A stretch of 64,000 nt of DNA, taken from assembly GCA_902790375.1 (NCBI GenBank), contig CADARY010000007.1, positions 55,598 through 119,597 on the forward strand, given 5' to 3'. The translations under genes and the position numbers were made by a program. Below, piece by piece: positions 1 through 64,000 of the stretch; position 1 is the first letter of the stretch; each line of letters opens with the position of its first letter. The notes under the pieces are model-generated. The model saw nothing but the letters and a program-made list of their open reading frames with translations, had not been told where the DNA came from and made no database searches. This DNA is from Oscillospiraceae bacterium (lineage in GTDB: Bacteria; Bacillota; Clostridia; Oscillospirales; Oscillospiraceae).

Positions 1-23
1 ACTACAGTAGGAGGTACCAAAAC

Positions 24-212
24 ATGAGAGCATTTGTAGATCAGGATCTTTGCATTGGCTGCGGGATGTGCAGCGCAGCATGTCCGGAGGTTTTTGAACT
101 GAACGACGAGGGGAAGGCCGAGGCTGTTGCCGATACGACTGACAGCAATCGCGACGATGTCATGACCGCCATTGAAGGCTGCCCGGTTTCGGCAATCAGG
201 GAAGAAGAGTAA
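24..212 (+). CDS. Ferredoxin, single [4Fe-4S] type
   Basis: Small 62-residue electron carrier. The N-terminal motif is C10-x2-C13-x2-C16-x3-C20-P, and C53 in EGCPVSAI provides the distal cysteine. This matches short clostridial and Thermotoga-like ferredoxins that hold one low-potential cluster. A strong ribosome binding site (aggagg, 9-14) precedes the ATG. The protein is acidic, as expected for a cytosolic ferredoxin. Its redox partner cannot be named: the next gene is a DNA helicase with its own promoter, and the gene upstream is outside the window. Confidence 0.93.
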   Translation: MRAFVDQDLCIGCGMCSAACPEVFELNDEGKAEAVADTTDSNRDDVMTAIEGCPVSAIREEE

Positions 213-297
213 AACATGAAAATGGATCGGAGTTTGCAGATTGAGAAATTGCAGCTCCGGTCCTTTTTTGCGCGGACGAAAGTCAGCAAAGAATGGG

Positions 298-326
298 TGG
301 ATTATCGAAGACATTTCAGGTATAAT
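298..326 (+). promoter_or_regulatory. Probable promoter of the RecD2 gene
   Basis: A perfect -10 box (tataat, 321-326) lies 17 bp downstream of a weak -35 (tggatt, 298-303). It is 35 bp upstream of the helicase start, in the only gap between ferredoxin and recD2. The -35 matches consensus at about half of its positions, so activity is inferred. Confidence 0.5.
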
Positions 327-361
327 CTGAACAAAAGAAAACCGGGAAGAGAGGCGGACAC

Positions 362-2932
362 ATGGAACGGCTGCGGTGCGTCGTTGAGAGGATCACCTAT
401 CAAAATGAGCAAAACGGGTATTCCGTGATCAAGTGCAAAGCAAAGGGCTATTCTGAGCTTGTCACGGTCGTCGGCGCCATGCCGGAGGTCCATGTGGGCG
501 CTGTCCTCTCCCTTACCGGCGCATGGAAAATGGATTCCAAATACGGAAGACAGTTCAGCGTTGAAAGCTTCGAGGAGACCCTGCCGGCTACCGTGCTCGG
601 AATCGAAAAGTATCTCGGCTCCGGACTTGTGAAGGGCATCGGCCCGAAATTTGCCAAGCGGATCGTGCAGGAGTTCGGCTCGGACACGCTGCAGGTGATC
701 GAGGACGAGCCGGACAGGCTGCTGCAGGTGCCCGGCATCGGCAGCGTGCGTGTGGAGAAGATCAAACAGAGCTGGCAGGAGCAGAAAGAGATCAAGAACA
801 TTATGCTCTTCCTCCAAAGCCAAAATGTCAGCACAAGCCACGCCACCAGAATCTATAAGACCTACGGGAATGAGAGCGTCAAGGTCGTGCAGGAAAACCC
901 GTATCGTCTGGCTGACGACATCTGGGGGATCGGTTTTCGCACGGCGGACACCATCGCCGAGAAGATGGGCTTCGGCCATGAGCAGTACCCGAGACTGAGA
1001 AGCGGCATCCTGTATACACTTAACAAGCTCTCCGAAGAGGGGCATTGCTACAGCACCCGGGAACAGCTGCTGAAAACCGGGAAGGAACTGTTGGAGGTTG
1101 AAGAAAATCTCCTGTCAGACGCTTTGGAGGAGATGATCCGCAACGAGGATTTGAGGACGGAACCGCTCCCCGATGAGGAAGGCTCGGCGATCTATCTCCC
1201 GGCCTTCTATTTCGCCGAGATCGGCACGGCGAGACGCCTTTCGGAAATTTTCCATGCCCCGCGCAGCATCCGGGTGGAGACCGACGGCCTTGCCCAAAGG
1301 ATCACGCAGAGCACCGGGATGCAGTATGACGAGGTGCAGATGCGCGCCATTGAGGCCACGGCGGAGAGCAAGCTTTTGATCCTCACGGGCGGCCCCGGCA
1401 CCGGCAAAACAACCACGACCCTCGGCATCATCAAGGCGTTTCAGACGGCGAACGCAAATATCGTCCTCGCCGCGCCCACGGGCAGAGCGGCCAAGCGCAT
1501 GTCGGAGGCCACCGGCATGGAGGCGAAGACGATTCACCGACTCTTAGAGGTCAAGCCGCCGGAGGGCTATCAGCGCAACGCGGAGAACCCCCTTGAGGGC
1601 GATGTGCTGATCCTGGACGAATGCTCCATGATCGACGTTATGCTGATGTACAATCTCCTGAAGGCGATCCCGGATAAGATGAGCGTGATCTTTGTCGGAG
1701 ACGTTGACCAGCTTCCCTCTGTGGGAGCCGGGAATGTGCTGCGGGATCTCATCGAATCGGAGATGTTCCCGGTCGTGCGCCTGACCAAAATCTTCCGCCA
1801 GGCGCAGACGAGCCGCATCATTATGAACGCCCACCGCATCAACCAGGGCAAGTCGCCTGATCTCTCAAACGGCAGAGATACAGATTTCTTCTTTGTAGAG
1901 CAGGAGGACCCCGAAGCGGCGGCGCAGACCGTCGTTGACCTGGTCCAGCGGCGTCTGCCGAAGCACTACCGCACCAGCCCGGAGAATATCCAGGTGCTGA
2001 CGCCCATGCAGCGCGGAGTCGTCGGCGCGACAAATCTGAACCAGGTGCTCCAGCAGGCCGTAAACCCCAACGGCTTCGGCCTTCGCCGCGGGGGAGTGGA
2101 ATACCGCCGGGGCGACAAGGTCATGCAGATCCGCAACAATTACGAAATAGAGGTCTTCAACGGCGACATCGGCGTCGTGCAGGAGGTTAACCCGGAGGAT
2201 CGGGAGCTGAGCGTCCAGTTTGACGACCGTCTGGTTCTTTATGACGCGGCGGAGCTTGACGAGCTGGTGCTGGCTTATGCCACGACAATACACAAATCCC
2301 AGGGCAGCGAATACCCGATTGTTGTGATGCCGGTACTGATGACGCATTATGTGATGCTCCAGAGGAACCTGATCTACACGGGAGTCACGCGGGCCAAGAA
2401 GGCGTTGGTGCTGGTGAGCAGCAAAAAAGCGCTCGCCCTGGCCATCCGCAATGTGACCGTGGACAAACGCAATACCATGCTCAAGGAGCGCCTGAGAAAA
2501 GAGCTTCGAGACCAGCCCGAACAGGCTGAGAAGCCACAGGAGCCGACGCCGAAGCATCAGGAATGGCTAAAGATTGATCTCTTTGAACGCCTTTCCAAAT
2601 CTAAATTCCGCATGCGCTTTCAGCTGACAGACGCGGATCGGCGGTATATCTCCGAAAAGGGGATGGATACCATCCGAAAACACGCGGCGGAGATCGTCGG
2701 AAAGCGCCTCGCGCCCGCTGAACCCGCAAACGATGGGGAGCAGACGCCCATGCGCGGCGCGCCGAAGGGCCACCCGGTATTCCTGGCCCAGCACGCGACA
2801 GCCACCTGCTGCCGCGGCTGTCTGGAGAAATGGCATGGAATAGAAAAGGGGAGGGCCCTTACAGAAGGTGAGCAGCGCTACGTGGTGGATGTTATTATTC
2901 ATTGGATCGGTCGGCAGACGGACAATTCTTAA
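362..2932 (+). CDS. recD2: RecD2-type ATP-dependent DNA helicase with C-terminal DUF4186 domain
   Basis: Superfamily 1B 5'-3' DNA helicase of the RecD2/YrrC family, which works without RecBC in Firmicute DNA repair. The order is an N-terminal OB-like region, helix-hairpin-helix elements (VKGIGPKFAKR, VPGIGSVRVEK), Walker A GGPGTGKTTT near residue 343, Walker B LILDECSMID near 417, and the C-terminal motif YATTIHKSQGSEYP near 640. The usual family length is about 730-760 residues. Here the chain runs to 856, and the last 115 or so residues match the otherwise free-standing DUF4186 family, including HPVFLAQHATATCCRGCLEK. The join is in frame with no stop. The SDR gene follows after 14 bp. Confidence 0.93.
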   Translation: MERLRCVVERITYQNEQNGYSVIKCKAKGYSELVTVVGAMPEVHVGAVLSLTGAWKMDSKYGRQFSVESFEETLPATVLGIEKYLGSGLVKGIGPKFAKRIVQEFGSDTLQVIEDEPDRLLQVPGIGSVRVEKIKQSWQEQKEIKNIMLFLQSQNVSTSHATRIYKTYGNESVKVVQENPYRLADDIWGIGFRTADTIAEKMGFGHEQYPRLRSGILYTLNKLSEEGHCYSTREQLLKTGKELLEVEENLLSDALEEMIRNEDLRTEPLPDEEGSAIYLPAFYFAEIGTARRLSEIFHAPRSIRVETDGLAQRITQSTGMQYDEVQMRAIEATAESKLLILTGGPGTGKTTTTLGIIKAFQTANANIVLAAPTGRAAKRMSEATGMEAKTIHRLLEVKPPEGYQRNAENPLEGDVLILDECSMIDVMLMYNLLKAIPDKMSVIFVGDVDQLPSVGAGNVLRDLIESEMFPVVRLTKIFRQAQTSRIIMNAHRINQGKSPDLSNGRDTDFFFVEQEDPEAAAQTVVDLVQRRLPKHYRTSPENIQVLTPMQRGVVGATNLNQVLQQAVNPNGFGLRRGGVEYRRGDKVMQIRNNYEIEVFNGDIGVVQEVNPEDRELSVQFDDRLVLYDAAELDELVLAYATTIHKSQGSEYPIVVMPVLMTHYVMLQRNLIYTGVTRAKKALVLVSSKKALALAIRNVTVDKRNTMLKERLRKELRDQPEQAEKPQEPTPKHQEWLKIDLFERLSKSKFRMRFQLTDADRRYISEKGMDTIRKHAAEIVGKRLAPAEPANDGEQTPMRGAPKGHPVFLAQHATATCCRGCLEKWHGIEKGRALTEGEQRYVVDVIIHWIGRQTDNS

Positions 2933-2946
2933 ATGGGGTTATGAGA

Positions 2947-3660
2947 ATGAACAAAAGATTTGAAAACAAGGTTGCAGTCATCACAGGCGGCGCGCACGGA
3001 ATCGGGAAAGCGATTGCGGAGGCCTTCCGCTCCGAGGGCGCTGAGGTACATATCATTGACATTCAGCCCGGTGACTGGTTTGTGGGCGATGTCGGTGACA
3101 AAGACACGCTGGAGCGATTTGCCCGCTATGTGGCGGAGCAGTCCGGGCATGTGGATTACCTGATCAATAACGCCCTGCCGCTGATGAAGGGAATCAATGA
3201 ATGCAGCTTTGAGGATTTTCAGTATGCGCTTTCCGTGGGCGTGACTGCTCCGTTTTATCTGACCAGGCTGCTGATGCCGTATTTTGCGCCGGGAGCCTCG
3301 GTCATCAACATCTCATCCTCCCGCGATCGAATGAGCCAGCCGCAGACGGAGAGCTATACAGCCGCCAAGGGCGGCATCTCGGCACTGACCCATGCGATGG
3401 CGATCAGCCTTGCAGGAAAGGTGCGCGTAAACAGCATTTCACCCGGCTGGATCGACACCTATGACTCCAACATTACCGGCGCAGACGCTTTGCAGCAGCC
3501 GGTCGGACGTGTCGGAAGGCCGGAGGATATCGCGGAACTGGCGCTTTTCCTCTGCTCGGAAAAGGCCGGTTTCATCACAGGGGAAAACATCTGTATCGAC
3601 GGAGGCATGACGAAGCTCATGATCTACCACGGGGAACACGGATGGAGCTATGAGAACTAA
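2947..3660 (+). CDS. SDR family NAD(P)-dependent oxidoreductase
   Basis: Classical short-chain dehydrogenase/reductase of 237 residues. It shows the Rossmann glycine motif TGGAHGIG (residues 13-20), the structural NNA, a catalytic Ser in INISSSRDR, the active-site Y-x3-K in YTAAKGG and the SPGWID motif after it. The substrate cannot be read from the sequence. The ATG at 2947 begins MNKRFENK and fits the family N-terminus; a TTG at 2902 would overlap recD2 and is unlikely. Spacing of 14 bp from recD2 suggests co-transcription, though no functional link is evident. Confidence 0.9.
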   Translation: MNKRFENKVAVITGGAHGIGKAIAEAFRSEGAEVHIIDIQPGDWFVGDVGDKDTLERFARYVAEQSGHVDYLINNALPLMKGINECSFEDFQYALSVGVTAPFYLTRLLMPYFAPGASVINISSSRDRMSQPQTESYTAAKGGISALTHAMAISLAGKVRVNSISPGWIDTYDSNITGADALQQPVGRVGRPEDIAELALFLCSEKAGFITGENICIDGGMTKLMIYHGEHGWSYEN

Positions 3661-3680
3661 CGAAAAGTGGAGAAAGCAGA

Positions 3681-4520
3681 ATGCTGAAGAATCGGGAACT
3701 ATTTAAGAATGTAGAAACGGGTCTGAGATCCATGGGGACGATCAAAGCGTTTGAAGACGAGCACGGCAAGATTGTCGGACTTAAGATGTGTTCAAGGATG
3801 AAAAGAATAGTTTACATAATCCTGATTATCTTCTTATTTTGTAACGCCATATCACCCAAGGCTTTGGCGGCGATACATCCTGGCTTTTCTACAGAGCCCT
3901 TATCGGCGGTGGAAATAGACACCTTTCTCAGAAACGTGAAGCTCAGCCCGTTGCCTGAGGAACCGAAACGGAAGCCGATTGTCTGCTTTGATGTGGATGA
4001 TGAAAGAATTGCCATCGGCTGCGAGGAGTCTGACCATAAAACAGTCTGCGTCTACACGACAGAAGGTGCTTATCAATACGGCTGGCGCTTCCCGTGTGAC
4101 GGCAGTTTTGGCGTTGAGCTGGAGGGTGAAAACCTGATTCTGTATTTTGCACGCAGCGATATCGCAGTAATGATAAATCTCGAAGGGAAAATCGAAAGCC
4201 TTGCGAAGATTCAAAACACAAGCGACAACAACTCATATTGGAATCATCATGTTCATGCGATCAGCCGTGAAGTCGGAGACATAAGATATACATTAAAAAA
4301 CGATCTCGGCATCTTTAATCATTTTGTGTCAACGTATTCACAACTGACAGCAACCGGAGCAGACAGCGTGCAGCACGTCCTGTATGACGTTCGTGCAGAG
4401 CAGCTTGCAAAAATGATTTTCGTGACTGCTCTGGTCCTGACCTTTACAACGATAGCTGTTGCTGTTCTAATTCGGGAGTTCAAAAAGCTGAAAAGAGAAA
4501 ACAGAAAGAAGCCAGATTGA
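3681..4520 (+). CDS. Membrane-anchored protein of unknown function
   Basis: No family recognised. The 279-residue chain has a hydrophobic segment at about 40-62 (IVYIILIIFLFCNAI, then ALAA), which could be an uncleaved anchor or a late signal peptide. An extracytoplasmic middle region follows, then a C-terminal membrane helix (MIFVTALVLTFTTIAVAVLI) and a basic cytoplasmic tail. The chosen ATG has a good ribosome binding site (ggagaaag). A start at MKRIVYII near residue 40 would give a conventional signal peptide and is a real alternative. The gene is AT-richer than its neighbours, which may indicate transfer. Confidence 0.6.
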   Translation: MLKNRELFKNVETGLRSMGTIKAFEDEHGKIVGLKMCSRMKRIVYIILIIFLFCNAISPKALAAIHPGFSTEPLSAVEIDTFLRNVKLSPLPEEPKRKPIVCFDVDDERIAIGCEESDHKTVCVYTTEGAYQYGWRFPCDGSFGVELEGENLILYFARSDIAVMINLEGKIESLAKIQNTSDNNSYWNHHVHAISREVGDIRYTLKNDLGIFNHFVSTYSQLTATGADSVQHVLYDVRAEQLAKMIFVTALVLTFTTIAVAVLIREFKKLKRENRKKPD

Positions 4521-4615
4521 GAGCAAAAATGAAAGATATAGGATGAAAACAAATTATAAGCTGATATTTGCCCTTTGCTGAAAATTTTTGCTGTTTGTGA
4601 TAATACGCGCAAACT

Positions 4616-4647
4616 TTAACATAACTTTAACATCCCTGTGTTACACT
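4616..4647 (+). promoter_or_regulatory. Operator/promoter with phased ttaaca repeats, two-component operon
   Basis: Two identical hexamers, ttaaca at 4616-4621 and 4627-4632, lie exactly 11 bp apart. This is the layout bound by OmpR/PhoB-family dimers. A -10-like tacact (4642-4647) follows at a distance where the repeats replace the -35. The same phased pattern precedes the epimerase gene at 6912. Autoregulation by the downstream response regulator is inferred. Confidence 0.5.
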
Positions 4648-4679
4648 CCACCCATTAAAAGCTTACGGAGGACGCATCC

Positions 4680-5337
4680 ATGTTTAAGCTTCTGGTAGTT
4701 GAGGATGATCGGGAATTGAATCGGGCAGTGTGCTCGTTTTTGAATCAGAACGGATATGACGCGCTGGGCTGCCTCAGCGCCAACGAGGCCTATGACGCCA
4801 TGTACGGCGGGACGGTGTTCGATCTCATCATCTCGGACATTATGATGCCGGAGGTGGACGGCTTTGAGTTTGCCCGTACGATCCGGGGAACGGACAAAAA
4901 CATCCCCATCCTGTTCATGACCGCCCGGGACGACTTTGCCGCCAATGGGGATCGACGATTATATGGTCAAGCCCATTGATCTGGAGGAGCTGCTTCTGCA
5001 TGTGGAGGCGCTCCTGCGCCGCGCCGGGATCACCACCAGCCACAAGCTGGAGCTGAGCTCTCTGATACTGGACGCTGATGAGCGAACCGCAACGCTCAAC
5101 GGCGAGGAGATTCCCCTGACTGTGCGGGAGTTCAACCTCCTCTATAAGCTCCTGAGTTACCCGAAGAAGGCCTTCACCCGCAGCCAGCTCATGGATGAGT
5201 TCTGGGACGGGGAGACCGGCTCCGGCCCCCGCACGGTGGACGTGTACATGACCAAGCTCCGCCAGAAGTTCGCCGACTGCGAGGATTTTGAGATCGTCAC
5301 CGTCCACGGTCTGGGCTACAAGGCGGTGCTCAAATGA
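4680..5337 (+). pseudogene. OmpR-family response regulator, frame broken in the receiver domain
   Basis: The first 87 or so residues are a receiver domain: acidic pocket E8-D9-D10, phospho-acceptor D53 in ISDIMMPE, and T81. At 4941-4947 the reading frame changes. The sequence runs DDFAA and then resumes in another frame with MGIDDYMVKP, which carries the conserved Lys, followed by a complete winged-helix DNA-binding domain ending TVHGLGYKAVLK. Compared with the family, about six residues between the two parts are missing. A 17-nt deletion would explain both the gap and the shift. The start has a strong ggagga site. The stop overlaps the next start in ATGA fashion. Confidence 0.8.
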
Positions 5338-5380
5338 AGCAGGCTTCTTTCTGCTGATCGCCTTTGTGCTGACAAGCTCC

Positions 5381-6370
5381 ATGGCGCTGTTCATGACCTA
5401 TCTTCACGAGGCTACTCATATAGATTTTACTGCCAAAAATATCGGCGCGGCGGCGACAGTCACGTTTGGCAATGTGTTTATGCTGAGCCTGGTCTGCGCG
5501 GCGGTGGATCTGCTGCGCCGTCGCCTTACGGTGGAGCGCCCGGTAAAGAGCATTATCGATGGGGCGCAAAAGGTCATGGACGGCGATCTCAGCACCCGCA
5601 TTGCGCCCCTGCGCGGGGTGGAGCCGGGCTTCAATGTCATCATCGACTACTTTAACCGCATGGTGCAGGAGCTTTCCGGCATGGAAACCCTGCGCACCGA
5701 CTTCATCGCCAATGTCTCCCACGAGCTGAAGACGCCGCTCGCGGTGATCCAGAACTACGGCACCATGCTCCAGCAGCCGAATCTCTCCGAGGAAGACCGA
5801 AAAGACTACGCCCGCACGGTGACGGATGCCTCCCGGCGGCTTGCAAGTCTCATCACCAACATCCTCAAGCTCAACAAGCTCGAAAACCAGCAGATCTACC
5901 CCAAGAAGGAGCGCTTCGATCTGGGCGAGCAGCTCTGCGAATGCCTGCTCGGTTTTGAAAACGCCTGGGAGGAGAAGAAGCTCGAAATCGAGACGGACAT
6001 CGAAGACGGCGTGACAGTGGAGAGCGACCCGGAATTGCTTTCCCTCGTCTGGAACAATCTCTTCTCCAACGCCATCAAGTTCACCGAAGAGGGCGGCACG
6101 GTCGGGCTGAAGCTGCATAAAGAGAGCGGACACGCGGTGGTCGAGGTCTCCGACACCGGCTGCGGCATCAGCCCGGAGATTGGAGCGCACATCTTTGAGA
6201 AGTTCTATCAGGGCGATACCTCCCACGCCACGCAGGGCAACGGCCTGGGGCTTGCGCTGGTCAAACGCGTGGTTGACATAATTGGAGGCGAAATCAGCGT
6301 CAGCAGCGAGCCCGGCAAAGGCAGTACGTTTACTGTAAAGTTGAAACCAATGGGGGGAAATGGAACATGA
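5381..6370 (+). CDS. Sensor histidine kinase, 5' end disrupted
   Basis: Membrane sensor kinase paired with the preceding regulator. It keeps a membrane helix (FGNVFMLSLVCAAVDLL), a HAMP-like linker, the H box NVSHELKTPLAV with its phosphorylated His, an N box (NNLFSNAIKF), G1 DTGCGIS and G2 GNGLGLALVK. The expected start is the ATG at 5334, which overlaps the regulator stop, but that frame ends after seven codons at 5357. The kinase frame itself is open from upstream of 5334 and encodes the first membrane helix (FFLLIAFVLTSS). I give the first in-frame ATG, 5381, which would truncate that helix. A one- or two-base indel between 5337 and 5354 is the likely cause. Confidence 0.8.
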   Translation: MALFMTYLHEATHIDFTAKNIGAAATVTFGNVFMLSLVCAAVDLLRRRLTVERPVKSIIDGAQKVMDGDLSTRIAPLRGVEPGFNVIIDYFNRMVQELSGMETLRTDFIANVSHELKTPLAVIQNYGTMLQQPNLSEEDRKDYARTVTDASRRLASLITNILKLNKLENQQIYPKKERFDLGEQLCECLLGFENAWEEKKLEIETDIEDGVTVESDPELLSLVWNNLFSNAIKFTEEGGTVGLKLHKESGHAVVEVSDTGCGISPEIGAHIFEKFYQGDTSHATQGNGLGLALVKRVVDIIGGEISVSSEPGKGSTFTVKLKPMGGNGT

Positions 6371-6735
6371 GCGAAAGCTTTACCTATCATTATTCCGCTG
6401 AGAGACAAAGTGAGATCGACGCGATCCGCAAGAAATACCTGCCCCCGGCCGAGCAGGAAAACAAGCTGGAGCAGCTGCGGAAGCTGGATGCAAGCCTCAC
6501 GACCACCGCGTTCATTGTTTCCATGGCTGTCGGCATTGCCAGCGCCCTCGTTTTCGGCGTTGGAATGTGCTGCTTCCTTGTTTGGAGGCTCTGGGGCCTG
6601 GGGGCGCTTTTGTGCGTGGTCGGCGTGATCGGCATGCTCGTTGCCCCGGTGCTTTACCGCCGCCTCGTGGAAAAGCGCCGACAGCAGATCGCACCGGAGA
6701 TCCTTCGATTGACAGAGGAACTGAGTCAAAACTAA
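6367..6735 (+). CDS. Small two-helix membrane protein
   Basis: A protein of 122 residues with a charged, coiled-coil-like N-terminus (residues 10-42). Two hydrophobic segments follow, at about 46-72 and 75-97, and then a basic and acidic tail. The ATG overlaps the kinase stop (ATGA), so it is translationally coupled to the two-component system and may be an accessory or target of it. The family is not recognised. The gene ends just before a strong terminator. Confidence 0.75.
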   Translation: MSESFTYHYSAERQSEIDAIRKKYLPPAEQENKLEQLRKLDASLTTTAFIVSMAVGIASALVFGVGMCCFLVWRLWGLGALLCVVGVIGMLVAPVLYRRLVEKRRQQIAPEILRLTEELSQN

Positions 6736-6775
6736 AAAGGAATCAGCGTCGGATCCTTTCCGGCGCTGATTCCTT
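6736..6775 (+). terminator. Rho-independent terminator of the two-component operon
   Basis: A near-perfect 13-bp stem (aaaggaatcagcg with cgctgattccttt) begins at the stop codon of the small membrane protein and ends in a short T tract. Confidence 0.85.
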
Positions 6776-6796
6776 TATGGGTGATCAATTCTCATT

Positions 6797-6855
6797 TTAA
6801 CAAAACTCAAACATTTCTCGAATAACTCACAAACATTCCTCTGTTATCTTATGAT
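6797..6855 (+). promoter_or_regulatory. Promoter with four 11-bp-phased repeats upstream of the epimerase gene
   Basis: Hexamers ttaaca (6797), caaaca (6808), cgaata (6819) and caaaca (6830) sit at exact 11-bp steps, followed by a -10-like tatgat at 6850-6855. The pattern and the following cctctgtta segment resemble the region ahead of the response regulator (aacatccctgtgtta). The same regulator probably binds here; this is inferred. Confidence 0.5.
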
Positions 6856-6911
6856 CGTCCCAAGGGGATGAAACAAAATAACAATCACTTCATTATGCGG
6901 AGGAATATAAA

Positions 6912-7952
6912 ATGACTGACAATACAAAGGAGCTTTACATTGTTACCGGCGCGGCGGGAAATCTGGGCAGCGCCATCGTCCGTGAGCTGGTCAACCGGGA
7001 AAAGCCGGTGCGCGCCTTCGTCCTCCGGGGCGAAGAGGCGGCCAGGCATCTGCCGAAGGAGGCCCTGGTCATCGAGGGAGACGTGACGGATATCGCTTCT
7101 CTCGAAACCCTGTTTGCAGACATTCCCGAAAACACCACGGCCTATTGCATCCACTGCGCGGCCATGGTCTCTGTCAGCAATCTGGTGGCGGAAAAGATCT
7201 GGCACGTGAACGTGGACGGCACCCAGTACATCGTTGACAAGTGCCATGAACACAATGTCCGCCTTATCTTCATCGGCTCCACCGGCGCCATTCCCGAGCA
7301 GCCCATGGGCACAGCAATTAAAGAGATTGACCACTATGATCCCAACGCGGTCATCGGTCTCTATGATCAGACCAAGGCGGCCTCCTGCCAACTGGTGCTG
7401 GACGCCATTCACAACGGTGAGATCGACGGCTGCCTGATCCTGCCCTCCGGCATCTCCGGCCCCAAGGACTACACCTTCGGGAATGTGGCCGGCGTCATCC
7501 GCGAGTACACCGAGGGAAAAATGCCCGCCGGGGTTGAGGGCACCTTCAACTGTGCCGATAACCGCGACATGGCCGAAACCATCATCCGCGCCTGCAGGGA
7601 CGGGCGCACGGGCGAGAGCTATATCCTCGGCGGCGACATGATCGGGATGAAGGAGGTCTTCGATATCCTCTCTGCGCATACGGGCCTGCCAACCATCAAG
7701 ACCATCCTGCCCGCCGGCATCGGCAGGCTGCTCGGCAGGATGAGCGATATGGCGGAGAAACTGACCCACAAACCGCAGCGCATGACGAGCTTTGCCGTGT
7801 ATAACCTTGTGCGCAACAACGAATTTGATTCCTCCAAGGCTGTCGCGGAGCTGGGCTACAACCCCCGCCCCATGGCGCAGAGTATCGCCGAAGAGATCGA
7901 CTGGATGATTGAGGAAGGCATCGTGACGATACCTGTCCGCGCTGCGGCATGA
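6912..7952 (+). CDS. NAD-dependent epimerase/dehydratase family protein
   Basis: Extended SDR of 346 residues resembling dihydroflavonol reductases and 3-beta-HSD-like enzymes. The nucleotide motif is TGAAGNLG (residues 12-19), a catalytic Ser/Thr lies in FIGSTGAI and the Y-x3-K is in YDQTKA. Later elements GISGPKDYTFG and YILGGDMIGMKE are typical of the group. The substrate is unknown. The start has a cggagga site at proper spacing. The upstream phased repeats link it to the adjacent two-component system, so it may be that system's output gene. Confidence 0.9.
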   Translation: MTDNTKELYIVTGAAGNLGSAIVRELVNREKPVRAFVLRGEEAARHLPKEALVIEGDVTDIASLETLFADIPENTTAYCIHCAAMVSVSNLVAEKIWHVNVDGTQYIVDKCHEHNVRLIFIGSTGAIPEQPMGTAIKEIDHYDPNAVIGLYDQTKAASCQLVLDAIHNGEIDGCLILPSGISGPKDYTFGNVAGVIREYTEGKMPAGVEGTFNCADNRDMAETIIRACRDGRTGESYILGGDMIGMKEVFDILSAHTGLPTIKTILPAGIGRLLGRMSDMAEKLTHKPQRMTSFAVYNLVRNNEFDSSKAVAELGYNPRPMAQSIAEEIDWMIEEGIVTIPVRAAA

Positions 7953-7960
7953 TAGAATGA

Positions 7961-8003
7961 AAGCTGAACGGCATCCTCTGTTCAGGAGGGTGCCGTTCAG
8001 CTT
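7961..8003 (+). terminator. Strong hairpin terminator after the epimerase gene
   Basis: Arms of about 18 nt (aagctgaacggcatcctc with gagggtgccgttcagctt) form an almost perfect hairpin 9 nt after the stop codon, followed by ttgt. The remaining 8004-8260 gap holds only the radical SAM promoter and a leader hairpin. Confidence 0.85.
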
Positions 8004-8086
8004 TGTGCGCCTTGTATTTTTTGCCATCAAATAGTCATTACGAAAACTTCCCATATAAAAAGTGGGCGCAAAGCCGCATGAAATCG

Positions 8087-8160
8087 TTGAAAGAAAGAAG
8101 TCCATCGTGTACAATACGTAGTGACTGCGCAGCGCCTGCATTCGCTGCTGCGGCGCTTTT
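8087..8160 (+). promoter_or_regulatory. Promoter and leader hairpin of the radical SAM gene
   Basis: A -35 ttgaaa (8087-8092) and -10 tacaat (8110-8115) are spaced by exactly 17 bp. The transcript would start near 8122 and immediately include a GC-rich stem (agcgcc 8131-8136 with ggcgct 8152-8157) followed by four T residues, which resembles an attenuator. The leader is about 140 nt. I recognise no riboswitch in it. Confidence 0.6.
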
Positions 8161-8260
8161 CCGCTCATCCGCCGCCGCGTGATCTGCGATCGGACATGCC
8201 CGCGCTGCAGACAGCCGAAAGAAAACGCAACAAATCTTGATCTGAATAGAGGTACACAAA

Positions 8261-9370
8261 ATGAACACCATCAACGAAAATTTTGACATACAGGCTTACA
8301 TGACAAAGGGCGTGGAAAACGTCGTGGCGGACGCTTTGAAGGCTACCTTCAAGGACCCGCGTGAAACGGCGTTTATGCTCAAATTTGCCGCGGCCAGCAA
8401 GGCGGCGTCCAAAAAGCGCCGCGAGGCCGAGGACGCGGGCGAGCATATCCCGCCCTTCCTGATTGCCAGCATCACCAGCCAGTGCAATTTGCACTGCGCG
8501 GGCTGCTATTCCCGCTGCAACAATGCCACCGTGGACGCGGCCCCGGTCGAACAGCTCAGCGATGAAGAGTGGCTGCGCATCTTTGAAGAGGCCGACGAGC
8601 TCGGCATCAGCTTTATCCTGCTGGCCGGCGGCGAGCCCATGCTCCGGCGGGACATCATCGAGGCTGCCGGGAAGAAGCCGAATATCCTCTTCCCGATCTT
8701 CACCAACGGCACCTTTATCGACAGGCGCTACTTTGAGCTTTTCGACCGCTGCCGCAATCTGATCCCCATCATGAGCATAGAGGGGGAGAAGGAGATCACC
8801 GACGCCCGCCGCGGCAAGGGCGTGTATGAAAGCCTCATCCGCAACATGGACGAGTTCAAGCGCCGCGGTCTGATCTTCGGCGCTTCCGTCACCGTGACGA
8901 CCGAGAACCTGAAGGAGGTCTGCTCGGACAGCTTCCTGAAAAAGCTCTCTGACAGAGGCTGCAAGGCGGTTGTCTTTGTGGAGTTTGTGCCGGTGACGGA
9001 GGAAGCCAAAGACCTTGCGCCCGGCGACGAAGAACGCGAGTATCTGCGCCGCGAGATCGCAAGACTGCGCGAGGAGCACCCGGAGATGGTGTACATCTCT
9101 TTCCCGGGGGATGAGAAGAGCTCGGGCGGCTGCGTCGCGGCCGGGCGCGGCTTCTTCCACATCAACTCCCACGGCGGAGCGGAGCCCTGCCCCTTCTCAC
9201 CCTATTCGGATGTGAACATCAGGAACAGCTCTCTGCGTGAGGCGATGCATTCGCCTCTGTTCACGGCGCTTCGAAGCGGCGATATCCTGCTGGACGATCA
9301 CGAGGGCGGCTGCGTGCTCTACGAAAAGCGCGCCCAGGTAGAGGCGCTGCTTGCCGGGCAGCCGGTATAA
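8261..9370 (+). CDS. Radical SAM protein with SPASM-like C-terminus
   Basis: A 369-residue radical SAM enzyme. The cluster motif C75-x3-C79-x2-C82 lies in SQCNLHCAGCYS, with the SAM-binding AGGEP at about 128-132. Cysteines in GGCVAAGRG and EPCPFSPY and near the C-terminus (GGCVLYEK) could bind a second cluster, as in SPASM or twitch domains. The 70-residue helical N-terminal extension is common in a clostridial group of uncharacterised enzymes. No peptide precursor is visible nearby, so a RiPP role is not supported. The gene is monocistronic with its own promoter. Confidence 0.88.
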   Translation: MNTINENFDIQAYMTKGVENVVADALKATFKDPRETAFMLKFAAASKAASKKRREAEDAGEHIPPFLIASITSQCNLHCAGCYSRCNNATVDAAPVEQLSDEEWLRIFEEADELGISFILLAGGEPMLRRDIIEAAGKKPNILFPIFTNGTFIDRRYFELFDRCRNLIPIMSIEGEKEITDARRGKGVYESLIRNMDEFKRRGLIFGASVTVTTENLKEVCSDSFLKKLSDRGCKAVVFVEFVPVTEEAKDLAPGDEEREYLRREIARLREEHPEMVYISFPGDEKSSGGCVAAGRGFFHINSHGGAEPCPFSPYSDVNIRNSSLREAMHSPLFTALRSGDILLDDHEGGCVLYEKRAQVEALLAGQPV

Positions 9371-9411
9371 TACAGCGGTATTGCCGGAACCGCCCTCGCG
9401 CAGGCATCGGC

Positions 9412-10599
9412 TTAAATCACGCTTACCTGCTTCGTCTCCTTGATCCCGTTCTTTTCGGCATAACCCGTGAGGAACAGGGTCAGCGCGCCGTCGCCGGTCA
9501 CGTTGCAGGCTGTGCCGAAGCTGTCCTGCAGGGCGAAAATCGCCAGCATCAGGGCGGTTCCGTCGCTGTCAAAGCCGAGCACACCCGTAATCAGGCCCAG
9601 AGAGGCCATCACCGTACCGCCGGGCACGCCGGGCGCGCCGATGGCAAAGATGCCCAGGAGCAGGCAGAAAAGGATCATGCTGCTCAGAGGGGGAATCCTG
9701 CCGTACAGCACCTTGGAAATGGTCATCACGAAAAAGACCTCCGTCAGCACCGAGCCGCAGAGATGGATGTTGGCGAAAAGCGGGATGCCGAAGTCCACCA
9801 GGTCCCGGCGCAGATTCTTGCTCTTTCTTGCGCACTCGAGCGCGACGGCCAGGGTGGCGGCGGAGGACATGGTGCCGACAGCGGTCAGGTAGGCCGGGCC
9901 GTAGTGGCTGATGACCTCACGGCCGGAGCGGCCGGAGTAGATGGAGGCGCTGCCGTAGAGCACGGCAAGCCAGATGAAGTGGCCCAGGATCACGACCACG
10001 ATCACGACCAGGAAGATCGGCAGCTGATGGGTGATGCTCCCCTCCCAGGAAAGGCCGCAGAAGGTCGTTGCGATAAAGAAGGGGAGGATCGGGATGATGA
10101 CCTTCTTGACGATCTCCAGCACAATATTCTGAAACTCCTGCAGGAGGCTGAAGGTCACCTGCGAGCGCGTCCAGACGACGGCCAGCCCAAGCAGCATGGA
10201 GAATACCAGCGCGGACATGACGGGCATGATCTGGGGGATATCCAGCTGGAAGGCGACGGCAGGCAGCTCACGCAGCCCTTCGGGATTGGTGACGATATTC
10301 AGATGCGGAATGATGGCATAGCCTGCGCACATGGACATGAACGCCGCGAGAACGCTGGAGGCATAGGCCAGAATGACCGCCACGGTCAGCATGCGCGTGG
10401 CGCCGCCGCCGAGCTTGGTGATCGACGGGGCGATGAAGCCGATGATAATGAGCGGCACACAGAACATGATGATCTGTCCCATGATGTATTTGGCCGTAAC
10501 CACCACAACCATCGCGCCGCGCGGCAGGACGAGACCCGCCAGAATACCGATCACGATTGCCAGCAGCAGCCGTGCCGGGAGACTCTTGTAAAATTTCAC
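9412..10599 (-). CDS. Dicarboxylate/amino acid:cation symporter (DAACS family)
   Basis: Secondary transporter of 395 residues with the DAACS fold: repeated hydrophobic segments, the serine-rich re-entrant loop (TMSSAATLAVALE), GAPGVPGGTV in the second half and the NVTGDGALTLF substrate/sodium site near the end. The start is GTG with a gaaagaagg site 8 nt upstream. It lies 46 bp downstream of the cysteine desulfidase gene on the same strand, so uptake of cysteine, cystine or serine is the most economical guess. The subgroup resembles SstT/TcyP-like proteins, but I cannot assign the substrate. Confidence 0.88.
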   Translation of the reverse strand: MKFYKSLPARLLLAIVIGILAGLVLPRGAMVVVVTAKYIMGQIIMFCVPLIIIGFIAPSITKLGGGATRMLTVAVILAYASSVLAAFMSMCAGYAIIPHLNIVTNPEGLRELPAVAFQLDIPQIMPVMSALVFSMLLGLAVVWTRSQVTFSLLQEFQNIVLEIVKKVIIPILPFFIATTFCGLSWEGSITHQLPIFLVVIVVVILGHFIWLAVLYGSASIYSGRSGREVISHYGPAYLTAVGTMSSAATLAVALECARKSKNLRRDLVDFGIPLFANIHLCGSVLTEVFFVMTISKVLYGRIPPLSSMILFCLLLGIFAIGAPGVPGGTVMASLGLITGVLGFDSDGTALMLAIFALQDSFGTACNVTGDGALTLFLTGYAEKNGIKETKQVSVI

Positions 10600-10645
10600 T
10601 ATGTTTGCCTTCTTTCCTTTCTTGTTTCATGCGGCAAGCCGCAAA

Positions 10646-11917
10646 TTACTCTGTCATCATGCGTATGATTTCGTGGTCCGTTTCGCGCATGCCCACGCGG
10701 CCGAGTCTGCCGAAGTTTGCGATGGAGTTCTCCACGCCCTTGACCACGAGACCGTCCCCGCCGTAAAACTGCTGGCCGTTTTTAAACATCTCATAGCCGA
10801 AGATGCCCGTCTCCACCGCCGTTGCGATCTTGGCGGCGCAGGAGGATTTTGCCCCGTCACACACAATGCCGGAGGTGATGGCCAGGCAGTTGACAATGGT
10901 GTGGGCGATGACGCGCTCATCCCCGCCGTGCAGATAGGCGATGCCCGCGCCGGCGCCCGCGCCCGCGCTGACCGCGCCGCAGTAGGCCGAGAGCCTGCCG
11001 ATGCTCGCCTTGCAGTGGAGGGTGATGAGATTGGAGATGAGCAGCGCCCGACAGAGCTTCTCCTCACCCGCGTTCAGCCCCCGGGCATAGACAATGACGG
11101 GCAGGGAGGCGGTCAGACCCTGATTCCCGCTGCCGGAGCAGATGACCACCGGCATCTCCGAGCCGTTCATACGCGCGTCGGAGCCGGCCGCGGCATAGGC
11201 CTTGGCGCGGGTGCGGAGGCTGTCCCCGGTGGTGAGCAGCACCTTCCCGATGTTGGCCCCGTAATCGTGCCGCAGTCCCTCCTCGGCGATGGCGGTGTTC
11301 AGCGCGATCTGCCGCTCGAGCACCGGCCGCACATCCTCCAGCTCGCAGGTGCAGGCAAAGTCATAGATGTTCTCCACCGTCAAAAGCGCATAGTCCGGCA
11401 CGGCGTCCTCCTTGGCCGGGGTCGCGTCCGACTCGTGCAGCACTTTTCCGTCGCGCTCGATGCGGACGATGTGGGTATGCTCGTTGGCAATGCGCACCTT
11501 TGCGCAGGAATCCCCCCTGTAAACCGTGACGATCATGTCCAGAAGCTGCGGGGATTCCAGGGATTTGATCTCGATGGGCGTATGCTCCAGATAGGGGCCG
11601 AGCGCCTCGATCTTCTCCGCCCCGACCCCGGAGATGACCTCCAGCCCGGCCGTCTCGTCGCCGCCGAGCACGCCGATGGCCGCTGCCGCCGCGATGCCGC
11701 GCCTGCCGCCGGTATGCGGGACTACGACGCTCTTGACGTTTTTGATGATGTTGCCGCTTGCCTCCACCGTGATCCTGTCCGGCACCGCCCCAAGCACGGA
11801 GCGGGCCGTCGCCGCGCAGTAGGCCAGCGCGATCGGCTCTGTACAGCCCATGGCGCAGACCAGCTCGCGCCGCAGAATCTCGACATAGGTCTGATAAACA
11901 TTGTCACTTCGATCCAT
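10646..11917 (-). CDS. cyuA: L-cysteine desulfidase family protein (UPF0597, CyuA/YhaM-like)
   Basis: A 423-residue member of the UPF0597/CyuA family, iron-sulfur enzymes that convert L-cysteine to pyruvate, ammonia and sulfide; some members act on serine. Conserved features are MGCTEPIALAYC near the N-terminus, SGNIIKNVKSV, SGSGNQGLTAS, the glycine/alanine-rich SAGAGAGAGIAYLHGG and the late CDGAKSSCAAK, whose cysteines fit the cluster ligands of this family. The ATG at 11917 is chosen for its agaggtg site; the frame is open further upstream without a better start. It is followed by a DAACS symporter, reminiscent of the E. coli cyuP-cyuA pair. Confidence 0.85.
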   Translation of the reverse strand: MDRSDNVYQTYVEILRRELVCAMGCTEPIALAYCAATARSVLGAVPDRITVEASGNIIKNVKSVVVPHTGGRRGIAAAAAIGVLGGDETAGLEVISGVGAEKIEALGPYLEHTPIEIKSLESPQLLDMIVTVYRGDSCAKVRIANEHTHIVRIERDGKVLHESDATPAKEDAVPDYALLTVENIYDFACTCELEDVRPVLERQIALNTAIAEEGLRHDYGANIGKVLLTTGDSLRTRAKAYAAAGSDARMNGSEMPVVICSGSGNQGLTASLPVIVYARGLNAGEEKLCRALLISNLITLHCKASIGRLSAYCGAVSAGAGAGAGIAYLHGGDERVIAHTIVNCLAITSGIVCDGAKSSCAAKIATAVETGIFGYEMFKNGQQFYGGDGLVVKGVENSIANFGRLGRVGMRETDHEIIRMMTE

Positions 11918-11963
11918 ATAGCACCTCTCTTTTTCCGCTTGCTCCACGGCAAAACGCAAAACC

Positions 11964-11992
11964 ATTATACCCTGTTCTCCTCGCGTGTTCAA
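11964..11992 (-). promoter_or_regulatory. Promoter of the cyuA-symporter operon
   Basis: On the minus strand, TTGAAC (11987-11992) and a perfect TATAAT (11964-11969) are separated by 17 bp. They lie 47 bp upstream of the cyuA start. Confidence 0.7.
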
Positions 11993-12048
11993 GGCTTTTC
12001 GACATTTTCCGCCCGTCCTGCCCGACGTGCTCCGTCGGTATTTTATGG

Positions 12049-12077
12049 TTTTCAATATACGAATTTTGTGTTATAAT
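12049..12077 (+). promoter_or_regulatory. Promoter of the PRPP synthetase gene
   Basis: A perfect tataat (12072-12077) lies 17 bp after ttttca (12049-12054). The leader to the start at 12232 is about 150 nt and holds no recognised element. With the promoter on the other strand, this accounts for the 314-nt divergent gap 11918-12231. Confidence 0.6.
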
Positions 12078-12231
12078 GTCAGTATCACAGCATTCGCCGT
12101 CGGCACACGCCGGAAAACCCGTCCTGCCCGCATCGCTTTTCTGCCGCGGCGGAGGACCCTGAGCCGATCCGGTGGCGGCAGGGCATGCTGTCGGCTGCTT
12201 ATCCAGTATACAGAAAGAAGGTCAGTCAAAA

Positions 12232-13329
12232 ATGCTTGGCGATGTTGCTTTGCTCGTTTTGAACTCCGCTGAAAAGCTCGGCCGCCGTGTGGATGATATT
12301 CTCTCAGATTGGCGGGGCCTGGAAACGCTGCGCATTCCGATCGAGTGTCCTCGTTTCTCAAGCGGGGAGGGTAAATGCGTGATCAGGGAATCCGTGCGCG
12401 ACAAGGACGTGTTCATCCTTCTGGATGTATGCAACTGGTCTGTCACGTATCAGATGTTCGGACAGACGAACCACATGTCTCCGGATGACCATTATCAGGA
12501 TTTGAAGCGCGTGATTGCGGCCTGCAACGGAAAGGCGCAGCGGATCACGGTCATCATGCCCTTTCTGTATGAGGGCCGCCAGCACCGGAAGACGACGCGC
12601 GAATCCCTTGACTGCGCGGTTATGCTGCGGGAGCTGGAGGATATGGGGGTGCACAGCCTGATCACCTTTGATGCGCATGATCCCCGTATCCAGAATGTGG
12701 TGCCGCTGATGAGCGTGGAGAACATCTCTCCCGCGCTTCAGTTTACGCAGGCGCTGCTTGCCGAATATGAGGATTTGACCATAGACAGCGAGCATATGAT
12801 GTTCATCGCCCCGGACGAAGGCGCGACGGAGCGGGTGATCTTTCTGGCAGCGCTGTTCGGGCTGAATATCGGCATGTTCTATAAGCGGCGCGACTATACC
12901 CAAATTGTAAACGGCAGCAATCCTGTGGTGGCCCACGAGTTTTGCGGAGGCTCCGTCAGGGACAAGGATGTGATCATTGTAGACGACATGATCTCCTCCG
13001 GCGGCAGTATGCTGGATACGGCACGGCAGCTCAAGGAGATGGGCGCAAGGCGCGTGTTCATCTTCTCCACCTTCGGCCTGTTCACAAGCGGCCTGTCAAA
13101 ATTCGACCATGCGTTTGCCGACGGGGGGTTTGACCGGATATTCACTACGAATCTGATTTATCAGACGCCGGAGCTTTTAAGCCGACCGTATTATTCCTCC
13201 GTCCATATGGACCGCTATATCGCCGCCATGATCGACACGCTCAACAAGAGCGAATCCATCACCGAGATCATCAAGCCCGCGCACAGGATTCAGCAGGCGC
13301 TGGCCCTCTACCGCGATACGCAGGAATGA
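12232..13329 (+). CDS. prs: Ribose-phosphate pyrophosphokinase (PRPP synthetase)
   Basis: Makes PRPP from ribose 5-phosphate and ATP for nucleotide, histidine and tryptophan synthesis. The 365-residue chain has the two-domain phosphoribosyltransferase layout. It carries ITVIMPFLYEGRQHRK, the FDAHDPRIQN metal/ribose site and the PRPP loop VDDMISSGGSMLDTA near residue 251. It is 40-50 residues longer than classical PrsA and belongs to a divergent clostridial form. The ATG at 12232 follows an aaagaagg site; the frame is open 20 codons upstream, but without a ribosome binding site. Confidence 0.88.
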   Translation: MLGDVALLVLNSAEKLGRRVDDILSDWRGLETLRIPIECPRFSSGEGKCVIRESVRDKDVFILLDVCNWSVTYQMFGQTNHMSPDDHYQDLKRVIAACNGKAQRITVIMPFLYEGRQHRKTTRESLDCAVMLRELEDMGVHSLITFDAHDPRIQNVVPLMSVENISPALQFTQALLAEYEDLTIDSEHMMFIAPDEGATERVIFLAALFGLNIGMFYKRRDYTQIVNGSNPVVAHEFCGGSVRDKDVIIVDDMISSGGSMLDTARQLKEMGARRVFIFSTFGLFTSGLSKFDHAFADGGFDRIFTTNLIYQTPELLSRPYYSSVHMDRYIAAMIDTLNKSESITEIIKPAHRIQQALALYRDTQE

Positions 13330-13405
13330 TCGCCGTGTGCGCTGTCATCGGCACAGCGCCCCGGGCCTGCCTCCCTTCGAGAGAGGTTTTGCGGGAAGAT
13401 TTCAG

Positions 13406-13434
13406 TTGATAAAAAGGGTTGATTTTGGTATAAT
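13406..13434 (+). promoter_or_regulatory. Promoter of the GGDEF/EAL gene
   Basis: A -35 ttgata (13406-13411) and a perfect tataat (13429-13434) with 17 bp spacing lie 80 bp upstream of the ATG at 13515. Confidence 0.75.
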
Positions 13435-13514
13435 TTTCATCATGCTCAGCTGCTATACGGCAGCAGACACGCGGAGATTAAAAGAGCAGACTGTCCGGAT
13501 CAGGAGAAGCAGAT

Positions 13515-16500
13515 ATGAGTACGACAGAGAGATATCGCTTTGATAAGCAGACGCAGGAAAAGTTGGAAGGCCTGACGGTCCCGTTCGCGGTGTATCAGTA
13601 TATCGACATGCGGGTGGTTTCCATTGCCCTTTCAGCGGGCTATCGCAAGCTGTTCGGGTATGAGGATCCTGCGCGGGCGTATCACGACATGGATCATAAC
13701 ATGTACAAGGATGTCCATCCGAACGATGTCGCCAGGATCGCCGATGCGGCCGTCCGCTTTGCGACGGAAGGCGGAGAGTATGATGTCGTATATCGCTCAA
13801 AAGCTCTGAAATCAGACGCGTACAGAGTGATCCACGCCAAGGGCGAGCATGTGCTTGTCGATTCGGGCGTCCGCCTTGCCGAGGTGTGGTATACGGATGA
13901 AGGCCCGTATCAGGAGGATGCTGAAGAGACGGGACTGCTTTACAGCATGTGCAACGCCCTGCACGGAGAAAGCATCCTGAAAGCAAATCAGCATGATTAT
14001 CTGACAGGGCTGCCGAGCATGAGCTATTTCTTCGAGCGCGCGGAGACGGCGAAGGAGGAGTCCAAAAAAGAGGGCAGGGAAGCTGTTTTCCTGTACATGG
14101 ATTTCTGCGGCATGAAGTTCTTTAACACGAGGAACGGCTTTGCGAAGGGAGACAAGCTGCTGCAGGAATTTGCCGGACTCCTGAACAGAAGCTTCGGCAA
14201 TGAAAACTGCTGTCACATCGGAGCGGACCATTTTGCGGCTTTTACGGCGGAAGACGGTCTTGAGGAGAGACTCAACCGGTTCCTGGACCAATGCGCCGCG
14301 ATGAATGACGGGAACGCTCTTCCGGTTCACATCGGTATCTATTCAAGCGGGATGGGCTCGGTCCCGGTCAGCACGGCCTGCGACCGGGCAAAGCTTGCCT
14401 GCGATAAGATCAAAAACACCTATTCCTCCGGGTTCAGCTTCTATCGTGCGGAATTGAGGGATGATGCGGAAAAGAGACAATATGTCCTGGAAAACCTTGA
14501 CCCCGCCATACGGGAGAAATGGATCACCGTGTACTACCAGCCGATCGTCAGAGCGGTGAGCGGCAGGGTGTGCGATGAGGAGGCGCTGGCGCGATGGATC
14601 GATCCGCAGCGCGGATTCCTTTCGCCGGCAGAGTTCATCCCGTACCTGGAGGACGCCGGAGAGATTTACAAGCTGGACCTGTACGTGCTGGAGTGCGTGC
14701 TGGAGAAAATGAAATTCCAGAAGGATTCCGGGTTTTCTGTCGTTCCTCACTCGATCAATCTGTCCAGATCTGACTTCGATGCCTGTGATGTGGTAGATGA
14801 GGTCAGACGCCGTGTGGATGCTTCCGGGTTCGGGCGCGAAATGATTACGATTGAGATCACGGAGAGCACGCTCAGCCGTGATTTTGAGTTCATGAGCGAA
14901 CAGGTCAGGCGTTTCCAGAACCTCGGCTTCCCAGTCTGGATGGACGATTTCGGAAGCGGCTATTCCTCCCTCAATGTGCTGCAAAGCATCCATTTCAATC
15001 TTCTCAAGTTTGACATGAGCTTCCTGCAGCGGCTCGACGAGGGCGCCGGCAACAAAATCCTTTTGACCGAGCTTATGCGCATGGCGAGCGCTCTCGGCAT
15101 GGACACCGTCTGCGAGGGGGTCGAGACAGAGGAACAGGTAAAGTTTCTGTATGAAATCGGCTGCTCGAAGCTCCAGGGCTATTATTTCAGCAAGCCGATT
15201 TCGCTGGACGCGATCATGGAGCGATACAGGACCGGCAGGCAGATCGGGTATGAGGACCCGAAGGAATCCGGCTATTTTGAGACGATCGGACGCCTGAACC
15301 TGTACGATCTTTCGGTGATGATCAAGGATGAGGGCGGGCTTCAGAACACCTTCAACATGATCCCCATGGGGCTCATTGAAGTGAAGGGGAAATATACCCG
15401 CTTTGTACGCAGCAACCAGTCCTACCGCAATTTCATCAAGCGCTTTTTCCATCTTGACCTGAATTACGAAGGCTCGTCCTTTTCCAGGTATGACGACGCT
15501 TTTATGCGCAACATCGTGAAGACCTGCTGCGAAAAAGGGATACCCTCCTTTTATGACGAACAGATGCCTGACGGCGCCGTTGTGCATTCCTTTGCGCGGC
15601 GTGTCGGGATTGACCCGGTATCGGGGAACATCGCAGTCGCCATTGCCGTCCTGTCCATCACCGCGCCCGGCACCGGCACCACCTATGCCGACATTGCCCG
15701 CGCGCTGGCAGCGGACTATTACAATATTTACTATGTTGATCTGGATACGGACAAGTTCATCGAGTATACCTCGCCGGTAGGCGGCGAGGAGCTTGCCATG
15801 GAGCGGCACGGCGAGAATTTCTTTGAAGCTGCGCAGAAGGATACCATGACCCGGATCTACGAGGAGGACAGAGAGGCTTTCCTGGCAGGCTTCTCAAAAC
15901 AGAAGATCATTGAGGAGCTGGACAGGCAGGGGGTTTACAACGCGACCTATCGCCTTGTTGAGAACGGGGCTCCGCTGTACGTCAGTATGAAGATCACGAG
16001 GATGCATGGCGGAAACAAAATCATCCTGGGCATCAGCATCATTGACTCACAAATGAAGCAGCAGGAGGAAGCCAAAAGACTGCGGCAGGAAAAGACAGCC
16101 CTGGGCAGGATCGCCGCGCTTTCTCCGAACTATATCGTCCTTTACACGGTCGATCCCGCGACAGGACATTACACCCAGTACAACGCCTCCAAGGAATATG
16201 AGGATTTCGGTCTTGCCACGCAGGGAGAGGATTTCTTCGCGGATATCCGGCGTGACGCGCCCAAAACCTTAGCGCCGGAGGACATGGCGAGAAATCTGCG
16301 CGCCTTCACCAGGGAGAATATGCTGCGCACCATAGAAGAGAACGGCTCCTTCATACACAATTATCGCCTTCTGATGAACGGAAAGGCAGTACCTGTAAGC
16401 CTGAGGGCGACCCTGGTCGATGAAAGCGATGGGAAAAAGCTCATCCTTGGCGTGACCAACGATGAGGAGGAGTACAAGCGCCAGCTTGAAAAGGCATTTA

Positions 16501-17837
16501 AAAAGGCAAACCGCAAGGCCACGATTTATACCCACATTGCCCATGCGCTGGCAAGGGGATACACGGATCTGTTCTACGTGAACATGGAAACCGATGAGCT
16601 GATCGAGTTCCACACGGATGACGAACACGGCGTTCTCAGCGAGGTGCGGCAAAGCAACGACTTCTTTGAAGGCTGTGAACGGGACGCAAGGACAGGCATT
16701 CATCCGGACGACCAGGAGCAGTTTATCCGGGCCATGAACCGGGACTTCCTCAAAAAAGCGCTGGCAGAGAGCAAGTATTTTGAGATGACCTATCGCAGGA
16801 TCAAGGAAGGCGATCCGTTCTACGTCCGGATGAGGATCACGCGCATGGAGGATGACGAGAATCTCATCGTGATAGCCGTGCAGGATATTGACGAAAAGGT
16901 CAAGCACCGCGAGGAGGAAAAGCGCATCCAGGAGGAGCGCGTCGTCTATGCCCGCCTGCACGCCCTTACCGGCAACTTCGTCTGCGTCTATGTCGTTGAC
17001 CCGGAGACCGGGAGCTACCGGGAATTCAGCGCTGCCGATCATTATGAGAAGAGCTTTGCGCAGGCAAAGTCCGGAAAAGACTTCTTCAAAACGCTCCGGG
17101 ACGCGGCGGCGATTTACTGCCATCCCGATGACCAGAAGCGCGTCCTGTCCCTTCTTACAAAAGAGAACATCATGTCGGCGGTGGAGCGCAGCGGAATTTT
17201 TACACTCAGCTACCGGATCATGACGGAGGGAAAGCCCGTCTATTATCAGCTCAAGGGCGCGATGGTAGAGGAGAAGGAGGGACCGAGGCTGGTCGTGGGC
17301 CTGAACAATATCGACGCCCAGGTCCGTCAGGAAAAGGATTACAGCAGACGTCTTGCACAGGCGCAAAACCAGGCGAACATAGACGCGCTTACAGGCGTCA
17401 AAAACAAGCACGCCTTTCTGGAGACGGAAAAGCGCATGGACCGCATGATCGCACAGCTCCGGCAGCAGCCCTTCTCCGTCACGATCTTTGACGTGAACGA
17501 ATTGAAAAGGGTCAACGATACAGAGGGGCATCAGGCGGGAGACGCGTATCTGAGGGATGCCAGCAGAAGCATCTGCAATATCTTCCAGCACAGCCCCGTG
17601 TTCCGCGTCGGGGGGGACGAGTTTGCCGCGATCTCTCAGGGCCGGGATTATGACAGGATCGAGGAGCTCCTTGAGAAGATGAGGCAGTATAATCTGGAGG
17701 CGATGCGCAGCGGCGGAATCGTCATTGCCTGCGGCATGTCCAGATTCGATCATGACTCCTGTTTGGCGGCGGTGTTTGAGCGCGCCGATCAGAATATGTA
17801 CGAGGACAAGAACAGCCTGAAGAGAGCGGACAACTAA
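13515..17837 (+). CDS. Giant cyclic-di-GMP protein: degenerate GGDEF, EAL, repeated PAS-like domains, GGDEF
   Basis: A 1440-residue soluble protein with no obvious membrane helix. After an N-terminal PAS-like part comes a GGDEF fold at about 155-275 whose signature is GADHF (near 236), so it is probably catalytically dead. An EAL phosphodiesterase domain (about 330-570) keeps EEALARW, TIEITES, DDFGSGYSS, KFDMSF and CEGVETEEQ. A further sensor-like stretch and four PAS-like repeats start near 724, 863, 1005 and 1145, alternating two subtypes. The C-terminal GGDEF domain (about 1288-1435) has an intact GGDEF near 1366. It could therefore both make and break c-di-GMP. The gene has its own promoter and a terminator on both sides. 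Confidence 0.92.
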   Translation: MSTTERYRFDKQTQEKLEGLTVPFAVYQYIDMRVVSIALSAGYRKLFGYEDPARAYHDMDHNMYKDVHPNDVARIADAAVRFATEGGEYDVVYRSKALKSDAYRVIHAKGEHVLVDSGVRLAEVWYTDEGPYQEDAEETGLLYSMCNALHGESILKANQHDYLTGLPSMSYFFERAETAKEESKKEGREAVFLYMDFCGMKFFNTRNGFAKGDKLLQEFAGLLNRSFGNENCCHIGADHFAAFTAEDGLEERLNRFLDQCAAMNDGNALPVHIGIYSSGMGSVPVSTACDRAKLACDKIKNTYSSGFSFYRAELRDDAEKRQYVLENLDPAIREKWITVYYQPIVRAVSGRVCDEEALARWIDPQRGFLSPAEFIPYLEDAGEIYKLDLYVLECVLEKMKFQKDSGFSVVPHSINLSRSDFDACDVVDEVRRRVDASGFGREMITIEITESTLSRDFEFMSEQVRRFQNLGFPVWMDDFGSGYSSLNVLQSIHFNLLKFDMSFLQRLDEGAGNKILLTELMRMASALGMDTVCEGVETEEQVKFLYEIGCSKLQGYYFSKPISLDAIMERYRTGRQIGYEDPKESGYFETIGRLNLYDLSVMIKDEGGLQNTFNMIPMGLIEVKGKYTRFVRSNQSYRNFIKRFFHLDLNYEGSSFSRYDDAFMRNIVKTCCEKGIPSFYDEQMPDGAVVHSFARRVGIDPVSGNIAVAIAVLSITAPGTGTTYADIARALAADYYNIYYVDLDTDKFIEYTSPVGGEELAMERHGENFFEAAQKDTMTRIYEEDREAFLAGFSKQKIIEELDRQGVYNATYRLVENGAPLYVSMKITRMHGGNKIILGISIIDSQMKQQEEAKRLRQEKTALGRIAALSPNYIVLYTVDPATGHYTQYNASKEYEDFGLATQGEDFFADIRRDAPKTLAPEDMARNLRAFTRENMLRTIEENGSFIHNYRLLMNGKAVPVSLRATLVDESDGKKLILGVTNDEEEYKRQLEKAFKKANRKATIYTHIAHALARGYTDLFYVNMETDELIEFHTDDEHGVLSEVRQSNDFFEGCERDARTGIHPDDQEQFIRAMNRDFLKKALAESKYFEMTYRRIKEGDPFYVRMRITRMEDDENLIVIAVQDIDEKVKHREEEKRIQEERVVYARLHALTGNFVCVYVVDPETGSYREFSAADHYEKSFAQAKSGKDFFKTLRDAAAIYCHPDDQKRVLSLLTKENIMSAVERSGIFTLSYRIMTEGKPVYYQLKGAMVEEKEGPRLVVGLNNIDAQVRQEKDYSRRLAQAQNQANIDALTGVKNKHAFLETEKRMDRMIAQLRQQPFSVTIFDVNELKRVNDTEGHQAGDAYLRDASRSICNIFQHSPVFRVGGDEFAAISQGRDYDRIEELLEKMRQYNLEAMRSGGIVIACGMSRFDHDSCLAAVFERADQNMYEDKNSLKRADN

Positions 17838-17839
17838 AA

Positions 17840-17901
17840 GAAACAAGCTGCATACATCTCCTGATCCCGTTCGGGAAGGGGAGGGGTATGCAGCTTGTTT
17901 C
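17840..17901. terminator. Bidirectional terminator between converging genes
   Basis: A perfect 16-bp stem (gaaacaagctgcatac with its complement) encloses a 30-nt loop, placed between the + strand GGDEF/EAL gene and the - strand MATE gene. Ends in both directions fit factor-independent termination. Confidence 0.85.
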
Positions 17902-17964
17902 CATGAGCCGCCGTCACCAAAGCAGGGGCGGAGGGCGAAGGCCGCGCTTATCCTGTCGGATAGC

Positions 17965-19356
17965 TTATTCAAGCTCCTGCGGGAGACTGAGCTTCTTCTC
18001 CATGTCTATGAAGGCTGAGCGCAGGAAGAAGGCAGAGGCCAGCAGGGAGATGACCTCCGCAATCGGGAAGGCCCACCAGACATTGTTCACGTCCCCGGTT
18101 TTGGACAGCAGCCAGGCGGCGGGGATCAGAGCGAGAAGCTGGCGCAGGATGGACACGATCATCGAAGCCATGCTGTGGTCCAGCGCCTGGCAGACAGAGC
18201 CCGCCACAATGCAGAAGCCCGCGAACAAAAACGAAATGCTGATGCGCCGCAGCGCCGGAACGCCGATGGCAAGCATCGCCTCGGACGGACTGAAGATGCC
18301 GAGCAGCTCGCGGGGAACCAGCTGAAAGACGAGGAAGCCGAGCAGCATAAAGCTGGTGGCGTACAGCACGCCGAAACGGAAGGTGCGGTAAATGCGCGAC
18401 TTCTTTCGCGCGCCGTAGTTGTAGCCGATGATGGGGATCAGGGCGTTGTTGAGGCCGAAGACCGGCATGAAAAAGAAGCTCTGAATTTTGAAATAGACGC
18501 CGTAGACCGCAATGGCCGTGGAGGTAAAGCCGATGAGAATGCGGTTCATCATGTAGTTCGTGATCGAGCCGATCACCATCATAATAATGGAGGGGAAGCC
18601 GATGCGGTACACATCCCCGATGATGCGCAGCTCCGGCCTGAGATCGGAAAAGGAAATGGGCAGCTCGACATTCCGGCGGAAGTGCAGGAAAAAGCCGAGG
18701 GCCGCGGCAAGGGCCTGGCCGATCACGGTGGCGATGGCAGCGCCGGCGGTGCCCATGGCGGGCAGACCGCACCAGCCGAAAATGAAGAACGGATCAAGGA
18801 TGATGTTGGTGATGGCGCCGACCATCTGGGTCCACATGGAAAGCCGCGTCAGCCCCGTCGACTGGAGCAGGCGCTCCACACAGATCTCCAGATAGAGAAA
18901 GAGCGACCCGATGGTCACGATCTGCAGGTATCTGTCTGCGTGGCGGCTGATTTCGGGCAGACTGGTCTGGGAGCTGATAAAGGCCCTGGCGCCGAAGATG
19001 CCGAACAGGGCCATGACCGCCCAGCAGCAGATGCTGAGAAAGACGCCGTTGCCGGCCACGCGGCTTGCGTTCTTTGAATCCCGGCGGCCGAGGGCGCGGG
19101 ATACCAGCGTGGTCACGCCGACGCCGGTGCCGGTGCCGAGACCGATCATGATGTTCTGAGCCGGGAACGCAAGCGACAGGGCAGAGAGACAGTCCTCCGA
19201 CACCCGGGCGACATAGATGCTGTCCACAATGTTGTACAGCGCCTGTACCAGCATGGACAGCATGATGGGAAAGGCCATGCTGATCAGCAGCTTTCCCTCA
19301 TCCATTTCCCCCATGCGCCTGGAGTCGATTCTCTGTGCGTTTGCCAAAATAATCAC
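17965..19356 (-). CDS. MATE family efflux transporter
   Basis: Cation-coupled multidrug or metabolite exporter of 463 residues. About twelve hydrophobic segments are arranged as two related halves, with MATE signatures such as PIMLSMLVQALYNIVDSI near the start, GTGTGVGVTTLVSRALG and the second-half GLNNALIPIIGYNYGA. The substrate is unknown. The start given is a GTG lying right against a ggaag sequence, which is too close for a ribosome binding site. The internal ATG codons at MGEMDEGK are plausible alternatives and would remove about 14-17 residues. Confidence 0.9.
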   Translation of the reverse strand: MIILANAQRIDSRRMGEMDEGKLLISMAFPIMLSMLVQALYNIVDSIYVARVSEDCLSALSLAFPAQNIMIGLGTGTGVGVTTLVSRALGRRDSKNASRVAGNGVFLSICCWAVMALFGIFGARAFISSQTSLPEISRHADRYLQIVTIGSLFLYLEICVERLLQSTGLTRLSMWTQMVGAITNIILDPFFIFGWCGLPAMGTAGAAIATVIGQALAAALGFFLHFRRNVELPISFSDLRPELRIIGDVYRIGFPSIIMMVIGSITNYMMNRILIGFTSTAIAVYGVYFKIQSFFFMPVFGLNNALIPIIGYNYGARKKSRIYRTFRFGVLYATSFMLLGFLVFQLVPRELLGIFSPSEAMLAIGVPALRRISISFLFAGFCIVAGSVCQALDHSMASMIVSILRQLLALIPAAWLLSKTGDVNNVWWAFPIAEVISLLASAFFLRSAFIDMEKKLSLPQELE

Positions 19357-19376
19357 CTTCCGATAAATGTCGTGCT

Positions 19377-19476
19377 ATTATACAGGAATGCGCCGCAAAG
19401 TGCAAGAGCAGAAACGGCGATCCGCGCTTTTTCATGAAAATCGTCTCTTGATTATACCGGAAGAGTGTACTATGAT
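19377..19476. promoter_or_regulatory. Divergent promoters for the MATE and GTPase genes
   Basis: On the - strand, TATAAT (19377-19382) has a poor -35 (TTGCAC, 19400-19405). On the + strand, ttgatt (19448-19453) and tatgat (19471-19476) are spaced by 17 bp, 70 bp upstream of the GTPase start. Confidence 0.6.
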
Positions 19477-19545
19477 TACAAGGTCGGCGCTTGCATGCAA
19501 GGATGGATCTGTGTGCGGCTCATGGCGCGGGATTTGAGGTGCAGG

Positions 19546-20499
19546 ATGACAAAGGTAGATTTGATAACGGGCTTTCTCGGCGCGGGGAAAACGAGCTTTC
19601 TGCTGCGCTATGCAGGCAATATGCTGCGGCAGGGCCGGCGCATTGCGATCCTGGTGTTCGACCGGGGCGCCGTCAATGTGGACATGCCGCTGCTGCACGC
19701 GCTGCAGGGCGAGAACTGCGAGATCGAGATGCTCGCCGGCGCCTGCGATGAAGACTGCCATCGCCGGCGTTTTCGCACGAAGCTCATCTCCCTCGGCATG
19801 CAGGGCTTCGACCGGGTGCTTATTGAGCCGTCGGGCGTCTTCGATATGGACGAGTATTTTGATGTCCTGCACGAAAGCCCCCTGGATCGCTGGTTTGAAC
19901 CCGGCAGCGTCATCACGATCGTGGACGCGAAGCTGGAGGAGGACATGACGCCGGAGGAGGACTACTATCTGGCGTCCCAGGCGGCAGGCGCAGGCTGCAT
20001 CCTGCTGAGCCGGACACAGCTTGCCGGGGAGGAGGAGATCCGCCGGACCCTCCGCCATGTGGAGCGGGCCTGCGCTGCCATCTCGGCGCCCGGCATTTCC
20101 GGGCGCGTCATGATAAAAAACTGGGATGAGCTGACGGACGACGATTATAAAAGCCTGGCAGGCTGCGGCTATCGCGCTGCCGACTACCGGAAGCTGATCG
20201 CGGGCAGGGCCTCCGCCTTCCAATCCCTGTCCTTCCTGGACCTCACGCTCGGCCGGGCAGAGCTGAAGGAGAAGAGCGGGCGGCTCTTTTCGGAGGCATC
20301 CTTCGGCAGGATTCTCCGCGTCAAGGGCTTCTTTGCGGAGGACGGGGCCTGGTATCAGTTCAACGCGACGAAGGACACAGTCCACATCGAGGCGACGCCC
20401 GGGAACCGCAGCGCCCTGATCGTCATCGGCTGCGAGCTGAACGAGGATGCGATCAGCCTGCTGCTGACCGGAAAGATCCCGGAGCACCACATCCTCTGA
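19546..20499 (+). CDS. CobW/HypB/UreG-type GTP-binding protein
   Basis: G3E-family GTPase of 317 residues; members act as metallochaperones or insert metals into enzymes. The P loop GFLGAGKTSFL is at residues 9-19, a DRGAVNVD switch follows and the Walker B-like LIEPSGVFD is near 90. The CxCC metal motif of COG0523 is absent; instead ACDEDCHRRR offers two cysteines. The C-terminal half (KGFFAEDGAWYQFN) resembles the CobW C-terminal domain. The ATG at 19546 is chosen because it starts MTKVDLITGF and has gaggtgcagg before it. No metalloenzyme gene is adjacent. Confidence 0.85.
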   Translation: MTKVDLITGFLGAGKTSFLLRYAGNMLRQGRRIAILVFDRGAVNVDMPLLHALQGENCEIEMLAGACDEDCHRRRFRTKLISLGMQGFDRVLIEPSGVFDMDEYFDVLHESPLDRWFEPGSVITIVDAKLEEDMTPEEDYYLASQAAGAGCILLSRTQLAGEEEIRRTLRHVERACAAISAPGISGRVMIKNWDELTDDDYKSLAGCGYRAADYRKLIAGRASAFQSLSFLDLTLGRAELKEKSGRLFSEASFGRILRVKGFFAEDGAWYQFNATKDTVHIEATPGNRSALIVIGCELNEDAISLLLTGKIPEHHIL

Positions 20500-20661
20500 C
20501 CTGACAGGCGGGGCGGTATTCTTTCATGCCGTCGGCCGGCGCGGATACCGTGCTTGCCGCCGGCGACAGAGTGACCGTTTTCGGAAATTACAAAACCATA
20601 TGCAGGTGCTTCCAGGCGCGCGAGCGCTTTGGGGAATAGAGCGGAAGGAGCGGACAGAATC

Positions 20662-21210
20662 ATGGAAAACGTCAGGGAACAGGCGGCCCGCGCAGTCACG
20701 GAGCTGCTTGAGGCGGCAAAGCTCATGCCGGGGGAGCTTCTGGTTGTCGGCTGCTCCTCCAGTGAGATCGTCGGGCAGCGCATCGGCAAGGGCTCCAGCC
20801 TCGAGGCGGCGGAGGCGGTCTATGCCGGCATCGCCCCGGTCCTGGCCGGGCACGGCATTCTGCTTGCCGCCCAGTGCTGCGAGCATCTCAACCGCGCGCT
20901 GATCGTGGAGCGCAGCACCGCCGAGCGATACGGCCTGGAGGCGGTGAATGTCCGGCCCTGGGCCCACGCGGGCGGCTCCTTCGCCACGACGGTGTGGGAG
21001 CATATGGCGCAGCCTGTCGCGCTTGAGCATATCCGGGCTCACGCGGGCATGGATATAGGCGACACCCTCATCGGGATGCACCTGCGGGAGGTCGCGGTCC
21101 CGGTGCGCCTGAGCATAAGGAAGATCGGCGAGGCAAATCTCGTCTGCGCCAGGACGCGGCCGAAATTCATCGGCGGCGAAAGGGCGCGCTATATCGAAGA
21201 GCTGAAATAA
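20662..21210 (+). CDS. UPF0340/YwlG family protein (TIGR01440)
   Basis: Conserved Firmicute protein of unknown role, 182 residues, full family length. Recognised by VVGCSSSEIVGQRIGKGSS near the N-terminus, AAQCCEHLNRALIVER in the middle and PWAHAGGSFAT. The repeated cysteines and the GxCSSSE motif are family hallmarks. The start at 20662 has an aaggag site. It lies 160 bp after the GTPase gene on the same strand, and no promoter is obvious between them. Confidence 0.88.
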   Translation: MENVREQAARAVTELLEAAKLMPGELLVVGCSSSEIVGQRIGKGSSLEAAEAVYAGIAPVLAGHGILLAAQCCEHLNRALIVERSTAERYGLEAVNVRPWAHAGGSFATTVWEHMAQPVALEHIRAHAGMDIGDTLIGMHLREVAVPVRLSIRKIGEANLVCARTRPKFIGGERARYIEELK

Positions 21211-21266
21211 AAATCCTAATGTCATTCGTTAGGAAGGCTTTTGATGTGAGATCGGCAGAGTGAGCC

Positions 21267-22028
21267 ATGAAGATACAGGAGACGGAACGGTCGATTTGCG
21301 CGCTGATCTGTCAGAACGGCGGCTTGAAGGCGCGCGAGATCGCAAAGGAGCTGGGCCTTGATCACCAGACTGTAAACCATATTCTCTTCAGCTCGCCCCT
21401 GATGAAGGAGCTGTGCTGGCAGGATCGGGAATACCGCTGGCACGGGATTGTCAGACAGGCAAGACCGCATATCGGCCTGCAGGAATTTGCCGGGTATTAC
21501 AGCAGCGTGGGCGAGTTCATGGATTTATCAGAAGAGGAATGGCTGAAGAGACTGACCGAGGGCTGTACAAACATCGGGAGAAATCTCAACGACACACGCG
21601 GCCTGTTCCATTCCTTCCGGGACTGCCGCAAGCAAATGCGCAGGCTCTTTGACGATCTTCTGGCGATGGCGGGCGACGCCTGCCTGCGCTGGGAGCTTGC
21701 CTTCGAGATGCGGCTCAAGCGCTCCCGATTTGTCAGGATCTATGCGGATGTGCTGGTCATCACCCAAGACAAGGTCTTCTCCCTGGAGTTCAAGATGAAG
21801 GACAGGATCGACCCGAAAGAGGTCCTGCAATCCGCCAAGTATGCGCCGTATCTGGAAATCGTGTTCGGGCCCGCCTATGAAGTGATTCCGGTGCTCGTGC
21901 TGACGGGCGCAGCAGACTTTTTTGATTTTTGCCCGGTAGGGGAGGCGGACATGGTGCTGCCGGTCTGCTCCGGAGACATGCTCTTTAACGCCTTTGACGA
22001 GTATCTGGGCTTCCTGAACAATCGGTGA
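21267..22028 (+). CDS. Winged-helix protein with a PD-(D/E)XK nuclease-like core (hypothetical)
   Basis: Not a named family. The first 65 or so of 253 residues look like a winged helix (GLKAREIAKELGLDHQTVNH then a beta wing, CWQDREYRWHG). The C-terminal half contains ADVLVI followed by VFSLEFKMKD; this D-x(n)-E-x-K pattern on predicted strands is the core of PD-(D/E)XK nucleases. The middle holds a helical, Cys- and Arg-rich stretch. Such combinations occur in defence or repair proteins, but neighbours here (UPF0340, a phosphatase) give no support. The functional reading is inferred from motif shape only. Confidence 0.6.
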   Translation: MKIQETERSICALICQNGGLKAREIAKELGLDHQTVNHILFSSPLMKELCWQDREYRWHGIVRQARPHIGLQEFAGYYSSVGEFMDLSEEEWLKRLTEGCTNIGRNLNDTRGLFHSFRDCRKQMRRLFDDLLAMAGDACLRWELAFEMRLKRSRFVRIYADVLVITQDKVFSLEFKMKDRIDPKEVLQSAKYAPYLEIVFGPAYEVIPVLVLTGAADFFDFCPVGEADMVLPVCSGDMLFNAFDEYLGFLNNR

Positions 22029-22121
22029 CCGTCATGCCCACGGGGCAACGCCTTGGAGCTGCGCTCAGCGTCCGTCCTCAGGCTGTGTGCGCATCGGCAG
22101 TTTACAGGGAAGAGGAAGGCG

Positions 22122-22150
22122 TTGTTTTTATGCGCGGAATGTGATATGAT
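22122..22150 (+). promoter_or_regulatory. Probable promoter of the histidine phosphatase gene
   Basis: ttgttt (22122-22127) and tatgat (22145-22150), spacer 17 bp, lie 37 bp upstream of the start. The -35 is weak. Confidence 0.5.
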
Positions 22151-22187
22151 CTCTGAAACTGAACAGGCAGGGGGAAGGAGAATCCGG

Positions 22188-22724
22188 ATGAAAGAGCTGT
22201 ATTTTGTGCGCCATGGAGAGTCCCAGTGGAATCTCGAGGATAAGATCTGCGGAGCAAGCGATGCGCCGCTGACAGAAAAGGGCCATGAGCAGGCCGTCAA
22301 AACAGGGAAGGCCATTGCAGAGTCGGGAATCCGCGCAGATCTGATCCTGTACTCGCCTTTGCAGCGGGCGGCGGATACCGCACGGCATATCTCGGAAATC
22401 ACCGGGATCCCCGCAAGGGTGGAGCCCAGATTGATCGAGCAGAATTTCGGTATCTGGGAGGGGACCAGCCCGAGAAAAAGCGAGGCTTTTCAGAAGGCAA
22501 AGCAGAACTTTATCTGTTCCTACGGGAGCGGCGAATCCATGTTCCGTGTTGCCCAGCGGATCTATAATCTGCTGGATGAACTGAAGGAGGATGAGCATAC
22601 CTGCATACTGGTCGCCCACAACGGGATAGCCCGGTTTATCAAGTCCTATTTTCAGGATATGAAAAACGAAGAGTTTGCCGCTTTTGGCGTGAATAACTGC
22701 GAAGTATGCCGTTTTCAGTTTTGA
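22188..22724 (+). CDS. Histidine phosphatase (phosphoglycerate mutase-like) family protein
   Basis: A 178-residue phosphatase of the cofactor-dependent mutase superfamily. The catalytic phospho-His lies in LYFVRHGESQWN (residues 4-15), the second arginine/glutamate set in YSPLQRAADTA and RLIEQNFGIWEG, and the C-terminal catalytic His in LVAHNGIARF. Short members such as this are usually broad phosphatases (CobC or YhfR-like) rather than glycolytic mutases. The ATG at 22188 follows the strong site ggggaaggag at 7 nt. No cobalamin genes are near. Confidence 0.88.
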   Translation: MKELYFVRHGESQWNLEDKICGASDAPLTEKGHEQAVKTGKAIAESGIRADLILYSPLQRAADTARHISEITGIPARVEPRLIEQNFGIWEGTSPRKSEAFQKAKQNFICSYGSGESMFRVAQRIYNLLDELKEDEHTCILVAHNGIARFIKSYFQDMKNEEFAAFGVNNCEVCRFQF

Positions 22725-22805
22725 ACAGGGTGAAAAAAGACCGGCAGGGATCGTGACCGACGATCAGGAGCGCAGCGATGTGCAGCGGAAGAAACGAAAA
22801 TAGTA

Positions 22806-22854
22806 TTGACACGATGTCAGAACCATGCTATAGTATGTTCTGACATCGTGTCAA
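22806..22854 (+). promoter_or_regulatory. Strong promoter inside a perfect 18-bp inverted repeat: TetR operator pair
   Basis: The consensus ttgaca (22806-22811) and tatagt (22829-22834) are spaced by 17 bp. The 18-bp arms 22806-22823 and 22837-22854 are perfect complements. Each arm also contains its own palindrome tgaca-N3-tgtca (22807-22819 and 22841-22853), so two operator copies, 34 bp apart, flank the -10 box. This is a typical TetR autoregulation arrangement; the regulator gene starts at 23150. Confidence 0.8.
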
Positions 22855-22862
22855 CATTGTTG

Positions 22863-22988
22863 AGGCAATACCGCATAATTCGGCAAGAGCAGATCCTGAG
22901 AAAATTTGGGTTCTGATAAAGGCACTTTTTCGCAGATGTACTTTGTGTACCTCAAGAAATGCCGAAGGCGGATTGTGCGGCGTTGCCT
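22863..22988. mobile_element. Candidate 126-bp MITE-like element in the tetR leader
   Basis: The ends are 22-nt imperfect inverted repeats (17 of 22 matching): aggcaataccgca at the left and tgcggcgttgcct at the right. The interior has no coding capacity. A partial second copy of the left end occurs at 24452-24488. No target duplication can be fixed with confidence. The gap 22725-23149 otherwise holds the tetR promoter and a GC-rich leader. Confidence 0.55.
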
Positions 22989-23149
22989 TAAAAAAAGAAG
23001 CGCCGTTGTCGCCGTATCCGTCTCCGGCGCTCGCGCCGGGAGCGATGGGCGGCGGAAGGCCGAACCGGACTGCGGCGGATTATGCGGGCGTCATGGCTTA
23101 CAGCCGCTGGACGCTCTGCGGAGCAGGCGCTTGAGAGAGGAGCAGTGAG

Positions 23150-23779
23150 ATGCCAAAAGGATCTGCGGAACTGACCAATGCGCGGCGTGAGGAAATCATC
23201 GCCGCATGCCGCAAGCTCTATGAGACCATGAGCTTCAAGGACATCACCCTGAAGGAAATCGGGCAGCAGACCTCCTTTACCCGTACCTCGATCTATAATT
23301 ACTTTGAGACAAAGGAGGAGATATTCCTTGCGCTTTTTGCGCAGGAATACGAGCGCTTTACCGAAGACCTTGAGAGCCTTTGCAGGCAGTATGAAAGCCT
23401 GACGCTGGACGAGCTCTCCTCCGCGCTTGCCCATGCGCTGGAGCGCCGCCCCCTGATGCTCAAGCTTTTGAGCATGAACCTCTATGACATGGAGGCCAAT
23501 TCCCGCATGGAGCGCCTGGTCGCCTTCAAGAAGGCCTATGGAAAGTCAAAGGACGCGCTGGATGCCTGCCTGAAGGTCTTTGTCCCCGGCCTCGGCGAGC
23601 AGAAACGCCAGAGCTTCCTGTATGCCTTCCTGCCCTTTGTCTACGGCCTTTATCCCTATACCGTGGTGACGGAAAAGCAGAAGCAGGCCATGCAGGAGGC
23701 GGGGATCTCCTATGTCTATATGAGCACCTATGAGATGGCCTGCGATTTTATCCGGACCTTGCTGGGAGGCCTGCTATGA
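23150..23779 (+). CDS. TetR family transcriptional regulator
   Basis: A 209-residue repressor. The N-terminal helix-turn-helix (LKEIGQQTSFTRTSIYNYF, about residues 36-54, then ETKEEIFLALF) is typical; the all-helical C-terminal ligand domain is variable. It heads a run of redox genes and overlaps the next start by ATGA. The upstream double palindrome across the promoter is its likely operator. The inducer is unknown; the downstream genes suggest a quinone or other electrophile. The ribosome binding site gagaggagcag is good. Confidence 0.92.
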   Translation: MPKGSAELTNARREEIIAACRKLYETMSFKDITLKEIGQQTSFTRTSIYNYFETKEEIFLALFAQEYERFTEDLESLCRQYESLTLDELSSALAHALERRPLMLKLLSMNLYDMEANSRMERLVAFKKAYGKSKDALDACLKVFVPGLGEQKRQSFLYAFLPFVYGLYPYTVVTEKQKQAMQEAGISYVYMSTYEMACDFIRTLLGGLL

Positions 23780-24105
23780 TTACCGTTCATCTGTATTACA
23801 CCGGTTCAAACGGCAGCGCCGGAGCCTTCGCCGAAGAGATGGTCAGAAGCGGCGTCGTGTCCTCGATCCGTGCCGAGGAGGGGAACCTCCGCTATGAATA
23901 CTTTTTCCCGATGGACGATCCCGAAACCGTGCTGCTTATCGACCAGTGGCGGGATCAGGCAGCCATCGACGCGCACCATGCCTCGCCCATGATGGCACAG
24001 ATCGCGGCGCTGCGGGAGAAATACGACCTGCACATGCAGGTCGAGCGCTTTGTCTCCGACGATTCGGGCCTGCCGGAGCAGGATTTGAAGTATATTAAAA
24101 AGTAG
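23776..24105 (+). CDS. Putative quinol monooxygenase (ABM domain protein)
   Basis: A 109-residue ferredoxin-like alpha/beta barrel protein of the antibiotic biosynthesis monooxygenase/YgiN group. Typical features are an N-terminal strand (MITVHLYYTGS), EEGNLRYEYFFPMDDP, the LIDQWRDQAAIDAHHAS segment with its histidines and the final strand. It is translationally coupled to tetR. The family acts on quinols or protects from them, which fits the operon's other redox proteins. Confidence 0.82.
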   Translation: MITVHLYYTGSNGSAGAFAEEMVRSGVVSSIRAEEGNLRYEYFFPMDDPETVLLIDQWRDQAAIDAHHASPMMAQIAALREKYDLHMQVERFVSDDSGLPEQDLKYIKK

Positions 24106-24121
24106 AGAAGGGGAGCATGAC

Positions 24122-24454
24122 ATGAATAAAAAGATTACACAGACGGCGGGGCGGGAACAGCTCGGGGACTTCGCGCCGATGTTTGCCCACCTCAATGATG
24201 ACGTGCTTTTCGGCGAGGTGTGGAACGAGGAAGCCATTGACCTGAAGACCAAATGCATCGTCACCGTTGTTGCCCTGATGGCGTCGGGGATCACGGATTC
24301 GTCCCTCGCCTACCATCTGCAAAACGCGAAGAACAACGGCGTGACAAAAGCAGAGATCGCCGCCATCATCACCCACGCCGCAATGTATGTGGGCTGGCCC
24401 AAGGGCTGGGCCGTGTTCCGCCAGGCCAGGGAGATCTGGAACGAGGAAGCGTAA
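24122..24454 (+). CDS. Carboxymuconolactone decarboxylase (AhpD-like) family protein
   Basis: An all-helical protein of 110 residues. It has the CMD core LKTKCIVTVVALMASGITDSS and a terminal KAEIAAIITHAAMYVGWPKG, with the catalytic-site His. The paired CxxC of AhpD is absent, since only one Cys is found at the usual position, so peroxidase activity is doubtful; other family members act as decarboxylases or thiol-independent proteins. The stop codon lies within the left end of a small repeat (24452). Confidence 0.85.
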   Translation: MNKKITQTAGREQLGDFAPMFAHLNDDVLFGEVWNEEAIDLKTKCIVTVVALMASGITDSSLAYHLQNAKNNGVTKAEIAAIITHAAMYVGWPKGWAVFRQAREIWNEEA

Positions 24455-24488
24455 GGCAATACCGCATCATTCGGCGAGAGCAGATCCA
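24452..24488. repeat. Partial second copy of the 22863 repeat end
   Basis: About 35 nt match 22861-22896 with three or four differences (taaggcaataccgcat...cggcgagagcagatcc). The repeat starts exactly at the stop codon of the preceding gene. No right-hand inverted end is seen, so this is a truncated copy or a shared end. Confidence 0.6.
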
Positions 24489-24528
24489 TAAGCAAGCCTG
24501 CAAAACGAGAAGGGAGTTACTGAAATCA

Positions 24529-25008
24529 ATGAAAACACTGGTCGCCTTTTTTTCTGCCAGCGGCAGCACCGCCAGACTGGCCAATACGCTTGCCGCTGCG
24601 GCAGACGCAGAACTGTATGAAATCAAGCCCGCCATACCCTATGAGCGCCGGGATCTGAACTGGATGGACAAGAAGGCCCGCAGCACCGTAGAGATGCAGG
24701 ACAAGAGCTGCCGCCCGGCGCTTGCCGATACGGCCGCGCCCGTTGAGCAGGCGGATGTCGTTTTCCTTGGCTTTCCCATATGGTGGTACCGCGAGCCCGG
24801 TATCATCGACAGCTTCCTGGACGCCTATGATTTTTCGGGCAAGACGGTCGTGCCCTTCTTCACCTCCGGCGGCAGCCAGCTCGGAGAGGGACAGGAACGG
24901 ATCGCAGCGCTGGCAAAGGGCGCGAAGGTCCTTGACGGAAAGCGCTTCTCCGCCCGCGCCTCTGAGCGCGAGCTGAAGGACTGGGTCAACAGCTTGCAGC
25001 TTGCGTAA
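24529..25008 (+). CDS. Flavodoxin
   Basis: A 159-residue flavodoxin-like FMN protein. The phosphate loop is AFFSASGSTARLA (residues 5-17) and the later flavin-stacking region is GFPIWWYREPGIIDSF. Compared with long-chain flavodoxins it belongs to the group often annotated as flavodoxin with reductase context. The ATG at 24529 starts MKTLVAFF; the open frame upstream is not coding-like. It is followed after 12 bp by an FMN reductase, so electron transfer between the two or to quinones is plausible. Confidence 0.87.
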   Translation: MKTLVAFFSASGSTARLANTLAAAADAELYEIKPAIPYERRDLNWMDKKARSTVEMQDKSCRPALADTAAPVEQADVVFLGFPIWWYREPGIIDSFLDAYDFSGKTVVPFFTSGGSQLGEGQERIAALAKGAKVLDGKRFSARASERELKDWVNSLQLA

Positions 25009-25020
25009 GGAGGCGTGAAA

Positions 25021-25569
25021 ATGAAAAAGGTTTTGATCGTATCGACAAGCCCCCGGGTGAACAGCAATTCGGAAGCGCTTGCAAAAGCCTTTGCCAGGGG
25101 CGCGCAGGAAGCAGGACATGAGGCAGAGCTGATCTCGCTGCGCGGCAGGACGGTGAACTTCTGCCGGGGCTGCTTTGTGTGCCAGGAGAAGCTGCGCTGC
25201 GTGATCCGCGACGATGCCGACGAGATCTGCCAAAAGGCGCTCCGGGCCGACGTGCTGGTTTTCGCCACGCCGATCTACTACTATGAAATGTCCGGACAGC
25301 TCAAGACCCTGCTCGACCGGCTCAATCCGCTGTTCCCGAGCGAGTACGCTTTCCGCGACGTGTATCTGCTGACCGCAGCCGCCGAGGATGAGGAGCATGT
25401 CCCGCAGCGCGCCGTCAGCGGTTTGGAGGGCTGGATCGAATGCTTTGAGCGGGCGCGCCTTGCCGGGAGCGTCTTCATGGGCGGCGTCACGGCAGCCGGG
25501 GAAAACCCGGAGCACCCGGCCATCGAGCAAGCCTTCCGGATGGGCAAAAGCATCTTACCCATGCCCTGA
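25021..25569 (+). CDS. NADPH-dependent FMN reductase/multimeric flavodoxin family protein
   Basis: A 182-residue flavodoxin-fold protein of the iron-sulfur flavoprotein/WrbA-like group. The FMN loop STSPRVNSNSEALA is at residues 8-21. A cysteine set CRGCFVCQEKLRC at about 49-61 is typical of clostridial members, and ATPIYYYEMSGQLKTLLDR binds the flavin ring. The ATG at 25021 has aaggaggc at 7 nt; the GTG six bases earlier lies too close to it. It closes the TetR-controlled redox operon. Confidence 0.88.
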   Translation: MKKVLIVSTSPRVNSNSEALAKAFARGAQEAGHEAELISLRGRTVNFCRGCFVCQEKLRCVIRDDADEICQKALRADVLVFATPIYYYEMSGQLKTLLDRLNPLFPSEYAFRDVYLLTAAAEDEEHVPQRAVSGLEGWIECFERARLAGSVFMGGVTAAGENPEHPAIEQAFRMGKSILPMP

Positions 25570-25708
25570 TGCGCATTTTCCGCCTTCCGCGCAACAAAGC
25601 ATCTTTCTTAAACCGGAGATTTATGGTATGCTTCATTTCGATAAATCAGCAGATACAGAGTTGCTTCACTCTTACAAAAGCTGAAAATACGATATGAGGG
25701 ATTGCGAT

Positions 25709-26584
25709 ATGAAGAAGCTTCGGGAGATCAGCATTGACGGATGCCCTGAGATAGGACGGGGCGCGCATGGGATCGTGTATCAGACCGCACCGGATATGCT
25801 GGTGAAGGTATATAACGAGAATACCTCCATAGAGGCCATACGGAAGGAAAGGGAACTGGCGCGCTGGGCGTTCGTGAAAGGAATACCGACCGCGATCCCC
25901 TTTGATATCGTGCGTGTGGGGGATCGCTGCGGCATCGTGTTTGAACATCTGGAGGCGCAATCCTCTGCCGATTATATCCGGGAATCTCCGGAGCGTTTTG
26001 AGAGCTTCCTCGTGCGTTCCGTCGCTTTGATGAAGCAGATCCATGCCATCACGGCGCAGCCGGGTGAGCTTCCGGATATGAAACAGCAGACCTTGAGATG
26101 GCTTCCGAAGGTGCGTCCGTTCCTGGCTGAAGATCTCTATGCAGGGCTTTGCGCCTTCGTGGATACGATCCCAAACAGGAATACGATCATTCATGCGGAT
26201 TTTCACATGAACAATATTCTGATCTGCGGCGATGAGCTGATGCTCATAGACATGGACACGCTCAGTACGGGGGACCCGATTTTTGAGCTTGCGACCGTGT
26301 TTGTCTCCTATCGCCAATTCCCCTCCATAGAGCCGAAGGCCGCGTATATGCTGGGCATTGACGGCGAAACGGCCGCAAAAATCTGTGACCGGATTTTTGA
26401 GCTGTATCTGGATGGGGCGAAGGAGGAGCAGATTCGTGAGGCGAAGCATACCGCGCAGCTTCTGGGCTGCATCAGAATTATAGACTATGTGGACCGGCAT
26501 ACGGATCTTCCGGCTCCGGATCGAAAAAAGGTTACGGAGCGCTGCGTACAGGATATGACGGAGCTGCTGCGGATGAGAGCGTAA
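25709..26584 (+). CDS. Aminoglycoside phosphotransferase-like kinase
   Basis: A 291-residue protein-kinase-like enzyme. It has a glycine-rich GRGAHGIVYQ loop, VKVYNE with the ATP-contacting Lys, the catalytic loop IIHADFHMNNIL and the metal site LIDMDTLSTGDP. This matches a family of APH/choline-kinase-like proteins (TIGR02172 type) of unproved substrate; drug resistance should not be assumed. The ATG at 25709 is chosen because gaggg stands 8 nt upstream; an in-frame ATG at 25694 adds five residues. The gene stands alone. Confidence 0.85.
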   Translation: MKKLREISIDGCPEIGRGAHGIVYQTAPDMLVKVYNENTSIEAIRKERELARWAFVKGIPTAIPFDIVRVGDRCGIVFEHLEAQSSADYIRESPERFESFLVRSVALMKQIHAITAQPGELPDMKQQTLRWLPKVRPFLAEDLYAGLCAFVDTIPNRNTIIHADFHMNNILICGDELMLIDMDTLSTGDPIFELATVFVSYRQFPSIEPKAAYMLGIDGETAAKICDRIFELYLDGAKEEQIREAKHTAQLLGCIRIIDYVDRHTDLPAPDRKKVTERCVQDMTELLRMRA

Positions 26585-26679
26585 AAGCGTCCGGGAACCG
26601 TTTCCGGAAACGATCCCGCAGGCGCTGAAAAAGGATGGAAGCACACGCGCGCAAAGCGCGACAGAGGGAGGATACAAGA

Positions 26680-27552
26680 ATGAAACAGACCGCGTCATTG
26701 CTGCTGGCAGTTCTGATGCTGCTGTCCGCGTGCCTGAGCGCTTTAGCCGATACGGGCAGGCGGACGGCGAAAGACGGAGCGCAGATGCAGACCGACGATC
26801 CCGCCATGCCGACCCGCCTGCCGCCGGAAAACGGCACGAAGATCCTGCTTCACTTTGGCGACACGGTGATCCCCGGCGTATTGAATGACAGCGAAACCGC
26901 GCAGGCCCTGATCGCAAGGCTGCCGTGCACCCAGCGCATGAGCCGCTATTCCCATGATTTTTGCGGCGTTACGGAGAACCTGCCGTATCATGAGGAAGAT
27001 GTGCACAATGGCTGGCTGAACGGCGATATCGACTACGCGGTCGACGCGCCTTATTTCACGATCCTGTTCGAGGATCAGGACAGGTCCGAAAGCTTCGGCA
27101 ATCAGGTAAACCTCGGCGTGATCGCCTGTCCGCTTGCCGAGATCGCCGCCCTGAACGGCAGCTATGACGTGCTGATTGAACTGGACGAAAGCGAGGAGAA
27201 AGCTGTCATGCAGATGAAGATCAACGATACGCCCGTTGCGGTTGCCTGGGAAGACAACGAATCCGTTGCGGCTCTCCAGGAACTGGCGCAGAGCGGCCTG
27301 CGTATTGAGATGTCCATGTACGGCGGATTTGAGCAGGTGGGTTCCATCGGCCGCCGCCTGCCCAGCGACGATGTGCAGACCAGCACCTCCTCCGGCGATA
27401 TCGTGCTGTATTCCGGCAATCAGCTTGTGGTGTTCTACGGCAGCAATTCCTGGGCCTATACCCGTCTGGGACATATCACGGACAGGACTCCCGAGCAAAT
27501 GCGGGAGCTGCTCGGGAACGGCGATGTGAGCGTTGCGCTGGCGATGCAGTGA
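26680..27552 (+). CDS. Lipoprotein with two tandem cyclophilin-like domains
   Basis: The N-terminus is a lipoprotein signal with lipobox LLSAC (Cys near residue 18). The first domain (about 48-165: ILLHFGDTVIPGVLNDSETA to NQVNLGVIACP) and the second (about 187-280: MQMKINDTPVAVAWEDNESV to WAYTRLGHI) both resemble the cyclophilin-like fold of PF18050. The second has the usual GDIVLYSGNQLVVFYGSNSW ending. Such proteins are mostly uncharacterised, and isomerase activity is not implied. The ribosome binding site gggagga is strong. A double-domain version is unusual. Confidence 0.75.
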   Translation: MKQTASLLLAVLMLLSACLSALADTGRRTAKDGAQMQTDDPAMPTRLPPENGTKILLHFGDTVIPGVLNDSETAQALIARLPCTQRMSRYSHDFCGVTENLPYHEEDVHNGWLNGDIDYAVDAPYFTILFEDQDRSESFGNQVNLGVIACPLAEIAALNGSYDVLIELDESEEKAVMQMKINDTPVAVAWEDNESVAALQELAQSGLRIEMSMYGGFEQVGSIGRRLPSDDVQTSTSSGDIVLYSGNQLVVFYGSNSWAYTRLGHITDRTPEQMRELLGNGDVSVALAMQ

Positions 27553-27679
27553 TTGATCCGCGAAGAGAGAACAAACACGGACCGTACAGCCCTGCGGCAG
27601 AGAGAGCCTGCATTGCCGGCGCTTCGGCACAGCAGAGCCCCGCGCCCTCTCCCACAGCGGCTAATATCAGGTTAGAAGC

Positions 27680-27714
27680 AACGGCAGAAGCGTGTGAAGA
27701 CGTCTTCTGCCGTT
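27680..27714. terminator. Bidirectional terminator
   Basis: A perfect 11-bp stem (aacggcagaag with cttctgccgtt) and a 13-nt loop lie between the + strand lipoprotein gene and the - strand methyltransferase gene. Confidence 0.8.
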
Positions 27715-27749
27715 CATGTTGGATGAAGAGAATGGGTCAGGCGCCGGTC

Positions 27750-28517
27750 TCATCCTTTGACCGCCCGCACAAGAAACAAAGGGGTGGAGGAAAAATTCAG
27801 CTTTTCCTCCTCTGACCATACCCGCCGCCACACCGCCTCCTCCGCCTGCGCATGCAGACCGAGAAAGCGCAGCACGGATAAGTCCCATGCGGGACGGCGG
27901 ATACTGCTGAGCGGGACACGGCGGGCAATCTCCTCCATCACGTCGAAGTTTTCTCCGACGTTCTGATCCCACACGCCCTGCTCAGCGCTGTTGATCCGGT
28001 CCTGATCGTAAGCGGCCTGCGCCTTCTCGTCAAAGAGATAGGCATACCAGTTGGCGTCAAAGTTCAGGAGGAGGCCGCCGGGCTTGAGCACCCGGACCCA
28101 CTCGGCATAGGCTGTCTCCGGGTGGGGAAGGTTCCAGGTCAGGTTGCGGCTGACCACCACATCAAAGGCGGCGTCTTCAAACGTCAGCGCCTCCGCGTTC
28201 ATCTCCATAAAACGAATGCTGTCGGCCATGCCGCCGGCATTTTTCTTTGCCTCCTCCAGCATGGCCGGGGTCAGGTCGATGGCGGTCACATCATATCCCA
28301 GCTCGCGGAGAAGGATCGCAAAGAAGCCCGGTCCGGTGCCGACCTCGAGGACACGAAGCTGCGCTGCCGCGATTCCGGGAAACTGACCCATGATCTCAGC
28401 CCGCAGGCAGTCTCTCCATTTTTTGCGCTGGCCGGTTTCAAGCTCCGCCTGATTGACCTCGGAATACCCGGATGCGCGGCCGGTCCAGTATGCTTTGTTT
28501 TCCGATATGATTTCCAT
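27750..28517 (-). CDS. Class I SAM-dependent methyltransferase (first of a pair)
   Basis: A 255-residue methyltransferase. Motif I is VLEVGTGPGFFAILL (about 57-71), motif II the acidic VTAIDLTPAMLEEAKKN, and the VVSRNLTWNLPHPETAY and VLKPGGLLLNFDANWY segments follow. It is clearly related to the + strand methyltransferase at 32060, which shares RNLTW, LKPGG and NFDA motifs. It is divergent from the ABC importer operon and may share its control. The ATG at 28517 begins MEIISENKAYW; the longer open frame lacks a ribosome binding site. Confidence 0.88.
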   Translation of the reverse strand: MEIISENKAYWTGRASGYSEVNQAELETGQRKKWRDCLRAEIMGQFPGIAAAQLRVLEVGTGPGFFAILLRELGYDVTAIDLTPAMLEEAKKNAGGMADSIRFMEMNAEALTFEDAAFDVVVSRNLTWNLPHPETAYAEWVRVLKPGGLLLNFDANWYAYLFDEKAQAAYDQDRINSAEQGVWDQNVGENFDVMEEIARRVPLSSIRRPAWDLSVLRFLGLHAQAEEAVWRRVWSEEEKLNFSSTPLFLVRAVKG

Positions 28518-28651
28518 GGTTATAAAGGACCTTTCCCTGTTTTTTTCAAAGTACCATAAGTTTTGCCGCTTCACAAGCCCCCATCCTGTTTTTTTGAAAG
28601 CAGCGAAAAAAATATCCCCCCCCGGGGCTTCCGCTTGGGCTCGGGATAGCA

Positions 28652-28657
28652 TATAAT
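28652..28657 (+). promoter_or_regulatory. Probable -10 box of the ABC importer operon
   Basis: A perfect tataat lies 45 bp upstream of the GTG at 28702, in the gap between divergent genes. No good -35 is seen at 17 bp, which may mean activation by a regulator. Confidence 0.4.
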
Positions 28658-28701
28658 TTCAATGACGGATTTGACAATCTCTGCGGAGCTGGGAGAACAA
28701 C

Positions 28702-29643
28702 GTGAGAAAGTATGTCATACAAAGATTCATACAACTGATCCCGGTGCTCATCGGGATCACATTTTTGTCCTTCGCCATGATGCGCATGGCAGGCAGCGAC
28801 GCGATCACCGAGCTGTACGGCGACAAGGGAGCGGTGGCGCAGGAGGTCATCGACGCGAAGAAGGCGGAGCTGGGCCTGGACAAGCCTTTTGTCACGCAGT
28901 ACTTTTCCTGGCTCGGCGGCATACTGACCGGCGACATGGGCACAAGCTATGTCTCCGGCAGGGAGGTGTTCCCGACCTTCGTCTCCAAGCTCCCGGCAAC
29001 CCTGCTGCTGACGGCGCTTTCCATCCTCATGACCGTTGCGGTCTCCATTCCGCTTGGCGTTCTCGCGGCGGTGAACCATGACAAAATCATCGACTACATC
29101 CTGCGTTTCCTGAGCTTTGTGGGAAACTCTCTGCCCAATTTCTTCGTGGCTCTGCTGCTGATGCAGTTATTGGCCATCAAGCTGAAACTGCTTCCGGTCA
29201 TCTCCAACGGCACTACGCTGCGCAGCGCCCTTATGCCGACGCTGACCCTGGCCATCGCCATGTCCGCCAAATACATGCGCCAGGTGCGCTCGACGGTTCT
29301 GGAAGAGCTCAACAAGGATTACGTCACCGGGGCGAAGGCCCGCGGCGTAAGAAACAGCGTGATCCTCTGGAAGAGTGTGCTCAAATCCTCCATGCTTACG
29401 ATCATCACGCTGCTTGCCCTTTCCATCGGCAGCCTGCTCGGCGGCACGGCGATCATTGAGAGCATCTTCATGTGGGACGGCGTGGGCAAGCTCGCGGTGG
29501 ACGCCATCACCATGCGCGACTATCCGCTCATTCAGGCTTATGTGGTGTGGATGGCCATGATCTACGTGCTGGTAAACCTGATCACCGACCTCTTGTACCA
29601 TGCCCTTGACCCGCGCATCAGACTGGGGGTGAGCAGGGAATGA
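28702..29643 (+). CDS. ABC transporter permease, Dpp/Opp/Nik B type
   Basis: Inner-membrane permease of the peptide/nickel importer family, 313 residues. It has the N-terminal signature MRKYVIQRFIQLIPVLIGIT, five further hydrophobic segments and the EAA loop region (LEELNKDYVTGAKARGV) that contacts the ATPases. The start is GTG with gggag 6 nt upstream. It overlaps the next permease by ATGA. Together with the four following genes it makes a complete importer. Confidence 0.92.
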   Translation: MRKYVIQRFIQLIPVLIGITFLSFAMMRMAGSDAITELYGDKGAVAQEVIDAKKAELGLDKPFVTQYFSWLGGILTGDMGTSYVSGREVFPTFVSKLPATLLLTALSILMTVAVSIPLGVLAAVNHDKIIDYILRFLSFVGNSLPNFFVALLLMQLLAIKLKLLPVISNGTTLRSALMPTLTLAIAMSAKYMRQVRSTVLEELNKDYVTGAKARGVRNSVILWKSVLKSSMLTIITLLALSIGSLLGGTAIIESIFMWDGVGKLAVDAITMRDYPLIQAYVVWMAMIYVLVNLITDLLYHALDPRIRLGVSRE

Positions 29644-30491
29644 GTGAAGCGACCGTGCGAATCCAAAAGATCAGGAAGGATACCGTCAAGACCCGCCTGA
29701 TCCTTTTCGGGACACTCGCGTTTCTGCTCCTGATCGGCTCCGTCTTCTCGGAGCATCTGACACCCTGTGACCCTTATCTGCAGGATCTGACCAACGCGAA
29801 GGCCGCGCCCTCTGCCGCGCACATTTTCGGCACGGACCGCTATGGGCGGGACATGCTCTCCCGCGTCATCGTGGGCAGCCGCGCGAGCATCTATTCCACG
29901 CTCCTGCTGGTTGCGGTCATCACCGTGGTCGGCACCGGGATCGGCGTGTTCTGCGGCTGGCACGGCAAGTGGATCGACACCGTGCTCATGCGCATTTCGG
30001 ACATGTTCCTGGCCTTCCCCGGCCTGGTGTTTGCCCTGGCCGTGGCGGGCGTGCTGGGCGGCGGGCTGCAGAACGCGATCATTGCGCTCGCGGCGATCTC
30101 CTGGCCCAAGTATGCCCGCATCGCCCGCAGCCAGACGCTCTCCCAGAAGGAGACGCCCTACCTCAAGGCTGCCCGGCTCTCCGGCAGCGGGACATGGAAA
30201 ATCATTTTCAAACATATCCTGCCGAACATCATGGGCCCCATCCTCGTGACCTCCATGCTGGATATCGGCACGATGATGATGGAGCTTGCCGGTCTCAGCT
30301 TTCTCGGCCTCGGCGCAAAGCCGCCTATCGCCGAATGGGGCAGCATGATGAGCGACACGCGCAGCCTCATCACCACCGTCCCCTGGGTCACCTTTGCCCC
30401 CGGTCTTGCGATCTTTGTCTCCGTCATGATCTTCAACCTCCTGGGCGATACCATCCGGGACTATGCGGACCCGAAGAACAGAGGGAGGTAG
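29640..30491 (+). CDS. ABC transporter permease, Dpp/Opp/Nik C type
   Basis: Partner permease, 283 residues. A short cytoplasmic N-terminus leads to the first helix and the conserved HIFGTDRYGRDMLSRVIVGS block. The EAA loop is SQKETPYLKAARLSGSG, and WGSMMSDTRSLI near the end is typical of DppC/NikC. It is translationally coupled to the B permease. Confidence 0.92.
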   Translation: MSEATVRIQKIRKDTVKTRLILFGTLAFLLLIGSVFSEHLTPCDPYLQDLTNAKAAPSAAHIFGTDRYGRDMLSRVIVGSRASIYSTLLLVAVITVVGTGIGVFCGWHGKWIDTVLMRISDMFLAFPGLVFALAVAGVLGGGLQNAIIALAAISWPKYARIARSQTLSQKETPYLKAARLSGSGTWKIIFKHILPNIMGPILVTSMLDIGTMMMELAGLSFLGLGAKPPIAEWGSMMSDTRSLITTVPWVTFAPGLAIFVSVMIFNLLGDTIRDYADPKNRGR

Positions 30492-30495
30492 AGCG

Positions 30496-31278
30496 ATGGC
30501 GGAAATCCTGAAATACGAACATGTGGATATAACATACAACGGCGTCTGTGCCGTGAAAGATGTGAGCTTTACCGTTTCCGAGGGAGAGATTCTCGGTATC
30601 GTGGGCGAATCCGGCTCCGGCAAGTCCACGCTCATCAAGGCTGCCATGGGGCTGCTCGGCCCGGACGGTCTGGTGACGCGCGGGGACATCCGGTACAAAG
30701 GAAAGAATGTGCCGGATCTCCCGGAGAACGAGATCCGCAGGCTCAACGGCCCGGAGCTGGGGATGATCTTCCAGTCGGCGGGCAGCTCCTTCTGCCCGAT
30801 CCGCACCGTCGGCGCGCAGCTTTACGAGAGCATGACGGAGCATATCGCCATACCCCGGGGGCGCTTCACCGCCCGCGCGCTGGATATACTGGAAAGGATC
30901 GGCTTTGAAGACGGGCGGCGCATTCTGGATTCTTACCCCTTTGAACTCTCCGGCGGCATGCAGCAGCGCGTCGGCATTGCGGCGGCCATGCTGCTCAACC
31001 CCTCCGTTCTCCTGGCGGACGAGCCTACCTCGGCCCTGGATGTGTCGGTGCAGAAGCAGGTGGTGGAGGAGCTGCTCCTGGTGCGGGAAAGCTTCGGCAC
31101 CGCGATCGTCCTTGTCACGCACAACATCGGCGTCATCGGCGCCATGGCGGACAGAGTGCTGGTGATGAAAAACGGTGAGACCGTGGAATACGGCGAGACG
31201 GAGCAGGTCTTGAACCGCCCGCGGGAGGAATACACCCGGACGCTCATGTCCGCAGTACCGAGGCTGAGGAGGGCGTGA
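30496..31278 (+). CDS. ABC transporter ATP-binding protein, Dpp/Opp/Nik D type
   Basis: A 260-residue ATPase. Walker A is GESGSGKSTLI (about 40-50), the Q loop is in MIFQSAGSSF, the signature is ELSGGMQQRVGIA and Walker B is VLLADEPTSALD, with switch His in VTHNIG. It lacks the C-terminal oligopeptide-transporter extension with Fe-S cysteines found in many DppD proteins, so it is a short form. The ribosome binding site gggaggt lies in the 4-bp gap after the C permease. Confidence 0.92.
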   Translation: MAEILKYEHVDITYNGVCAVKDVSFTVSEGEILGIVGESGSGKSTLIKAAMGLLGPDGLVTRGDIRYKGKNVPDLPENEIRRLNGPELGMIFQSAGSSFCPIRTVGAQLYESMTEHIAIPRGRFTARALDILERIGFEDGRRILDSYPFELSGGMQQRVGIAAAMLLNPSVLLADEPTSALDVSVQKQVVEELLLVRESFGTAIVLVTHNIGVIGAMADRVLVMKNGETVEYGETEQVLNRPREEYTRTLMSAVPRLRRA

Positions 31279-31279
31279 G

Positions 31280-32047
31280 ATGGAACAGCCGGTTTTAAAG
31301 GTCGAGAGCCTCACCAAAATATTTACACGCAAGGGCCGGCCGGACATGAAAGCGGTGGATCATATCAGCTTTGAGCTGATGCCCGGCGAATGCCTCGGCC
31401 TCATCGGAGAGAGCGGCAGCGGCAAGACCACCGCCGTCAACATGATCACCCGGCTTCTGGACCCGACGGAGGGCAGAATCCTCCTCGACGGGGACGACAT
31501 TACCGGCATCAGCGGCAGAGAGCTGCGCAAGGTTTACGCGAAAATGCAGATGGTCTTCCAGACGCCGGCGGAGTCCTTCGATCCACGCCGTACCCTGGGC
31601 GACGGGATCGGAGAGAGCCTGCGGAACAACGGCTGGGGACGCGCGCGTACAAAGATGGAGGTTGCGGAGCTTTTGGAGCGGTGCGGCCTTTCGGCTGATT
31701 TCGCCTCCCGCTACCCCCATCAGGTCAGCGGCGGACAGTGCCAGCGTGCCGCCATTGCCCGCGCCCTTGCAATCAAGCCGAAGCTTTTGATCTGCGACGA
31801 GGCGACCTCTGCCCTGGACGTGACCATCCAGAAGGAGATCATTGCCCTGCTGAATGATCTGCGATGGAAGCTTGGAGGGAATCTTTCCATCCTGTTTATC
31901 TGCCATGATATCGCCCTGGTACAGCAGTTCTGCGATCGGGTGCTGGTGATGTACAGGGGCAAAATCGTGGAGCAGGGGAGACCGGACGACGTGATCCGCA
32001 ATCCGCAGAACGACTATACGAAGCGCTTAATAGAAAGCATTTTATAG
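31280..32047 (+). CDS. ABC transporter ATP-binding protein, Dpp/Opp/Nik F/E type
   Basis: Second ATPase, 255 residues. Walker A is GESGSGKTTAV, the Q loop MVFQTPAESFDPRR, the signature QVSGGQCQRAAIARAL (a Cys replaces the usual Gln or Met), Walker B LLICDEATSALD and switch His FICHDI. The start lies one base after the preceding stop. The pair of short ATPases resembles nickel and metallophore importers (NikDE/CntDF) as much as peptide importers. Confidence 0.92.
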   Translation: MEQPVLKVESLTKIFTRKGRPDMKAVDHISFELMPGECLGLIGESGSGKTTAVNMITRLLDPTEGRILLDGDDITGISGRELRKVYAKMQMVFQTPAESFDPRRTLGDGIGESLRNNGWGRARTKMEVAELLERCGLSADFASRYPHQVSGGQCQRAAIARALAIKPKLLICDEATSALDVTIQKEIIALLNDLRWKLGGNLSILFICHDIALVQQFCDRVLVMYRGKIVEQGRPDDVIRNPQNDYTKRLIESIL

Positions 32048-32059
32048 AGAGGTAAAACC

Positions 32060-32785
32060 ATGGAGAGAATCAAGCATCGCGTAACGCATTACTGGTCCCA
32101 CCGGGCGGAGGGCTTTGAAGCCCAGCGCCTGCGGGAATTTGAAAGCGAGAAAAAGGACCGCTGGCTTGCGGAATTTCGCAAGTATCTGCCGCAGGGGAGG
32201 CCGCTTCGCGTGCTGGATATCGGCACCGGGACCGGCTTTTTCGCCTGCCTGATGGCGGAGGAGGGCCATGAGGCGATCGGCATCGACCTGACCCCGGAAA
32301 TGATCGACCATGCCGAGCACATGGCGGCTGTCCTCGGGCTGGACGCGCAGTTTCAGATCATGGACGCCGAGGCTACGGAATTTGCGTCCGAAAGCTTTGA
32401 CGTGCTGGTGACCCGGAACCTGACCTGGACGCTGCCCCACATCGCCCGGGCTTACCGGGAGTGGCACCGCATCCTGAAGCCGGGCGGGGTGCTCGTCAAT
32501 TTTGACGCGGATTACTGCGCGGCCATGGAGGATGAGGACGCGCCGGAGCTGCCGGACAACCATGCGCATAAGCTGGTGCCGGGATTTCTCACCCACGAGA
32601 ACGAAGAGATCACGATGGAGCTGTCCGCCTACGAGGGGCCGCGTCCCCAGTGGGACGTGCAGCTTCTGGTGGAGGCGGGCTTTGAGCGCGTGCTTGTGGA
32701 TGTGGGTGTGTACAAGCGCATCTACAAAGAGATCGACGAGTTTTATAATCCCACGCCGATCTTCACCATCGCAGCGTATAAGTGA
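32060..32785 (+). CDS. Class I SAM-dependent methyltransferase (second of a pair)
   Basis: A 241-residue methyltransferase inside the importer operon, 12 bp after the second ATPase. Motif I is VLDIGTGTGFFACLM, the acidic residue lies in IGIDLTPEMIDHAEHM, and VLVTRNLTWTLPHIARAY and ILKPGGVLVNFDADY follow. It shares these segments with the divergent methyltransferase at 27750. Genes of this type embedded in a NikA-like importer operon suggest that the transported compound, or a carrier for it, is methylated in the cell. The substrate is unknown. Confidence 0.9.
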   Translation: MERIKHRVTHYWSHRAEGFEAQRLREFESEKKDRWLAEFRKYLPQGRPLRVLDIGTGTGFFACLMAEEGHEAIGIDLTPEMIDHAEHMAAVLGLDAQFQIMDAEATEFASESFDVLVTRNLTWTLPHIARAYREWHRILKPGGVLVNFDADYCAAMEDEDAPELPDNHAHKLVPGFLTHENEEITMELSAYEGPRPQWDVQLLVEAGFERVLVDVGVYKRIYKEIDEFYNPTPIFTIAAYK

Positions 32786-32820
32786 TATAAGACACAGCCC
32801 GTGTTTTATATAAAAAGCGA

Positions 32821-32854
32821 CTTCCCTGTGAGCCGTCGGAAAGCAACAGGGAAG
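32821..32854 (+). terminator. Hairpin between methyltransferase and binding-protein genes
   Basis: A stem cttccctgt/acagggaag (9 bp) lies in the 167-nt gap ahead of the binding-protein gene, and a second GC-rich fold (ggcgg...ccgcc) follows. No long T tract is present. It may be a partial terminator or an RNA-stability element that lets the binding protein be made in excess. Confidence 0.45.
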
Positions 32855-32952
32855 CCGCCCAAAGAAACTGACAGGCGGCGGAGAATCCGCCTCTGCCGCC
32901 TTCAGTATATCGTAATTTGCGGAAAGAGACAAGAAGATATTGGAGGAAAAAC

Positions 32953-34494
32953 ATGAAAAGCATCAAAAGAATCCTGCCCCTGGCGCTGATCCTGTGCATG
33001 CTCGTATGCCTGTTTTCCGCTGCCGCCTCGGCAGAGGGCAAGAAGCTGGTTATCGGCGACACGACCTTCAACGCCGAAAACTGGGAGGAGACCATCGACC
33101 CGCACCGCACCTACAACGGCTGGCCCTGCATCCGCTACGGCGTAGGTGAGACCCTGGTACACTACACCGACACCATGGAGCTGGAGCCCTGGCTTGCAAG
33201 CTCCTGGGAAAACGACGGCAGCCTGACCTGGACCATCACCCTGCGCGACGGCATCAAGTTCTCTTCCGGCCGCGACATGGACGGCGAGGCCGTCAAGCAG
33301 TGCTTTGAGCATCTGCTTGAAAATCATGACCGCGCCCCCGGCGATACGAAGATCGTTGACATCCAGGCGGACGGCCAGACCCTCACCATCACGACCTCCG
33401 AGCCGAACCCCGCCCTCATGAACTACCTGGGCGACCCCTACGGCTGCATTATCGACGTGGACGCGAGCGACTTTGAGACCGGCGTTGTCGTCGGCACCGG
33501 TCCCTATGCGGCGGTGGACATGGTCACCGACGACCACCTGACCCTCGCCCCCAATAAGCTCTACTGGAACGGCGAACCGAAGCTGGATGAGCTCACCATC
33601 CGCACCCTCTCCAATGGCGACACCCTCTCCTTCGCGCTCCAGGCCGGCGACATTGACGCGGCCTACGGCATGGCCTACGAAGCCTATCCCAACTTTGAAA
33701 ATCCCGCCTATCAGTTCTCCAGCATCCAGACCTCCCGCGCCTTCTTCTGCTCCATGAACATGGAAAGCCCCATTATCCAGGACCCCGCCGTGCGCAAGGC
33801 CGTCGCCCTCGGCATTGACAAGGCCAGCTTTGTCGCCGTGCTGCTCGACGGTCACGGTGTTGTCGGAAACGGCGCCTTCCCCGACGGCTTCTCCACCTTC
33901 GGCGGCGAGAACATCAAGACCGAGACCTATGATCCCGAAGCGGCCAGGGCCGTTCTGGAGGAGGCGGGCTGGGTCGATACCGACGGCGACGGTATCCGCG
34001 AGAAGGACGGCGTAAAGCTCGTTGTGCGCTGGCTGACCTATCCCAGCCGTCAGGAGCTGCCGCTGCTGGCCGAGTCCGCTCAGGCGTCCCTCAAGCAGAT
34101 CGGCATTGACGTGGACATCAACTGCACCGCCAACCGCCGCCAGTTCCTGGCCGACATGTCCTCCTGGGATATTTACGCCTCCGCTCTCGTGACGGCGCCC
34201 TCCGGCGATCCCCAGTATTTCTTCACCACCTCCTGCCTGCCCGGCATGAGCTACAACTTCGGCGCTTACGAGAATGCCCGCGTCAATGAGCTGATTGAGA
34301 AGCTCTCCACCGAGTTTGACACGGCCAAGCGCGCCCGGCTCGCCATTGAGCTGCAGCAGGCCATCCTGGACGATAATGCCTATGTCTTCTGCTCCTTCCT
34401 GCAGATGAACATGATCTCCAAGGCCAACGTCCATAACTGGAACGCGCACGCCTGCGACTACTACGAGGTCACGGTCGATCTCGACATCGACTGA
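32953..34494 (+). CDS. ABC transporter substrate-binding protein, family 5 (Nik/Opp/Dpp type)
   Basis: Extracytoplasmic binding protein of 513 residues. The signal peptide is residues 1-25 (MKSIKRILPLALILCMLVCL, then AAASAEG). The SBP_bac_5 fold shows in LEPWLASSWENDGSLTWTIT, LRDGIKFSSGRDMDGEAV, the ALGIDKASFVAVLLDG segment and PEAARAVLEEAGWVDTDGDG. No lipobox cysteine follows the signal. The shape is close to NikA/CntA-like proteins, but the histidine and arginine ligands cannot be assigned safely from sequence alone. Ligand candidates are a metal chelate or a small peptide. Confidence 0.9.
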   Translation: MKSIKRILPLALILCMLVCLFSAAASAEGKKLVIGDTTFNAENWEETIDPHRTYNGWPCIRYGVGETLVHYTDTMELEPWLASSWENDGSLTWTITLRDGIKFSSGRDMDGEAVKQCFEHLLENHDRAPGDTKIVDIQADGQTLTITTSEPNPALMNYLGDPYGCIIDVDASDFETGVVVGTGPYAAVDMVTDDHLTLAPNKLYWNGEPKLDELTIRTLSNGDTLSFALQAGDIDAAYGMAYEAYPNFENPAYQFSSIQTSRAFFCSMNMESPIIQDPAVRKAVALGIDKASFVAVLLDGHGVVGNGAFPDGFSTFGGENIKTETYDPEAARAVLEEAGWVDTDGDGIREKDGVKLVVRWLTYPSRQELPLLAESAQASLKQIGIDVDINCTANRRQFLADMSSWDIYASALVTAPSGDPQYFFTTSCLPGMSYNFGAYENARVNELIEKLSTEFDTAKRARLAIELQQAILDDNAYVFCSFLQMNMISKANVHNWNAHACDYYEVTVDLDID

Positions 34495-34612
34495 GCAAAG
34501 CCTGTATCATACAGAAAGCAGAACTAGCGCTCCAGCGGGATTGCCTGAAGGAGAGGGACGATTAAAACAAGCCGGAGAACCCCCGTGAGTCCTCCGAGTT
34601 GGAAAGGAAAAA

Positions 34613-34669
34613 CAACACCATCGGTCGACCGGACGCCGCCTCGCGGCGTCTGGTGACCTTATGGTGTTG
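34613..34669. terminator. Long terminator hairpin after the ABC operon
   Basis: Outer arms caacaccat/atggtgttg and inner arms acgccgc/gcggcgt close on a 3-nt loop, with partly paired middle segments and ttt after it. It ends the ABC operon and directly borders the tRNA fragment. Confidence 0.75.
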
Positions 34670-34677
34670 CTTTGACG

Positions 34678-34722
34678 TGGTACGGCTGACGGGATTCGAA
34701 CCCACGACCTCCAGAGTCGGAG
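34678..34722 (-). other. tRNA-Arg(CCG) 3' half: attachment site of an integrative element
   Basis: On the - strand this reads as the anticodon loop ctccgac (anticodon CCG), the 3' anticodon strand tctgg, a variable loop, the T arm gtgggttcgaatcccgt, the acceptor strand cagccgt, then a-cca. The 5' half of the tRNA is absent: left of the loop the expected ccaga is gataa. A break exactly at the anticodon loop is where tyrosine integrases often cross over. The intact tRNA and an integrase are not in the window. Confidence 0.75.
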
Positions 34723-34782
34723 TTATCAGGCCGCATTTGTAAAAAGCCTGATTCAGTGCGGCTTTGCAGGTTTTACCCTAAT

Positions 34783-34877
34783 TTTGACTACTATTGCGCC
34801 GATTCCTGGAAAACCGCATGAGCGCTGGTTTTTTCGGGAATCAAGGTTTTACGAAAAATAGTAGTCAAATAGTAGTC
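34783..34877. repeat. Putative integrase arm-type sites (aatagtagtcaaa)
   Basis: Three copies: 34783-34795 inverted, 34857-34869 direct (full 13 bp), and 34868-34877 direct (10 bp, overlapping the second by 2 bp). A hairpin gattcc...ggaatc (34801-34842) lies between them. Repeats of this size beside a tRNA crossover site are usually integrase binding arms. The rest of 34495-35058 holds the terminator and no credible gene. Confidence 0.5.
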
Positions 34878-35058
34878 TGAGTACCCAATTGAAGAGAGAT
34901 TGAATGTGTCGCTGGATGTTCCGAGTAATGAACGGAACCTGACTCATATAGTATCGTCCCGGTTGACTGAATATAACATTATTCCATTAAATGTTTCAAC
35001 AGAAATATTTCAAATTATACTGCTAACTACAGTGTACGGCGAAATGGCTGGCGTTGCC

Positions 35059-36984
35059 TTAAGAGAGAGCGATATCAGGCTGCCAAAAGAATCCTTTGAA
35101 AGTGTGCTGAATCAGAGTGTAAAGCTGCCTTTCGACTGGGGACATTGTTTTGCCCGGATAATATGCCAGCACCAGATAGTACGGTTGAGGTGGCTGTAGG
35201 CTGAAACAATGGCCATGTTCCGAAACGGGGAGCAAATGCAGCGGGAGAATCGTATCTGCGCCGCCGAGTACAGCCAGGCGGCGCAAAAGTGCAAACTCTG
35301 CCTGACAGACGACGTGGGGCGGAGATTCAAAAATCTCTTCATAAAGCCGGTCCTGCTCGGCACGCAGCGTGGTGCCCGCCGTCGCCAGCATCACGGAGCG
35401 CGGCTCGAGCGGAGACGGCAGCGGATCGCCGCCACGCAGCCCGGAAAGAGGCCGGGCGGGATCTGCACAGTAGACAAGCTCTGTTAATCCCAGAATCTCA
35501 CAGTGCAGCTCCGTCTGTTTGGGCGTACAGGTCATAAACAGGGCAAAATCTGTTGAGCTGCTGAGCAGGGCTTCTCTGGATGTCCCGCTGCAGCTTTCCA
35601 CAACCGTCAGCTGGATGTCCGGGTACAGGGAGGAAAAGGCCGGCGTTACCACTTCGGCAAACAGGGAAAGGAGCGTCGAGTCACAGTGGACGAAAAGCCG
35701 CCCGCCGTGGTCGCGGCGGTAGTCCTTGATCACGCGGTCAAGCTCTGCCTCCATGCGGAGAATATTTCGCGCGTTGTTGACAAATACCTTGCCCGCGTTG
35801 GTAGGATAGAGACGGTTGTGCTCACGGTGAAACAGCCTGAGCCCGACCGTCTCTTCCATGTTTCGCAAATGCCGGGAAAGGGCGGGCTGCGCCAGGTAGA
35901 AGCGGTCAGCGGCTCGGGAGAGGCTCTGTTCTTCGACGATGGCGGTCAGATATTCCAGTATTTTTGTGTCAAGGCTTATAAAGCCGGAATCCTGGTGACT
36001 GGCGCCGGAAGCGCGCGTTTGATTGGAGCCGGCAATATAAGCTTCATCTGCGGCTTCCACCATGGCAAACAGCGCGTCGGCCTCCGGGGAACGGATCGGC
36101 TCATAGCGCGGATCGGACAGACGTTCACGGATCAGAAGTCCGGCGAGGTAACGCTCCGGCTCCGTCAGCGTGTGGCCAAGAGGATAGCGCAGATGCAGCC
36201 GCTGGTATACGGGCGGGTCAAGGGATAGGTAGACAAGCTCGTCGCAGGGGAAGACGTGCGCCTTCGATACAAGCCCCGCGCCGACAGCCTGATGCATCAT
36301 GGAATCGAGGAGAATCACATCATCCGACTCGAAGGAGACCACAGGCGCAAACCCGGCTTCGGCAAAAAGCCCGTCCGCGATGGCGCGGATGCTGTGACGC
36401 TTGCCCTGCAGCACAAAGGGCGTGTCCCGCAGGTCGCGCAGGCGTATGCTTTTTTGCCCCGCCAGCGGATGGGAGGAGGGGAGGGAGACCAGCAGCTCCT
36501 CGCGTACGATGGGGATGTCGGTGACAAGCTCGGAATCCGTACCCGCGCCGAGTGCCAGATCGACCTGACCGCGGCGAATGGCATGGGGCTGCTCTCGGGC
36601 ATAGAGCTCCGTCAGACGCAGAGAAATGTCCGGATAGCGGCGGGAGAAGCGATTGTATATTTTGCTGTAGATGATGGCGCCCCGGTTTGGCGCGGTGCAG
36701 ACACGGATGTTCTGCTTTTCCCGCCCCGTGACGCTACGCATGGTAAGCATCATGCGGTTTTGTTCATCCACGATTTTTTCGGCGTATTCCAAAACCTTGC
36801 GCCCCAGGGCGGTCGGGATCTGACGGCGGTGATAGCGAAGGAACAGCGGAGAAGCGCACAGGGAATCCCATTCGGCGAGTACCTTGCTGAGCGCAGGCTG
36901 AGAAATGCCCAGCGCCATAGCGGCTTGGGAAAGGCTTCCGCGTTCGGCGATCGTGAGCAGATAGTGCAGTTGTCGCGTGTTCAT
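35059..36984 (-). CDS. Fusion of two LysR-type transcriptional regulators
   Basis: One open frame of 641 residues encodes two complete LysR proteins in tandem. Unit 1 has its helix-turn-helix at about 1-60 (GSLSQAAMALGISQPALSKV) and an effector domain at about 88-300. Unit 2 has its helix-turn-helix at about 336-392 (QSLSRAADRFYLAQPALSRH) and an effector domain to about 630. A 40-residue linker joins them. The ATG at 36984 has agggggc 9 nt upstream. It is divergent from the TctCBA transporter and is its likely regulator. Normal LysR proteins are about 300 residues and work as tetramers, so this could be a built-in dimer. Confidence 0.9.
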   Translation of the reverse strand: MNTRQLHYLLTIAERGSLSQAAMALGISQPALSKVLAEWDSLCASPLFLRYHRRQIPTALGRKVLEYAEKIVDEQNRMMLTMRSVTGREKQNIRVCTAPNRGAIIYSKIYNRFSRRYPDISLRLTELYAREQPHAIRRGQVDLALGAGTDSELVTDIPIVREELLVSLPSSHPLAGQKSIRLRDLRDTPFVLQGKRHSIRAIADGLFAEAGFAPVVSFESDDVILLDSMMHQAVGAGLVSKAHVFPCDELVYLSLDPPVYQRLHLRYPLGHTLTEPERYLAGLLIRERLSDPRYEPIRSPEADALFAMVEAADEAYIAGSNQTRASGASHQDSGFISLDTKILEYLTAIVEEQSLSRAADRFYLAQPALSRHLRNMEETVGLRLFHREHNRLYPTNAGKVFVNNARNILRMEAELDRVIKDYRRDHGGRLFVHCDSTLLSLFAEVVTPAFSSLYPDIQLTVVESCSGTSREALLSSSTDFALFMTCTPKQTELHCEILGLTELVYCADPARPLSGLRGGDPLPSPLEPRSVMLATAGTTLRAEQDRLYEEIFESPPHVVCQAEFALLRRLAVLGGADTILPLHLLPVSEHGHCFSLQPPQPYYLVLAYYPGKTMSPVERQLYTLIQHTFKGFFWQPDIALS

Positions 36985-37010
36985 CACATAAGCCCCCTTC
37001 ATGCACAATT

Positions 37011-37040
37011 ATTCTACCAGAAAAGTAGGCTTGCTGTAAA
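37011..37040 (-). promoter_or_regulatory. Promoter of the double LysR gene
   Basis: On the - strand, TTTACA (37035-37040) and TAGAAT (37011-37016) are spaced by 18 bp, 27 bp upstream of the start. Confidence 0.6.
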
Positions 37041-37086
37041 GAGAAAGTATAACCAAACTGATATGAAAAGGATAACGCTTTGGGAA

Positions 37087-37116
37087 TTGTGAGACTACGG
37101 AGGCGCATGGTATTCT
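37087..37116 (+). promoter_or_regulatory. Promoter of the transporter-galactarate operon
   Basis: ttgtga (37087-37092) and tattct (37111-37116), spacer 18 bp, face the operon. Both boxes are weak, as expected if the LysR protein activates it. The 46 bp between this and the opposite promoter would hold its binding sites; I see no clear T-N11-A palindrome. Confidence 0.5.
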
Positions 37117-37190
37117 TTAACCAGAAAGCGAGGAACGGCAGCACAGAACAAGACCTGCCGCCCTCAAAAATAACAAAAGGAGAATGAAAC

Positions 37191-38189
37191 ATGAAAGCAA
37201 TGCGCAAAGTGCTCTGCCTCATCGCTGTCCTCTGCCTGATGGCTGCCGTTATGGCTCCCGCGGCCTTCGCGGACGACATCGGCTTCCCCGAGAAGGAAAC
37301 CATCACCCTGGTCGTCCCCGGCAAGGCCGGCGGCGGCTCCGACCTCGCGATCCGCTACTATGCCCAGGCCCTGACCGACCTCTACGGTCTCAAGACCACG
37401 GTCACCAACTATGACTCCAACACCATCGGCCATCAGACCGTGAAAAACGCAAAGCCCGACGGCACCACCATTACCCTGGCTACTGGCGCGCTGAACATCC
37501 AGTACATCACTGGCAACAGCGACATCGACCCCATCAATGACTTCACCCTCATCGCCGCCATGCAGGATAACGGCTATTCCGCCCTCGCCGTTCCCACCAG
37601 CGCCCCTTATGACGATTTCGCGGGCTTCGTGGAATACGCCAAGGCCCATCCCGGCGAGCTCAACGTCGGCATGCCCGCCGCTGGCGCCAACACCTTCCTC
37701 TTTGGCCAGCTCACCAGCACCCTCGGCATCGAGCTCAACCCTGTTGAAATGAGCAGCGAGTCTGACCGTCTCACCAACCTTGCCGGCGGCTTTATTGACA
37801 TCGGTGTTGTCGGTGTCGGCCACGGCGTTGAATATGAGACCGCAGGCAAGCTCAAGGTCATCGGCACCGTCGCCTCCGACGGCGTGACCATTGCGGGTTA
37901 CCCCGAAGAGCTGCCCGACAACTACAAGACCATCCAGGAGCAGGGCTTCAAGGACTGCTACTTCGGTGTCGGCCACTACCTGCTCGGGCCTGCCGGTATG
38001 GACCCCGACATGGTTGCCAAGATGAACGCCGCCATGGAAGCCGTCTATGAGGCCACCAAGGAAGATATTGCCAAGATCGGCAACATCCCCGGCTGGCACA
38101 ACCTCGAGGAGTCCCAGGCCATCCGCCAGGCTGAGTACGAACAGACCGTGGAAATCGCCAAGGCCATCGATCTCTACGAGCAGGGCTGA
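37191..38189 (+). CDS. Tripartite tricarboxylate transporter substrate-binding protein (TctC/Bug family)
   Basis: A 332-residue extracytoplasmic receptor with signal peptide 1-27 (VLCLIAVLCLMAAVMAPAAF then ADD). Family features are the VPGKAGGGSDLAIRYYAQAL ligand loop, NAKPDGTTITLATGALN, the AHPGELNVGMPAAGANT region and DIGVVGVGHG. Bug proteins bind carboxylic acids through water-mediated contacts; aldarates are plausible here because the operon degrades galactarate. The ribosome binding site aaggaga is strong. A hairpin separates it from the membrane components. Confidence 0.9.
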   Translation: MKAMRKVLCLIAVLCLMAAVMAPAAFADDIGFPEKETITLVVPGKAGGGSDLAIRYYAQALTDLYGLKTTVTNYDSNTIGHQTVKNAKPDGTTITLATGALNIQYITGNSDIDPINDFTLIAAMQDNGYSALAVPTSAPYDDFAGFVEYAKAHPGELNVGMPAAGANTFLFGQLTSTLGIELNPVEMSSESDRLTNLAGGFIDIGVVGVGHGVEYETAGKLKVIGTVASDGVTIAGYPEELPDNYKTIQEQGFKDCYFGVGHYLLGPAGMDPDMVAKMNAAMEAVYEATKEDIAKIGNIPGWHNLEESQAIRQAEYEQTVEIAKAIDLYEQG

Positions 38190-38204
38190 GTCTCCTGATC
38201 TAAA

Positions 38205-38242
38205 AACCCGACCCCCAAGGGCAATTCCCCTTGGGGGTTTTG
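38205..38242 (+). terminator. Intra-operon hairpin between tctC and tctB
   Basis: Arms acccccaagg/ccttgggggt extended by aaaa/tttt form a terminator-like hairpin 20 nt after the binding-protein stop. Partial termination here would favour the receptor over the membrane subunits. Confidence 0.7.
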
Positions 38243-38279
38243 AAAAACAGGCAATCTATATTGGAAAGGAGACTTTGCT

Positions 38280-38759
38280 TTGAAACTGAAACGTGACGCG
38301 ATCACCGGTATTGTCGGGCTTTCGTGGTCGCTCATCTGGTTTATACTCATCCAGACCCAGACAAAAGTGCCCAAAAAGCTTCTGGAGCCGGGCCCGCGCC
38401 TTCTGCCCTACGTCGCCCTCGTGGTCGTAGGAGTGAGCTCCCTGATGCTTCTGATCAAGGGCCTCCGGGACTGGAAGCGCGACCCCAAGCCCGATAAGCC
38501 TTATTTCCCCAAAGGCGGCGTCCTGAAGGTCACCAAGAGCTATCTGATGCTGGTGGCGACCGCCATCGGCATGGCGATCTTCGGCTTTCTCATCACCGCG
38601 CCCTTTGCGATCTTCGCCTTCATCTATGACCTCAAGGGCAACAGCACCGTCAAGCCCCTTAATGCGGCAATTATTTCTGTCCTCGTGACGGCGGGCCTGT
38701 ATCTCATGTTCGTTGTCGGATTCCAGGTCAAGCTGCCCATGGGCATGCTCTTCGGTTAA
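38280..38759 (+). CDS. Tripartite tricarboxylate transporter small membrane subunit (TctB family)
   Basis: A 159-residue membrane protein with four hydrophobic segments (about 8-26, 40-58, 83-105, 118-140), the normal TctB size and layout. The start is TTG, seven bases after aaaggaga; no ATG is available in frame nearby. It lies between tctC and tctA, the usual order. Confidence 0.85.
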   Translation: MKLKRDAITGIVGLSWSLIWFILIQTQTKVPKKLLEPGPRLLPYVALVVVGVSSLMLLIKGLRDWKRDPKPDKPYFPKGGVLKVTKSYLMLVATAIGMAIFGFLITAPFAIFAFIYDLKGNSTVKPLNAAIISVLVTAGLYLMFVVGFQVKLPMGMLFG

Positions 38760-38774
38760 GGGAGGAAACATATC

Positions 38775-40343
38775 ATGTCCAATCTTGCTCTGTACGGTTC
38801 CGCCCTGCTGGTGTGCCTCAAACCCATTAACCTGCTGCTCATCTTCGCTATGGTTGCCCTCGGCATCGTCTTCGGCGCGATCCCCGGTCTCTCGGCCACC
38901 CTCGGTATCGCGCTGCTGCTGCCCGTGACCTTCGGCCTTTCCACCGAGACGAGCTTCGTGCTGCTGCTCGCCATCTGGATCGGCGGCGTGTCCGGTTCCT
39001 TTATCTCCGCTGTTCTGATCGGCATTCCCGGTTCCTCTTCCGCCATTGCCACCTGCTTTGACGGCTATCCCATGACGCTCAAGGGCGAGTCGAACAAGGC
39101 TCTCGCCATCGGTATCACGGCCTCTTTCCTCGGCACGCTCTTCTCCGTCCTGATCGCCACGCTGGTCTCGCCTATCATTGCGGACTTTGCCCTGACCCTC
39201 GGCCCCTGGGAGTACTTCTCCCTGTGCTTCTGCGCCATCACGTTGGTGGCAAGTCTCTCCAAGGGCAATATCTGGAAGGGCATGATGTCGGCCGGCCTCG
39301 GCTTCATGCTCGGCTGCATCGGTATGGACCCCATCAACGGCACCCAGCGCTTCACCTTCGGCTCAACAAACCTTTCCGCCGGTATCTCCACGGTCGCTCA
39401 GATGCTCGGTATGTTTGCCATGTGCCAGATCATCCGTGACTCGGCCCGCGGCGAGGCAAAAATGCCCGACGCCTCCACCGCTGGGCAGAAGGGCTTCGGC
39501 ATCGGGATCAAAGATTACTTCAAGAACATTAAGACCGTGATCTTTGCCTTTGTCTCCGGCCTTTGGATCGGTTTCCTGCCCGGCATGGGCTCCGGCATCT
39601 CCAACATGGTGGCCTACGGCTACGCCAAGAGCGTCAACAAGGACCCTGAGGTTCCTTTCGGTGAAGGCAACCCCGCCGGTATCTGGGCCAGTGAGACCGC
39701 GAACAATGCCTCCCTCGGCGGCGCGCTGATCCCGATGATGGCCCTCGGCATCCCCGGCGACGGCATCACCGCCATGCTCATTGCGGCCCTCACCATCCAC
39801 GGCCTGCAGGCGGGCCCGCTGTTCATGACCAATCAGCCCGACCTTGCCATGCTGATCTTTGCCTGCGTGCTGGTGGCGGCTGTGGTGACCTTCATCATCC
39901 AGGTCGCAACCAAGCGCTGGTTTGCCTACATCCTGCGCATTCCCTACCACTACCTGTATTCCGTTATCCTCATCATCGCCTACATCGGCGGCTTCGGCAT
40001 TTCCAACACCATGTTCAACATTTACGTGATGCTGGCCCTGTGCTTGCTGAGCCTCTTCATGAGCATCGGCGGCCTGCCGACAAGCCCCCTCGTTCTGGCC
40101 TTCATCCTCTCCGGCAAGCTGGAGGGTTACTTCCGCCGTGCTATCAGCATGGACAAGGGACACTACGGCAAGTTCTTCACCCGCCCGCTGTCGCTCATCC
40201 TGCTGCTGGTGGCCGTGTTCTGCATCATCTGGCCTTATCTCTCGGAGTACCTCAAGAAACGCCGCGCCGCTGCCAACAAGCTCAGCGAGGCCGACAAGGC
40301 CGCTGCGAATGCCGCAAAGTACGGCGACGTGAGCGATGACTGA
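38775..40343 (+). CDS. Tripartite tricarboxylate transporter permease (TctA family)
   Basis: Large membrane subunit of 522 residues with about twelve helices. It has the two family glycine motifs, near residues 25-40 (GIVFGAIPGLSATLGIALLL) and in the second half (GFLPGMGSGISNMVAYGYAK), and PEVPFGEGNPAGIWASETAN, a strong TctA signature. It uses an ion gradient to drive uptake of the acid delivered by TctC. The stop overlaps the esterase start by 8 nt. Confidence 0.93.
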   Translation: MSNLALYGSALLVCLKPINLLLIFAMVALGIVFGAIPGLSATLGIALLLPVTFGLSTETSFVLLLAIWIGGVSGSFISAVLIGIPGSSSAIATCFDGYPMTLKGESNKALAIGITASFLGTLFSVLIATLVSPIIADFALTLGPWEYFSLCFCAITLVASLSKGNIWKGMMSAGLGFMLGCIGMDPINGTQRFTFGSTNLSAGISTVAQMLGMFAMCQIIRDSARGEAKMPDASTAGQKGFGIGIKDYFKNIKTVIFAFVSGLWIGFLPGMGSGISNMVAYGYAKSVNKDPEVPFGEGNPAGIWASETANNASLGGALIPMMALGIPGDGITAMLIAALTIHGLQAGPLFMTNQPDLAMLIFACVLVAAVVTFIIQVATKRWFAYILRIPYHYLYSVILIIAYIGGFGISNTMFNIYVMLALCLLSLFMSIGGLPTSPLVLAFILSGKLEGYFRRAISMDKGHYGKFFTRPLSLILLLVAVFCIIWPYLSEYLKKRRAAANKLSEADKAAANAAKYGDVSDD

Positions 40344-41424
40344 GCTGCCGCCTGTCTCGCAGCATTATCCAAGCCTGCCGTCTATTCTGCGAAAATATGA
40401 CCGCTATGCCCGCGGGATGCGCTTTACGGGAGAGGACAGGGAAACCCTCCTCTCCTGGCAGCGGGCGGCGCGGGAAAAACTCTCCGGCCTTCTGGGGCTT
40501 GAGAAGATGGAAGTCTGCCCGCTTGAGCCGGAATGCACAGAGACGGTGACGCTGCCGGACGGCATCCGCCGCGAGCGCTGGACAATCCAAACCGAGCCGG
40601 ATGTGACTATGCCCTTCTATCTGCTGATCCCGCCGACAGCCGACCGGACGACGCGCCCATTCCTCTGCCCGCCGGGTCACGGCGGGGCGGGGAAGTACAG
40701 TGTGGCGGGTCTGCGGGAGTTCAGCGCAGTCGCGGAAAAAATCGATCTTTATAACTACGACTACGGCCTGCAGCTTGCCCGCCTCGGCTATGTGGCCCTG
40801 TGTCCGGACTGCAGGGGCTTCGGCGAACGGCGGGAGGAGCCCGGCGACACCCGGATGCTTCCCAGCGCACTGACAGGCGACTGCCTGCGGCTTGCCAGAA
40901 TGGGAGAGCCGCTGGGGATCCCGGTGCTCGGCATGCTGGTCTGGGATCTCATGCGGACGGTGGATTATCTTGCGCAGCGCGGACAGTGGGATTATAATAA
41001 CGTTGCGTGTCTTGGCTTTTCGGGCGGCGGGATGCAGACTCTGTTTTTTAGTGCACTGGAGGAGCGCATAAGCTGTGCGTTTGTATCCGGCTACTTCTAC
41101 GGATACAGGGATTCACTCCTGTGCCAGAGCTGGAACTGCTCCTGCAACTATGTACCCCATCTCTGGGAGTATTTCGACATGGGGGACATCGCCTGTCTTA
41201 TCGCGCCGCGCCCGCTGCTGATTCAGAGCTGCCGGGAAGACCGGCAAAACGGGCCGCGCGGGCTTGACAATGTGCTCGAACAGGTGGAGACCGTCCGCAG
41301 AGCTTACCGGCTGCTGGACGCGGAAGACCGTCTGAGCCACGAGATCTGCGAGGGCCCGCACCGCTTCCACAGCGAGCATCTGACCGAAGAGCTGAAAACA
41401 CTTACCGAACATTCCGGAGGATAA
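40336..41424 (+). CDS. Alpha/beta hydrolase, acetylxylan-esterase-like
   Basis: A cytosolic 362-residue hydrolase. The nucleophile elbow is GFSGGGMQ near residue 233, the oxyanion HGG is in PPGHGGAGK, and a C-terminal Asp and His (EDRQN, GPHRFHSEHL) complete the triad. The family includes acetyl and acyl sugar esterases used in pectin and hemicellulose degradation. No signal peptide is present, so its substrate must already be inside. It overlaps tctA and is followed after 4 bp by the GH28 gene, so it probably removes ester groups from the imported compound. Confidence 0.8.
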   Translation: MTELPPVSQHYPSLPSILRKYDRYARGMRFTGEDRETLLSWQRAAREKLSGLLGLEKMEVCPLEPECTETVTLPDGIRRERWTIQTEPDVTMPFYLLIPPTADRTTRPFLCPPGHGGAGKYSVAGLREFSAVAEKIDLYNYDYGLQLARLGYVALCPDCRGFGERREEPGDTRMLPSALTGDCLRLARMGEPLGIPVLGMLVWDLMRTVDYLAQRGQWDYNNVACLGFSGGGMQTLFFSALEERISCAFVSGYFYGYRDSLLCQSWNCSCNYVPHLWEYFDMGDIACLIAPRPLLIQSCREDRQNGPRGLDNVLEQVETVRRAYRLLDAEDRLSHEICEGPHRFHSEHLTEELKTLTEHSGG

Positions 41425-41428
41425 GCAA

Positions 41429-43474
41429 ATGGAGAAAGCGACACTGCGTGAAGAGATCCTGCGCCATATCGCAATGCCTGTGATCCCCGAGCGTATCGTG
41501 CAGGCCACGGCCTGCGGTATCTATCCCGACACCGGCAAAAATCTGACCCGTGCTCTGCAGAACGCCATCGATGATTTAAGCGAGAGCGGCGGGGGACGGC
41601 TCTGCCTGTCCGCCGGGGTCTGGCGCAGCGGCGCCCTGCAGCTTAGAAGTGGCGTGGAGCTCCATCTGGAAACCCCGGAGACAATTCTGCAGTTTATCAA
41701 TACGGAAATAGAAGAAAACTATCCCGTTGTCTACTCCCATTGGGAAGCCAGCCCCTGCTATAACTTCAGTGCCCTCCTGTACGCGAAGGACGCGCATGAT
41801 ATCGCGGTGAGCGGGCCGGGCGTACTCGACGGCGGCGCGGATCAACACCATTGGTGGGACTGGCATCATCAGGTGGAAGAGGCGTGGTCAGCCGATCGCG
41901 TCGACCTGCAGCAGCCTGACCGCCTGGCCCTGCGCCAAATGAACATGGAGGCAGTGCCCGTTGAAGAGCGCCGTTTCGGACCAGACCATTATCTGCGCCC
42001 AAACTTTGTTCAGTTTCTCTGCTGCGAGCGTGTGTTGCTTCGGGGTGTGACTCTGAAAAGCAGCCCCATGTGGCAGCTCAACCCCGTCCTGTGCCGAAGT
42101 GTGATCGTGGACGGCGTGACGCTCTCCAGCCACGGCAGCAACAATGACGGCTGCGACCCGGAAAGCTGCTGCGGCGTGTGGATCAAAAACTGCCGCTTTG
42201 ATACCGGCGACGACTGTATCAGCCTAAAGTCCGGCCGCGACCGGGACGGCCAGAGAACCAATACCCCCTGCGAAAACGTCCTGATCGAAAACAATGAGTT
42301 TCTGGACGGACACGGCGGCATCGCGCTCGGCAGTGAAATGAGCGGCGGCATCCGAAGAGTGCTGGCTGACGGCAACCGCTTTTCTAGCCCTAACCTGACC
42401 TATGCCCTGCGCCTGAAAACCAACGCACGCCGCGGTGGTTTCGTAGAAGAAATCATGCTTTCAAACAGCGTAATGGACACGGTGCACGGCGCAGCGGTTC
42501 ATGGCACCATGCTCTATGAGGACGGACGAAACGGGGACAGCCTGCCCGTGTTCCGGGACATCACCATCGAAAACATCGAGGCCAACGGCGGCGATTACGG
42601 CATCTTCCTCGAGGCCTTTCCCGAGGTACCCATCACCGGCCTCACCCTGCGCAATATCCATATTGACAGTGCGAGAAAAACCATGCGTTTCATGAACTGG
42701 CAAAACCCCGTGATTGAAAACGTGTTCATTAACGGCAAGCGCTTTCCGCGCCCTGTCTCGGTGCGCATTCTCGGCGTACCTGCTCCCGGTGCTCCTTTGA
42801 CAGCCGAGGCTGTGTGCCTGACGGAGCAGAGCCTCTCCTATTGCTGGGAAAGCTCAGCAGACGGTAAAGTTTGGATCAAATGCGGCAAAGGGAAGAAGCT
42901 CAAGACACCGGAAGCCGCCTGGCTTCGCGTTACGGTAAGCGACGCACAGGGCAACGAGGAGACAAGCTGCCCCTACCGTGTTCTGTCTGCCCCAGCCACC
43001 GGAGCGGCAGCAAGACTAATCTGCCGGAACATGCTTCCCGCGGGGGTAGTCCCTACGGAGGAGGCGGTCACGCGCATGCAGCTGGCGGCGATGCTTCTGC
43101 CGCTGGCTGATCCGAAGCTGCGCGGCCCTGTTCCGAAAGATACGCAGGCGATGACGGCGCTCGCGGCGGTGGCCAACCGCTTCCTGGCACTCGATGGCGA
43201 GGGCAATTTCTGCCCCGGGGACAGCATAACCCGGCAGGAGATGGCGAGTGTTGCGATGCAGGCCTGCGGCGTCAACTACCGCAATGCCTCAAGCACGATG
43301 CCGGTCTGCCTGGATGCGCAGGAGGTTGCCAACAATTACGGTACGAATGTGGCCCGTGCGCTGTACTTTGGATTTATGCAGCTGGAAGAAGAAAGGTTTT
43401 GCCCCCATCGGCCCGTAACGGTCAGAGAAGCCATCGCGATCCTCGACCGTGTGGCGGACTTCGCGGGGCTGTGA
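41429..43474 (+). CDS. Glycoside hydrolase family 28 protein with C-terminal SLH-like repeats
   Basis: A 681-residue protein. Residues 1-455 are a GH28 beta helix (polygalacturonase family) with catalytic-site motifs SNNDGCDPES, DTGDDCISLKS, DGHGGIALGSE and the basic RLKTN. An Ig-like stretch (about 456-535) follows. The last 140 residues contain two or three S-layer-homology-like repeats (TRMQLAAML, ITRQEMASVAMQ, VTVREAIAILDRV). There is no signal peptide or lipobox, which contradicts a surface role for SLH domains. In context it should cleave a galacturonide or related glycoside after uptake. Confidence 0.85.
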   Translation: MEKATLREEILRHIAMPVIPERIVQATACGIYPDTGKNLTRALQNAIDDLSESGGGRLCLSAGVWRSGALQLRSGVELHLETPETILQFINTEIEENYPVVYSHWEASPCYNFSALLYAKDAHDIAVSGPGVLDGGADQHHWWDWHHQVEEAWSADRVDLQQPDRLALRQMNMEAVPVEERRFGPDHYLRPNFVQFLCCERVLLRGVTLKSSPMWQLNPVLCRSVIVDGVTLSSHGSNNDGCDPESCCGVWIKNCRFDTGDDCISLKSGRDRDGQRTNTPCENVLIENNEFLDGHGGIALGSEMSGGIRRVLADGNRFSSPNLTYALRLKTNARRGGFVEEIMLSNSVMDTVHGAAVHGTMLYEDGRNGDSLPVFRDITIENIEANGGDYGIFLEAFPEVPITGLTLRNIHIDSARKTMRFMNWQNPVIENVFINGKRFPRPVSVRILGVPAPGAPLTAEAVCLTEQSLSYCWESSADGKVWIKCGKGKKLKTPEAAWLRVTVSDAQGNEETSCPYRVLSAPATGAAARLICRNMLPAGVVPTEEAVTRMQLAAMLLPLADPKLRGPVPKDTQAMTALAAVANRFLALDGEGNFCPGDSITRQEMASVAMQACGVNYRNASSTMPVCLDAQEVANNYGTNVARALYFGFMQLEEERFCPHRPVTVREAIAILDRVADFAGL

Positions 43475-43502
43475 TCAACCACAAACAGGAAAGGAGACTC
43501 CC

Positions 43503-44600
43503 ATGTGGCTGACCTATTTTAAGCAATATCTGAACGAGATTTTTCCGCGTTTTCTCACGGAGAAGCCGTGGAACTATAAAGATGACCTCTGCGTCGTCGG
43601 CGCGGAGGATCTGGCAAAGGCGACCGGCGATGAAAGCTGGACACAGCCTGTTCTGGAAAACGCCGCCTGTCTTATGCGCCCTGATGGAAGCGTTGTCAAC
43701 TGGGCAGAGGGGGAGCACAACCTGGACAAGGTGAGCTTCGGCAAGTCCCTGCGCATCCTGCGTGACCTGACCGGGGATGCGCGATATGCCGCGGCGGTGG
43801 AGCGGGCCTGTCACATGCTGGACGACTATCCCCGCACCGTGACCGGAAATTTCTGGCACAAGGACATTTACCCCCATCAGGTCTGGCTGGATGGGCTGTA
43901 CATGGGCATGCCCTTCTACGCGCGCTGCCTCGCGGAATCCGGGAAAGACCGCTGGGACGATATCCTCAACCAGTTTCAAAGCGCCCACAAGCTCTTATGG
44001 AACGAGCGCCTTGGCCTTTATATGCACGCAAACGACTGCTCCCGCGAGGCAGAGTGGGCCGATCCCGTGACCGGGCAGAGCCCCGCCGTTTGGCTTCGGG
44101 CCGAGGGCTGGTTCTTGATGGCGCTGGTGGACACCTATGAGATTGCACAGGAGCATAGCCCTCGCGCATCTGAACTTATCCCCCTGCTGCGAAATGCCCT
44201 CGACGGCATTCTGCAATATCAGGTGCCGAAGACGAAGATGTTCCTGCAGGTGGTGGACCGGGCCGATCTCAGCGGCAACTACTCCGAGACCTCCGGCAGC
44301 GCCATGGTCGCCTATGCCCTCATGAAGGGAGCGCGCCTCGGTATGCTGCCCGCGCCTTACGGCGAGCGCGGCAGCGAGATCCTGGACGCGATCCGGGATA
44401 CCTATCTCATAAATGAGAATGGCGAGTATCACCTTTACGGCATCTGTGCAAGCGCAGGCCTCGGCCCCGGACCGGACAATCGCACCGACCGGGACGGTAC
44501 CCCGGCCTATTACCTAAGCGAAAAGCAGATGACGGACAATCAGCACGGCACCGGCGCCTGCATGATGGCCGTCAGCGAACAGCTCCTGCGCACCAGATAA
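43503..44600 (+). CDS. Glycoside hydrolase family 105/88-like protein
   Basis: A 365-residue alpha/alpha barrel protein of the unsaturated rhamnogalacturonyl/glucuronyl hydrolase type (YteR-like). Features are the DGLYMGMPFYAR segment with its catalytic-site Asp, EWADPVTGQSPAVWLRAEGW, the WARAEGW-like motif of this family and the SGSAMVAYALMKG block. No signal peptide is seen. The ATG at 43503 has aggaaaggag 7 nt before it; the upstream frame overlaps GH28. Partnering with GH28 suggests stepwise removal of uronic residues from an imported molecule. Confidence 0.85.
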   Translation: MWLTYFKQYLNEIFPRFLTEKPWNYKDDLCVVGAEDLAKATGDESWTQPVLENAACLMRPDGSVVNWAEGEHNLDKVSFGKSLRILRDLTGDARYAAAVERACHMLDDYPRTVTGNFWHKDIYPHQVWLDGLYMGMPFYARCLAESGKDRWDDILNQFQSAHKLLWNERLGLYMHANDCSREAEWADPVTGQSPAVWLRAEGWFLMALVDTYEIAQEHSPRASELIPLLRNALDGILQYQVPKTKMFLQVVDRADLSGNYSETSGSAMVAYALMKGARLGMLPAPYGERGSEILDAIRDTYLINENGEYHLYGICASAGLGPGPDNRTDRDGTPAYYLSEKQMTDNQHGTGACMMAVSEQLLRTR

Positions 44601-44613
44601 GGAGGAACGAAGC

Positions 44614-45459
44614 ATGATTCAACTTGGCCTGCGTCTGCACGACGCCGAGAAGCTGCCTGTAGAGAAGCTCCTGCCACTCGTCCGGCAGAAGGGCTTTACC
44701 TGCAGCCATTTGGCCCTGAGCAAGCTCTTTAAGGACCTGCCATGCACGCCCGCAGCCCTGACGCCCGGCTATGCAAATTATCTGAAACGCGTTTTCGCTG
44801 CCAACGGCATCGACATTGCCGTCATCGGCAATTACCTCAATCTTCTGCACCCGGACGAGGAATACCTCCGGGATGCAGAGGAAAAGTACTACGCCCATAT
44901 CCGCTTCGCCTCTCTTCTCGGCTGCGGCATGGTGGGCACCGAGACCGGCGCCCCGAACCGGGAATACAAGTTCTGCCCGGAATGCCGGAAGGATGAAACC
45001 TTGTCCCTTTTCATCAAGCGCCTCAAGCCCATTGTCCGCTGCGCTGAAGAGTTCGGCGTCATCTTCGCCATCGAGCCTGTGGCACGCCATAGCGTTTACG
45101 ATCCGAAATCCTGCCGCCGGGTGCTCGATGAGATCGGCAGCCATAATCTCCAGGTGCTCTTCGACCCGGTGAACATGCTGGATCTGGATAACGTGGATCA
45201 CCGGGATGAGCTTTTCCAGGAGGCCATCGAGCTTTTGGGCAAAGACATCGCAATGGTGCATCTCAAGGACTTTGTGCGCGTCAATGAGGGCTACGGTCTC
45301 AAATCCGTCGGCGCGGGCACAGGCGAGATGGACTACAGCGCTATCATGAAGTATCTCAAGAAAGAGAAGCCGTTCATATACGCAACCCTCGAGAACACTA
45401 CCCCCGAAAACGCGGCTGCCTGCCGACAGGCCATGCAGGACGCTTATGACAACGCTTAA
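44614..45459 (+). CDS. Sugar phosphate isomerase/epimerase (TIM barrel)
   Basis: A 281-residue AP-endonuclease-2-like TIM barrel (xylose isomerase-like family). Metal ligands fit IEPVARH (Glu), VLFDPVNML (Asp), VHLKDF (His) and the final TLENTTP (Glu). Such proteins epimerise or isomerise sugars and sugar acids; the exact step here is unknown. It lies 13 bp after GH105 with ggagg, and could adjust the stereochemistry of a released sugar acid before it enters the galactarate route. Confidence 0.85.
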   Translation: MIQLGLRLHDAEKLPVEKLLPLVRQKGFTCSHLALSKLFKDLPCTPAALTPGYANYLKRVFAANGIDIAVIGNYLNLLHPDEEYLRDAEEKYYAHIRFASLLGCGMVGTETGAPNREYKFCPECRKDETLSLFIKRLKPIVRCAEEFGVIFAIEPVARHSVYDPKSCRRVLDEIGSHNLQVLFDPVNMLDLDNVDHRDELFQEAIELLGKDIAMVHLKDFVRVNEGYGLKSVGAGTGEMDYSAIMKYLKKEKPFIYATLENTTPENAAACRQAMQDAYDNA

Positions 45460-45481
45460 TAATTAGAAGGAGATAAATAAT

Positions 45482-46363
45482 ATGAAAATCGGATTCATCG
45501 GAATGGGTATCATGGGCAAGCCCATGGCAATCAATCTTGTAAAAGCGGGCTACGATGTGACGGTCTCCAACCGCAACATGGCAAAGTGCGATCCCGTCGT
45601 CGCCGTCGGCGCGAAGGCCGGCAGCTATACTGAAGTCGCCGAAAGCTGTGATGTCGTCATCACCATGCTCCCCAACGGCCCACAGGTTAAGTCCGTCATG
45701 CTGGGGGAAAACGGTGTCGCCGCACACATGAAGCCCGGCTCCACCTTCATCGACATGAGCTCCATCAATCCCGTCGCTTCCAAGGAGCTATGCGAAGGCG
45801 TCGCGCAGTACGGCATCGAGATGCTGGATGCCCCGGTCTCCGGCGGCGAACCCAAGGCCATTGACGGCACCCTCTCCATCATGGTCGGCGGCAAGCAGGA
45901 CGTGTTTGACAAGTATAAAGACATGCTCGGCGCGATGGGTTCCTCTGTTGTGCGCTGCGGCGATGTGGGCGCGGGCAACACCACGAAGCTTGCAAACCAG
46001 ATCATCGTGGCCTGCAACATCCAAGCCCTGGCCGAGGCGCTGACCCTCGCGCAGAAGGCGGGCGTCGATCCCAACCTCGTTTTCGACGCTATCAAGGGCG
46101 GGCTTGCCGGCTCCACGGTCATGAACGCCAAGGCCCCCATGATGATTGCGGGCAACGATAAGCCCGGCTTCAAGATCGACCTGCACATCAAGGACCTCAA
46201 CAACGCCCTTGACTGCGCTCACGCTGTCGGCGCGCCGGTCCCCATGACAGCCTCTGTGCAGGAGATCCTCCAGTGGATGCACAACCACGAGGGCGGCAAC
46301 AAGGATCACAGCGCCATCGCCCAGTACTACGAGTACCTGACCGGCATTCAGATCGGCCGTTGA
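45482..46363 (+). CDS. garR: 2-hydroxy-3-oxopropionate (tartronate semialdehyde) reductase
   Basis: Beta-hydroxyacid dehydrogenase of 293 residues, reducing tartronate semialdehyde to D-glycerate with NAD(P)H. The Rossmann motif is GFIGMGIMGKPMA (residues 4-16), the substrate motif DAPVSGGEPKA at about 118, the catalytic Lys in GNTTKLANQ at about 168 and the DLHIKDLNNAL segment near 240. Its place between the isomerase and the aldolase-like gene, with GarD and a glycerate kinase following, supports the GarR role over 3-hydroxyisobutyrate dehydrogenase. Confidence 0.88.
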   Translation: MKIGFIGMGIMGKPMAINLVKAGYDVTVSNRNMAKCDPVVAVGAKAGSYTEVAESCDVVITMLPNGPQVKSVMLGENGVAAHMKPGSTFIDMSSINPVASKELCEGVAQYGIEMLDAPVSGGEPKAIDGTLSIMVGGKQDVFDKYKDMLGAMGSSVVRCGDVGAGNTTKLANQIIVACNIQALAEALTLAQKAGVDPNLVFDAIKGGLAGSTVMNAKAPMMIAGNDKPGFKIDLHIKDLNNALDCAHAVGAPVPMTASVQEILQWMHNHEGGNKDHSAIAQYYEYLTGIQIGR

Positions 46364-46373
46364 GGTGAAGGGC

Positions 46374-47276
46374 ATGAATACGGACTTTATCAAGGGCGTC
46401 GTTGTTCCGATCCTCACGCCCATTGACGCGGACGAGCGTATCGACGAGGCTGCCTTTCGCCGTCAGATCGACTATGTGATCGACGGCGGTATGCACGGCA
46501 TCCTGGTCTTCGGCTCCAACGGGGAGTTTTATCAGATCGAAGAGGACGAGATGGAGCGCGGACTGAAAATCGCCGTTGACCACACAGCGGGCAGAGTTCC
46601 GGTCTATTTCGGCATCGGCGCCATTAATACAAAAAAGTGCGTCCGCCTTGCGAAAATGGCGGTCAAAAACGGTGCGGCGGCAGTGTCCATCCTCCAGCCC
46701 ATGTTCCTGAAACCCACACAGGACGAACTGTTCCTGCACTTCAAGACCGTGGCCGAGGCTATCCCTGAGACGCCGGTCCTGCTCTACAACAATCCCGGTC
46801 GTGTCGGCTACGGCATGACGGCGGCCCTCATCACCCGGCTTGCCCATGATGTCGACAACATCGTCGGCATGAAGGACACCTCTGGCGACATCACCCTCAC
46901 CGAGGAGTGCGTGCGTCTCAACCGCGATATCGGCTTTAAGGTCTTCGGCGGCAAGGACACGCTCCTGTATGCCAGCCTCTGTGTCGGCGCAGTAGGCGGC
47001 GTTTGCACCGCGGGCAATTTCATGCCGGAGCTCATCGGCGCTGTGTACGAGCGCTATGCCGCGGGCGATATGCAGGGCTCGCTGGAGGCGCAATTCAAGC
47101 TCAATCCCGTGCGCCTTTCGATGGACCCCGCCTCCTTCCCGGTGGCGGCGAAGGACATGGCGAAGCTGCGCGGTCTTGAGGTCGGCGATCCCTATCGCCC
47201 GAACCTCCCGACGCCTGAGGGCCCGGTTCTCGAGAATATCCGCAAAGCCATGCGTGAGGCAGGACTGATCGAATAA
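46374..47276 (+). CDS. DapA-family lyase, probable 5-dehydro-4-deoxyglucarate aldolase
   Basis: A 300-residue class I aldolase of the dihydrodipicolinate synthase/N-acetylneuraminate lyase family. It has the VFGSNGEFYQ loop (G-S-N-G-E), Tyr in LLYNNPGRVGY and the Schiff-base Lys in VGMKDTSGD. A lysine role is unlikely in this operon. Placed between garR and garD, it fits the step that splits 5-dehydro-4-deoxyglucarate into pyruvate and tartronate semialdehyde, which in E. coli is done by the unrelated GarL. A dehydratase giving 2-oxoglutarate semialdehyde is the main alternative, but garR and the kinase argue against it. Confidence 0.8.
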   Translation: MNTDFIKGVVVPILTPIDADERIDEAAFRRQIDYVIDGGMHGILVFGSNGEFYQIEEDEMERGLKIAVDHTAGRVPVYFGIGAINTKKCVRLAKMAVKNGAAAVSILQPMFLKPTQDELFLHFKTVAEAIPETPVLLYNNPGRVGYGMTAALITRLAHDVDNIVGMKDTSGDITLTEECVRLNRDIGFKVFGGKDTLLYASLCVGAVGGVCTAGNFMPELIGAVYERYAAGDMQGSLEAQFKLNPVRLSMDPASFPVAAKDMAKLRGLEVGDPYRPNLPTPEGPVLENIRKAMREAGLIE

Positions 47277-47282
47277 CAAAAC

Positions 47283-47310
47283 AACGGGTCGGTGTTTTTC
47301 CCGACCCGTT
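47283..47310 (+). terminator. Attenuator-like hairpin between the aldolase and garD genes
   Basis: A perfect 10-bp stem aacgggtcgg/ccgacccgtt with an 8-nt loop ends just before the garD ribosome binding site (aggagg). Confidence 0.6.
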
Positions 47311-47324
47311 TTCAGGAGGCAGCT

Positions 47325-48848
47325 ATGGAAGCACTCAGTATCAAAATCAACGAACGCGACAATGTCGCCGTCGCCATCCGTGATCTTGCAAAGGGAACAG
47401 CGCTTCCCGACGGGACCGTGCTGCAGCAGGACATCCCCCAGGCGCACAAGATCGCCCTCTGCGATATCCCGGCAGGCGGTGAGGTCGTGCGCTACGGCGT
47501 CGTGCTCGGTACCATGCGTGAGGATATGCACCGCGGCGGCTGGGTCAACGAGACCAATCTTCTCATGGCCCCCGCGCCCGATCTCGACGCCATGCGTTTT
47601 TCCGCCAATATCGTCACCGAACTGCCCGAGCCGCCCGTCAAAACCTGGATGGGCTACCCGAACCCCTGGGGCGAGGGGCCGGGCGGCACGCGCAACATCC
47701 TCTGCATCAACACTACGGTCCAGTGCGTCATCGGCGTGGTCAATGACGCCATCTCCCGCATCCGCCGGGACCTTCTGCCGAAGTACCCCAATGTGGACGA
47801 CGTGGTGACGGTCAACCACCAGTACGGCTGCGGCGTCGCCATCGACGCGCCGGAGGCCAAGGTGCCGCAGCGCCTCATCCGCAACATCGCCCTGCACCCG
47901 AACTTCGGCGGCGAGTTCATGCTTGTCGGTCTCGGCTGTGAAAAGTTCACGCCCGAACGCTTCTGTGCCCTCTGGCCGGAGCTGAATACGCCCGAGAATG
48001 TCATTATCCTGCAGGATCACAAAGGCCACAATGCCGTGATGAACGCGATTCTGGACATGGCGGAGAAGAAGCTTCAGAAGCTCAACGAGCGCAGGCGTGT
48101 GGCGCTGCCCCTCAGCGACCTGCTGGTCGGGATGCAGTGCGGCGGCTCCGACGCCTTCTCCGGCATCACCGCCAATCCCACGGCGGGCTATGCGGCAGAT
48201 CTGATTGTCTCCGGCGGAGGCACCGTCATGTTCTCCGAGGTGACCGAGGTGCGCGACGGCGTGCAGTTCATCGCCGAGCGCTGCATCGACGATCAGGTCG
48301 GCGCGCGGCTCGTGGAGGAGATGAAGTGGTACGACGAGTACCTCCGCGCGGGCGGTGTGGACCGCGGCGCGAACACTACACCCGGCAACAAGAAGGGCGG
48401 CCTCTCCAACATCATCGAAAAGTCCATGGGCTCCATCGCCAAATCCGGCACCTCGCCCATCGTGGAGGTGCTGTCTCCCGGCGAGAGGCCCACAAAGCAC
48501 GGCGAGATCTTTGCAGCGACCCCGGCCTCCGACCTCTTCTGCGGCACCAGCCAGCTTGCTAGCGGTATGGGCCTGCAGGTCTTCATGACCGGACGCGGTA
48601 CACCCTACGGCCTCGCCGCGGCTCCGGTGATCAAGGTCTGCTCGAGAAGCGAGATGAAGGAGCAGTGGCCCGATATCATCGATTATGACGCAGGCCCCGC
48701 TGCCCTTGGCAAGGCCACGATCGCCGAGCAGGGCGAGGAGATGTTCCGTTATATCCTGGATGTCGCGAGCGGCCGCAGGCAGCCCTATTCGGAGCAATAC
48801 CGCTGGCACAACGATATCTGCATTTTCAATCCAGCCCCTATCACCTGA
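47325..48848 (+). CDS. garD: Galactarate dehydratase
   Basis: A 507-residue enzyme of the UxaA/GarD family that removes water from D-galactarate to give 5-dehydro-4-deoxy-D-glucarate. The N-terminal 90 residues form the SAF-like domain. The large domain follows with HQYGCGVAID, VGMQCGGSDAFSGITANP (Cys and Asp near the iron site), NTTPGNKKGGLSNIIEKSMG and FMTGRGTPYGLA. The last two are near-identical to GarD and distinguish it from altronate dehydratase. The length fits GarD (about 520). The start has caggaggc. Confidence 0.87.
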   Translation: MEALSIKINERDNVAVAIRDLAKGTALPDGTVLQQDIPQAHKIALCDIPAGGEVVRYGVVLGTMREDMHRGGWVNETNLLMAPAPDLDAMRFSANIVTELPEPPVKTWMGYPNPWGEGPGGTRNILCINTTVQCVIGVVNDAISRIRRDLLPKYPNVDDVVTVNHQYGCGVAIDAPEAKVPQRLIRNIALHPNFGGEFMLVGLGCEKFTPERFCALWPELNTPENVIILQDHKGHNAVMNAILDMAEKKLQKLNERRRVALPLSDLLVGMQCGGSDAFSGITANPTAGYAADLIVSGGGTVMFSEVTEVRDGVQFIAERCIDDQVGARLVEEMKWYDEYLRAGGVDRGANTTPGNKKGGLSNIIEKSMGSIAKSGTSPIVEVLSPGERPTKHGEIFAATPASDLFCGTSQLASGMGLQVFMTGRGTPYGLAAAPVIKVCSRSEMKEQWPDIIDYDAGPAALGKATIAEQGEEMFRYILDVASGRRQPYSEQYRWHNDICIFNPAPIT

Positions 48849-48874
48849 TAACTCGATCACGGAGGACAGACGCC

Positions 48875-50110
48875 ATGAACGCTTCGCTCAGAAAAGACGC
48901 AGATCAGATCGTCAGGGAGTGCATCTCAGCCGTATTGCCTGATGAGGCGGTGCGCCGCACGCTCAGAAATTACAGCCCCGGAACGGGGAAGACCCTGCTT
49001 GTCGCGGCCGGCAAGGCCGCCTGGCAGATGGCAAAGGCCGCTGTGGATACGCTGGGGCAGGTGGACGGAGGCGTCGTCATCACCAAATACGGTCATGTCA
49101 TGGGCGAGATCCCGGGTGTTGTCTGCTATGAGGCCGGACATCCCGTACCGGATGAGAACAGCTTTGCCGCTACAAAAAAAGCACTGGAGCTGGTGGAAAA
49201 CCGCAGCGCCGAAGATACGGTGATCTTTCTGCTCTCCGGCGGCGGCAGCGCTCTCTTTGAACTGCCGCTTATCTCCGGGGAAGAACTGCAGGACATTACC
49301 CGGCAGCTTCTCGCAAGCGGCGCGGATATTGTGGAGATGAACACGATCCGCAAGCGCCTGTCCGCCGTAAAGGGCGGCCGCTTTGCCCTTGCCTGCGCCC
49401 CGGCGCGGGTGCTCAGCATCGTGCTGAGCGATATTCTGGGCGATCCTCTGGACATGATCGCAAGCGGCCCGGCTTATCCGGACAGCAGCACCTGCGAACA
49501 CGCCGGGACCATAGCCGCGAAATACGGTCTGAAGCTCAGTCCCGACGCCGAAAAGCTTCTGAACGAGGAGACACCCAAGGAGCTTCATAATGTGGAGACG
49601 CACATCAACGGCTCTGTGCGTGAGCTTTGTGCCGCCGCTGCTGCCGCTGCGCAAAAGCTCGGATATGATCCCATCATCCTGACCGATCAGCTCTGCTGCG
49701 AGGCGCGGGAGGCAGGCAGCTTCCTTGCAAGTATTCTCAAAAGCCATGCACAGTCCGAAAAATCTCTTGCCTTTATCGCAGGAGGTGAAACCGTCGTGCA
49801 CTTGAACGGGCACGGCCTCGGAGGACGAAATCAGGAATTGGCGCTTGCTGCGGCTCCCGGCATTGCAGACATTCCCGGTGCGGCGGTCTTCTCCGTGGGC
49901 AGCGACGGAACGGACGGCCCCACCGATGCCGCCGGCGGCTATGTTGATGGCGAAACCTGCGCGGCGCTGGCGGAGCGCGGGATCTCCGTATTCGATATGC
50001 TGAGGGACAACGACGCCTATCACGCGCTCCAAGCGGTGAGCGGGCTGATCGTCACCGGACCGACCGGTACAAACGTCAATGATGTCGCTGTTGCGCTGCT
50101 GAAGATTTGA
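48875..50110 (+). CDS. Glycerate 2-kinase (GckA/MOFRL family)
   Basis: A 411-residue kinase of the GckA/TtuD type (an N-terminal kinase fold and a C-terminal MOFRL domain), making 2-phosphoglycerate from glycerate. Motifs are VAAGKAAWQMAKAA near 44, the LLSGGGSALFELP phosphate loop near 123, EMNTIRKRLSAVKGGR, LSDILGDPLDMIASGP and, in the MOFRL part, GGRNQELAL and SVGSDGTDGPTDAAGG. It completes the galactarate route. It is unrelated to the E. coli GarK fold. A hairpin follows at 50193. Confidence 0.9.
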   Translation: MNASLRKDADQIVRECISAVLPDEAVRRTLRNYSPGTGKTLLVAAGKAAWQMAKAAVDTLGQVDGGVVITKYGHVMGEIPGVVCYEAGHPVPDENSFAATKKALELVENRSAEDTVIFLLSGGGSALFELPLISGEELQDITRQLLASGADIVEMNTIRKRLSAVKGGRFALACAPARVLSIVLSDILGDPLDMIASGPAYPDSSTCEHAGTIAAKYGLKLSPDAEKLLNEETPKELHNVETHINGSVRELCAAAAAAAQKLGYDPIILTDQLCCEAREAGSFLASILKSHAQSEKSLAFIAGGETVVHLNGHGLGGRNQELALAAAPGIADIPGAAVFSVGSDGTDGPTDAAGGYVDGETCAALAERGISVFDMLRDNDAYHALQAVSGLIVTGPTGTNVNDVAVALLKI

Positions 50111-50192
50111 AGCTTGGGTGAAAGGAATTTATTGAACTGCAAAGATTTATCAGTTCAAAAATCCTTGATGGAAACAATTTGTCAATAAAAGT

Positions 50193-50233
50193 CTATCCCA
50201 CGAGCGATTGCAACCTAATCATTTGTGGGATAG
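50193..50233 (+). terminator. Probable terminator of the galactarate operon
   Basis: Arms ctatcccac/gtgggatag (9 bp, perfect) enclose a 23-nt loop, with cgctttt after the stem, 80 nt after the last stop. Nothing else is seen in 50111-50317. Confidence 0.6.
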
Positions 50234-50317
50234 CGCTTTTCAAAGAAGTTTTATTTCGTCCCAGTCTTTACTGCATCTCAGAGGAAGCATATCACTGCCA
50301 CAGCAATTCGACTGCCT

Positions 50318-50875
50318 CTATTTTTCGTTCAAATCCTGTTTCAGCTTGGCGATAATCCATAGACGGTCATCGTCCTGCACAAGCTCATACTCTGAGAGGG
50401 CTTTATCACGGAGCTTCTCAGCGTCCTTTGCCCACGCGGTGAATTCTTCTTTTGTCATATTGTTTTTCAGCACACGGGCATAGTATTTCTTGTATGCCCG
50501 TTGATGCGTCTGCCAAATCTCATTGTTCCTGACTTTATCTTGAAAGCTCGTTACGGCGCCAATGTCCCGGCAGGTTTTCTCTGTTTCGCCGGGGGCGATC
50601 CTGTCACAATAGGCATAAGATACACCAGGTGCCTGGAGGAACCAGCGCCCGCAGTTGGCGCAGCGCTTCGGGACATAGCCCTTCTGTATGCCGCGCATCA
50701 GCTCCACATATACAAAGTCGAGGATACGACTGAAGGTAAACATTTCCACAACCGTGTTTCCGGTTTCCGTTTCCCGAATCAGATACTGGACTTCAACAGA
50801 CGGTAAGTCTACGATTTTGTTTTCTCCAAGACTCGCATCGATCACGAGCGAACTCAGATCTGGTTCTTCGCCCAT
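50318..50875 (-). CDS. DUF6076-like protein, probably a C-terminal fragment
   Basis: A 185-residue protein. A predicted helical start leads to the zinc-finger-like KRCANCGRWFLQ...YCDR...KTCRDIG (Cys pairs C-x2-C and two later Cys) and a basic C-terminal helix region (RAYKKYYARV). This cysteine pattern and tail match the C-terminal part of DUF6076-type clostridial proteins, which are usually longer, so the N-terminus seems lost. The ATG lies inside a 49-bp repeat shared with 58124-58172, which suggests that the 5' end was created by recombination. It has no clear ribosome binding site. Confidence 0.55.
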   Translation of the reverse strand: MGEEPDLSSLVIDASLGENKIVDLPSVEVQYLIRETETGNTVVEMFTFSRILDFVYVELMRGIQKGYVPKRCANCGRWFLQAPGVSYAYCDRIAPGETEKTCRDIGAVTSFQDKVRNNEIWQTHQRAYKKYYARVLKNNMTKEEFTAWAKDAEKLRDKALSEYELVQDDDRLWIIAKLKQDLNEK

Positions 50876-50905
50876 AATTCTTGACTCAAAGCTGAAATCG
50901 TTCTA
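50857..50905 (+). repeat. 49-bp direct repeat, left copy
   Basis: 45 of 49 bases match 58124-58172 in the same orientation (gatctggttct...gactcaaagctg...). The copies bracket the 7.2 kb segment that holds the fructosamine operon. In the right copy the segment reads into a Vsr-like gene; here that frame stops at once. Confidence 0.8.
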
Positions 50906-51131
50906 AATTCTTTTTGAGCGGCAGACCTGTTATATTTCCCCATCCTCGCGTGGTGGGCAATCACTGGCAGGCTGCCGCTTGTTTTTGTCATATCCTGAAT
51001 TTGATTATCTCTCCGCGCTGAACACAAGACAGTCCGGTCGCCAGGATCGGATATATTCCAAACTTTTTCACCGGTACAGTCGATTTCTCAAAAGCCTTGC
51101 TCTACAATGGACTCAAAGGAGGTCGAAGGTT

Positions 51132-51263
51132 ATGAGAATAGAGAAAAGACAGCATTTCCCGGCTCGGGGAGATTTGATACAGGAGAACGCGCATTCCCGT
51201 CGCCGTCAGCTCTCTGTTTCTCCGCTCCGGTTGGCAGAGCCGAGTGCTTTCAGGATGCATTAA
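51132..51263 (+). CDS. Possible 43-residue small protein
   Basis: A short frame, very basic (MRIEKRQHFPARGD...), preceded by an unusually good ribosome binding site (aaaggagg, 9 nt spacing) and a -10-like tacaat at 51103-51108. No homologue is recognised and no domain is visible. It may be the remnant of a gene lost from the otherwise empty 50876-51580 gap. Confidence 0.3.
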   Translation: MRIEKRQHFPARGDLIQENAHSRRRQLSVSPLRLAEPSAFRMH

Positions 51264-51268
51264 TATCC

Positions 51269-51297
51269 TTGACGCAGTGTATAGCGGATGCTATAAT
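51269..51297 (+). promoter_or_regulatory. Strong promoter of the fructosamine operon
   Basis: ttgacg (51269-51274) and a perfect tataat (51292-51297) with exactly 17 bp between them. The leader to the first gene is about 275 nt. Confidence 0.75.
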
Positions 51298-51379
51298 CAG
51301 ACAAAAAGAGCAAGAAAGAAGTATTTTTTAAATGCAGCTTTGCTGTGATCCGACTCACCTATGGAAGACAATGGAAATC

Positions 51380-51399
51380 GCAGATAATCTGCATTTTTT
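51380..51399 (+). terminator. Terminator-like hairpin in the pot-frl leader
   Basis: gcaga-taa-tctgc followed by attttttag. A longer alternative pairing, aaatgcag (near 51330) with ctgcattt, spans about 65 nt, so two mutually exclusive folds exist. Another stem (aaagcatg/catgcttt, 51482-51507) follows. The arrangement could be an attenuator; no known riboswitch class is recognised. Confidence 0.45.
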
Positions 51400-51580
51400 A
51401 GCCCGCTGATTTCCAAAACGAAAAACCGCCTATGCTATATAAAGAGCAGATGAAGAAAACGCTGGCCTCAAGTAAAAAAATAAAGCATGATAAAATATAC
51501 ATGCTTTGGGAGAAACATGTCTGAAAACGCAGTGCTTCTGTGTGATGCCTGATCCGAACAAACAATAAAAGGTGATGACT

Positions 51581-52625
51581 GTGAAACAATCTATCGTATC
51601 CCTGCAGCATGTGGACAAGTGGGGAGATCCTGGAGGGTGAATTCCTGACGCTGCTTGGCCCCTCGGGCTGCGGGAAAACGACAACGCTGCGCATGATCGC
51701 GGGCTTCGAGGACGCAAGCTCCGGCACGATCACCGTACAGGGGGAGCGCATTGAGGACAAGGAGCCGTACCAACGCGATGTCAATACCGTCTTCCAGAAC
51801 TATTCGCTGTTCCCGCATTTGACGGTCTTTGACAACGTGGCCTATGGGCCGTCGATCCGAAAGGTCCCCAAGGCGGAAATCAGGCAGCGCGTGACAGAGA
51901 TGCTGCATCTGGTGCAAATGGATGGTTACGAAAAGCGCAAGCCTGATGCGTTGTCGGGCGGGCAGAAGCAGCGCGTCGCCATCGCGCGGGCGCTGATCAA
52001 CAACCCGCGCGTGCTGCTGCTGGATGAGCCGCTGGGTGCGCTGGACCTCAAGCTGCGCAAGCAGATGCAGATCGAGCTCAAGCGCCTGCAAAGAAAGCTT
52101 GGCATCACCTTCGTCTATGTCACGCACGATCAGGAAGAGGCCATGACCATGTCTGACCGCATCGCCGTCATGCGCGGCGGTGTGATCCTGCAGATCGGCG
52201 CGCCCATGGAAATCTATGACAGGCCCAACTGCCGCTTTGTGGCGGATTTCATCGGGGAATCCAATATCATCGACGGGACTGTCCGCCGTGTGGACGGAAA
52301 GCGTATCGAGGTCGAAACCGCGGACGGAATCGTGCTCACACAGGGGGAGGGCTTCCGGGAAGGGGAGAAGGTGTGCGTCTCCATCCGGCCCGAGTACATT
52401 TGCCTGAGCGATACGCCGCGGGAGGGCTTCACGCTGCATGCCCGCATTAAGGATTTCATCTATATGGGCACGGTCATCAAAACCAGTCTCGACCTGCCGC
52501 ACGGACAGGAGCTGAAGCTGTCCCGCTTCGAAGCGGACCCCACTCTGCATGAAGGGGACGAGCGCTATATCTGGTGGGACACGGAGAAATCTGTTCTCAT
52601 CCACATGGAGGGCGGTGCGGTATGA
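51581..52625 (+). pseudogene. potA: PotA-type ABC transporter ATPase, frame broken near the N-terminus
   Basis: The expected start (GTG 51581 after aaagg) encodes [14 protein letters not shown], then the frame stops at 51640. The body continues in another frame (open from 51609) with [20 protein letters not shown]. Residues that normally lie between (the second strand and early loop of the fold) are missing, so a deletion near 51619-51626 that is not a multiple of three explains both. The rest is intact: the Walker A above, signature [15 protein letters not shown], Walker [25 protein letters not shown] and a C-terminal TOBE domain. It overlaps potB by ATGA. Confidence 0.82.
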
Positions 52626-53500
52626 GCGGCAGCAGTACAGCCACTCGCAAACGGCACAGCCGTCTGCCGATGATCGCACAGGCGGGACCCGTATCTGTAT
52701 GGATGATCCTGTTCGTGACGATCCCCATGCTTTTTATCATCTTCATCAGCTTCATGACCCGCGGCACCTTCGGCGGCGTGGAATATGTCCCGACGCTCAA
52801 ATCCTATGAGACGCTGGCGGATCTTGTCTACTTCAACGTCATCCTCAAGAGCCTGCGTGTGGCGCTGGTGACGACCGTCGTCTGCCTCCTGCTGGGTTAC
52901 CCCTTTGCTTACTACATCGCGCGAAAGCCCGCGGATGTGGCCTCGCGCCTCATCATGCTGCTCATGATCCCGTTCTGGACAAACTCCCTCATGCGTCTGA
53001 ATGCGTGGATGCTGCTGTTTCAGACGAACGGCCCGGTCAACAAGGCGCTTCTGGCGCTGGGGCTTGTACAGAAGCCGGTGACCTTCGTCTATACCGACGG
53101 ACTTGTGCTTCTGGGCCTGATAACAAACTTTCTGCCGTTTGCGGTGCTGCCCATGTATTCCTCCATCGAGAAGCTGCAGACCGCGATGCTGGAGGCGTCG
53201 GCCGATCTCGGTGCACGCCCCTCGGTGACCTTCCTGCGCGTGACACTGCCGCTGACCTTCCCGGGCATTTTCTCGGCCATCATCCTGACCTTTATCCCCG
53301 CCCTCGGTACCTATACCATCACGGACATGCTCGGCGGCGGAAAGGTGCTCTACATCGGCAACATCATCAAAAATCAGTTCGGCACCATACGCAACTGGCC
53401 GCTGGGCGCGGCGCTGAGCGTTTTGCTGCTGCTGGTGACGGCGCTGCTGATCTTCCTCTATTCCCGCTTTGCGAAGATCGAGGATATGGAGGTGCTGTGA
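52622..53500 (+). CDS. potB: ABC transporter permease, PotB type
   Basis: A 292-residue inner-membrane permease of the spermidine/putrescine importer family with six membrane helices. It has the N-terminal [20 protein letters not shown], the polyamine-family [18 protein letters not shown] block and the EAA loop [20 protein letters not shown]. The operon context suggests that it carries a fructosamine such as fructoselysine rather than a polyamine. Confidence 0.9.
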
Positions 53501-53501
53501 A

Positions 53502-54374
53502 ATGAAGCAGAACGCAAACCGCAAGCTCAAACGCCAGCGGCGCAGCCGCATACTCGGCGGCATCTACGCGGCGCTCATTTACGCACTGTTCTATATCCCA
53601 GTGCTGGTAATGATCCAGTTTTCTTTCAACGACGCCAAGCGTAATTACTCCTGGGAGGGCTTTACCACCATGTGGTACGGAAAGCTCTTCTCCTTCAGAA
53701 ACCACGACCTCTGGGAGTCGCTGGTCTACTCGCTTGTCATTGCCGTTGTCGCCACGGTCATCAGCGTGGTGATCGGCGTGCTCGGCGGCATAGGACTTAA
53801 AAAGTTCGAGTTTCACGGAAAAAAATTTATAAACCTCATGCTCTATGTGCCGATTGTCGTGCCGGAGATCGTACTGGCGGTCTCCATGCTCATCATCTTC
53901 ATGTCCCTCGGCATCAAACTCGGCATGGGCACGATCGTCATTGGACACTGTACCTTCTGCATCCCCTACGCCGTCGTCACGATCAAGGGGCGCATCAGCG
54001 GCGACAACGACACCCTGCAGGAGGCGTCCATGGATCTCGGGGCAAACCGGGTGCAGACCTTCTGGCGCGTGACGATTCCAAGCATCATGCCCGGCATCCT
54101 CTCGGCGGCATTTCTGAGCTTTACCCTGTCCATCGACGACGTCATCATGTCCAACATGCTCGCAAGTGCCCGGCAGTCCACGCTCCCGGTGCTGATCCTC
54201 TCGGTCAACCGCACCGGCATCACCCCGGACATCAATGCCCTGACGACGATCATGGTTCTGATCATGGTCACGGGCATGCTGCTTCTAAGCTTCATTCAGC
54301 GCAGGCGCGCAAAAAAAGAGGCCGAAGAGATGGCCGAGACAGAAAAACGGATTTCCGCCATGCGCAATGGCTGA
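53502..54374 (+). CDS. potC: ABC transporter permease, PotC type
   Basis: A 290-residue partner permease. It has a basic N-terminus, a first helix (IYAALIYALFYIPVLVMIQF), the SFNDAKRNYSWEGF loop typical of PotC, YVPIVVPEIVLAVSMLIIF, the EAA loop LQEASMDLGANRVQTFWRV and SIDDVIMSNMLA. It begins one base after the potB stop. Confidence 0.9.
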   Translation: MKQNANRKLKRQRRSRILGGIYAALIYALFYIPVLVMIQFSFNDAKRNYSWEGFTTMWYGKLFSFRNHDLWESLVYSLVIAVVATVISVVIGVLGGIGLKKFEFHGKKFINLMLYVPIVVPEIVLAVSMLIIFMSLGIKLGMGTIVIGHCTFCIPYAVVTIKGRISGDNDTLQEASMDLGANRVQTFWRVTIPSIMPGILSAAFLSFTLSIDDVIMSNMLASARQSTLPVLILSVNRTGITPDINALTTIMVLIMVTGMLLLSFIQRRRAKKEAEEMAETEKRISAMRNG

Positions 54375-54421
54375 AAGGTAAAAGACACAGCGTACCCCAA
54401 ACTGACAGAGGAGGAACAAAC

Positions 54422-55453
54422 ATGAAAAAAGCACTGGCCCTCGTACTTACGCTCGTCATGCTCCTGTCGCTGAGCCCTATGGCTTTCGCAGCGCAGAAGA
54501 ATGAGATCAACATCTTCATGTGGAGTGACTACATCTCGGATGAACTGATCGAGAACTTTGAAAAAGAGTTCGACGTGCGCGTCAATCTCAGCTACATGAA
54601 TGACAATGCCGACTCCATCACCAAGCTCACCGCGGGCGCCGGCAGCGAGTATGACCTCATCATGACCTGCGACGCGTACATGGAATCCCTGATCGCGGGC
54701 GGCTATCTGGAAGAGCTTGACCTGAGCAAGATCCCCAACTCCGCCAACATCAACAAGGCCTACTGGTCTGAGCAGAACCAGAAGTACTGCGTGCCCTATC
54801 TCATGAACTACATCTATGTGGTCTATGACACCGAGCGCTGCCCCATCGAGGTCACCTGCTACAACGACCTCATCAAGCCCGAAATGAAGGGCCAGATCGG
54901 TTCCGTTGACGGCGCGCGCAACCTCTTCCCTATCGCGCTCATTGCTCTGGGCTACGATCCCAACTCCCGCGATGAAAACGAGATCAAGGAAGCCTACGAG
55001 TGGCTCGTGAAGTATAACGAGAACGTGGTCGCCTACGGCTCAACCGAGACCAACATGGTCAGCGGCACCATCTCCTGCATGTTCACCTACGACGGCAACA
55101 CCGCCGAGGCCATGGCGCAGCTCGGCGAGAACAATACCCTCACCGTCGCCCCCTTTACCTCTGACCCTGTGCAGCTCGGCTTTGACCTGTACGTCATCCC
55201 CAAGGGCGCGCAGCACCAGGATCTGGCCTACCAGTTCCTCAACTACATCTGCGATCCCGAGGTCATGGCGGCAAACCTGGTGGAAAATCCCTATTCCTGC
55301 CCGAACGATGCAGCCGTCGCGGCCGCCTCTGAGGAATACCGCAACGGCCCGGCCTTCGACTTTGACTACAAGACCAATGTCTTCTTCCAGGAGGACGTGG
55401 GCGATGCCATCACGATCTACGACCAGTATTATCAGATGCTGAAGGTGGGCTGA
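54422..55453 (+). CDS. potD: ABC transporter substrate-binding protein, PotD/PotF type
   Basis: A 343-residue binding protein with a signal peptide cut near AFA-AQ (residues 1-23). The family start INIFMWSDYISDELIENFEK is present, as are SEYDLIMTCDAYMESL and the PYLMNYIYVVYDT hinge. There is no lipobox cysteine. PotD-like receptors bind amines; an amine-linked sugar (Amadori product) would suit such a pocket, and the frl genes that follow support this. The ribosome binding site gaggagg is strong. Confidence 0.9.
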   Translation: MKKALALVLTLVMLLSLSPMAFAAQKNEINIFMWSDYISDELIENFEKEFDVRVNLSYMNDNADSITKLTAGAGSEYDLIMTCDAYMESLIAGGYLEELDLSKIPNSANINKAYWSEQNQKYCVPYLMNYIYVVYDTERCPIEVTCYNDLIKPEMKGQIGSVDGARNLFPIALIALGYDPNSRDENEIKEAYEWLVKYNENVVAYGSTETNMVSGTISCMFTYDGNTAEAMAQLGENNTLTVAPFTSDPVQLGFDLYVIPKGAQHQDLAYQFLNYICDPEVMAANLVENPYSCPNDAAVAAASEEYRNGPAFDFDYKTNVFFQEDVGDAITIYDQYYQMLKVG

Positions 55454-55456
55454 GTT

Positions 55457-56452
55457 TTGCTGAAGTTCGACGAACAAAAGCAGCTCGACAGCGTGCGCGG
55501 GGCTCTGGCCCTGCGCACGTCCATCGAGAAGATCATCGACGAAGCCTGGGACGCGGGCGTTAAGAATCTCTGCTGGCTTGGCATCGGCGGCACCTGGGCC
55601 TCGGCCATGCAGGCAGTGTGCCACATGAAGGAGCGCAGCGCCATTGAGACCTTTGCCCTCAACGCCGCCGAGTATCTCACGACGGGCGACAGGCGCGTGG
55701 GAGAGGGGAGCTTTCTGATCTTCTCCTCAGTCACAGGCACCACGGCGGAGATCGTGGAGGCCGTCGCAAAGGCGAAGAGAGCCGGCGCAAAGGTGCTCGC
55801 CTTTGTGGATACCGCGGGCACGCCCTTGACCGTGGCCGGGGACTGGTGCATCCAGTACCCGAAAAACGAGCAGCTCAAATTCTTCATGTGTGCCGACCGC
55901 TTCCTGTACCGCGAGGGCGTGATGCCGGAGTACGACGACATGTACGCGCAGTTTGACCGCTCTCTGCCCGAGGCGCTGGCTGAGGCTGAGAAAGCGGCGG
56001 ATGCATTTGGCAAAGCCTATGCGGAAAAGCACAAGGATGATACGCTCCATTACTTTGTCGGCGCCGGGGCGCTCTACGGTGCGACCTACTCCTATGCCAT
56101 GTGCTACTGGGAGGAGATGCACTGGATGCGCACCAAGTCCATCCACGCCGCGGAGTTTTTTCACGGCATGCTGGAGATCATCGACGAGGACACGCCGGTG
56201 ACGGTGCTCATGGGCGAGGATGCCCAGCGACCCCTGTGTGAGCGCGTGGTGCGCTTTCTCAAAAAGGTAAACCGCAATTACACTGTGATCGACTCAAAGG
56301 ACTGTGCGCTGCCCGGCATCAGCGATGAGTACCGCGGGTTCGTCAGCCATCTGGCGGTGCACGCCGTGACGAACCGCATCGACGCGCACCTTGAGGCGCT
56401 CAGCGGTCATGACATGGAGATCCGGCGGTACTACCGCAAGGTGGACTATTGA
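55457..56452 (+). CDS. frlB: SIS-domain fructosamine deglycase (FrlB-like)
   Basis: A 331-residue sugar isomerase-type protein with two SIS domains. The first has LGIGGTWASAM and FSSVTGTTAEIVEAV (phosphate-binding Ser/Thr). The second has KSIHAAEFFHGMLEIIDEDTP, which holds the Glu/His typical of FrlB and GlmS isomerase domains. The ending RRYYRKVDY matches FrlB. It is thought to split fructoselysine 6-phosphate or a related Amadori phosphate into glucose 6-phosphate and the free amine. The start is TTG, 3 bp after potD. Confidence 0.87.
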   Translation: MLKFDEQKQLDSVRGALALRTSIEKIIDEAWDAGVKNLCWLGIGGTWASAMQAVCHMKERSAIETFALNAAEYLTTGDRRVGEGSFLIFSSVTGTTAEIVEAVAKAKRAGAKVLAFVDTAGTPLTVAGDWCIQYPKNEQLKFFMCADRFLYREGVMPEYDDMYAQFDRSLPEALAEAEKAADAFGKAYAEKHKDDTLHYFVGAGALYGATYSYAMCYWEEMHWMRTKSIHAAEFFHGMLEIIDEDTPVTVLMGEDAQRPLCERVVRFLKKVNRNYTVIDSKDCALPGISDEYRGFVSHLAVHAVTNRIDAHLEALSGHDMEIRRYYRKVDY

Positions 56453-56501
56453 AACAAACAAGAGGGAGGCATACGGCCTCCCTCGTTTTGAGATTGAAGA
56501 A

Positions 56502-57317
56502 ATGAGATACGGATTGTTTACCTGCCCGTACCAGCGCCTCCCGCTGGAGCGGGCCTTTGCGGATGCGAAGGCTTTCGGCTATGACTATATCGAGCTCTGG
56601 GGCGGCAGACCGCACGCGTTTGCGCCCGATCTGCTCGCGGGACAGCTGCGGGAAGTCCTCAGGCTTCAAGAGCAGTATGAAATGCCGGTGGAGGTCTATA
56701 CCCCAGAGCACAACGCCTATCCCTATAATTACATGCTGGGCAGCGAAAGCCAGTGGCGGGACGCAATGGACTATCTGCTCAGATCCCTGCGCTGCGGAAG
56801 GGAGCTCGGCGCGCAATACACGCTTATCTCCGTCGGACACAGCGGCTTTATGCCTGCGAAGGCCCGGAGGGAACGCCTGTGCCGAAGCTTCCGGCTCCTC
56901 GCGGAGGAGGCGGAGCGCTTGGATCACCGCATCGTGATCGAAACGCTCACACCCTATGAGACAGACCATTTCACTCATGCCGAGGATTTGAAAGCGCTTT
57001 TGGATGAAGTCGGCTCCGGGAACCTTTTCGGCATGTGCGATGTGGTCGTGCCGTTTGTGCAGGGAGAGACGGCGGCGCACTACGTACGCGTGCTCGGAGC
57101 GCGCATGGTGCATCTGCATCTTGCCGACAGTGACGGCGTGAGCGATACCCACCTGCTGCCCGGAGAAGGAAAGATCCCGTTTATGGGGTGGCTTGATGAA
57201 TTGCATGCCTGCGGCTATGACGGACGGGCAACGATAGAGCTTGTCACGCACTATATCGACACGCCTTCTGAGGCCGCAAGGCAGGCGCTGGAGAGTATAC
57301 GGAGGATGGAAGCATGA
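56502..57317 (+). CDS. frlC: Fructoselysine 3-epimerase (FrlC-like TIM barrel)
   Basis: A 271-residue TIM barrel closely resembling E. coli FrlC, with GLFTCPYQRLPLERAF near the start, ELWGGRPHAFAPDLL, TPYET, MVHLHLADSDGVSDTHLLPG and TIELVTHYI near the end. The metal-binding Glu, Asp, His and Glu are all in place. FrlC interconverts psicoselysine and fructoselysine, so the operon can use both. A hairpin-like ggaggc...gcctcc stands before the start. It overlaps the kinase by ATGA. Confidence 0.88.
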   Translation: MRYGLFTCPYQRLPLERAFADAKAFGYDYIELWGGRPHAFAPDLLAGQLREVLRLQEQYEMPVEVYTPEHNAYPYNYMLGSESQWRDAMDYLLRSLRCGRELGAQYTLISVGHSGFMPAKARRERLCRSFRLLAEEAERLDHRIVIETLTPYETDHFTHAEDLKALLDEVGSGNLFGMCDVVVPFVQGETAAHYVRVLGARMVHLHLADSDGVSDTHLLPGEGKIPFMGWLDELHACGYDGRATIELVTHYIDTPSEAARQALESIRRMEA

Positions 57318-58046
57318 AAATTGCCTGTGTGGGCGACAACTGCATCGACTTTTATGACGAAACCGGGATGGCCTGCCCCGGCGGAAACCCGGTCAATGTG
57401 GCGGTGTACGCCCGGCGACATGCTGATGGAAAGGCTCAAAGCCGAGCGCGTCGATATCACCCGTGTTCAGCGCCTGAAAGGACCGAGCGCCCTGTGCCAT
57501 GTGACCATGCGCGAGGGGGACCGCGTCCTTGGCGACTACGACGAGGGTGTGATGGAATGCTTTGCCCTTCGCAAAGAGGATCTTGCGTATTTGTCCGGCT
57601 TTGACCTTGTAATCACGGGGCTGTGGGGAAGAACGGAGAAGTATCTTAAACAGATCCGCGCGTCCGGGACACTTATTGCCTTTGATGGGGCTGACCGCCC
57701 CTTTGACCCGGCGGGCTTGACAGCACTCCCGCACACGGATCTTGCATTTTTCTCCGATGATTCTATGGACGATGAGGCTCTGCGCGAGAAGATAAGCTCC
57801 GCTGCGTCGCTCGGTCCGCGCATTGTCGTCGCGACACGCGGCGCAAAGGGGAGCCTTGCCTTTGACGGCACTGCATTTTATGACTGTCCGCCTGCCCCCT
57901 GCACCGTGGTGGACACAATGGGTGCCGGTGACAGCTATATAGCAGGCTTTATCAAGACCTGGCTTGAGGGGAAATCCATAGCCGAATGTATGGAGACGGG
58001 CGCCTTGACAGCGGCAGGCACGATCGCCCGTCAAGGGGCGTGGTAA
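57314..58046 (+). pseudogene. frlD: PfkB-family fructosamine kinase (FrlD-like), frameshifted
   Basis: The first 34 residues (MKIACVGDNCIDFYDE, then CPGGNPVNVAVYARR) are in one frame. From about 57414 the protein continues in another (GDMLMERLKAERVDITRV) through GDYDEGVMECFAL, VVATRGAKGSLAF and the PfkB signature TVVDTMGAGDSYIAGF with its catalytic Asp. About fifteen residues usually found between (glycine-rich, substrate-contacting) are missing. The join cccggcgac could reflect deletion across a short cggc repeat. If real, the operon lacks its own kinase. Confidence 0.82.
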
Positions 58047-58123
58047 CGAAGGAAGCACTGATTAAATCGGAGTGTGCGGATTGGCGGGCAGGTTTTTGCC
58101 GACGAAGCCTGAAAAGGGCAGCC

Positions 58124-58172
58124 GATCTGGTTCTCTTCCCATAATCCTTGACTCAAAGCTGAAATCGTTCTA
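58124..58172 (+). repeat. 49-bp direct repeat, right copy
   Basis: Matches 50857-50905 at 45 of 49 positions in the same orientation and continues in frame into the Vsr-like fragment. Confidence 0.8.
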
Positions 58173-58386
58173 CTGGGAGAAAAAAATACTTCGGAACATG
58201 GAGCGTGACAAGGAGACCAATTTGGCTCTATTAAACATGGGATGGACTGTAATCTGGTTTTGGGGAAGTGAAATTAAGAGAAACCCAGATGCCTGTATTG
58301 CCGTGATTGAAGAATGTATATTCGATCAAATGGTTTCCGATTTTGATGCTCTAGGAGAATACGACTGCGAAGAAATAGACCTCTAG
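58142..58386 (+). pseudogene. C-terminal fragment of a Vsr-like mismatch endonuclease
   Basis: An 81-residue fragment: SFYWEKKILRNMERDKETN and LALLNMGWTVIWFWGSEIKR match the last third of very-short-patch repair endonucleases, where the F/YW-x-K-x3-N-x2-RD block ends the catalytic domain. The N-terminal two thirds, with the catalytic Asp and the zinc-binding residues, are absent. No start codon with a ribosome binding site precedes it, and no cytosine methyltransferase partner is nearby. It is a remnant. Confidence 0.7.
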
Positions 58387-58429
58387 TAAACCTTTTGGCG
58401 AATCTGGAGAAACGCCAAAAAGTATAGGG

Positions 58430-58602
58430 GGTGGGTGCAAATTCGGAATTGTCCCTAACTTCGAAGAAATCAAAAAAAGCAAAAAAGCGAAATAGGCAGA
58501 TGCATGGTTGCACCCACCTGTCTCGCTTTGCCCTTGTATCAAGGGTTTTCCGGGGGAGATACGCAAAAACGTACACAGGCTATTGTATCATAGCCTGTGT
58601 AC
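58430..58602. repeat. Inverted repeats in the gene-free 58.4-59.2 kb gap
   Basis: ggtgggtgcaa (58430-58440) pairs perfectly with 58508-58518. gtacacaggcta (58571-58582) pairs perfectly with 58591-58602 around an 8-nt loop. The open frames across 58274-58877 have no ribosome binding sites and odd composition; I do not consider them genes. Confidence 0.6.
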
Positions 58603-58820
58603 CAATGTGCTTGTGTGGGAGGGCAATAAACCATCTCGCACACGATACGCCCATCTCACACACGATTTCAGAAAAAAAACTCAAAAGTCATCTCAGAAAA
58701 CGAAAAAGACCCACCGTCAGAATCACTCTGCCGGGAGTCATTTTTTTGCATAGAGTTTGCGAGAAGGCGAAATACCTCTTGGTGCAAGGCGTTTTGATTA
58801 GAGGTGGAGTGCAAAACAAA

Positions 58821-58851
58821 GGGACCCTGATCGTATCAAAATCAGAGTCCC
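58821..58851. terminator. Terminator-like hairpin
   Basis: gggaccctgat pairs with atcagagtccc (one mismatch) and is followed by ttta. It may end a transcript from either side of the degenerate repeat array. Confidence 0.55.
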
Positions 58852-58902
58852 TTTATGTGGCTGCGACTCCTTTTTGATACAAATGCAACACTGCAAGGCG
58901 AT

Positions 58903-59098
58903 GGTGATGCATTTTGCATCGCGGATGTTGCATTTTTTCGGGGAGTGATGCATTTGGGGCGAAGCGTGATGCATTTGGGTAGAAGGGTGTTTCACTGGGG
59001 GGAGTGATGCATTTATTGTCCACGAAATGGGGCAGGGGAGTGTTGCATCTGGTGTCCACGAGATGGGGACGCTGGTGCATTTGGTGTCCATGATAAGT
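58903..59098. repeat. Degenerate tandem repeats built on gtgatgcattt and gtccacgagatgggg
   Basis: The motif tgatgcattt or a close variant appears at 58905, 58948, 58968 and 59004, with related tgttgcat(t/c) near 58927 and 59041 and ggtgcattt near 59075. The last copies are joined to gtccacga(a/g)atgggg, giving units of about 33-37 nt. Two minus-strand frames stay open through it, as expected for repeats; no ribosome binding site is seen. With the features above, this accounts for the 58387-59199 gap. Confidence 0.6.
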
Positions 59099-59199
59099 TG
59101 TGTTCTCGACCGTCACGCAGGGGCTGTCGATAGAGGAGTCATACGCGAAGGTCAGACCTGCAACGTCCTTGTGTCCTTCTCATGACAACCTGATCTATA

Positions 59200-60174
59200 T
59201 CATGGGTGCTTTTTGATATCGTACACGTATACTTCGTGGATCTCTTCCGTATACCCGTCATAAAAGCCTTTCGGCATGCCGAGCACAATCCGTGCCCCGC
59301 GATTATACAGCAACAGGAACTGGTCACGTTCCCGATCAAAGCTCAGACCTTCAATCTCGCCCTGCCTGATGACATCGTCAAAAGTACGCTCGAGAGTGAC
59401 CGTCCCGGAACTGCGGTCGGCGCTCATGTCGATCCGGTACATGTGATCCGGTTTATTCTGATCTGCGTCGCCATCATCGCTTGTTACATACAGGCAACCG
59501 TTATAATAAGCGACGCCCTGAAGCCATTTCGGTGGATGATCCATCAGGAGTCTGCCTTTGTAGTCGCCGGTATCTAAATCATACATGTAGAGATACCAGC
59601 TCGACTCTTCATCGAGCCAGGATACCATATATACCGTGCGCGAGTCGGGGTCCACCGCGATCCCCGCACACTCCATCTGACAGGTGTCTCCGCGAAACGG
59701 GAACACCCGTTTGAGTTCGAGCGTGTTGCCGTCGTAGACCGCAACCTGGATATTCTTGCCGACGCCGTCCATAAAATGCTCAACGCCAAGGTACAACTCG
59801 TTCTGATACACGTCGATATCGCCGATGTGATTCACCTCAAGCTCATAGCCTTTGAAGGGATCTGTGTTTTCTGCAACAACATCCCAGCTTTCGTCGTATT
59901 TCGTCAGTGTCGTCGAACCGCTCACCCAATAGAAGCCGCCCTCGACACAGACGCCCTGCCTGCCGTTTACCCGATGGACAGCAGAAAGCGAATACGCGTG
60001 AGCCGGCGAACCTGCGGTAGCGGCAACGGAGTCTGCGGCGCCAGAATCGGCCTCCGCAGCAAAGCCCTTCCGGCTCAGCGCCAAAGCAAGCGCCGCGCCG
60101 ACAAGGATTGTCAAGCCAACTGTTTTCTGTACCCTTCTCCAGGGAATTGCAAGCAGTGCTAAGGGAATCTGCAT
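59200..60174 (-). CDS. Secreted beta-propeller-like protein of unknown function
   Basis: A 324-residue protein. The N-terminus from the ATG at 60174 is a signal peptide (basic RRVQK, hydrophobic TVGLTILVGAALALAL, then GFAAEA). The mature part has repeating short strands with Asp, Gly and Trp turns (GDIDVYQNELYLG, IAVDPDSRTVYMVSW, GVAYYNGCLYVTSDDG, IEGLSFDRERDQFLLLY), resembling propeller proteins of the phytase-like/YncE kind. No catalytic set is recognisable. The longer frame to 60276 is unlikely because it hides the signal peptide. Confidence 0.75.
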   Translation of the reverse strand: MQIPLALLAIPWRRVQKTVGLTILVGAALALALSRKGFAAEADSGAADSVAATAGSPAHAYSLSAVHRVNGRQGVCVEGGFYWVSGSTTLTKYDESWDVVAENTDPFKGYELEVNHIGDIDVYQNELYLGVEHFMDGVGKNIQVAVYDGNTLELKRVFPFRGDTCQMECAGIAVDPDSRTVYMVSWLDEESSWYLYMYDLDTGDYKGRLLMDHPPKWLQGVAYYNGCLYVTSDDGDADQNKPDHMYRIDMSADRSSGTVTLERTFDDVIRQGEIEGLSFDRERDQFLLLYNRGARIVLGMPKGFYDGYTEEIHEVYVYDIKKHP

Positions 60175-60223
60175 GATCAATCGCGTCCTTTCATATCTGG
60201 TGCTGATTAGGGGCAGAAGTTTC

Positions 60224-60622
60224 TCAATCGCAGCATCTCGTAACCTCAGATCCGCATATCGAGCACTTACCTTCAATAATCACATCGAATCGACCCTTTC
60301 GAATCGTATATCCAGGCGCGAATGAAGTTACTCCGCATTTTGAGCAGAATGCATTGCAGAGATACAGTTGCCGACGTCTCTCTGGCCACGACTGCCATTC
60401 CTGGTAAGCAGCAAAATCCGTTATGCCTTTGTTTTTCATGTACCCGTCCCGCTCCATCTCCTCGCGAATGAAACGTTCGACCATTGCTTCATCACATCCA
60501 TCCGCTCGGAACTGGTCGGCGAGTGTTTTGTATTTACCGGTGTATTTCACGAGTGGATCACTCCTCGTATAATAATTATTAGAAAGTTTATATATTTTCT
60601 TTATGGCTCGTGCAGCGACCAT
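60224..60622 (-). CDS. Zinc-ribbon protein of unknown function
   Basis: A 132-residue protein. The C-terminal 45 residues hold two Cys pairs (CSKCGV and CSICGS) and a final RCCD, a probable zinc ribbon. The N-terminal part is helical and basic or acidic, with WQSWPERRRQ before the ribbon. The ATG at 60622 has aaggtaagg 8 nt away; a shorter start near VKYTGKYK is possible. Its function cannot be inferred. Confidence 0.6.
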   Translation of the reverse strand: MVAARAIKKIYKLSNNYYTRSDPLVKYTGKYKTLADQFRADGCDEAMVERFIREEMERDGYMKNKGITDFAAYQEWQSWPERRRQLYLCNAFCSKCGVTSFAPGYTIRKGRFDVIIEGKCSICGSEVTRCCD

Positions 60623-60791
60623 TTGGGCCTTACCTTGAATGGAATGTTGTATGGGAGCCCAATGTGCATTCCAGTATACTTGGAGAAATCGAGCCAGAAC
60701 TCTTTTTGCGGATTTTTGATCACCAGATAGTTTATATCAAATTCGTCTTTTCCATCCAGAGCGTAGGTCACTCCGCAGTCACGAGACCATA

Positions 60792-61628
60792 TCAAATCTC
60801 AATGACGCCTGGTGAAACAGACGGATCATGACCGCACAACACCGCGGCACAGCTTGGATCAGTAGCCATCTCCGCAATCCATCGCAGGGATTTGAGCTGC
60901 TGCGTGCGGTCAAAACCAAAGCCAGGCGTGATTTCTTCCTTCCAGTTGCGCGGCGAGAATGCTGCGTCGGATGCGAAGAGGATAAGCTGTCCGCCGCTTC
61001 GTAGCAACACTGCCGCTTGCCCGTCGGTGTGTCCAGGGACATTGACCATCATAACGCTCTCATCTCCGAGAACGTCAATAGCACAGCAATTTGGCCCGAT
61101 AGAAGAGCCACGGTAGAAAACTCGCTCAATCGGCTGATCGATCCAAAGGCTCTGAGGCTGCCGAGCCTTGTATACCGCGCAGCATGACCAGAAGTATTCA
61201 TCCTCCGGAAGAAGGATGTGGCGAGCTTCTCTTATATGCTTCAAGCCTGCCACATGATCGGGATCAAGATGCGTCAGGAGTACGTATTCCAGATCTTGAG
61301 GCTGGATACCAATGGTGGAAAGCTGTTCATGAATCGCCATACCCGATGGAAGCCAAGGATGATAGAACGCGGCCAGATGGCTGGGAAGTATGGAACTGAC
61401 AGCCTTTGGGTCATAGACACCTCTTGGACTGATATCCCGGCACCAGCCTGTATCTATGAGAATAAGTCCCTTTGGATGCTCGATTAGATAGGCGCAGACC
61501 GGAAGTGTGACTCTGCTTTTATCTGGCGAGGTTAGTTGTTGGGCTGTATTCTTAAGATCAATGCTGTTGCCAAAGGGAACCGTCTCGGAAACTCTAATAT
61601 AGCCACAGTGGAGGATATGTATTTTCAT
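60792..61628 (-). CDS. MBL-fold metallo-hydrolase (AHL-lactonase-like family)
   Basis: A 278-residue metallo-beta-lactamase-fold hydrolase. The metal site is THLDPDHVAG (residues about 117-126), where the middle His of HxHxDH is Asp, a known variant of the lactonase-like subfamily. VPGHTDGQ, FASDAAFSP and CGHDPSV supply the remaining ligands. No signal peptide. The substrate may be a lactone or another ester; quorum quenching is not supported by context. Confidence 0.85.
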   Translation of the reverse strand: MKIHILHCGYIRVSETVPFGNSIDLKNTAQQLTSPDKSRVTLPVCAYLIEHPKGLILIDTGWCRDISPRGVYDPKAVSSILPSHLAAFYHPWLPSGMAIHEQLSTIGIQPQDLEYVLLTHLDPDHVAGLKHIREARHILLPEDEYFWSCCAVYKARQPQSLWIDQPIERVFYRGSSIGPNCCAIDVLGDESVMMVNVPGHTDGQAAVLLRSGGQLILFASDAAFSPRNWKEEITPGFGFDRTQQLKSLRWIAEMATDPSCAAVLCGHDPSVSPGVIEI

Positions 61629-61719
61629 AAGGAAAACGCAATTAAGCCCTCATCTTCTCCACTTCGAGAGCGATCTCTTGAACCAACTCCGACTCCGTGA
61701 GCCCGCCTTTAAAAACGCC

Positions 61720-62249
61720 TTACAGCACGTATTCATACAGCCTGAAAGCTGTCCATCGCGTGTCCTCATAATACATCTGCACGCTTGTTATATACTGAAA
61801 GCCCATTCTCTGATACAGATTTTCTGCGGGAATGTTGCCGTCAAGCACATCAAGCCGAATGGCTTTCATCCCGGTCTCTCGAGCAATGTCGATAGATTTC
61901 CGAACCAGTGCCTTTGCGTATCCTTTACCATGAAAATCCGGATGGACACCAAGAGCATGGATCACAAGAAGCTCCGAATCATCCGCGGCAATATGCCAGC
62001 GACAGTTTTGATAGCTTTCGTTGTATTCGTGGTTCAAAACCATTGCCCCGCTATTCGTTCTTTATCACGGCAGATGTAAAGACAGCCGTTGCCTATAGAA
62101 GTACGAAGGAACTCGGAAGACGGATATATATCCTTTTTCCAGCCGACATAGCGCCGCTCCGGATTCAGGTTATCAATGAGGGAGTGGTAGAAGTCCCGTA
62201 CTTCTTCATAGATATCCTTATTTGCCCTGCAGATGTCAGCAGTCTGCAT
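61720..62249 (-). pseudogene. GNAT family N-acetyltransferase, frameshifted
   Basis: The N-terminal 70 residues (from ATG 62249, after aaaggg) end in ICRDKERIAGQWF and a stop. The C-terminal part, in another frame, starts AMVLNHEYN and has the acetyl-CoA loop ALGVHPDFHGKGYAKAL and the NIPAENLYQRMGF ending. One more G in the run at about 62046-62049 (gcggggcaatgg on this strand) would restore a full-length acetyltransferase of about 175 residues, so a single-base homopolymer loss explains it. Confidence 0.8.
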
Positions 62250-62289
62250 TCGTATAGCCCTTTCTGTCTTTATTGAGACGGTTTATCTA

Positions 62290-62757
62290 CTATGGAGCAT
62301 CCTTGAAAATAGGAGGCAACGGCTTTTCACCAGGCATGAGTCGCTCTAATACGCTTTTGCGAACGATAATGGACTGATCACCGAGGTATCGGTTAAAAAC
62401 CAGACCGCCGATGGCACGCTTGTTGAAGACATTGTTTAGCATATCATGGACTGGCATATGATATATACCTGCATTTTCAGGATAGAGAGGAACATCTGTA
62501 TCATATATGGCTCTGTTTTTTCCGGTGTAACAGAGCATATAACGGTTCCCTTCGGCGGAGGGGTGCAGTTCGTCTTTGTTGACATAAAGCTGACGAACAT
62601 GATCGCTGTCCTGTAAAGCACAGATGGCGAGAATATCAAGCTCCTCTTCGTAGGCGGTTTTGAGCAGTTCAGCGATTCTTTCTTCCTTCTGAGGGAGAGA
62701 TAGTTTCTTTGTATCGCTGACTTGATCCATTTTCATCCAGAATTGTTTTGTAGTCAT
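62290..62757 (-). CDS. SseB N-terminal-domain-like protein
   Basis: A 155-residue protein. LDILAICALQD, a middle part with YMLCYTGKN, and MPVHDMLNNVFNKRAIGGLVFNR followed by IIVRKSVLERLM resemble the SseB N-terminal domain, common in Firmicute proteins of unknown role. The ATG at 62757 begins MTTKQFWMKMD. The start overlaps the end of a truncated upstream gene, which suggests that recombination joined the two. Confidence 0.6.
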   Translation of the reverse strand: MTTKQFWMKMDQVSDTKKLSLPQKEERIAELLKTAYEEELDILAICALQDSDHVRQLYVNKDELHPSAEGNRYMLCYTGKNRAIYDTDVPLYPENAGIYHMPVHDMLNNVFNKRAIGGLVFNRYLGDQSIIVRKSVLERLMPGEKPLPPIFKDAP

Positions 62758-62980
62758 CGGCAAGCATATGCCGCCACGCCCAGGGATCGCTTTCTTCATC
62801 AGTCCACCAGCGGTCGGCCGGGACGCGCTCCTCCACAGAGAAACCGGGGATGGCGTTCGAGAACAGCGGGAGGAAGCCGACTGTACGCAGGAGCGCCACA
62901 AGCTGCTCTGCCGTGTCCAGCCGGTTCGGATCATCGGGGGCGCAGCCGTCCATTATGAATTGTCCGTTGATTTCTTTCAT
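62740..62980 (-). pseudogene. N-terminal fragment of an AlkZ-related protein
   Basis: About 75 residues (LDTAEQLVALLRTVGFLPLF, then AIPGFSVEERVPADRWWT and DPWAWRHML) match the start of clostridial AlkZ/YcaQ-related proteins. The homology ends abruptly at about 62750 where the SseB-like gene begins; the helicase-glycosylase-like remainder is missing. The open frame runs on to 62669 with unrelated residues. Confidence 0.6.
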
Positions 62981-63081
62981 GTTGGTGGCGTCTCACTTTC
63001 CACGATTCGTCTATCAGAACGGCAGTTTTTCATATTCCAGGGAATCCAAGGAAAGATCATTCGATCCGTCGCTGGGCCGTA

Positions 63082-64000
63082 TTACAGTCTCCTATACAGA
63101 TCAGAAGGGCGCAACCCGTTTGCTTTCGCCGTTCGATTCCAGTTTATATTTGCGATTGCGATATAGAGTGCGCGTGGAAAAGCGTAAGGCTCGGCAAAAA
63201 TATCGGCGATTGCGCTTTTTTCATTGATGGCCTTGGCCAACTTGTCCATGCCTTCCGCCACCTTCTTTGTGGCACCGATGTGGAAGGGAATATGCACCAT
63301 AAGCTCGCCGAGCAGCTCACCGGCGCTGATTCCCAATCCGCCGCAGTAGTCAAAACCCATCTTTGCGCTCCACTGGCTTACGGCGCTGAACAGGCTTTGC
63401 AGCTGGCGACTCTCATATAGGCCCATATTTGCGAGAAGATAGACCCGCTTGGCCCCGCCTCTGTAATTATGTTCAAAGTGCTCCATCAAACGGATCATCT
63501 GGGAGGGTACGCCATCCACATACAGGGGCATACAGAGAACCAGCGTCTCCGCGTCCTCCAATGAACTCACAAGGCTGTTCAGATCCTTGATATAGCTTTG
63601 AATGGTGATGATCTCAGGGTCATGTGTGAGAGATTCCGCCAGTCTCCCTGCCAGCTTCCCGGAATTTCCTTTTAGCCCCCTCATGCTGCCAATCAGTAGA
63701 ACAGTACGGCCGGGAGAGCATGCCGGTCTTGTGTCTGGCAGAAGACAGTCCTGCATGTCTTCACGGAAGATAACAACTTTCTCATATCCCCGGAAGTTTG
63801 AGCACAGAGCACGAACATAACGCTTTGCGCTATTCTGCTCCTCCTTTGAAAGAGCGTGACCATAGAAAATGAAGGTGAACGCCTTTATTTCATCATATCG
63901 CTTCTTATGATGTGTTTCACAGCCGATGATCTCAAATTGCGGGAGTACATAGCCAAGACAGCGGTCGATGACGTTTTTGACAAAGCCCGAGAAGCCGCCG
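63082..64000 (-). CDS. Tandem flavodoxin-fold NAD(P)H oxidoreductase, 5' end outside the window
   Basis: The frame is open from the window edge (64000) to 63082, at least 305 residues. The part from 64000 to about 63700 is the C-terminal end of one flavodoxin-like unit (FSGFVKNVIDR, then FEIIGCETHHKKRYDEI). The second unit begins with LLIGSMRGLKGNSGKLAG, an FMN phosphate loop, and has LCMPLYVDGVPSQMIRLMEH and an aromatic FDYCGGLGISAGE. Two-unit proteins of this kind occur in Clostridia. The ATG near 63756 is internal, not the start. Its substrate is unknown. Confidence 0.75.
   Translation of the reverse strand, partial: GGFSGFVKNVIDRCLGYVLPQFEIIGCETHHKKRYDEIKAFTFIFYGHALSKEEQNSAKRYVRALCSNFRGYEKVVIFREDMQDCLLPDTRPACSPGRTVLLIGSMRGLKGNSGKLAGRLAESLTHDPEIITIQSYIKDLNSLVSSLEDAETLVLCMPLYVDGVPSQMIRLMEHFEHNYRGGAKRVYLLANMGLYESRQLQSLFSAVSQWSAKMGFDYCGGLGISAGELLGELMVHIPFHIGATKKVAEGMDKLAKAINEKSAIADIFAEPYAFPRALYIAIANINWNRTAKANGLRPSDLYRRL

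Follow-up and report, generated by a model that had tools for sequence, protein, structure and literature searches.

Gene content and layout of the operon

The window (a 64,000-nucleotide stretch from the genome of an Oscillospiraceae bacterium, probably from an animal gut) contains a tight operon of 11 genes on the plus strand (Table 1). A TTT transporter (TctC, TctB and TctA) is followed by an esterase, a GH28, a GH105 and an isomerase, and then by GarR, a DapA-type lyase, GarD and a glycerate kinase. The original prediction had listed these genes, and all of them were found on that strand, in the order and interval it gave, each with a profile match to the family expected (TctC, TctB, TctA, Abhydrolase_7, Glyco_hydro_28, Glyco_hydro_88, which is the Pfam family containing GH105, AP_endonuc_2, NAD_binding_2/11, DHDPS and GD_AH). 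The starts given in Table 1 for the GH105, lyase and GarD genes are likely ones, corrected on the basis of the upstream sequence. Intergenic gaps range from -8 to 48 bases, with the exception of the 90 bases between TctC and TctB. This gap holds an inverted repeat with just four T after it on the plus strand, a possible attenuator that is weak by itself, since 13 terminator-like sites were found against 10.9 expected.

Divergent from the operon lies a gene for a fusion of two LysR proteins (649 aa). It adjoins the cluster in seven of the eight loci of the clade (the window, L016 and L018-L022; the eighth, L017, is a short contig), belongs with the gene set and is presumed to be its regulator. 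The set recurs in other genera, including the type strain Proteiniclasticum ruminis DSM 24773, and is therefore not a product of chance.

Table 1. Features of the operon and its surroundings, in coordinates of the window.
Feature	Position	Strand	Evidence
LysR-LysR fusion regulator (presumed)	35059..37008	-	HTH_1 + LysR_substrate, twice (PF00126 and PF03466, two matches each)
TctC, TTT solute-binding protein, with signal peptide	37191..38189	+	PF03401 8.3e-20; hydrophobic N-terminus
GC-rich inverted repeat, 11 pairs, TctC-TctB gap	38211..38238	.	terminator-like on minus strand
TctB, small TTT membrane subunit	38280..38759	+	PF07331 1.4e-16
TctA, large TTT membrane subunit, of a clade specific to the cluster	38775..40343	+	PF01970 2.7e-133
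Abhydrolase_7 esterase, without signal peptide	40336..41424	+	PF12715 8.2e-17
GH28, exo-polygalacturonase-type, without signal peptide	41429..43474	+	PF00295; best PDB 3jur
GH105 unsaturated galacturonyl hydrolase (YteR type), without signal peptide	43503..44600	+	PF07470 6.8e-68
Xylose-isomerase-like (AP_endonuc_2) isomerase	44614..45459	+	PF01261
GarR, tartronate semialdehyde reductase	45482..46363	+	NF008592
DapA-type lyase	46374..47276	+	PF00701 4.1e-58
GarD, galactarate dehydratase	47325..48848	+	TIGR03248 5.4e-216
Glycerate 2-kinase (MOFRL type)	48875..50110	+	PF13660 + PF05161 (MOFRL/DUF4147)

The galactarate module

The four genes of galactarate catabolism (GarD, lyase, GarR and glycerate kinase) are all present together, and this part of the earlier reading was right. 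GarR, at 444 bits, clears its NCBIfam equivalog cut-off of 397, while GarD, with 717.9 bits, falls just below its curated cut-off of 730.85. The UxaA-type protein of the same genome reaches only 296.7 bits with the GarD model, and a gap in identity separates the GarD-type proteins (63-66%) from the UxaA-type ones (36% at most). The glycerate 2-kinase matches NF041176 (1.7e-75, under the cut-off). The lyase reaches no NCBIfam cut-off (107.6 vs 373.95 bits for the KdgD model) and is presumed to be the 5-keto-4-deoxy-glucarate aldolase; homologues of it (37-75%) share a stretch with GarD in loci L056, L090, L092 and L111.

The stripping enzymes and their location

As had been predicted, the esterase, GH28, GH105 and isomerase have no signal peptides, judging from the hydropathy of their N-termini. 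TctC, judged in the same way, has one. Re-annotation of the starts does not alter this: the stop-free sequence upstream extends for only one codon in the esterase, 11 in the GH28 and 28 in the GH105 (not hydrophobic by eye), so that no alternative start would provide a signal peptide. What found no support was the view that cytosolic GH28 and GH105 enzymes are abnormal. They are ordinary: the nearest solved relatives are the exo-polygalacturonase of Thermotoga maritima and YteR-type GH105, and a second pair, in which signal peptides are absent by eye, is found in an ordinary oligogalacturonide locus of the same genome. This locus (contig C9) contains GH28, GH105, ABC permeases, KduI, UxaC, UxaB and a UxaA-type dehydratase. 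Among the families of the window operon there is no UxaC/UxaA or KduI; all of these are on contig C9.

The GH28 has 3jur, an exo-poly-alpha-D-galacturonosidase, as its best PDB match (E 1.7e-129) and as the top Foldseek match, and its catalytic motifs (NxD, DD, GHG and RxK) are invariant in all eight sequences aligned. By analogy with this nearest solved relative, it may release galacturonate in exo fashion. The GH105 is closest to 4wu0 and YteR, and the WLDGLYM motif of its GH88/105 domain, containing the Asp that we take to be catalytic as in YteR, is invariant in seven of seven sequences. In the isomerase, residues E154, D184, H216 and E260 are invariant (9/9), and the fold matches are to epimerases and isomerases of sugars, with many ketose 3-epimerases among them. 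Homologues 48-69% identical occur in four of 20 ordinary GH28 stretches, and one of 48% lies on contig C9, suggesting that the protein isomerises or epimerises a ketose or ketouronate as part of the galacturonate module. The Abhydrolase_7 esterase is a putative deacetylase or demethylase of galacturonides.

An additional feature of the GH28, missed by the original prediction, is a tail with beta-strands (Ig-like by eye) and degenerate S-layer homology (SLH) repeats. At a threshold of E 10 the SLH match appears in seven of the eight clade members (best 3.6e-7). S-layer anchoring repeats normally belong to exported proteins, and the resemblance pulls against a cytosolic location of the GH28 and makes it uncertain.

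A fusion of two modules

The comparison of loci shows that the operon is a fusion of two modules otherwise separate, an oligogalacturonide set (GH28, GH105 and isomerase are also found in ordinary oligogalacturonide loci) and a galactarate set (GarD and its partners are also found in plain galactarate loci). The fusion is confined to one rare GH28 clade, with GarD linked in six of eight loci (one of the others is a contig end and one a negative). None of the 27 other GH28 stretches (20 + 7) carries GarR, TctA, the glycerate kinase or a GarD above 36% identity, and none of the seven plain GarD loci (L055, L056, L090-L092, L110 and L111) carries GH28, GH105, esterase or isomerase. Among these seven, GarR is present in four, the lyase in four (five with a weak case in L110), a kinase of the same type in three and a TTT in four.

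Within the clade, gene order shifts in L017 and L019 and the content is kept. In the stretches examined from the Faecalibacterium loci L018 and L022 there is neither TTT nor esterase, and L022 has an SBP_bac_1 binding protein inside the cluster; the set thus varies in both carrier and esterase.

The TTT transporter

TctA, TctB and TctC are encoded together, TctC being exported as judged by hydropathy. The GG..D part of its carboxylate-binding loop is kept in all five cluster TctC sequences (AGG in four, PGG in L019), and the predicted ligand is a carboxylate. A Lys at residue 45 is found in the same five and in none of nine other TctC sequences. In a tree of 14 TctA proteins, the six from the cluster form one group (100/99), sister to the TctA of the plain galactarate loci L056 and L090 (100/100); the TctA of L055, the third one linked to galactarate genes, is placed apart. 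A glimpse of the role of the transporter is provided by L021, where TctCBA stays with the esterase, GH28, GH105 and isomerase; no galactarate gene is found in the 22-kb stretch examined, and GarD sits elsewhere in that genome with another TTT. This single locus supports in outline the prediction of intact uptake followed by stripping inside the cell.

A proposed system for oxidised oligogalacturonides

The original prediction proposed a conjugate of galactarate or a uronic acid, glycosylated or acylated, as the substrate. This can be narrowed: because the stripping genes are an oligogalacturonide set, galacturonosyl-galactarate is the simplest candidate, rather than an acylated or generic glycosylated aldarate. 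With about even confidence we propose for the operon a dedicated role in the use of oligogalacturonides with a galactaric-acid reducing end, chiefly short ones such as this dimer. Every substrate, the direction of transport and the regulation are what we infer from the genes. TctC would catch a small polycarboxylate, such as the oxidised dimer with its three carboxyl groups, and TctAB would import it intact. In the cytosol, the esterase would strip ester groups, the GH28 would remove galacturonate from saturated non-reducing ends and the GH105 the unsaturated unit that pectate lyases leave behind; either type of end would thus yield galactarate. GarD, the lyase, GarR and the kinase would convert this into pyruvate and 2-phosphoglycerate, the freed galacturonate or unsaturated product would enter the isomerase/KduI/UxaCBA route encoded by contig C9, and the LysR-LysR protein would be the regulator. 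Oxidised oligogalacturonides terminate in galactaric acid, and the part of the Arabidopsis work drawn on here reports that oxidised digalacturonic acid accumulates on infection (PMC7773757).

Some observations count against this reading: the S-layer-like tail, the lack of linked galactarate genes in L021, the GarD score slightly under its cut-off, the lack of TTT and esterase in L018 and L022 and of esterase in L019, and the two bacteria that, in the part of the report considered, grow equally on oxidised and plain long oligomers (PMC11992967), growth that might not involve the galactarate end.

Rather unlikely, in our view, is that the TTT imports free galactarate, and that the additional hydrolases and isomerase act on ordinary oligogalacturonides imported by ABC transporters, the link being the same plant food and a shared regulator. 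The TTTs of four of the seven plain GarD loci and the sister position of two of their TctA proteins are consistent with this, as is the prediction of Halomonas TctABC for galactarate/glucarate in the parts of two publications used here (PMC5812351, PMC5507952). Against it speak L021, where the TTT accompanies the hydrolases, and the loop region of the cluster TctC, unlike that of TctC from plain gar loci. The genome also already has a GH28/GH105 set beside ABC permeases on contig C9, and a further one in the window operon hints at another substrate. Finally, no TTT is seen in L022, and SBP_bac_1 proteins, like the one within this cluster, are usual for oligosaccharides.

The original prediction in its broader form, with the esterase in the central role and some other conjugate of galactarate as substrate (a phenolic or acyl ester, for example, or another type of glycoside), we regard as unlikely. 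The esterase is of a broad family, and TTT carriers accept diverse acids, according to the sections of the review cited (PMC5812351). Nevertheless, the esterase was not found beside GH28 in L018, L019 and L022, yet GarD is linked in all three, and the nearest solved relatives of the GH28 and GH105 are galacturonide enzymes. Moreover, distant esterase homologues (27-30% identical) lie beside GH28 in two loci without GarR, TctA or a window-type GarD, namely L084 and L053, the latter with UxaE and a UxaA-type dehydratase as well.

Conversion of galacturonate from ordinary oligogalacturonides into galactarate, by a uronate dehydrogenase (Udh) encoded elsewhere, appears very improbable. A search of eight genomes, with no positive-control genome among them, using a query that we take to be A. 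tumefaciens Udh and that aligns with 3rft over residues 1-265, gave no convincing Udh, only partial matches in four. The best was in G203 (35.8 bits, E 5.3e-9, residues 1-161); the genome of the window gave 26 bits, and being 88.6% complete, its absences are soft. UxaC, the ordinary route, is in seven of the eight, although the Udh route is known in other bacteria, and the available part of the Halomonas study places Udh in a regulon with galactarate genes (PMC5507952). That the GH28 is extracellular, tethered by its tail after non-classical export, with the TTT taking released acids only, is hardly credible: SLH matches recur in the clade, and GH28 proteins of the same order combine signal-like N-termini with SLH-like ends by eye (L089, L060, L061), but the window gene allows no signal peptide at any start, its repeats are degenerate (E 0.0081, below the Pfam cut-off) and the other cytosolic candidates (GH105, esterase, isomerase) are likewise without a signal peptide.

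Implications

Plants oxidise the reducing ends of pectin fragments, by which these danger signals are silenced and become poorer food for the fungus Botrytis. Bacterial growth on oxidised oligogalacturonides has been reported, with no genes named in the part of the report considered. Tentatively, and with somewhat less than even confidence, we suggest that this is the first cluster assigned to their use, with a doubled LysR, and the first TTT that brings in whole an oligosaccharide acid, the tricarboxylate galacturonosyl-galactarate. If true, it would be the answer of a gut microbe to a pectin-fragment modification that lowers food value for some microbes, and genes would be named for breaking the protected end. 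It would also add a saccharide acid to the single acids carried by TTT transporters, and would explain how the niche of a plant-defence product could be common to some Oscillospiraceae, Faecalibacterium and Proteiniclasticum.

Comparison with known systems

The original prediction knew of no described system with this gene set, and our searches of open-licence papers are in accord with this. Ordinary oligogalacturonide loci (ABC, GH28, GH105, KduI/UxaCBA, such as contig C9) have homologous GH28, GH105 and isomerase genes, with hydrolases also devoid of obvious signal peptides; in the window operon, however, a TTT stands in place of the ABC transporter and GarD-GarR-lyase-kinase in place of KduI-UxaCBA. 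The galactarate/glucarate operons with TctABC (L055, L056, L090, L111 and, as far as the portion of the Halomonas study used here describes it, PMC5507952) share GarD and the TTT, whereas none of the seven plain GarD loci has GH28, GH105, esterase or isomerase. The T. maritima exo-polygalacturonase is about 40% identical to the catalytic core of the window GH28, with the same motifs, but has no counterpart of the tail (about 240 residues). YteR and 4wu0 match most of the GH105 protein, the difference being the galactarate genes in the genome context of the window GH105. Known TTT transporters (TctCBA, Bug proteins) share the three-gene layout and the conserved carboxylate loop; small acids are the ligands named in the sections of the review considered, and the words "disaccharide" and "oligosaccharide" do not occur in the review (PMC5812351), whereas the ligand proposed for the window operon would be a uronide dimer.

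Organization of the operon and its surroundings

The operon, defined from ORFs and family searches, begins with the genes of a tripartite tricarboxylate transporter (TctCBA, TTT) and its coordinates, like those of the other features of the window, are collected in the table. Intergenic gaps range from -8 to 48 bases, with the exception of the 90 bases after TctC, where an inverted repeat might perhaps boost TctC relative to TctAB. LysR regulators are usually single-unit proteins, and the fused double form encoded upstream of the operon has an unusual shape; it accompanies the cluster in seven of the eight loci that carry this GH28 clade (the window and L016-L022), and our search of open-licence papers found no description of a fused or tandem LysR regulator. 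Within the window there were no Rfam matches and no tRNA was found, while the scan for sigma-70 sites was uninformative (5 found vs. 5.0 expected). The gene set downstream of the operon presumably resembles fructoselysine-type operons.

Features of the window
Positions	Strand	Feature	Remarks
28702-34494		Dipeptide-type ABC transporter	One permease and SBP_bac_5 confirmed by family search; second permease and ATPases read from ORFs; two methyltransferase-like ORFs nearby, labelled from sequence reading
35059-37008	-	Tandem LysR-LysR fusion, 649 aa	Two HTH and two effector domains in one chain; divergent, upstream of operon
37191-50110		Operon	TctC, TctB, TctA, Abhydrolase_7 esterase, GH28, GH105, AP_endonuc_2 isomerase, GarR, DapA-type lyase, GarD (galactarate dehydratase), MOFRL glycerate kinase
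38211-38238		GC-rich inverted repeat, 11 pairs	TctC-TctB gap
42749-43471		GH28 tail	Beta-strand region and degenerate S-layer-homology repeats
51609-58046		ABC ATPase with TOBE domain and SBP_bac_8 binding protein	Followed by SIS, xylose-isomerase-like and PfkB kinase genes

Individual enzymes

By sequence, the core of the GH28 protein is nearest to the exo-poly-galacturonosidase of T. maritima (E 1.7e-129); the top match of a fold search was 3jur, and the motifs that we take to be catalytic are invariant in all eight sequences. Its model has seven segments with pLDDT <50, the long ones being residues 101-113, 140-173 and 182-190. The nearest solved structures for GH105 are 4wu0 and YteR, with a motif invariant in 7/7 sequences. 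Four residues of the isomerase, presumably the metal ligands of ketose 3-epimerases, are invariant in 9/9, and its fold is matched about equally well by a range of sugar isomerases and epimerases, including many ketose 3-epimerases. The sole PDB sequence match at E 0.001 is TM_0416 (3.3e-4), and enzymes of this type may act on keto-uronates. A role of the isomerase in the galactarate route was rejected because near homologues were found in stretches without galactarate genes. For the esterase, the best PDB sequence match (1.8e-10) is the putative acetyl xylan esterase 3nuz, which does not fix its specificity.

Two modules that otherwise occur apart

As a control, we probed the surroundings of 20 further GH28 genes (14 from the family search and 6 from the order search) with the proteins of the window, using a cut-off of E 1e-8. 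GarR, TctA and the glycerate kinase appeared in none of them, GH105 in 8, the isomerase in 4 (48-69% identical) and the esterase in 1 (30%); three had a dehydratase match at 33-34% identity, which is the level of the UxaA-type relatives. The first three genes were also absent from seven further GH28 stretches (L051-L054 and L060-L062, with L052 and L053 neighbouring each other on one contig), and the dehydratase matches in L051, L053 and L061 were 32-35% identical. Several of the control stretches are cut by contig ends, and the 27 together leave out the GH28 matches in G495:C36, G662:C26, G726, G624, G696, G628, G894 and G934. GH28 adjoins a UxaA-type dehydratase in the outgroup genome G700 and, in genome G921, occurs together with a distant esterase, a UxaA-type dehydratase and UxaE.

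A window-type GarD (63-66% identical) was found in 4 of 200 family genomes, counting the window's own, all other matches being at most 36% identical; two members of the phylum have one at 51-52% identity. Seven plain GarD loci (L055, L056, L090, L091, L092, L110 and L111; GarD 49-66% identical) lacked GH28, GH105, esterase and isomerase altogether. They carry GarR (4/7), the lyase (4/7; L110 adds a weak match), a kinase of the same type (3/7) and TTT (4/7). On this comparison, the window operon fuses an oligogalacturonide module to a galactarate one.

Recurrence of the cluster

Searching genome contigs with GH28 gave the seven further loci L016-L022. Six are titled as MAGs, namely Ruminococcaceae/Oscillospiraceae (L016, L017 and L020), Faecalibacterium (L018 and L022) and an uncultured member of the Eubacteriales (L021), and L019 belongs to Proteiniclasticum ruminis DSM 24773; the window's own genome is split into 95 contigs. 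The clade looks rare, as no further full-length member was found among 200 family, 394 order and 398 phylum genomes (best 5, 2 and 2 candidates per genome, respectively; the sets overlap and include the window's genome).

TctA is present in six of the eight loci and GarD is linked in six (the window, L016, L017, L018, L019 and L022), L020 stopping after GH105 and L021 being without GarD. In L017, GarD lies between GH105 and the isomerase, and L019 has no esterase. L018 has LysR and GH28 followed directly by the start of GarD and the contig end; TctA was looked for upstream and not found. Neither TTT nor esterase was seen in L018 or L022. The latter also lacks a linked isomerase and has, between GarD and GarR, an SBP_bac_1 protein with a Tat signal (L022:14706-16070), with no ABC permease seen among the ORFs listed beside it. 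The persistence of the content despite changes of order and extra genes argues for a functional unit.

Location of the hydrolases

Hydropathy indicates a signal peptide on TctC and none on the hydrolases. The in-frame space upstream of the start is 1 codon for the esterase, 11 for GH28 and 28 for GH105, too short for a signal peptide to fit. Alternative starts were checked and none gives one, ruling out hidden signal peptides and bearing out the original prediction in this respect. Its claim that a cytosolic GH28 and GH105 are abnormal fails, for the same genome also has a GH28-GH105 pair in an ordinary locus.

The GH28 tail is found throughout the clade and contains invariant stretches, NASSTMP being one. 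With the threshold set to E 10, PF00395 (S-layer repeats) was detected in 7/8 tails (best E 3.6e-7), the window protein matching at E 0.0081, under Pfam's cut-off. Such repeats are typical of exported proteins, and the same order has GH28 proteins in which signal-like N-termini and SLH-like ends could be read by eye. The tail may be left over from an ancestor that was exported, or be a module put to new use.

What the carrier may transport

In the TctA tree, which comes with a long-branch warning from the program, the six cluster proteins group together (100/99), and the TctA of two plain galactarate loci are their sister group (100/100); the cluster proteins stand apart from the two other TctA of the same genome and from that of the galactarate-linked L055. 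The nearest other TctA at E 1e-100 among 384 order genomes are 39-40% identical. Import of free galactarate, with the pectin enzymes as a spare set, would agree with this sister group, and we consider it unlikely in view of L021. There, TTT accompanies esterase-GH28-GH105-isomerase with no galactarate gene in the 22 kb covered, the GarD of that genome being elsewhere, beside MR_MLE_C enolase-family proteins and another TTT. This arrangement, seen in a single locus, argues for the substrates of the hydrolases as the cargo of the cluster TTT. In the cluster TctC, the GG..D portion of the carboxylate loop is preserved, and Lys stands at position 45 in 5/5 rows; none of the nine other TctC, of which four are encoded in galactarate loci, has it. 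Our guess is that it makes contact with an additional carboxylate.

An ordinary pectin-fragment system is encoded on contig C9 of the same genome, with an isomerase paralogue (48%), pectinesterase, two ABC permeases, GH28 (24% identical to the window's), GH105 (39%), KduI and UxaB (tagaturonate reductase), both over NCBIfam cut-offs, UxaC and a UxaA-type dehydratase. The next relative, RUG10684, has GH28, GH105, KduI-family, UxaC and UxaA-type genes on one contig (L098, G200:C7). Given the C9 system, plain oligogalacturonides do not call for another GH28-GH105 pair in an operon of its own. Uronate dehydrogenase would join galacturonate to galactarate; this route was rejected as improbable, the enzyme not being clearly found in the eight genomes searched. 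The query, an A. tumefaciens sequence matching PDB 3rft over its whole length, gave weak partial matches in 4/8 genomes (best 35.8 bits, E 5.3e-9, in G203).

A substrate fitting both enzyme sets and known to exist would be an oligogalacturonide with a galactaric acid reducing end, which would need galacturonide hydrolases and then galactarate enzymes. The review PMC7773757 states that plant OGOX enzymes make such oligomers, that these do not serve some microbes as a source of carbon and, citing Voxeur 2019, that oxidised digalacturonic acid builds up in infected Arabidopsis. We give about even chances to the operon serving oxidised oligogalacturonides, e.g. galacturonosyl-galactarate; L021, without linked galactarate genes, counts against it, as do L018 and L022, where neither carrier nor esterase was seen, and the S-layer-like tail of GH28. 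The original prediction of a conjugate imported intact and stripped inside the cell keeps its outline, favoured by the TTT with hydrolases in L021 and by the fused modules, with the proposed substrate sharpened from a glycosylated or acylated galactarate or uronic acid to an oxidised oligogalacturonide. No report tying TTT carriers or galactarate dehydratase to these oligomers was found in the open-licence literature. Two plant-pathogenic bacteria, according to excerpts of PMC11992967, which name no genes, grow equally on oxidised and plain oligomers, unlike Botrytis. Judged from its sequence, the operon described here is a recurrent, rare composite of known enzyme families.
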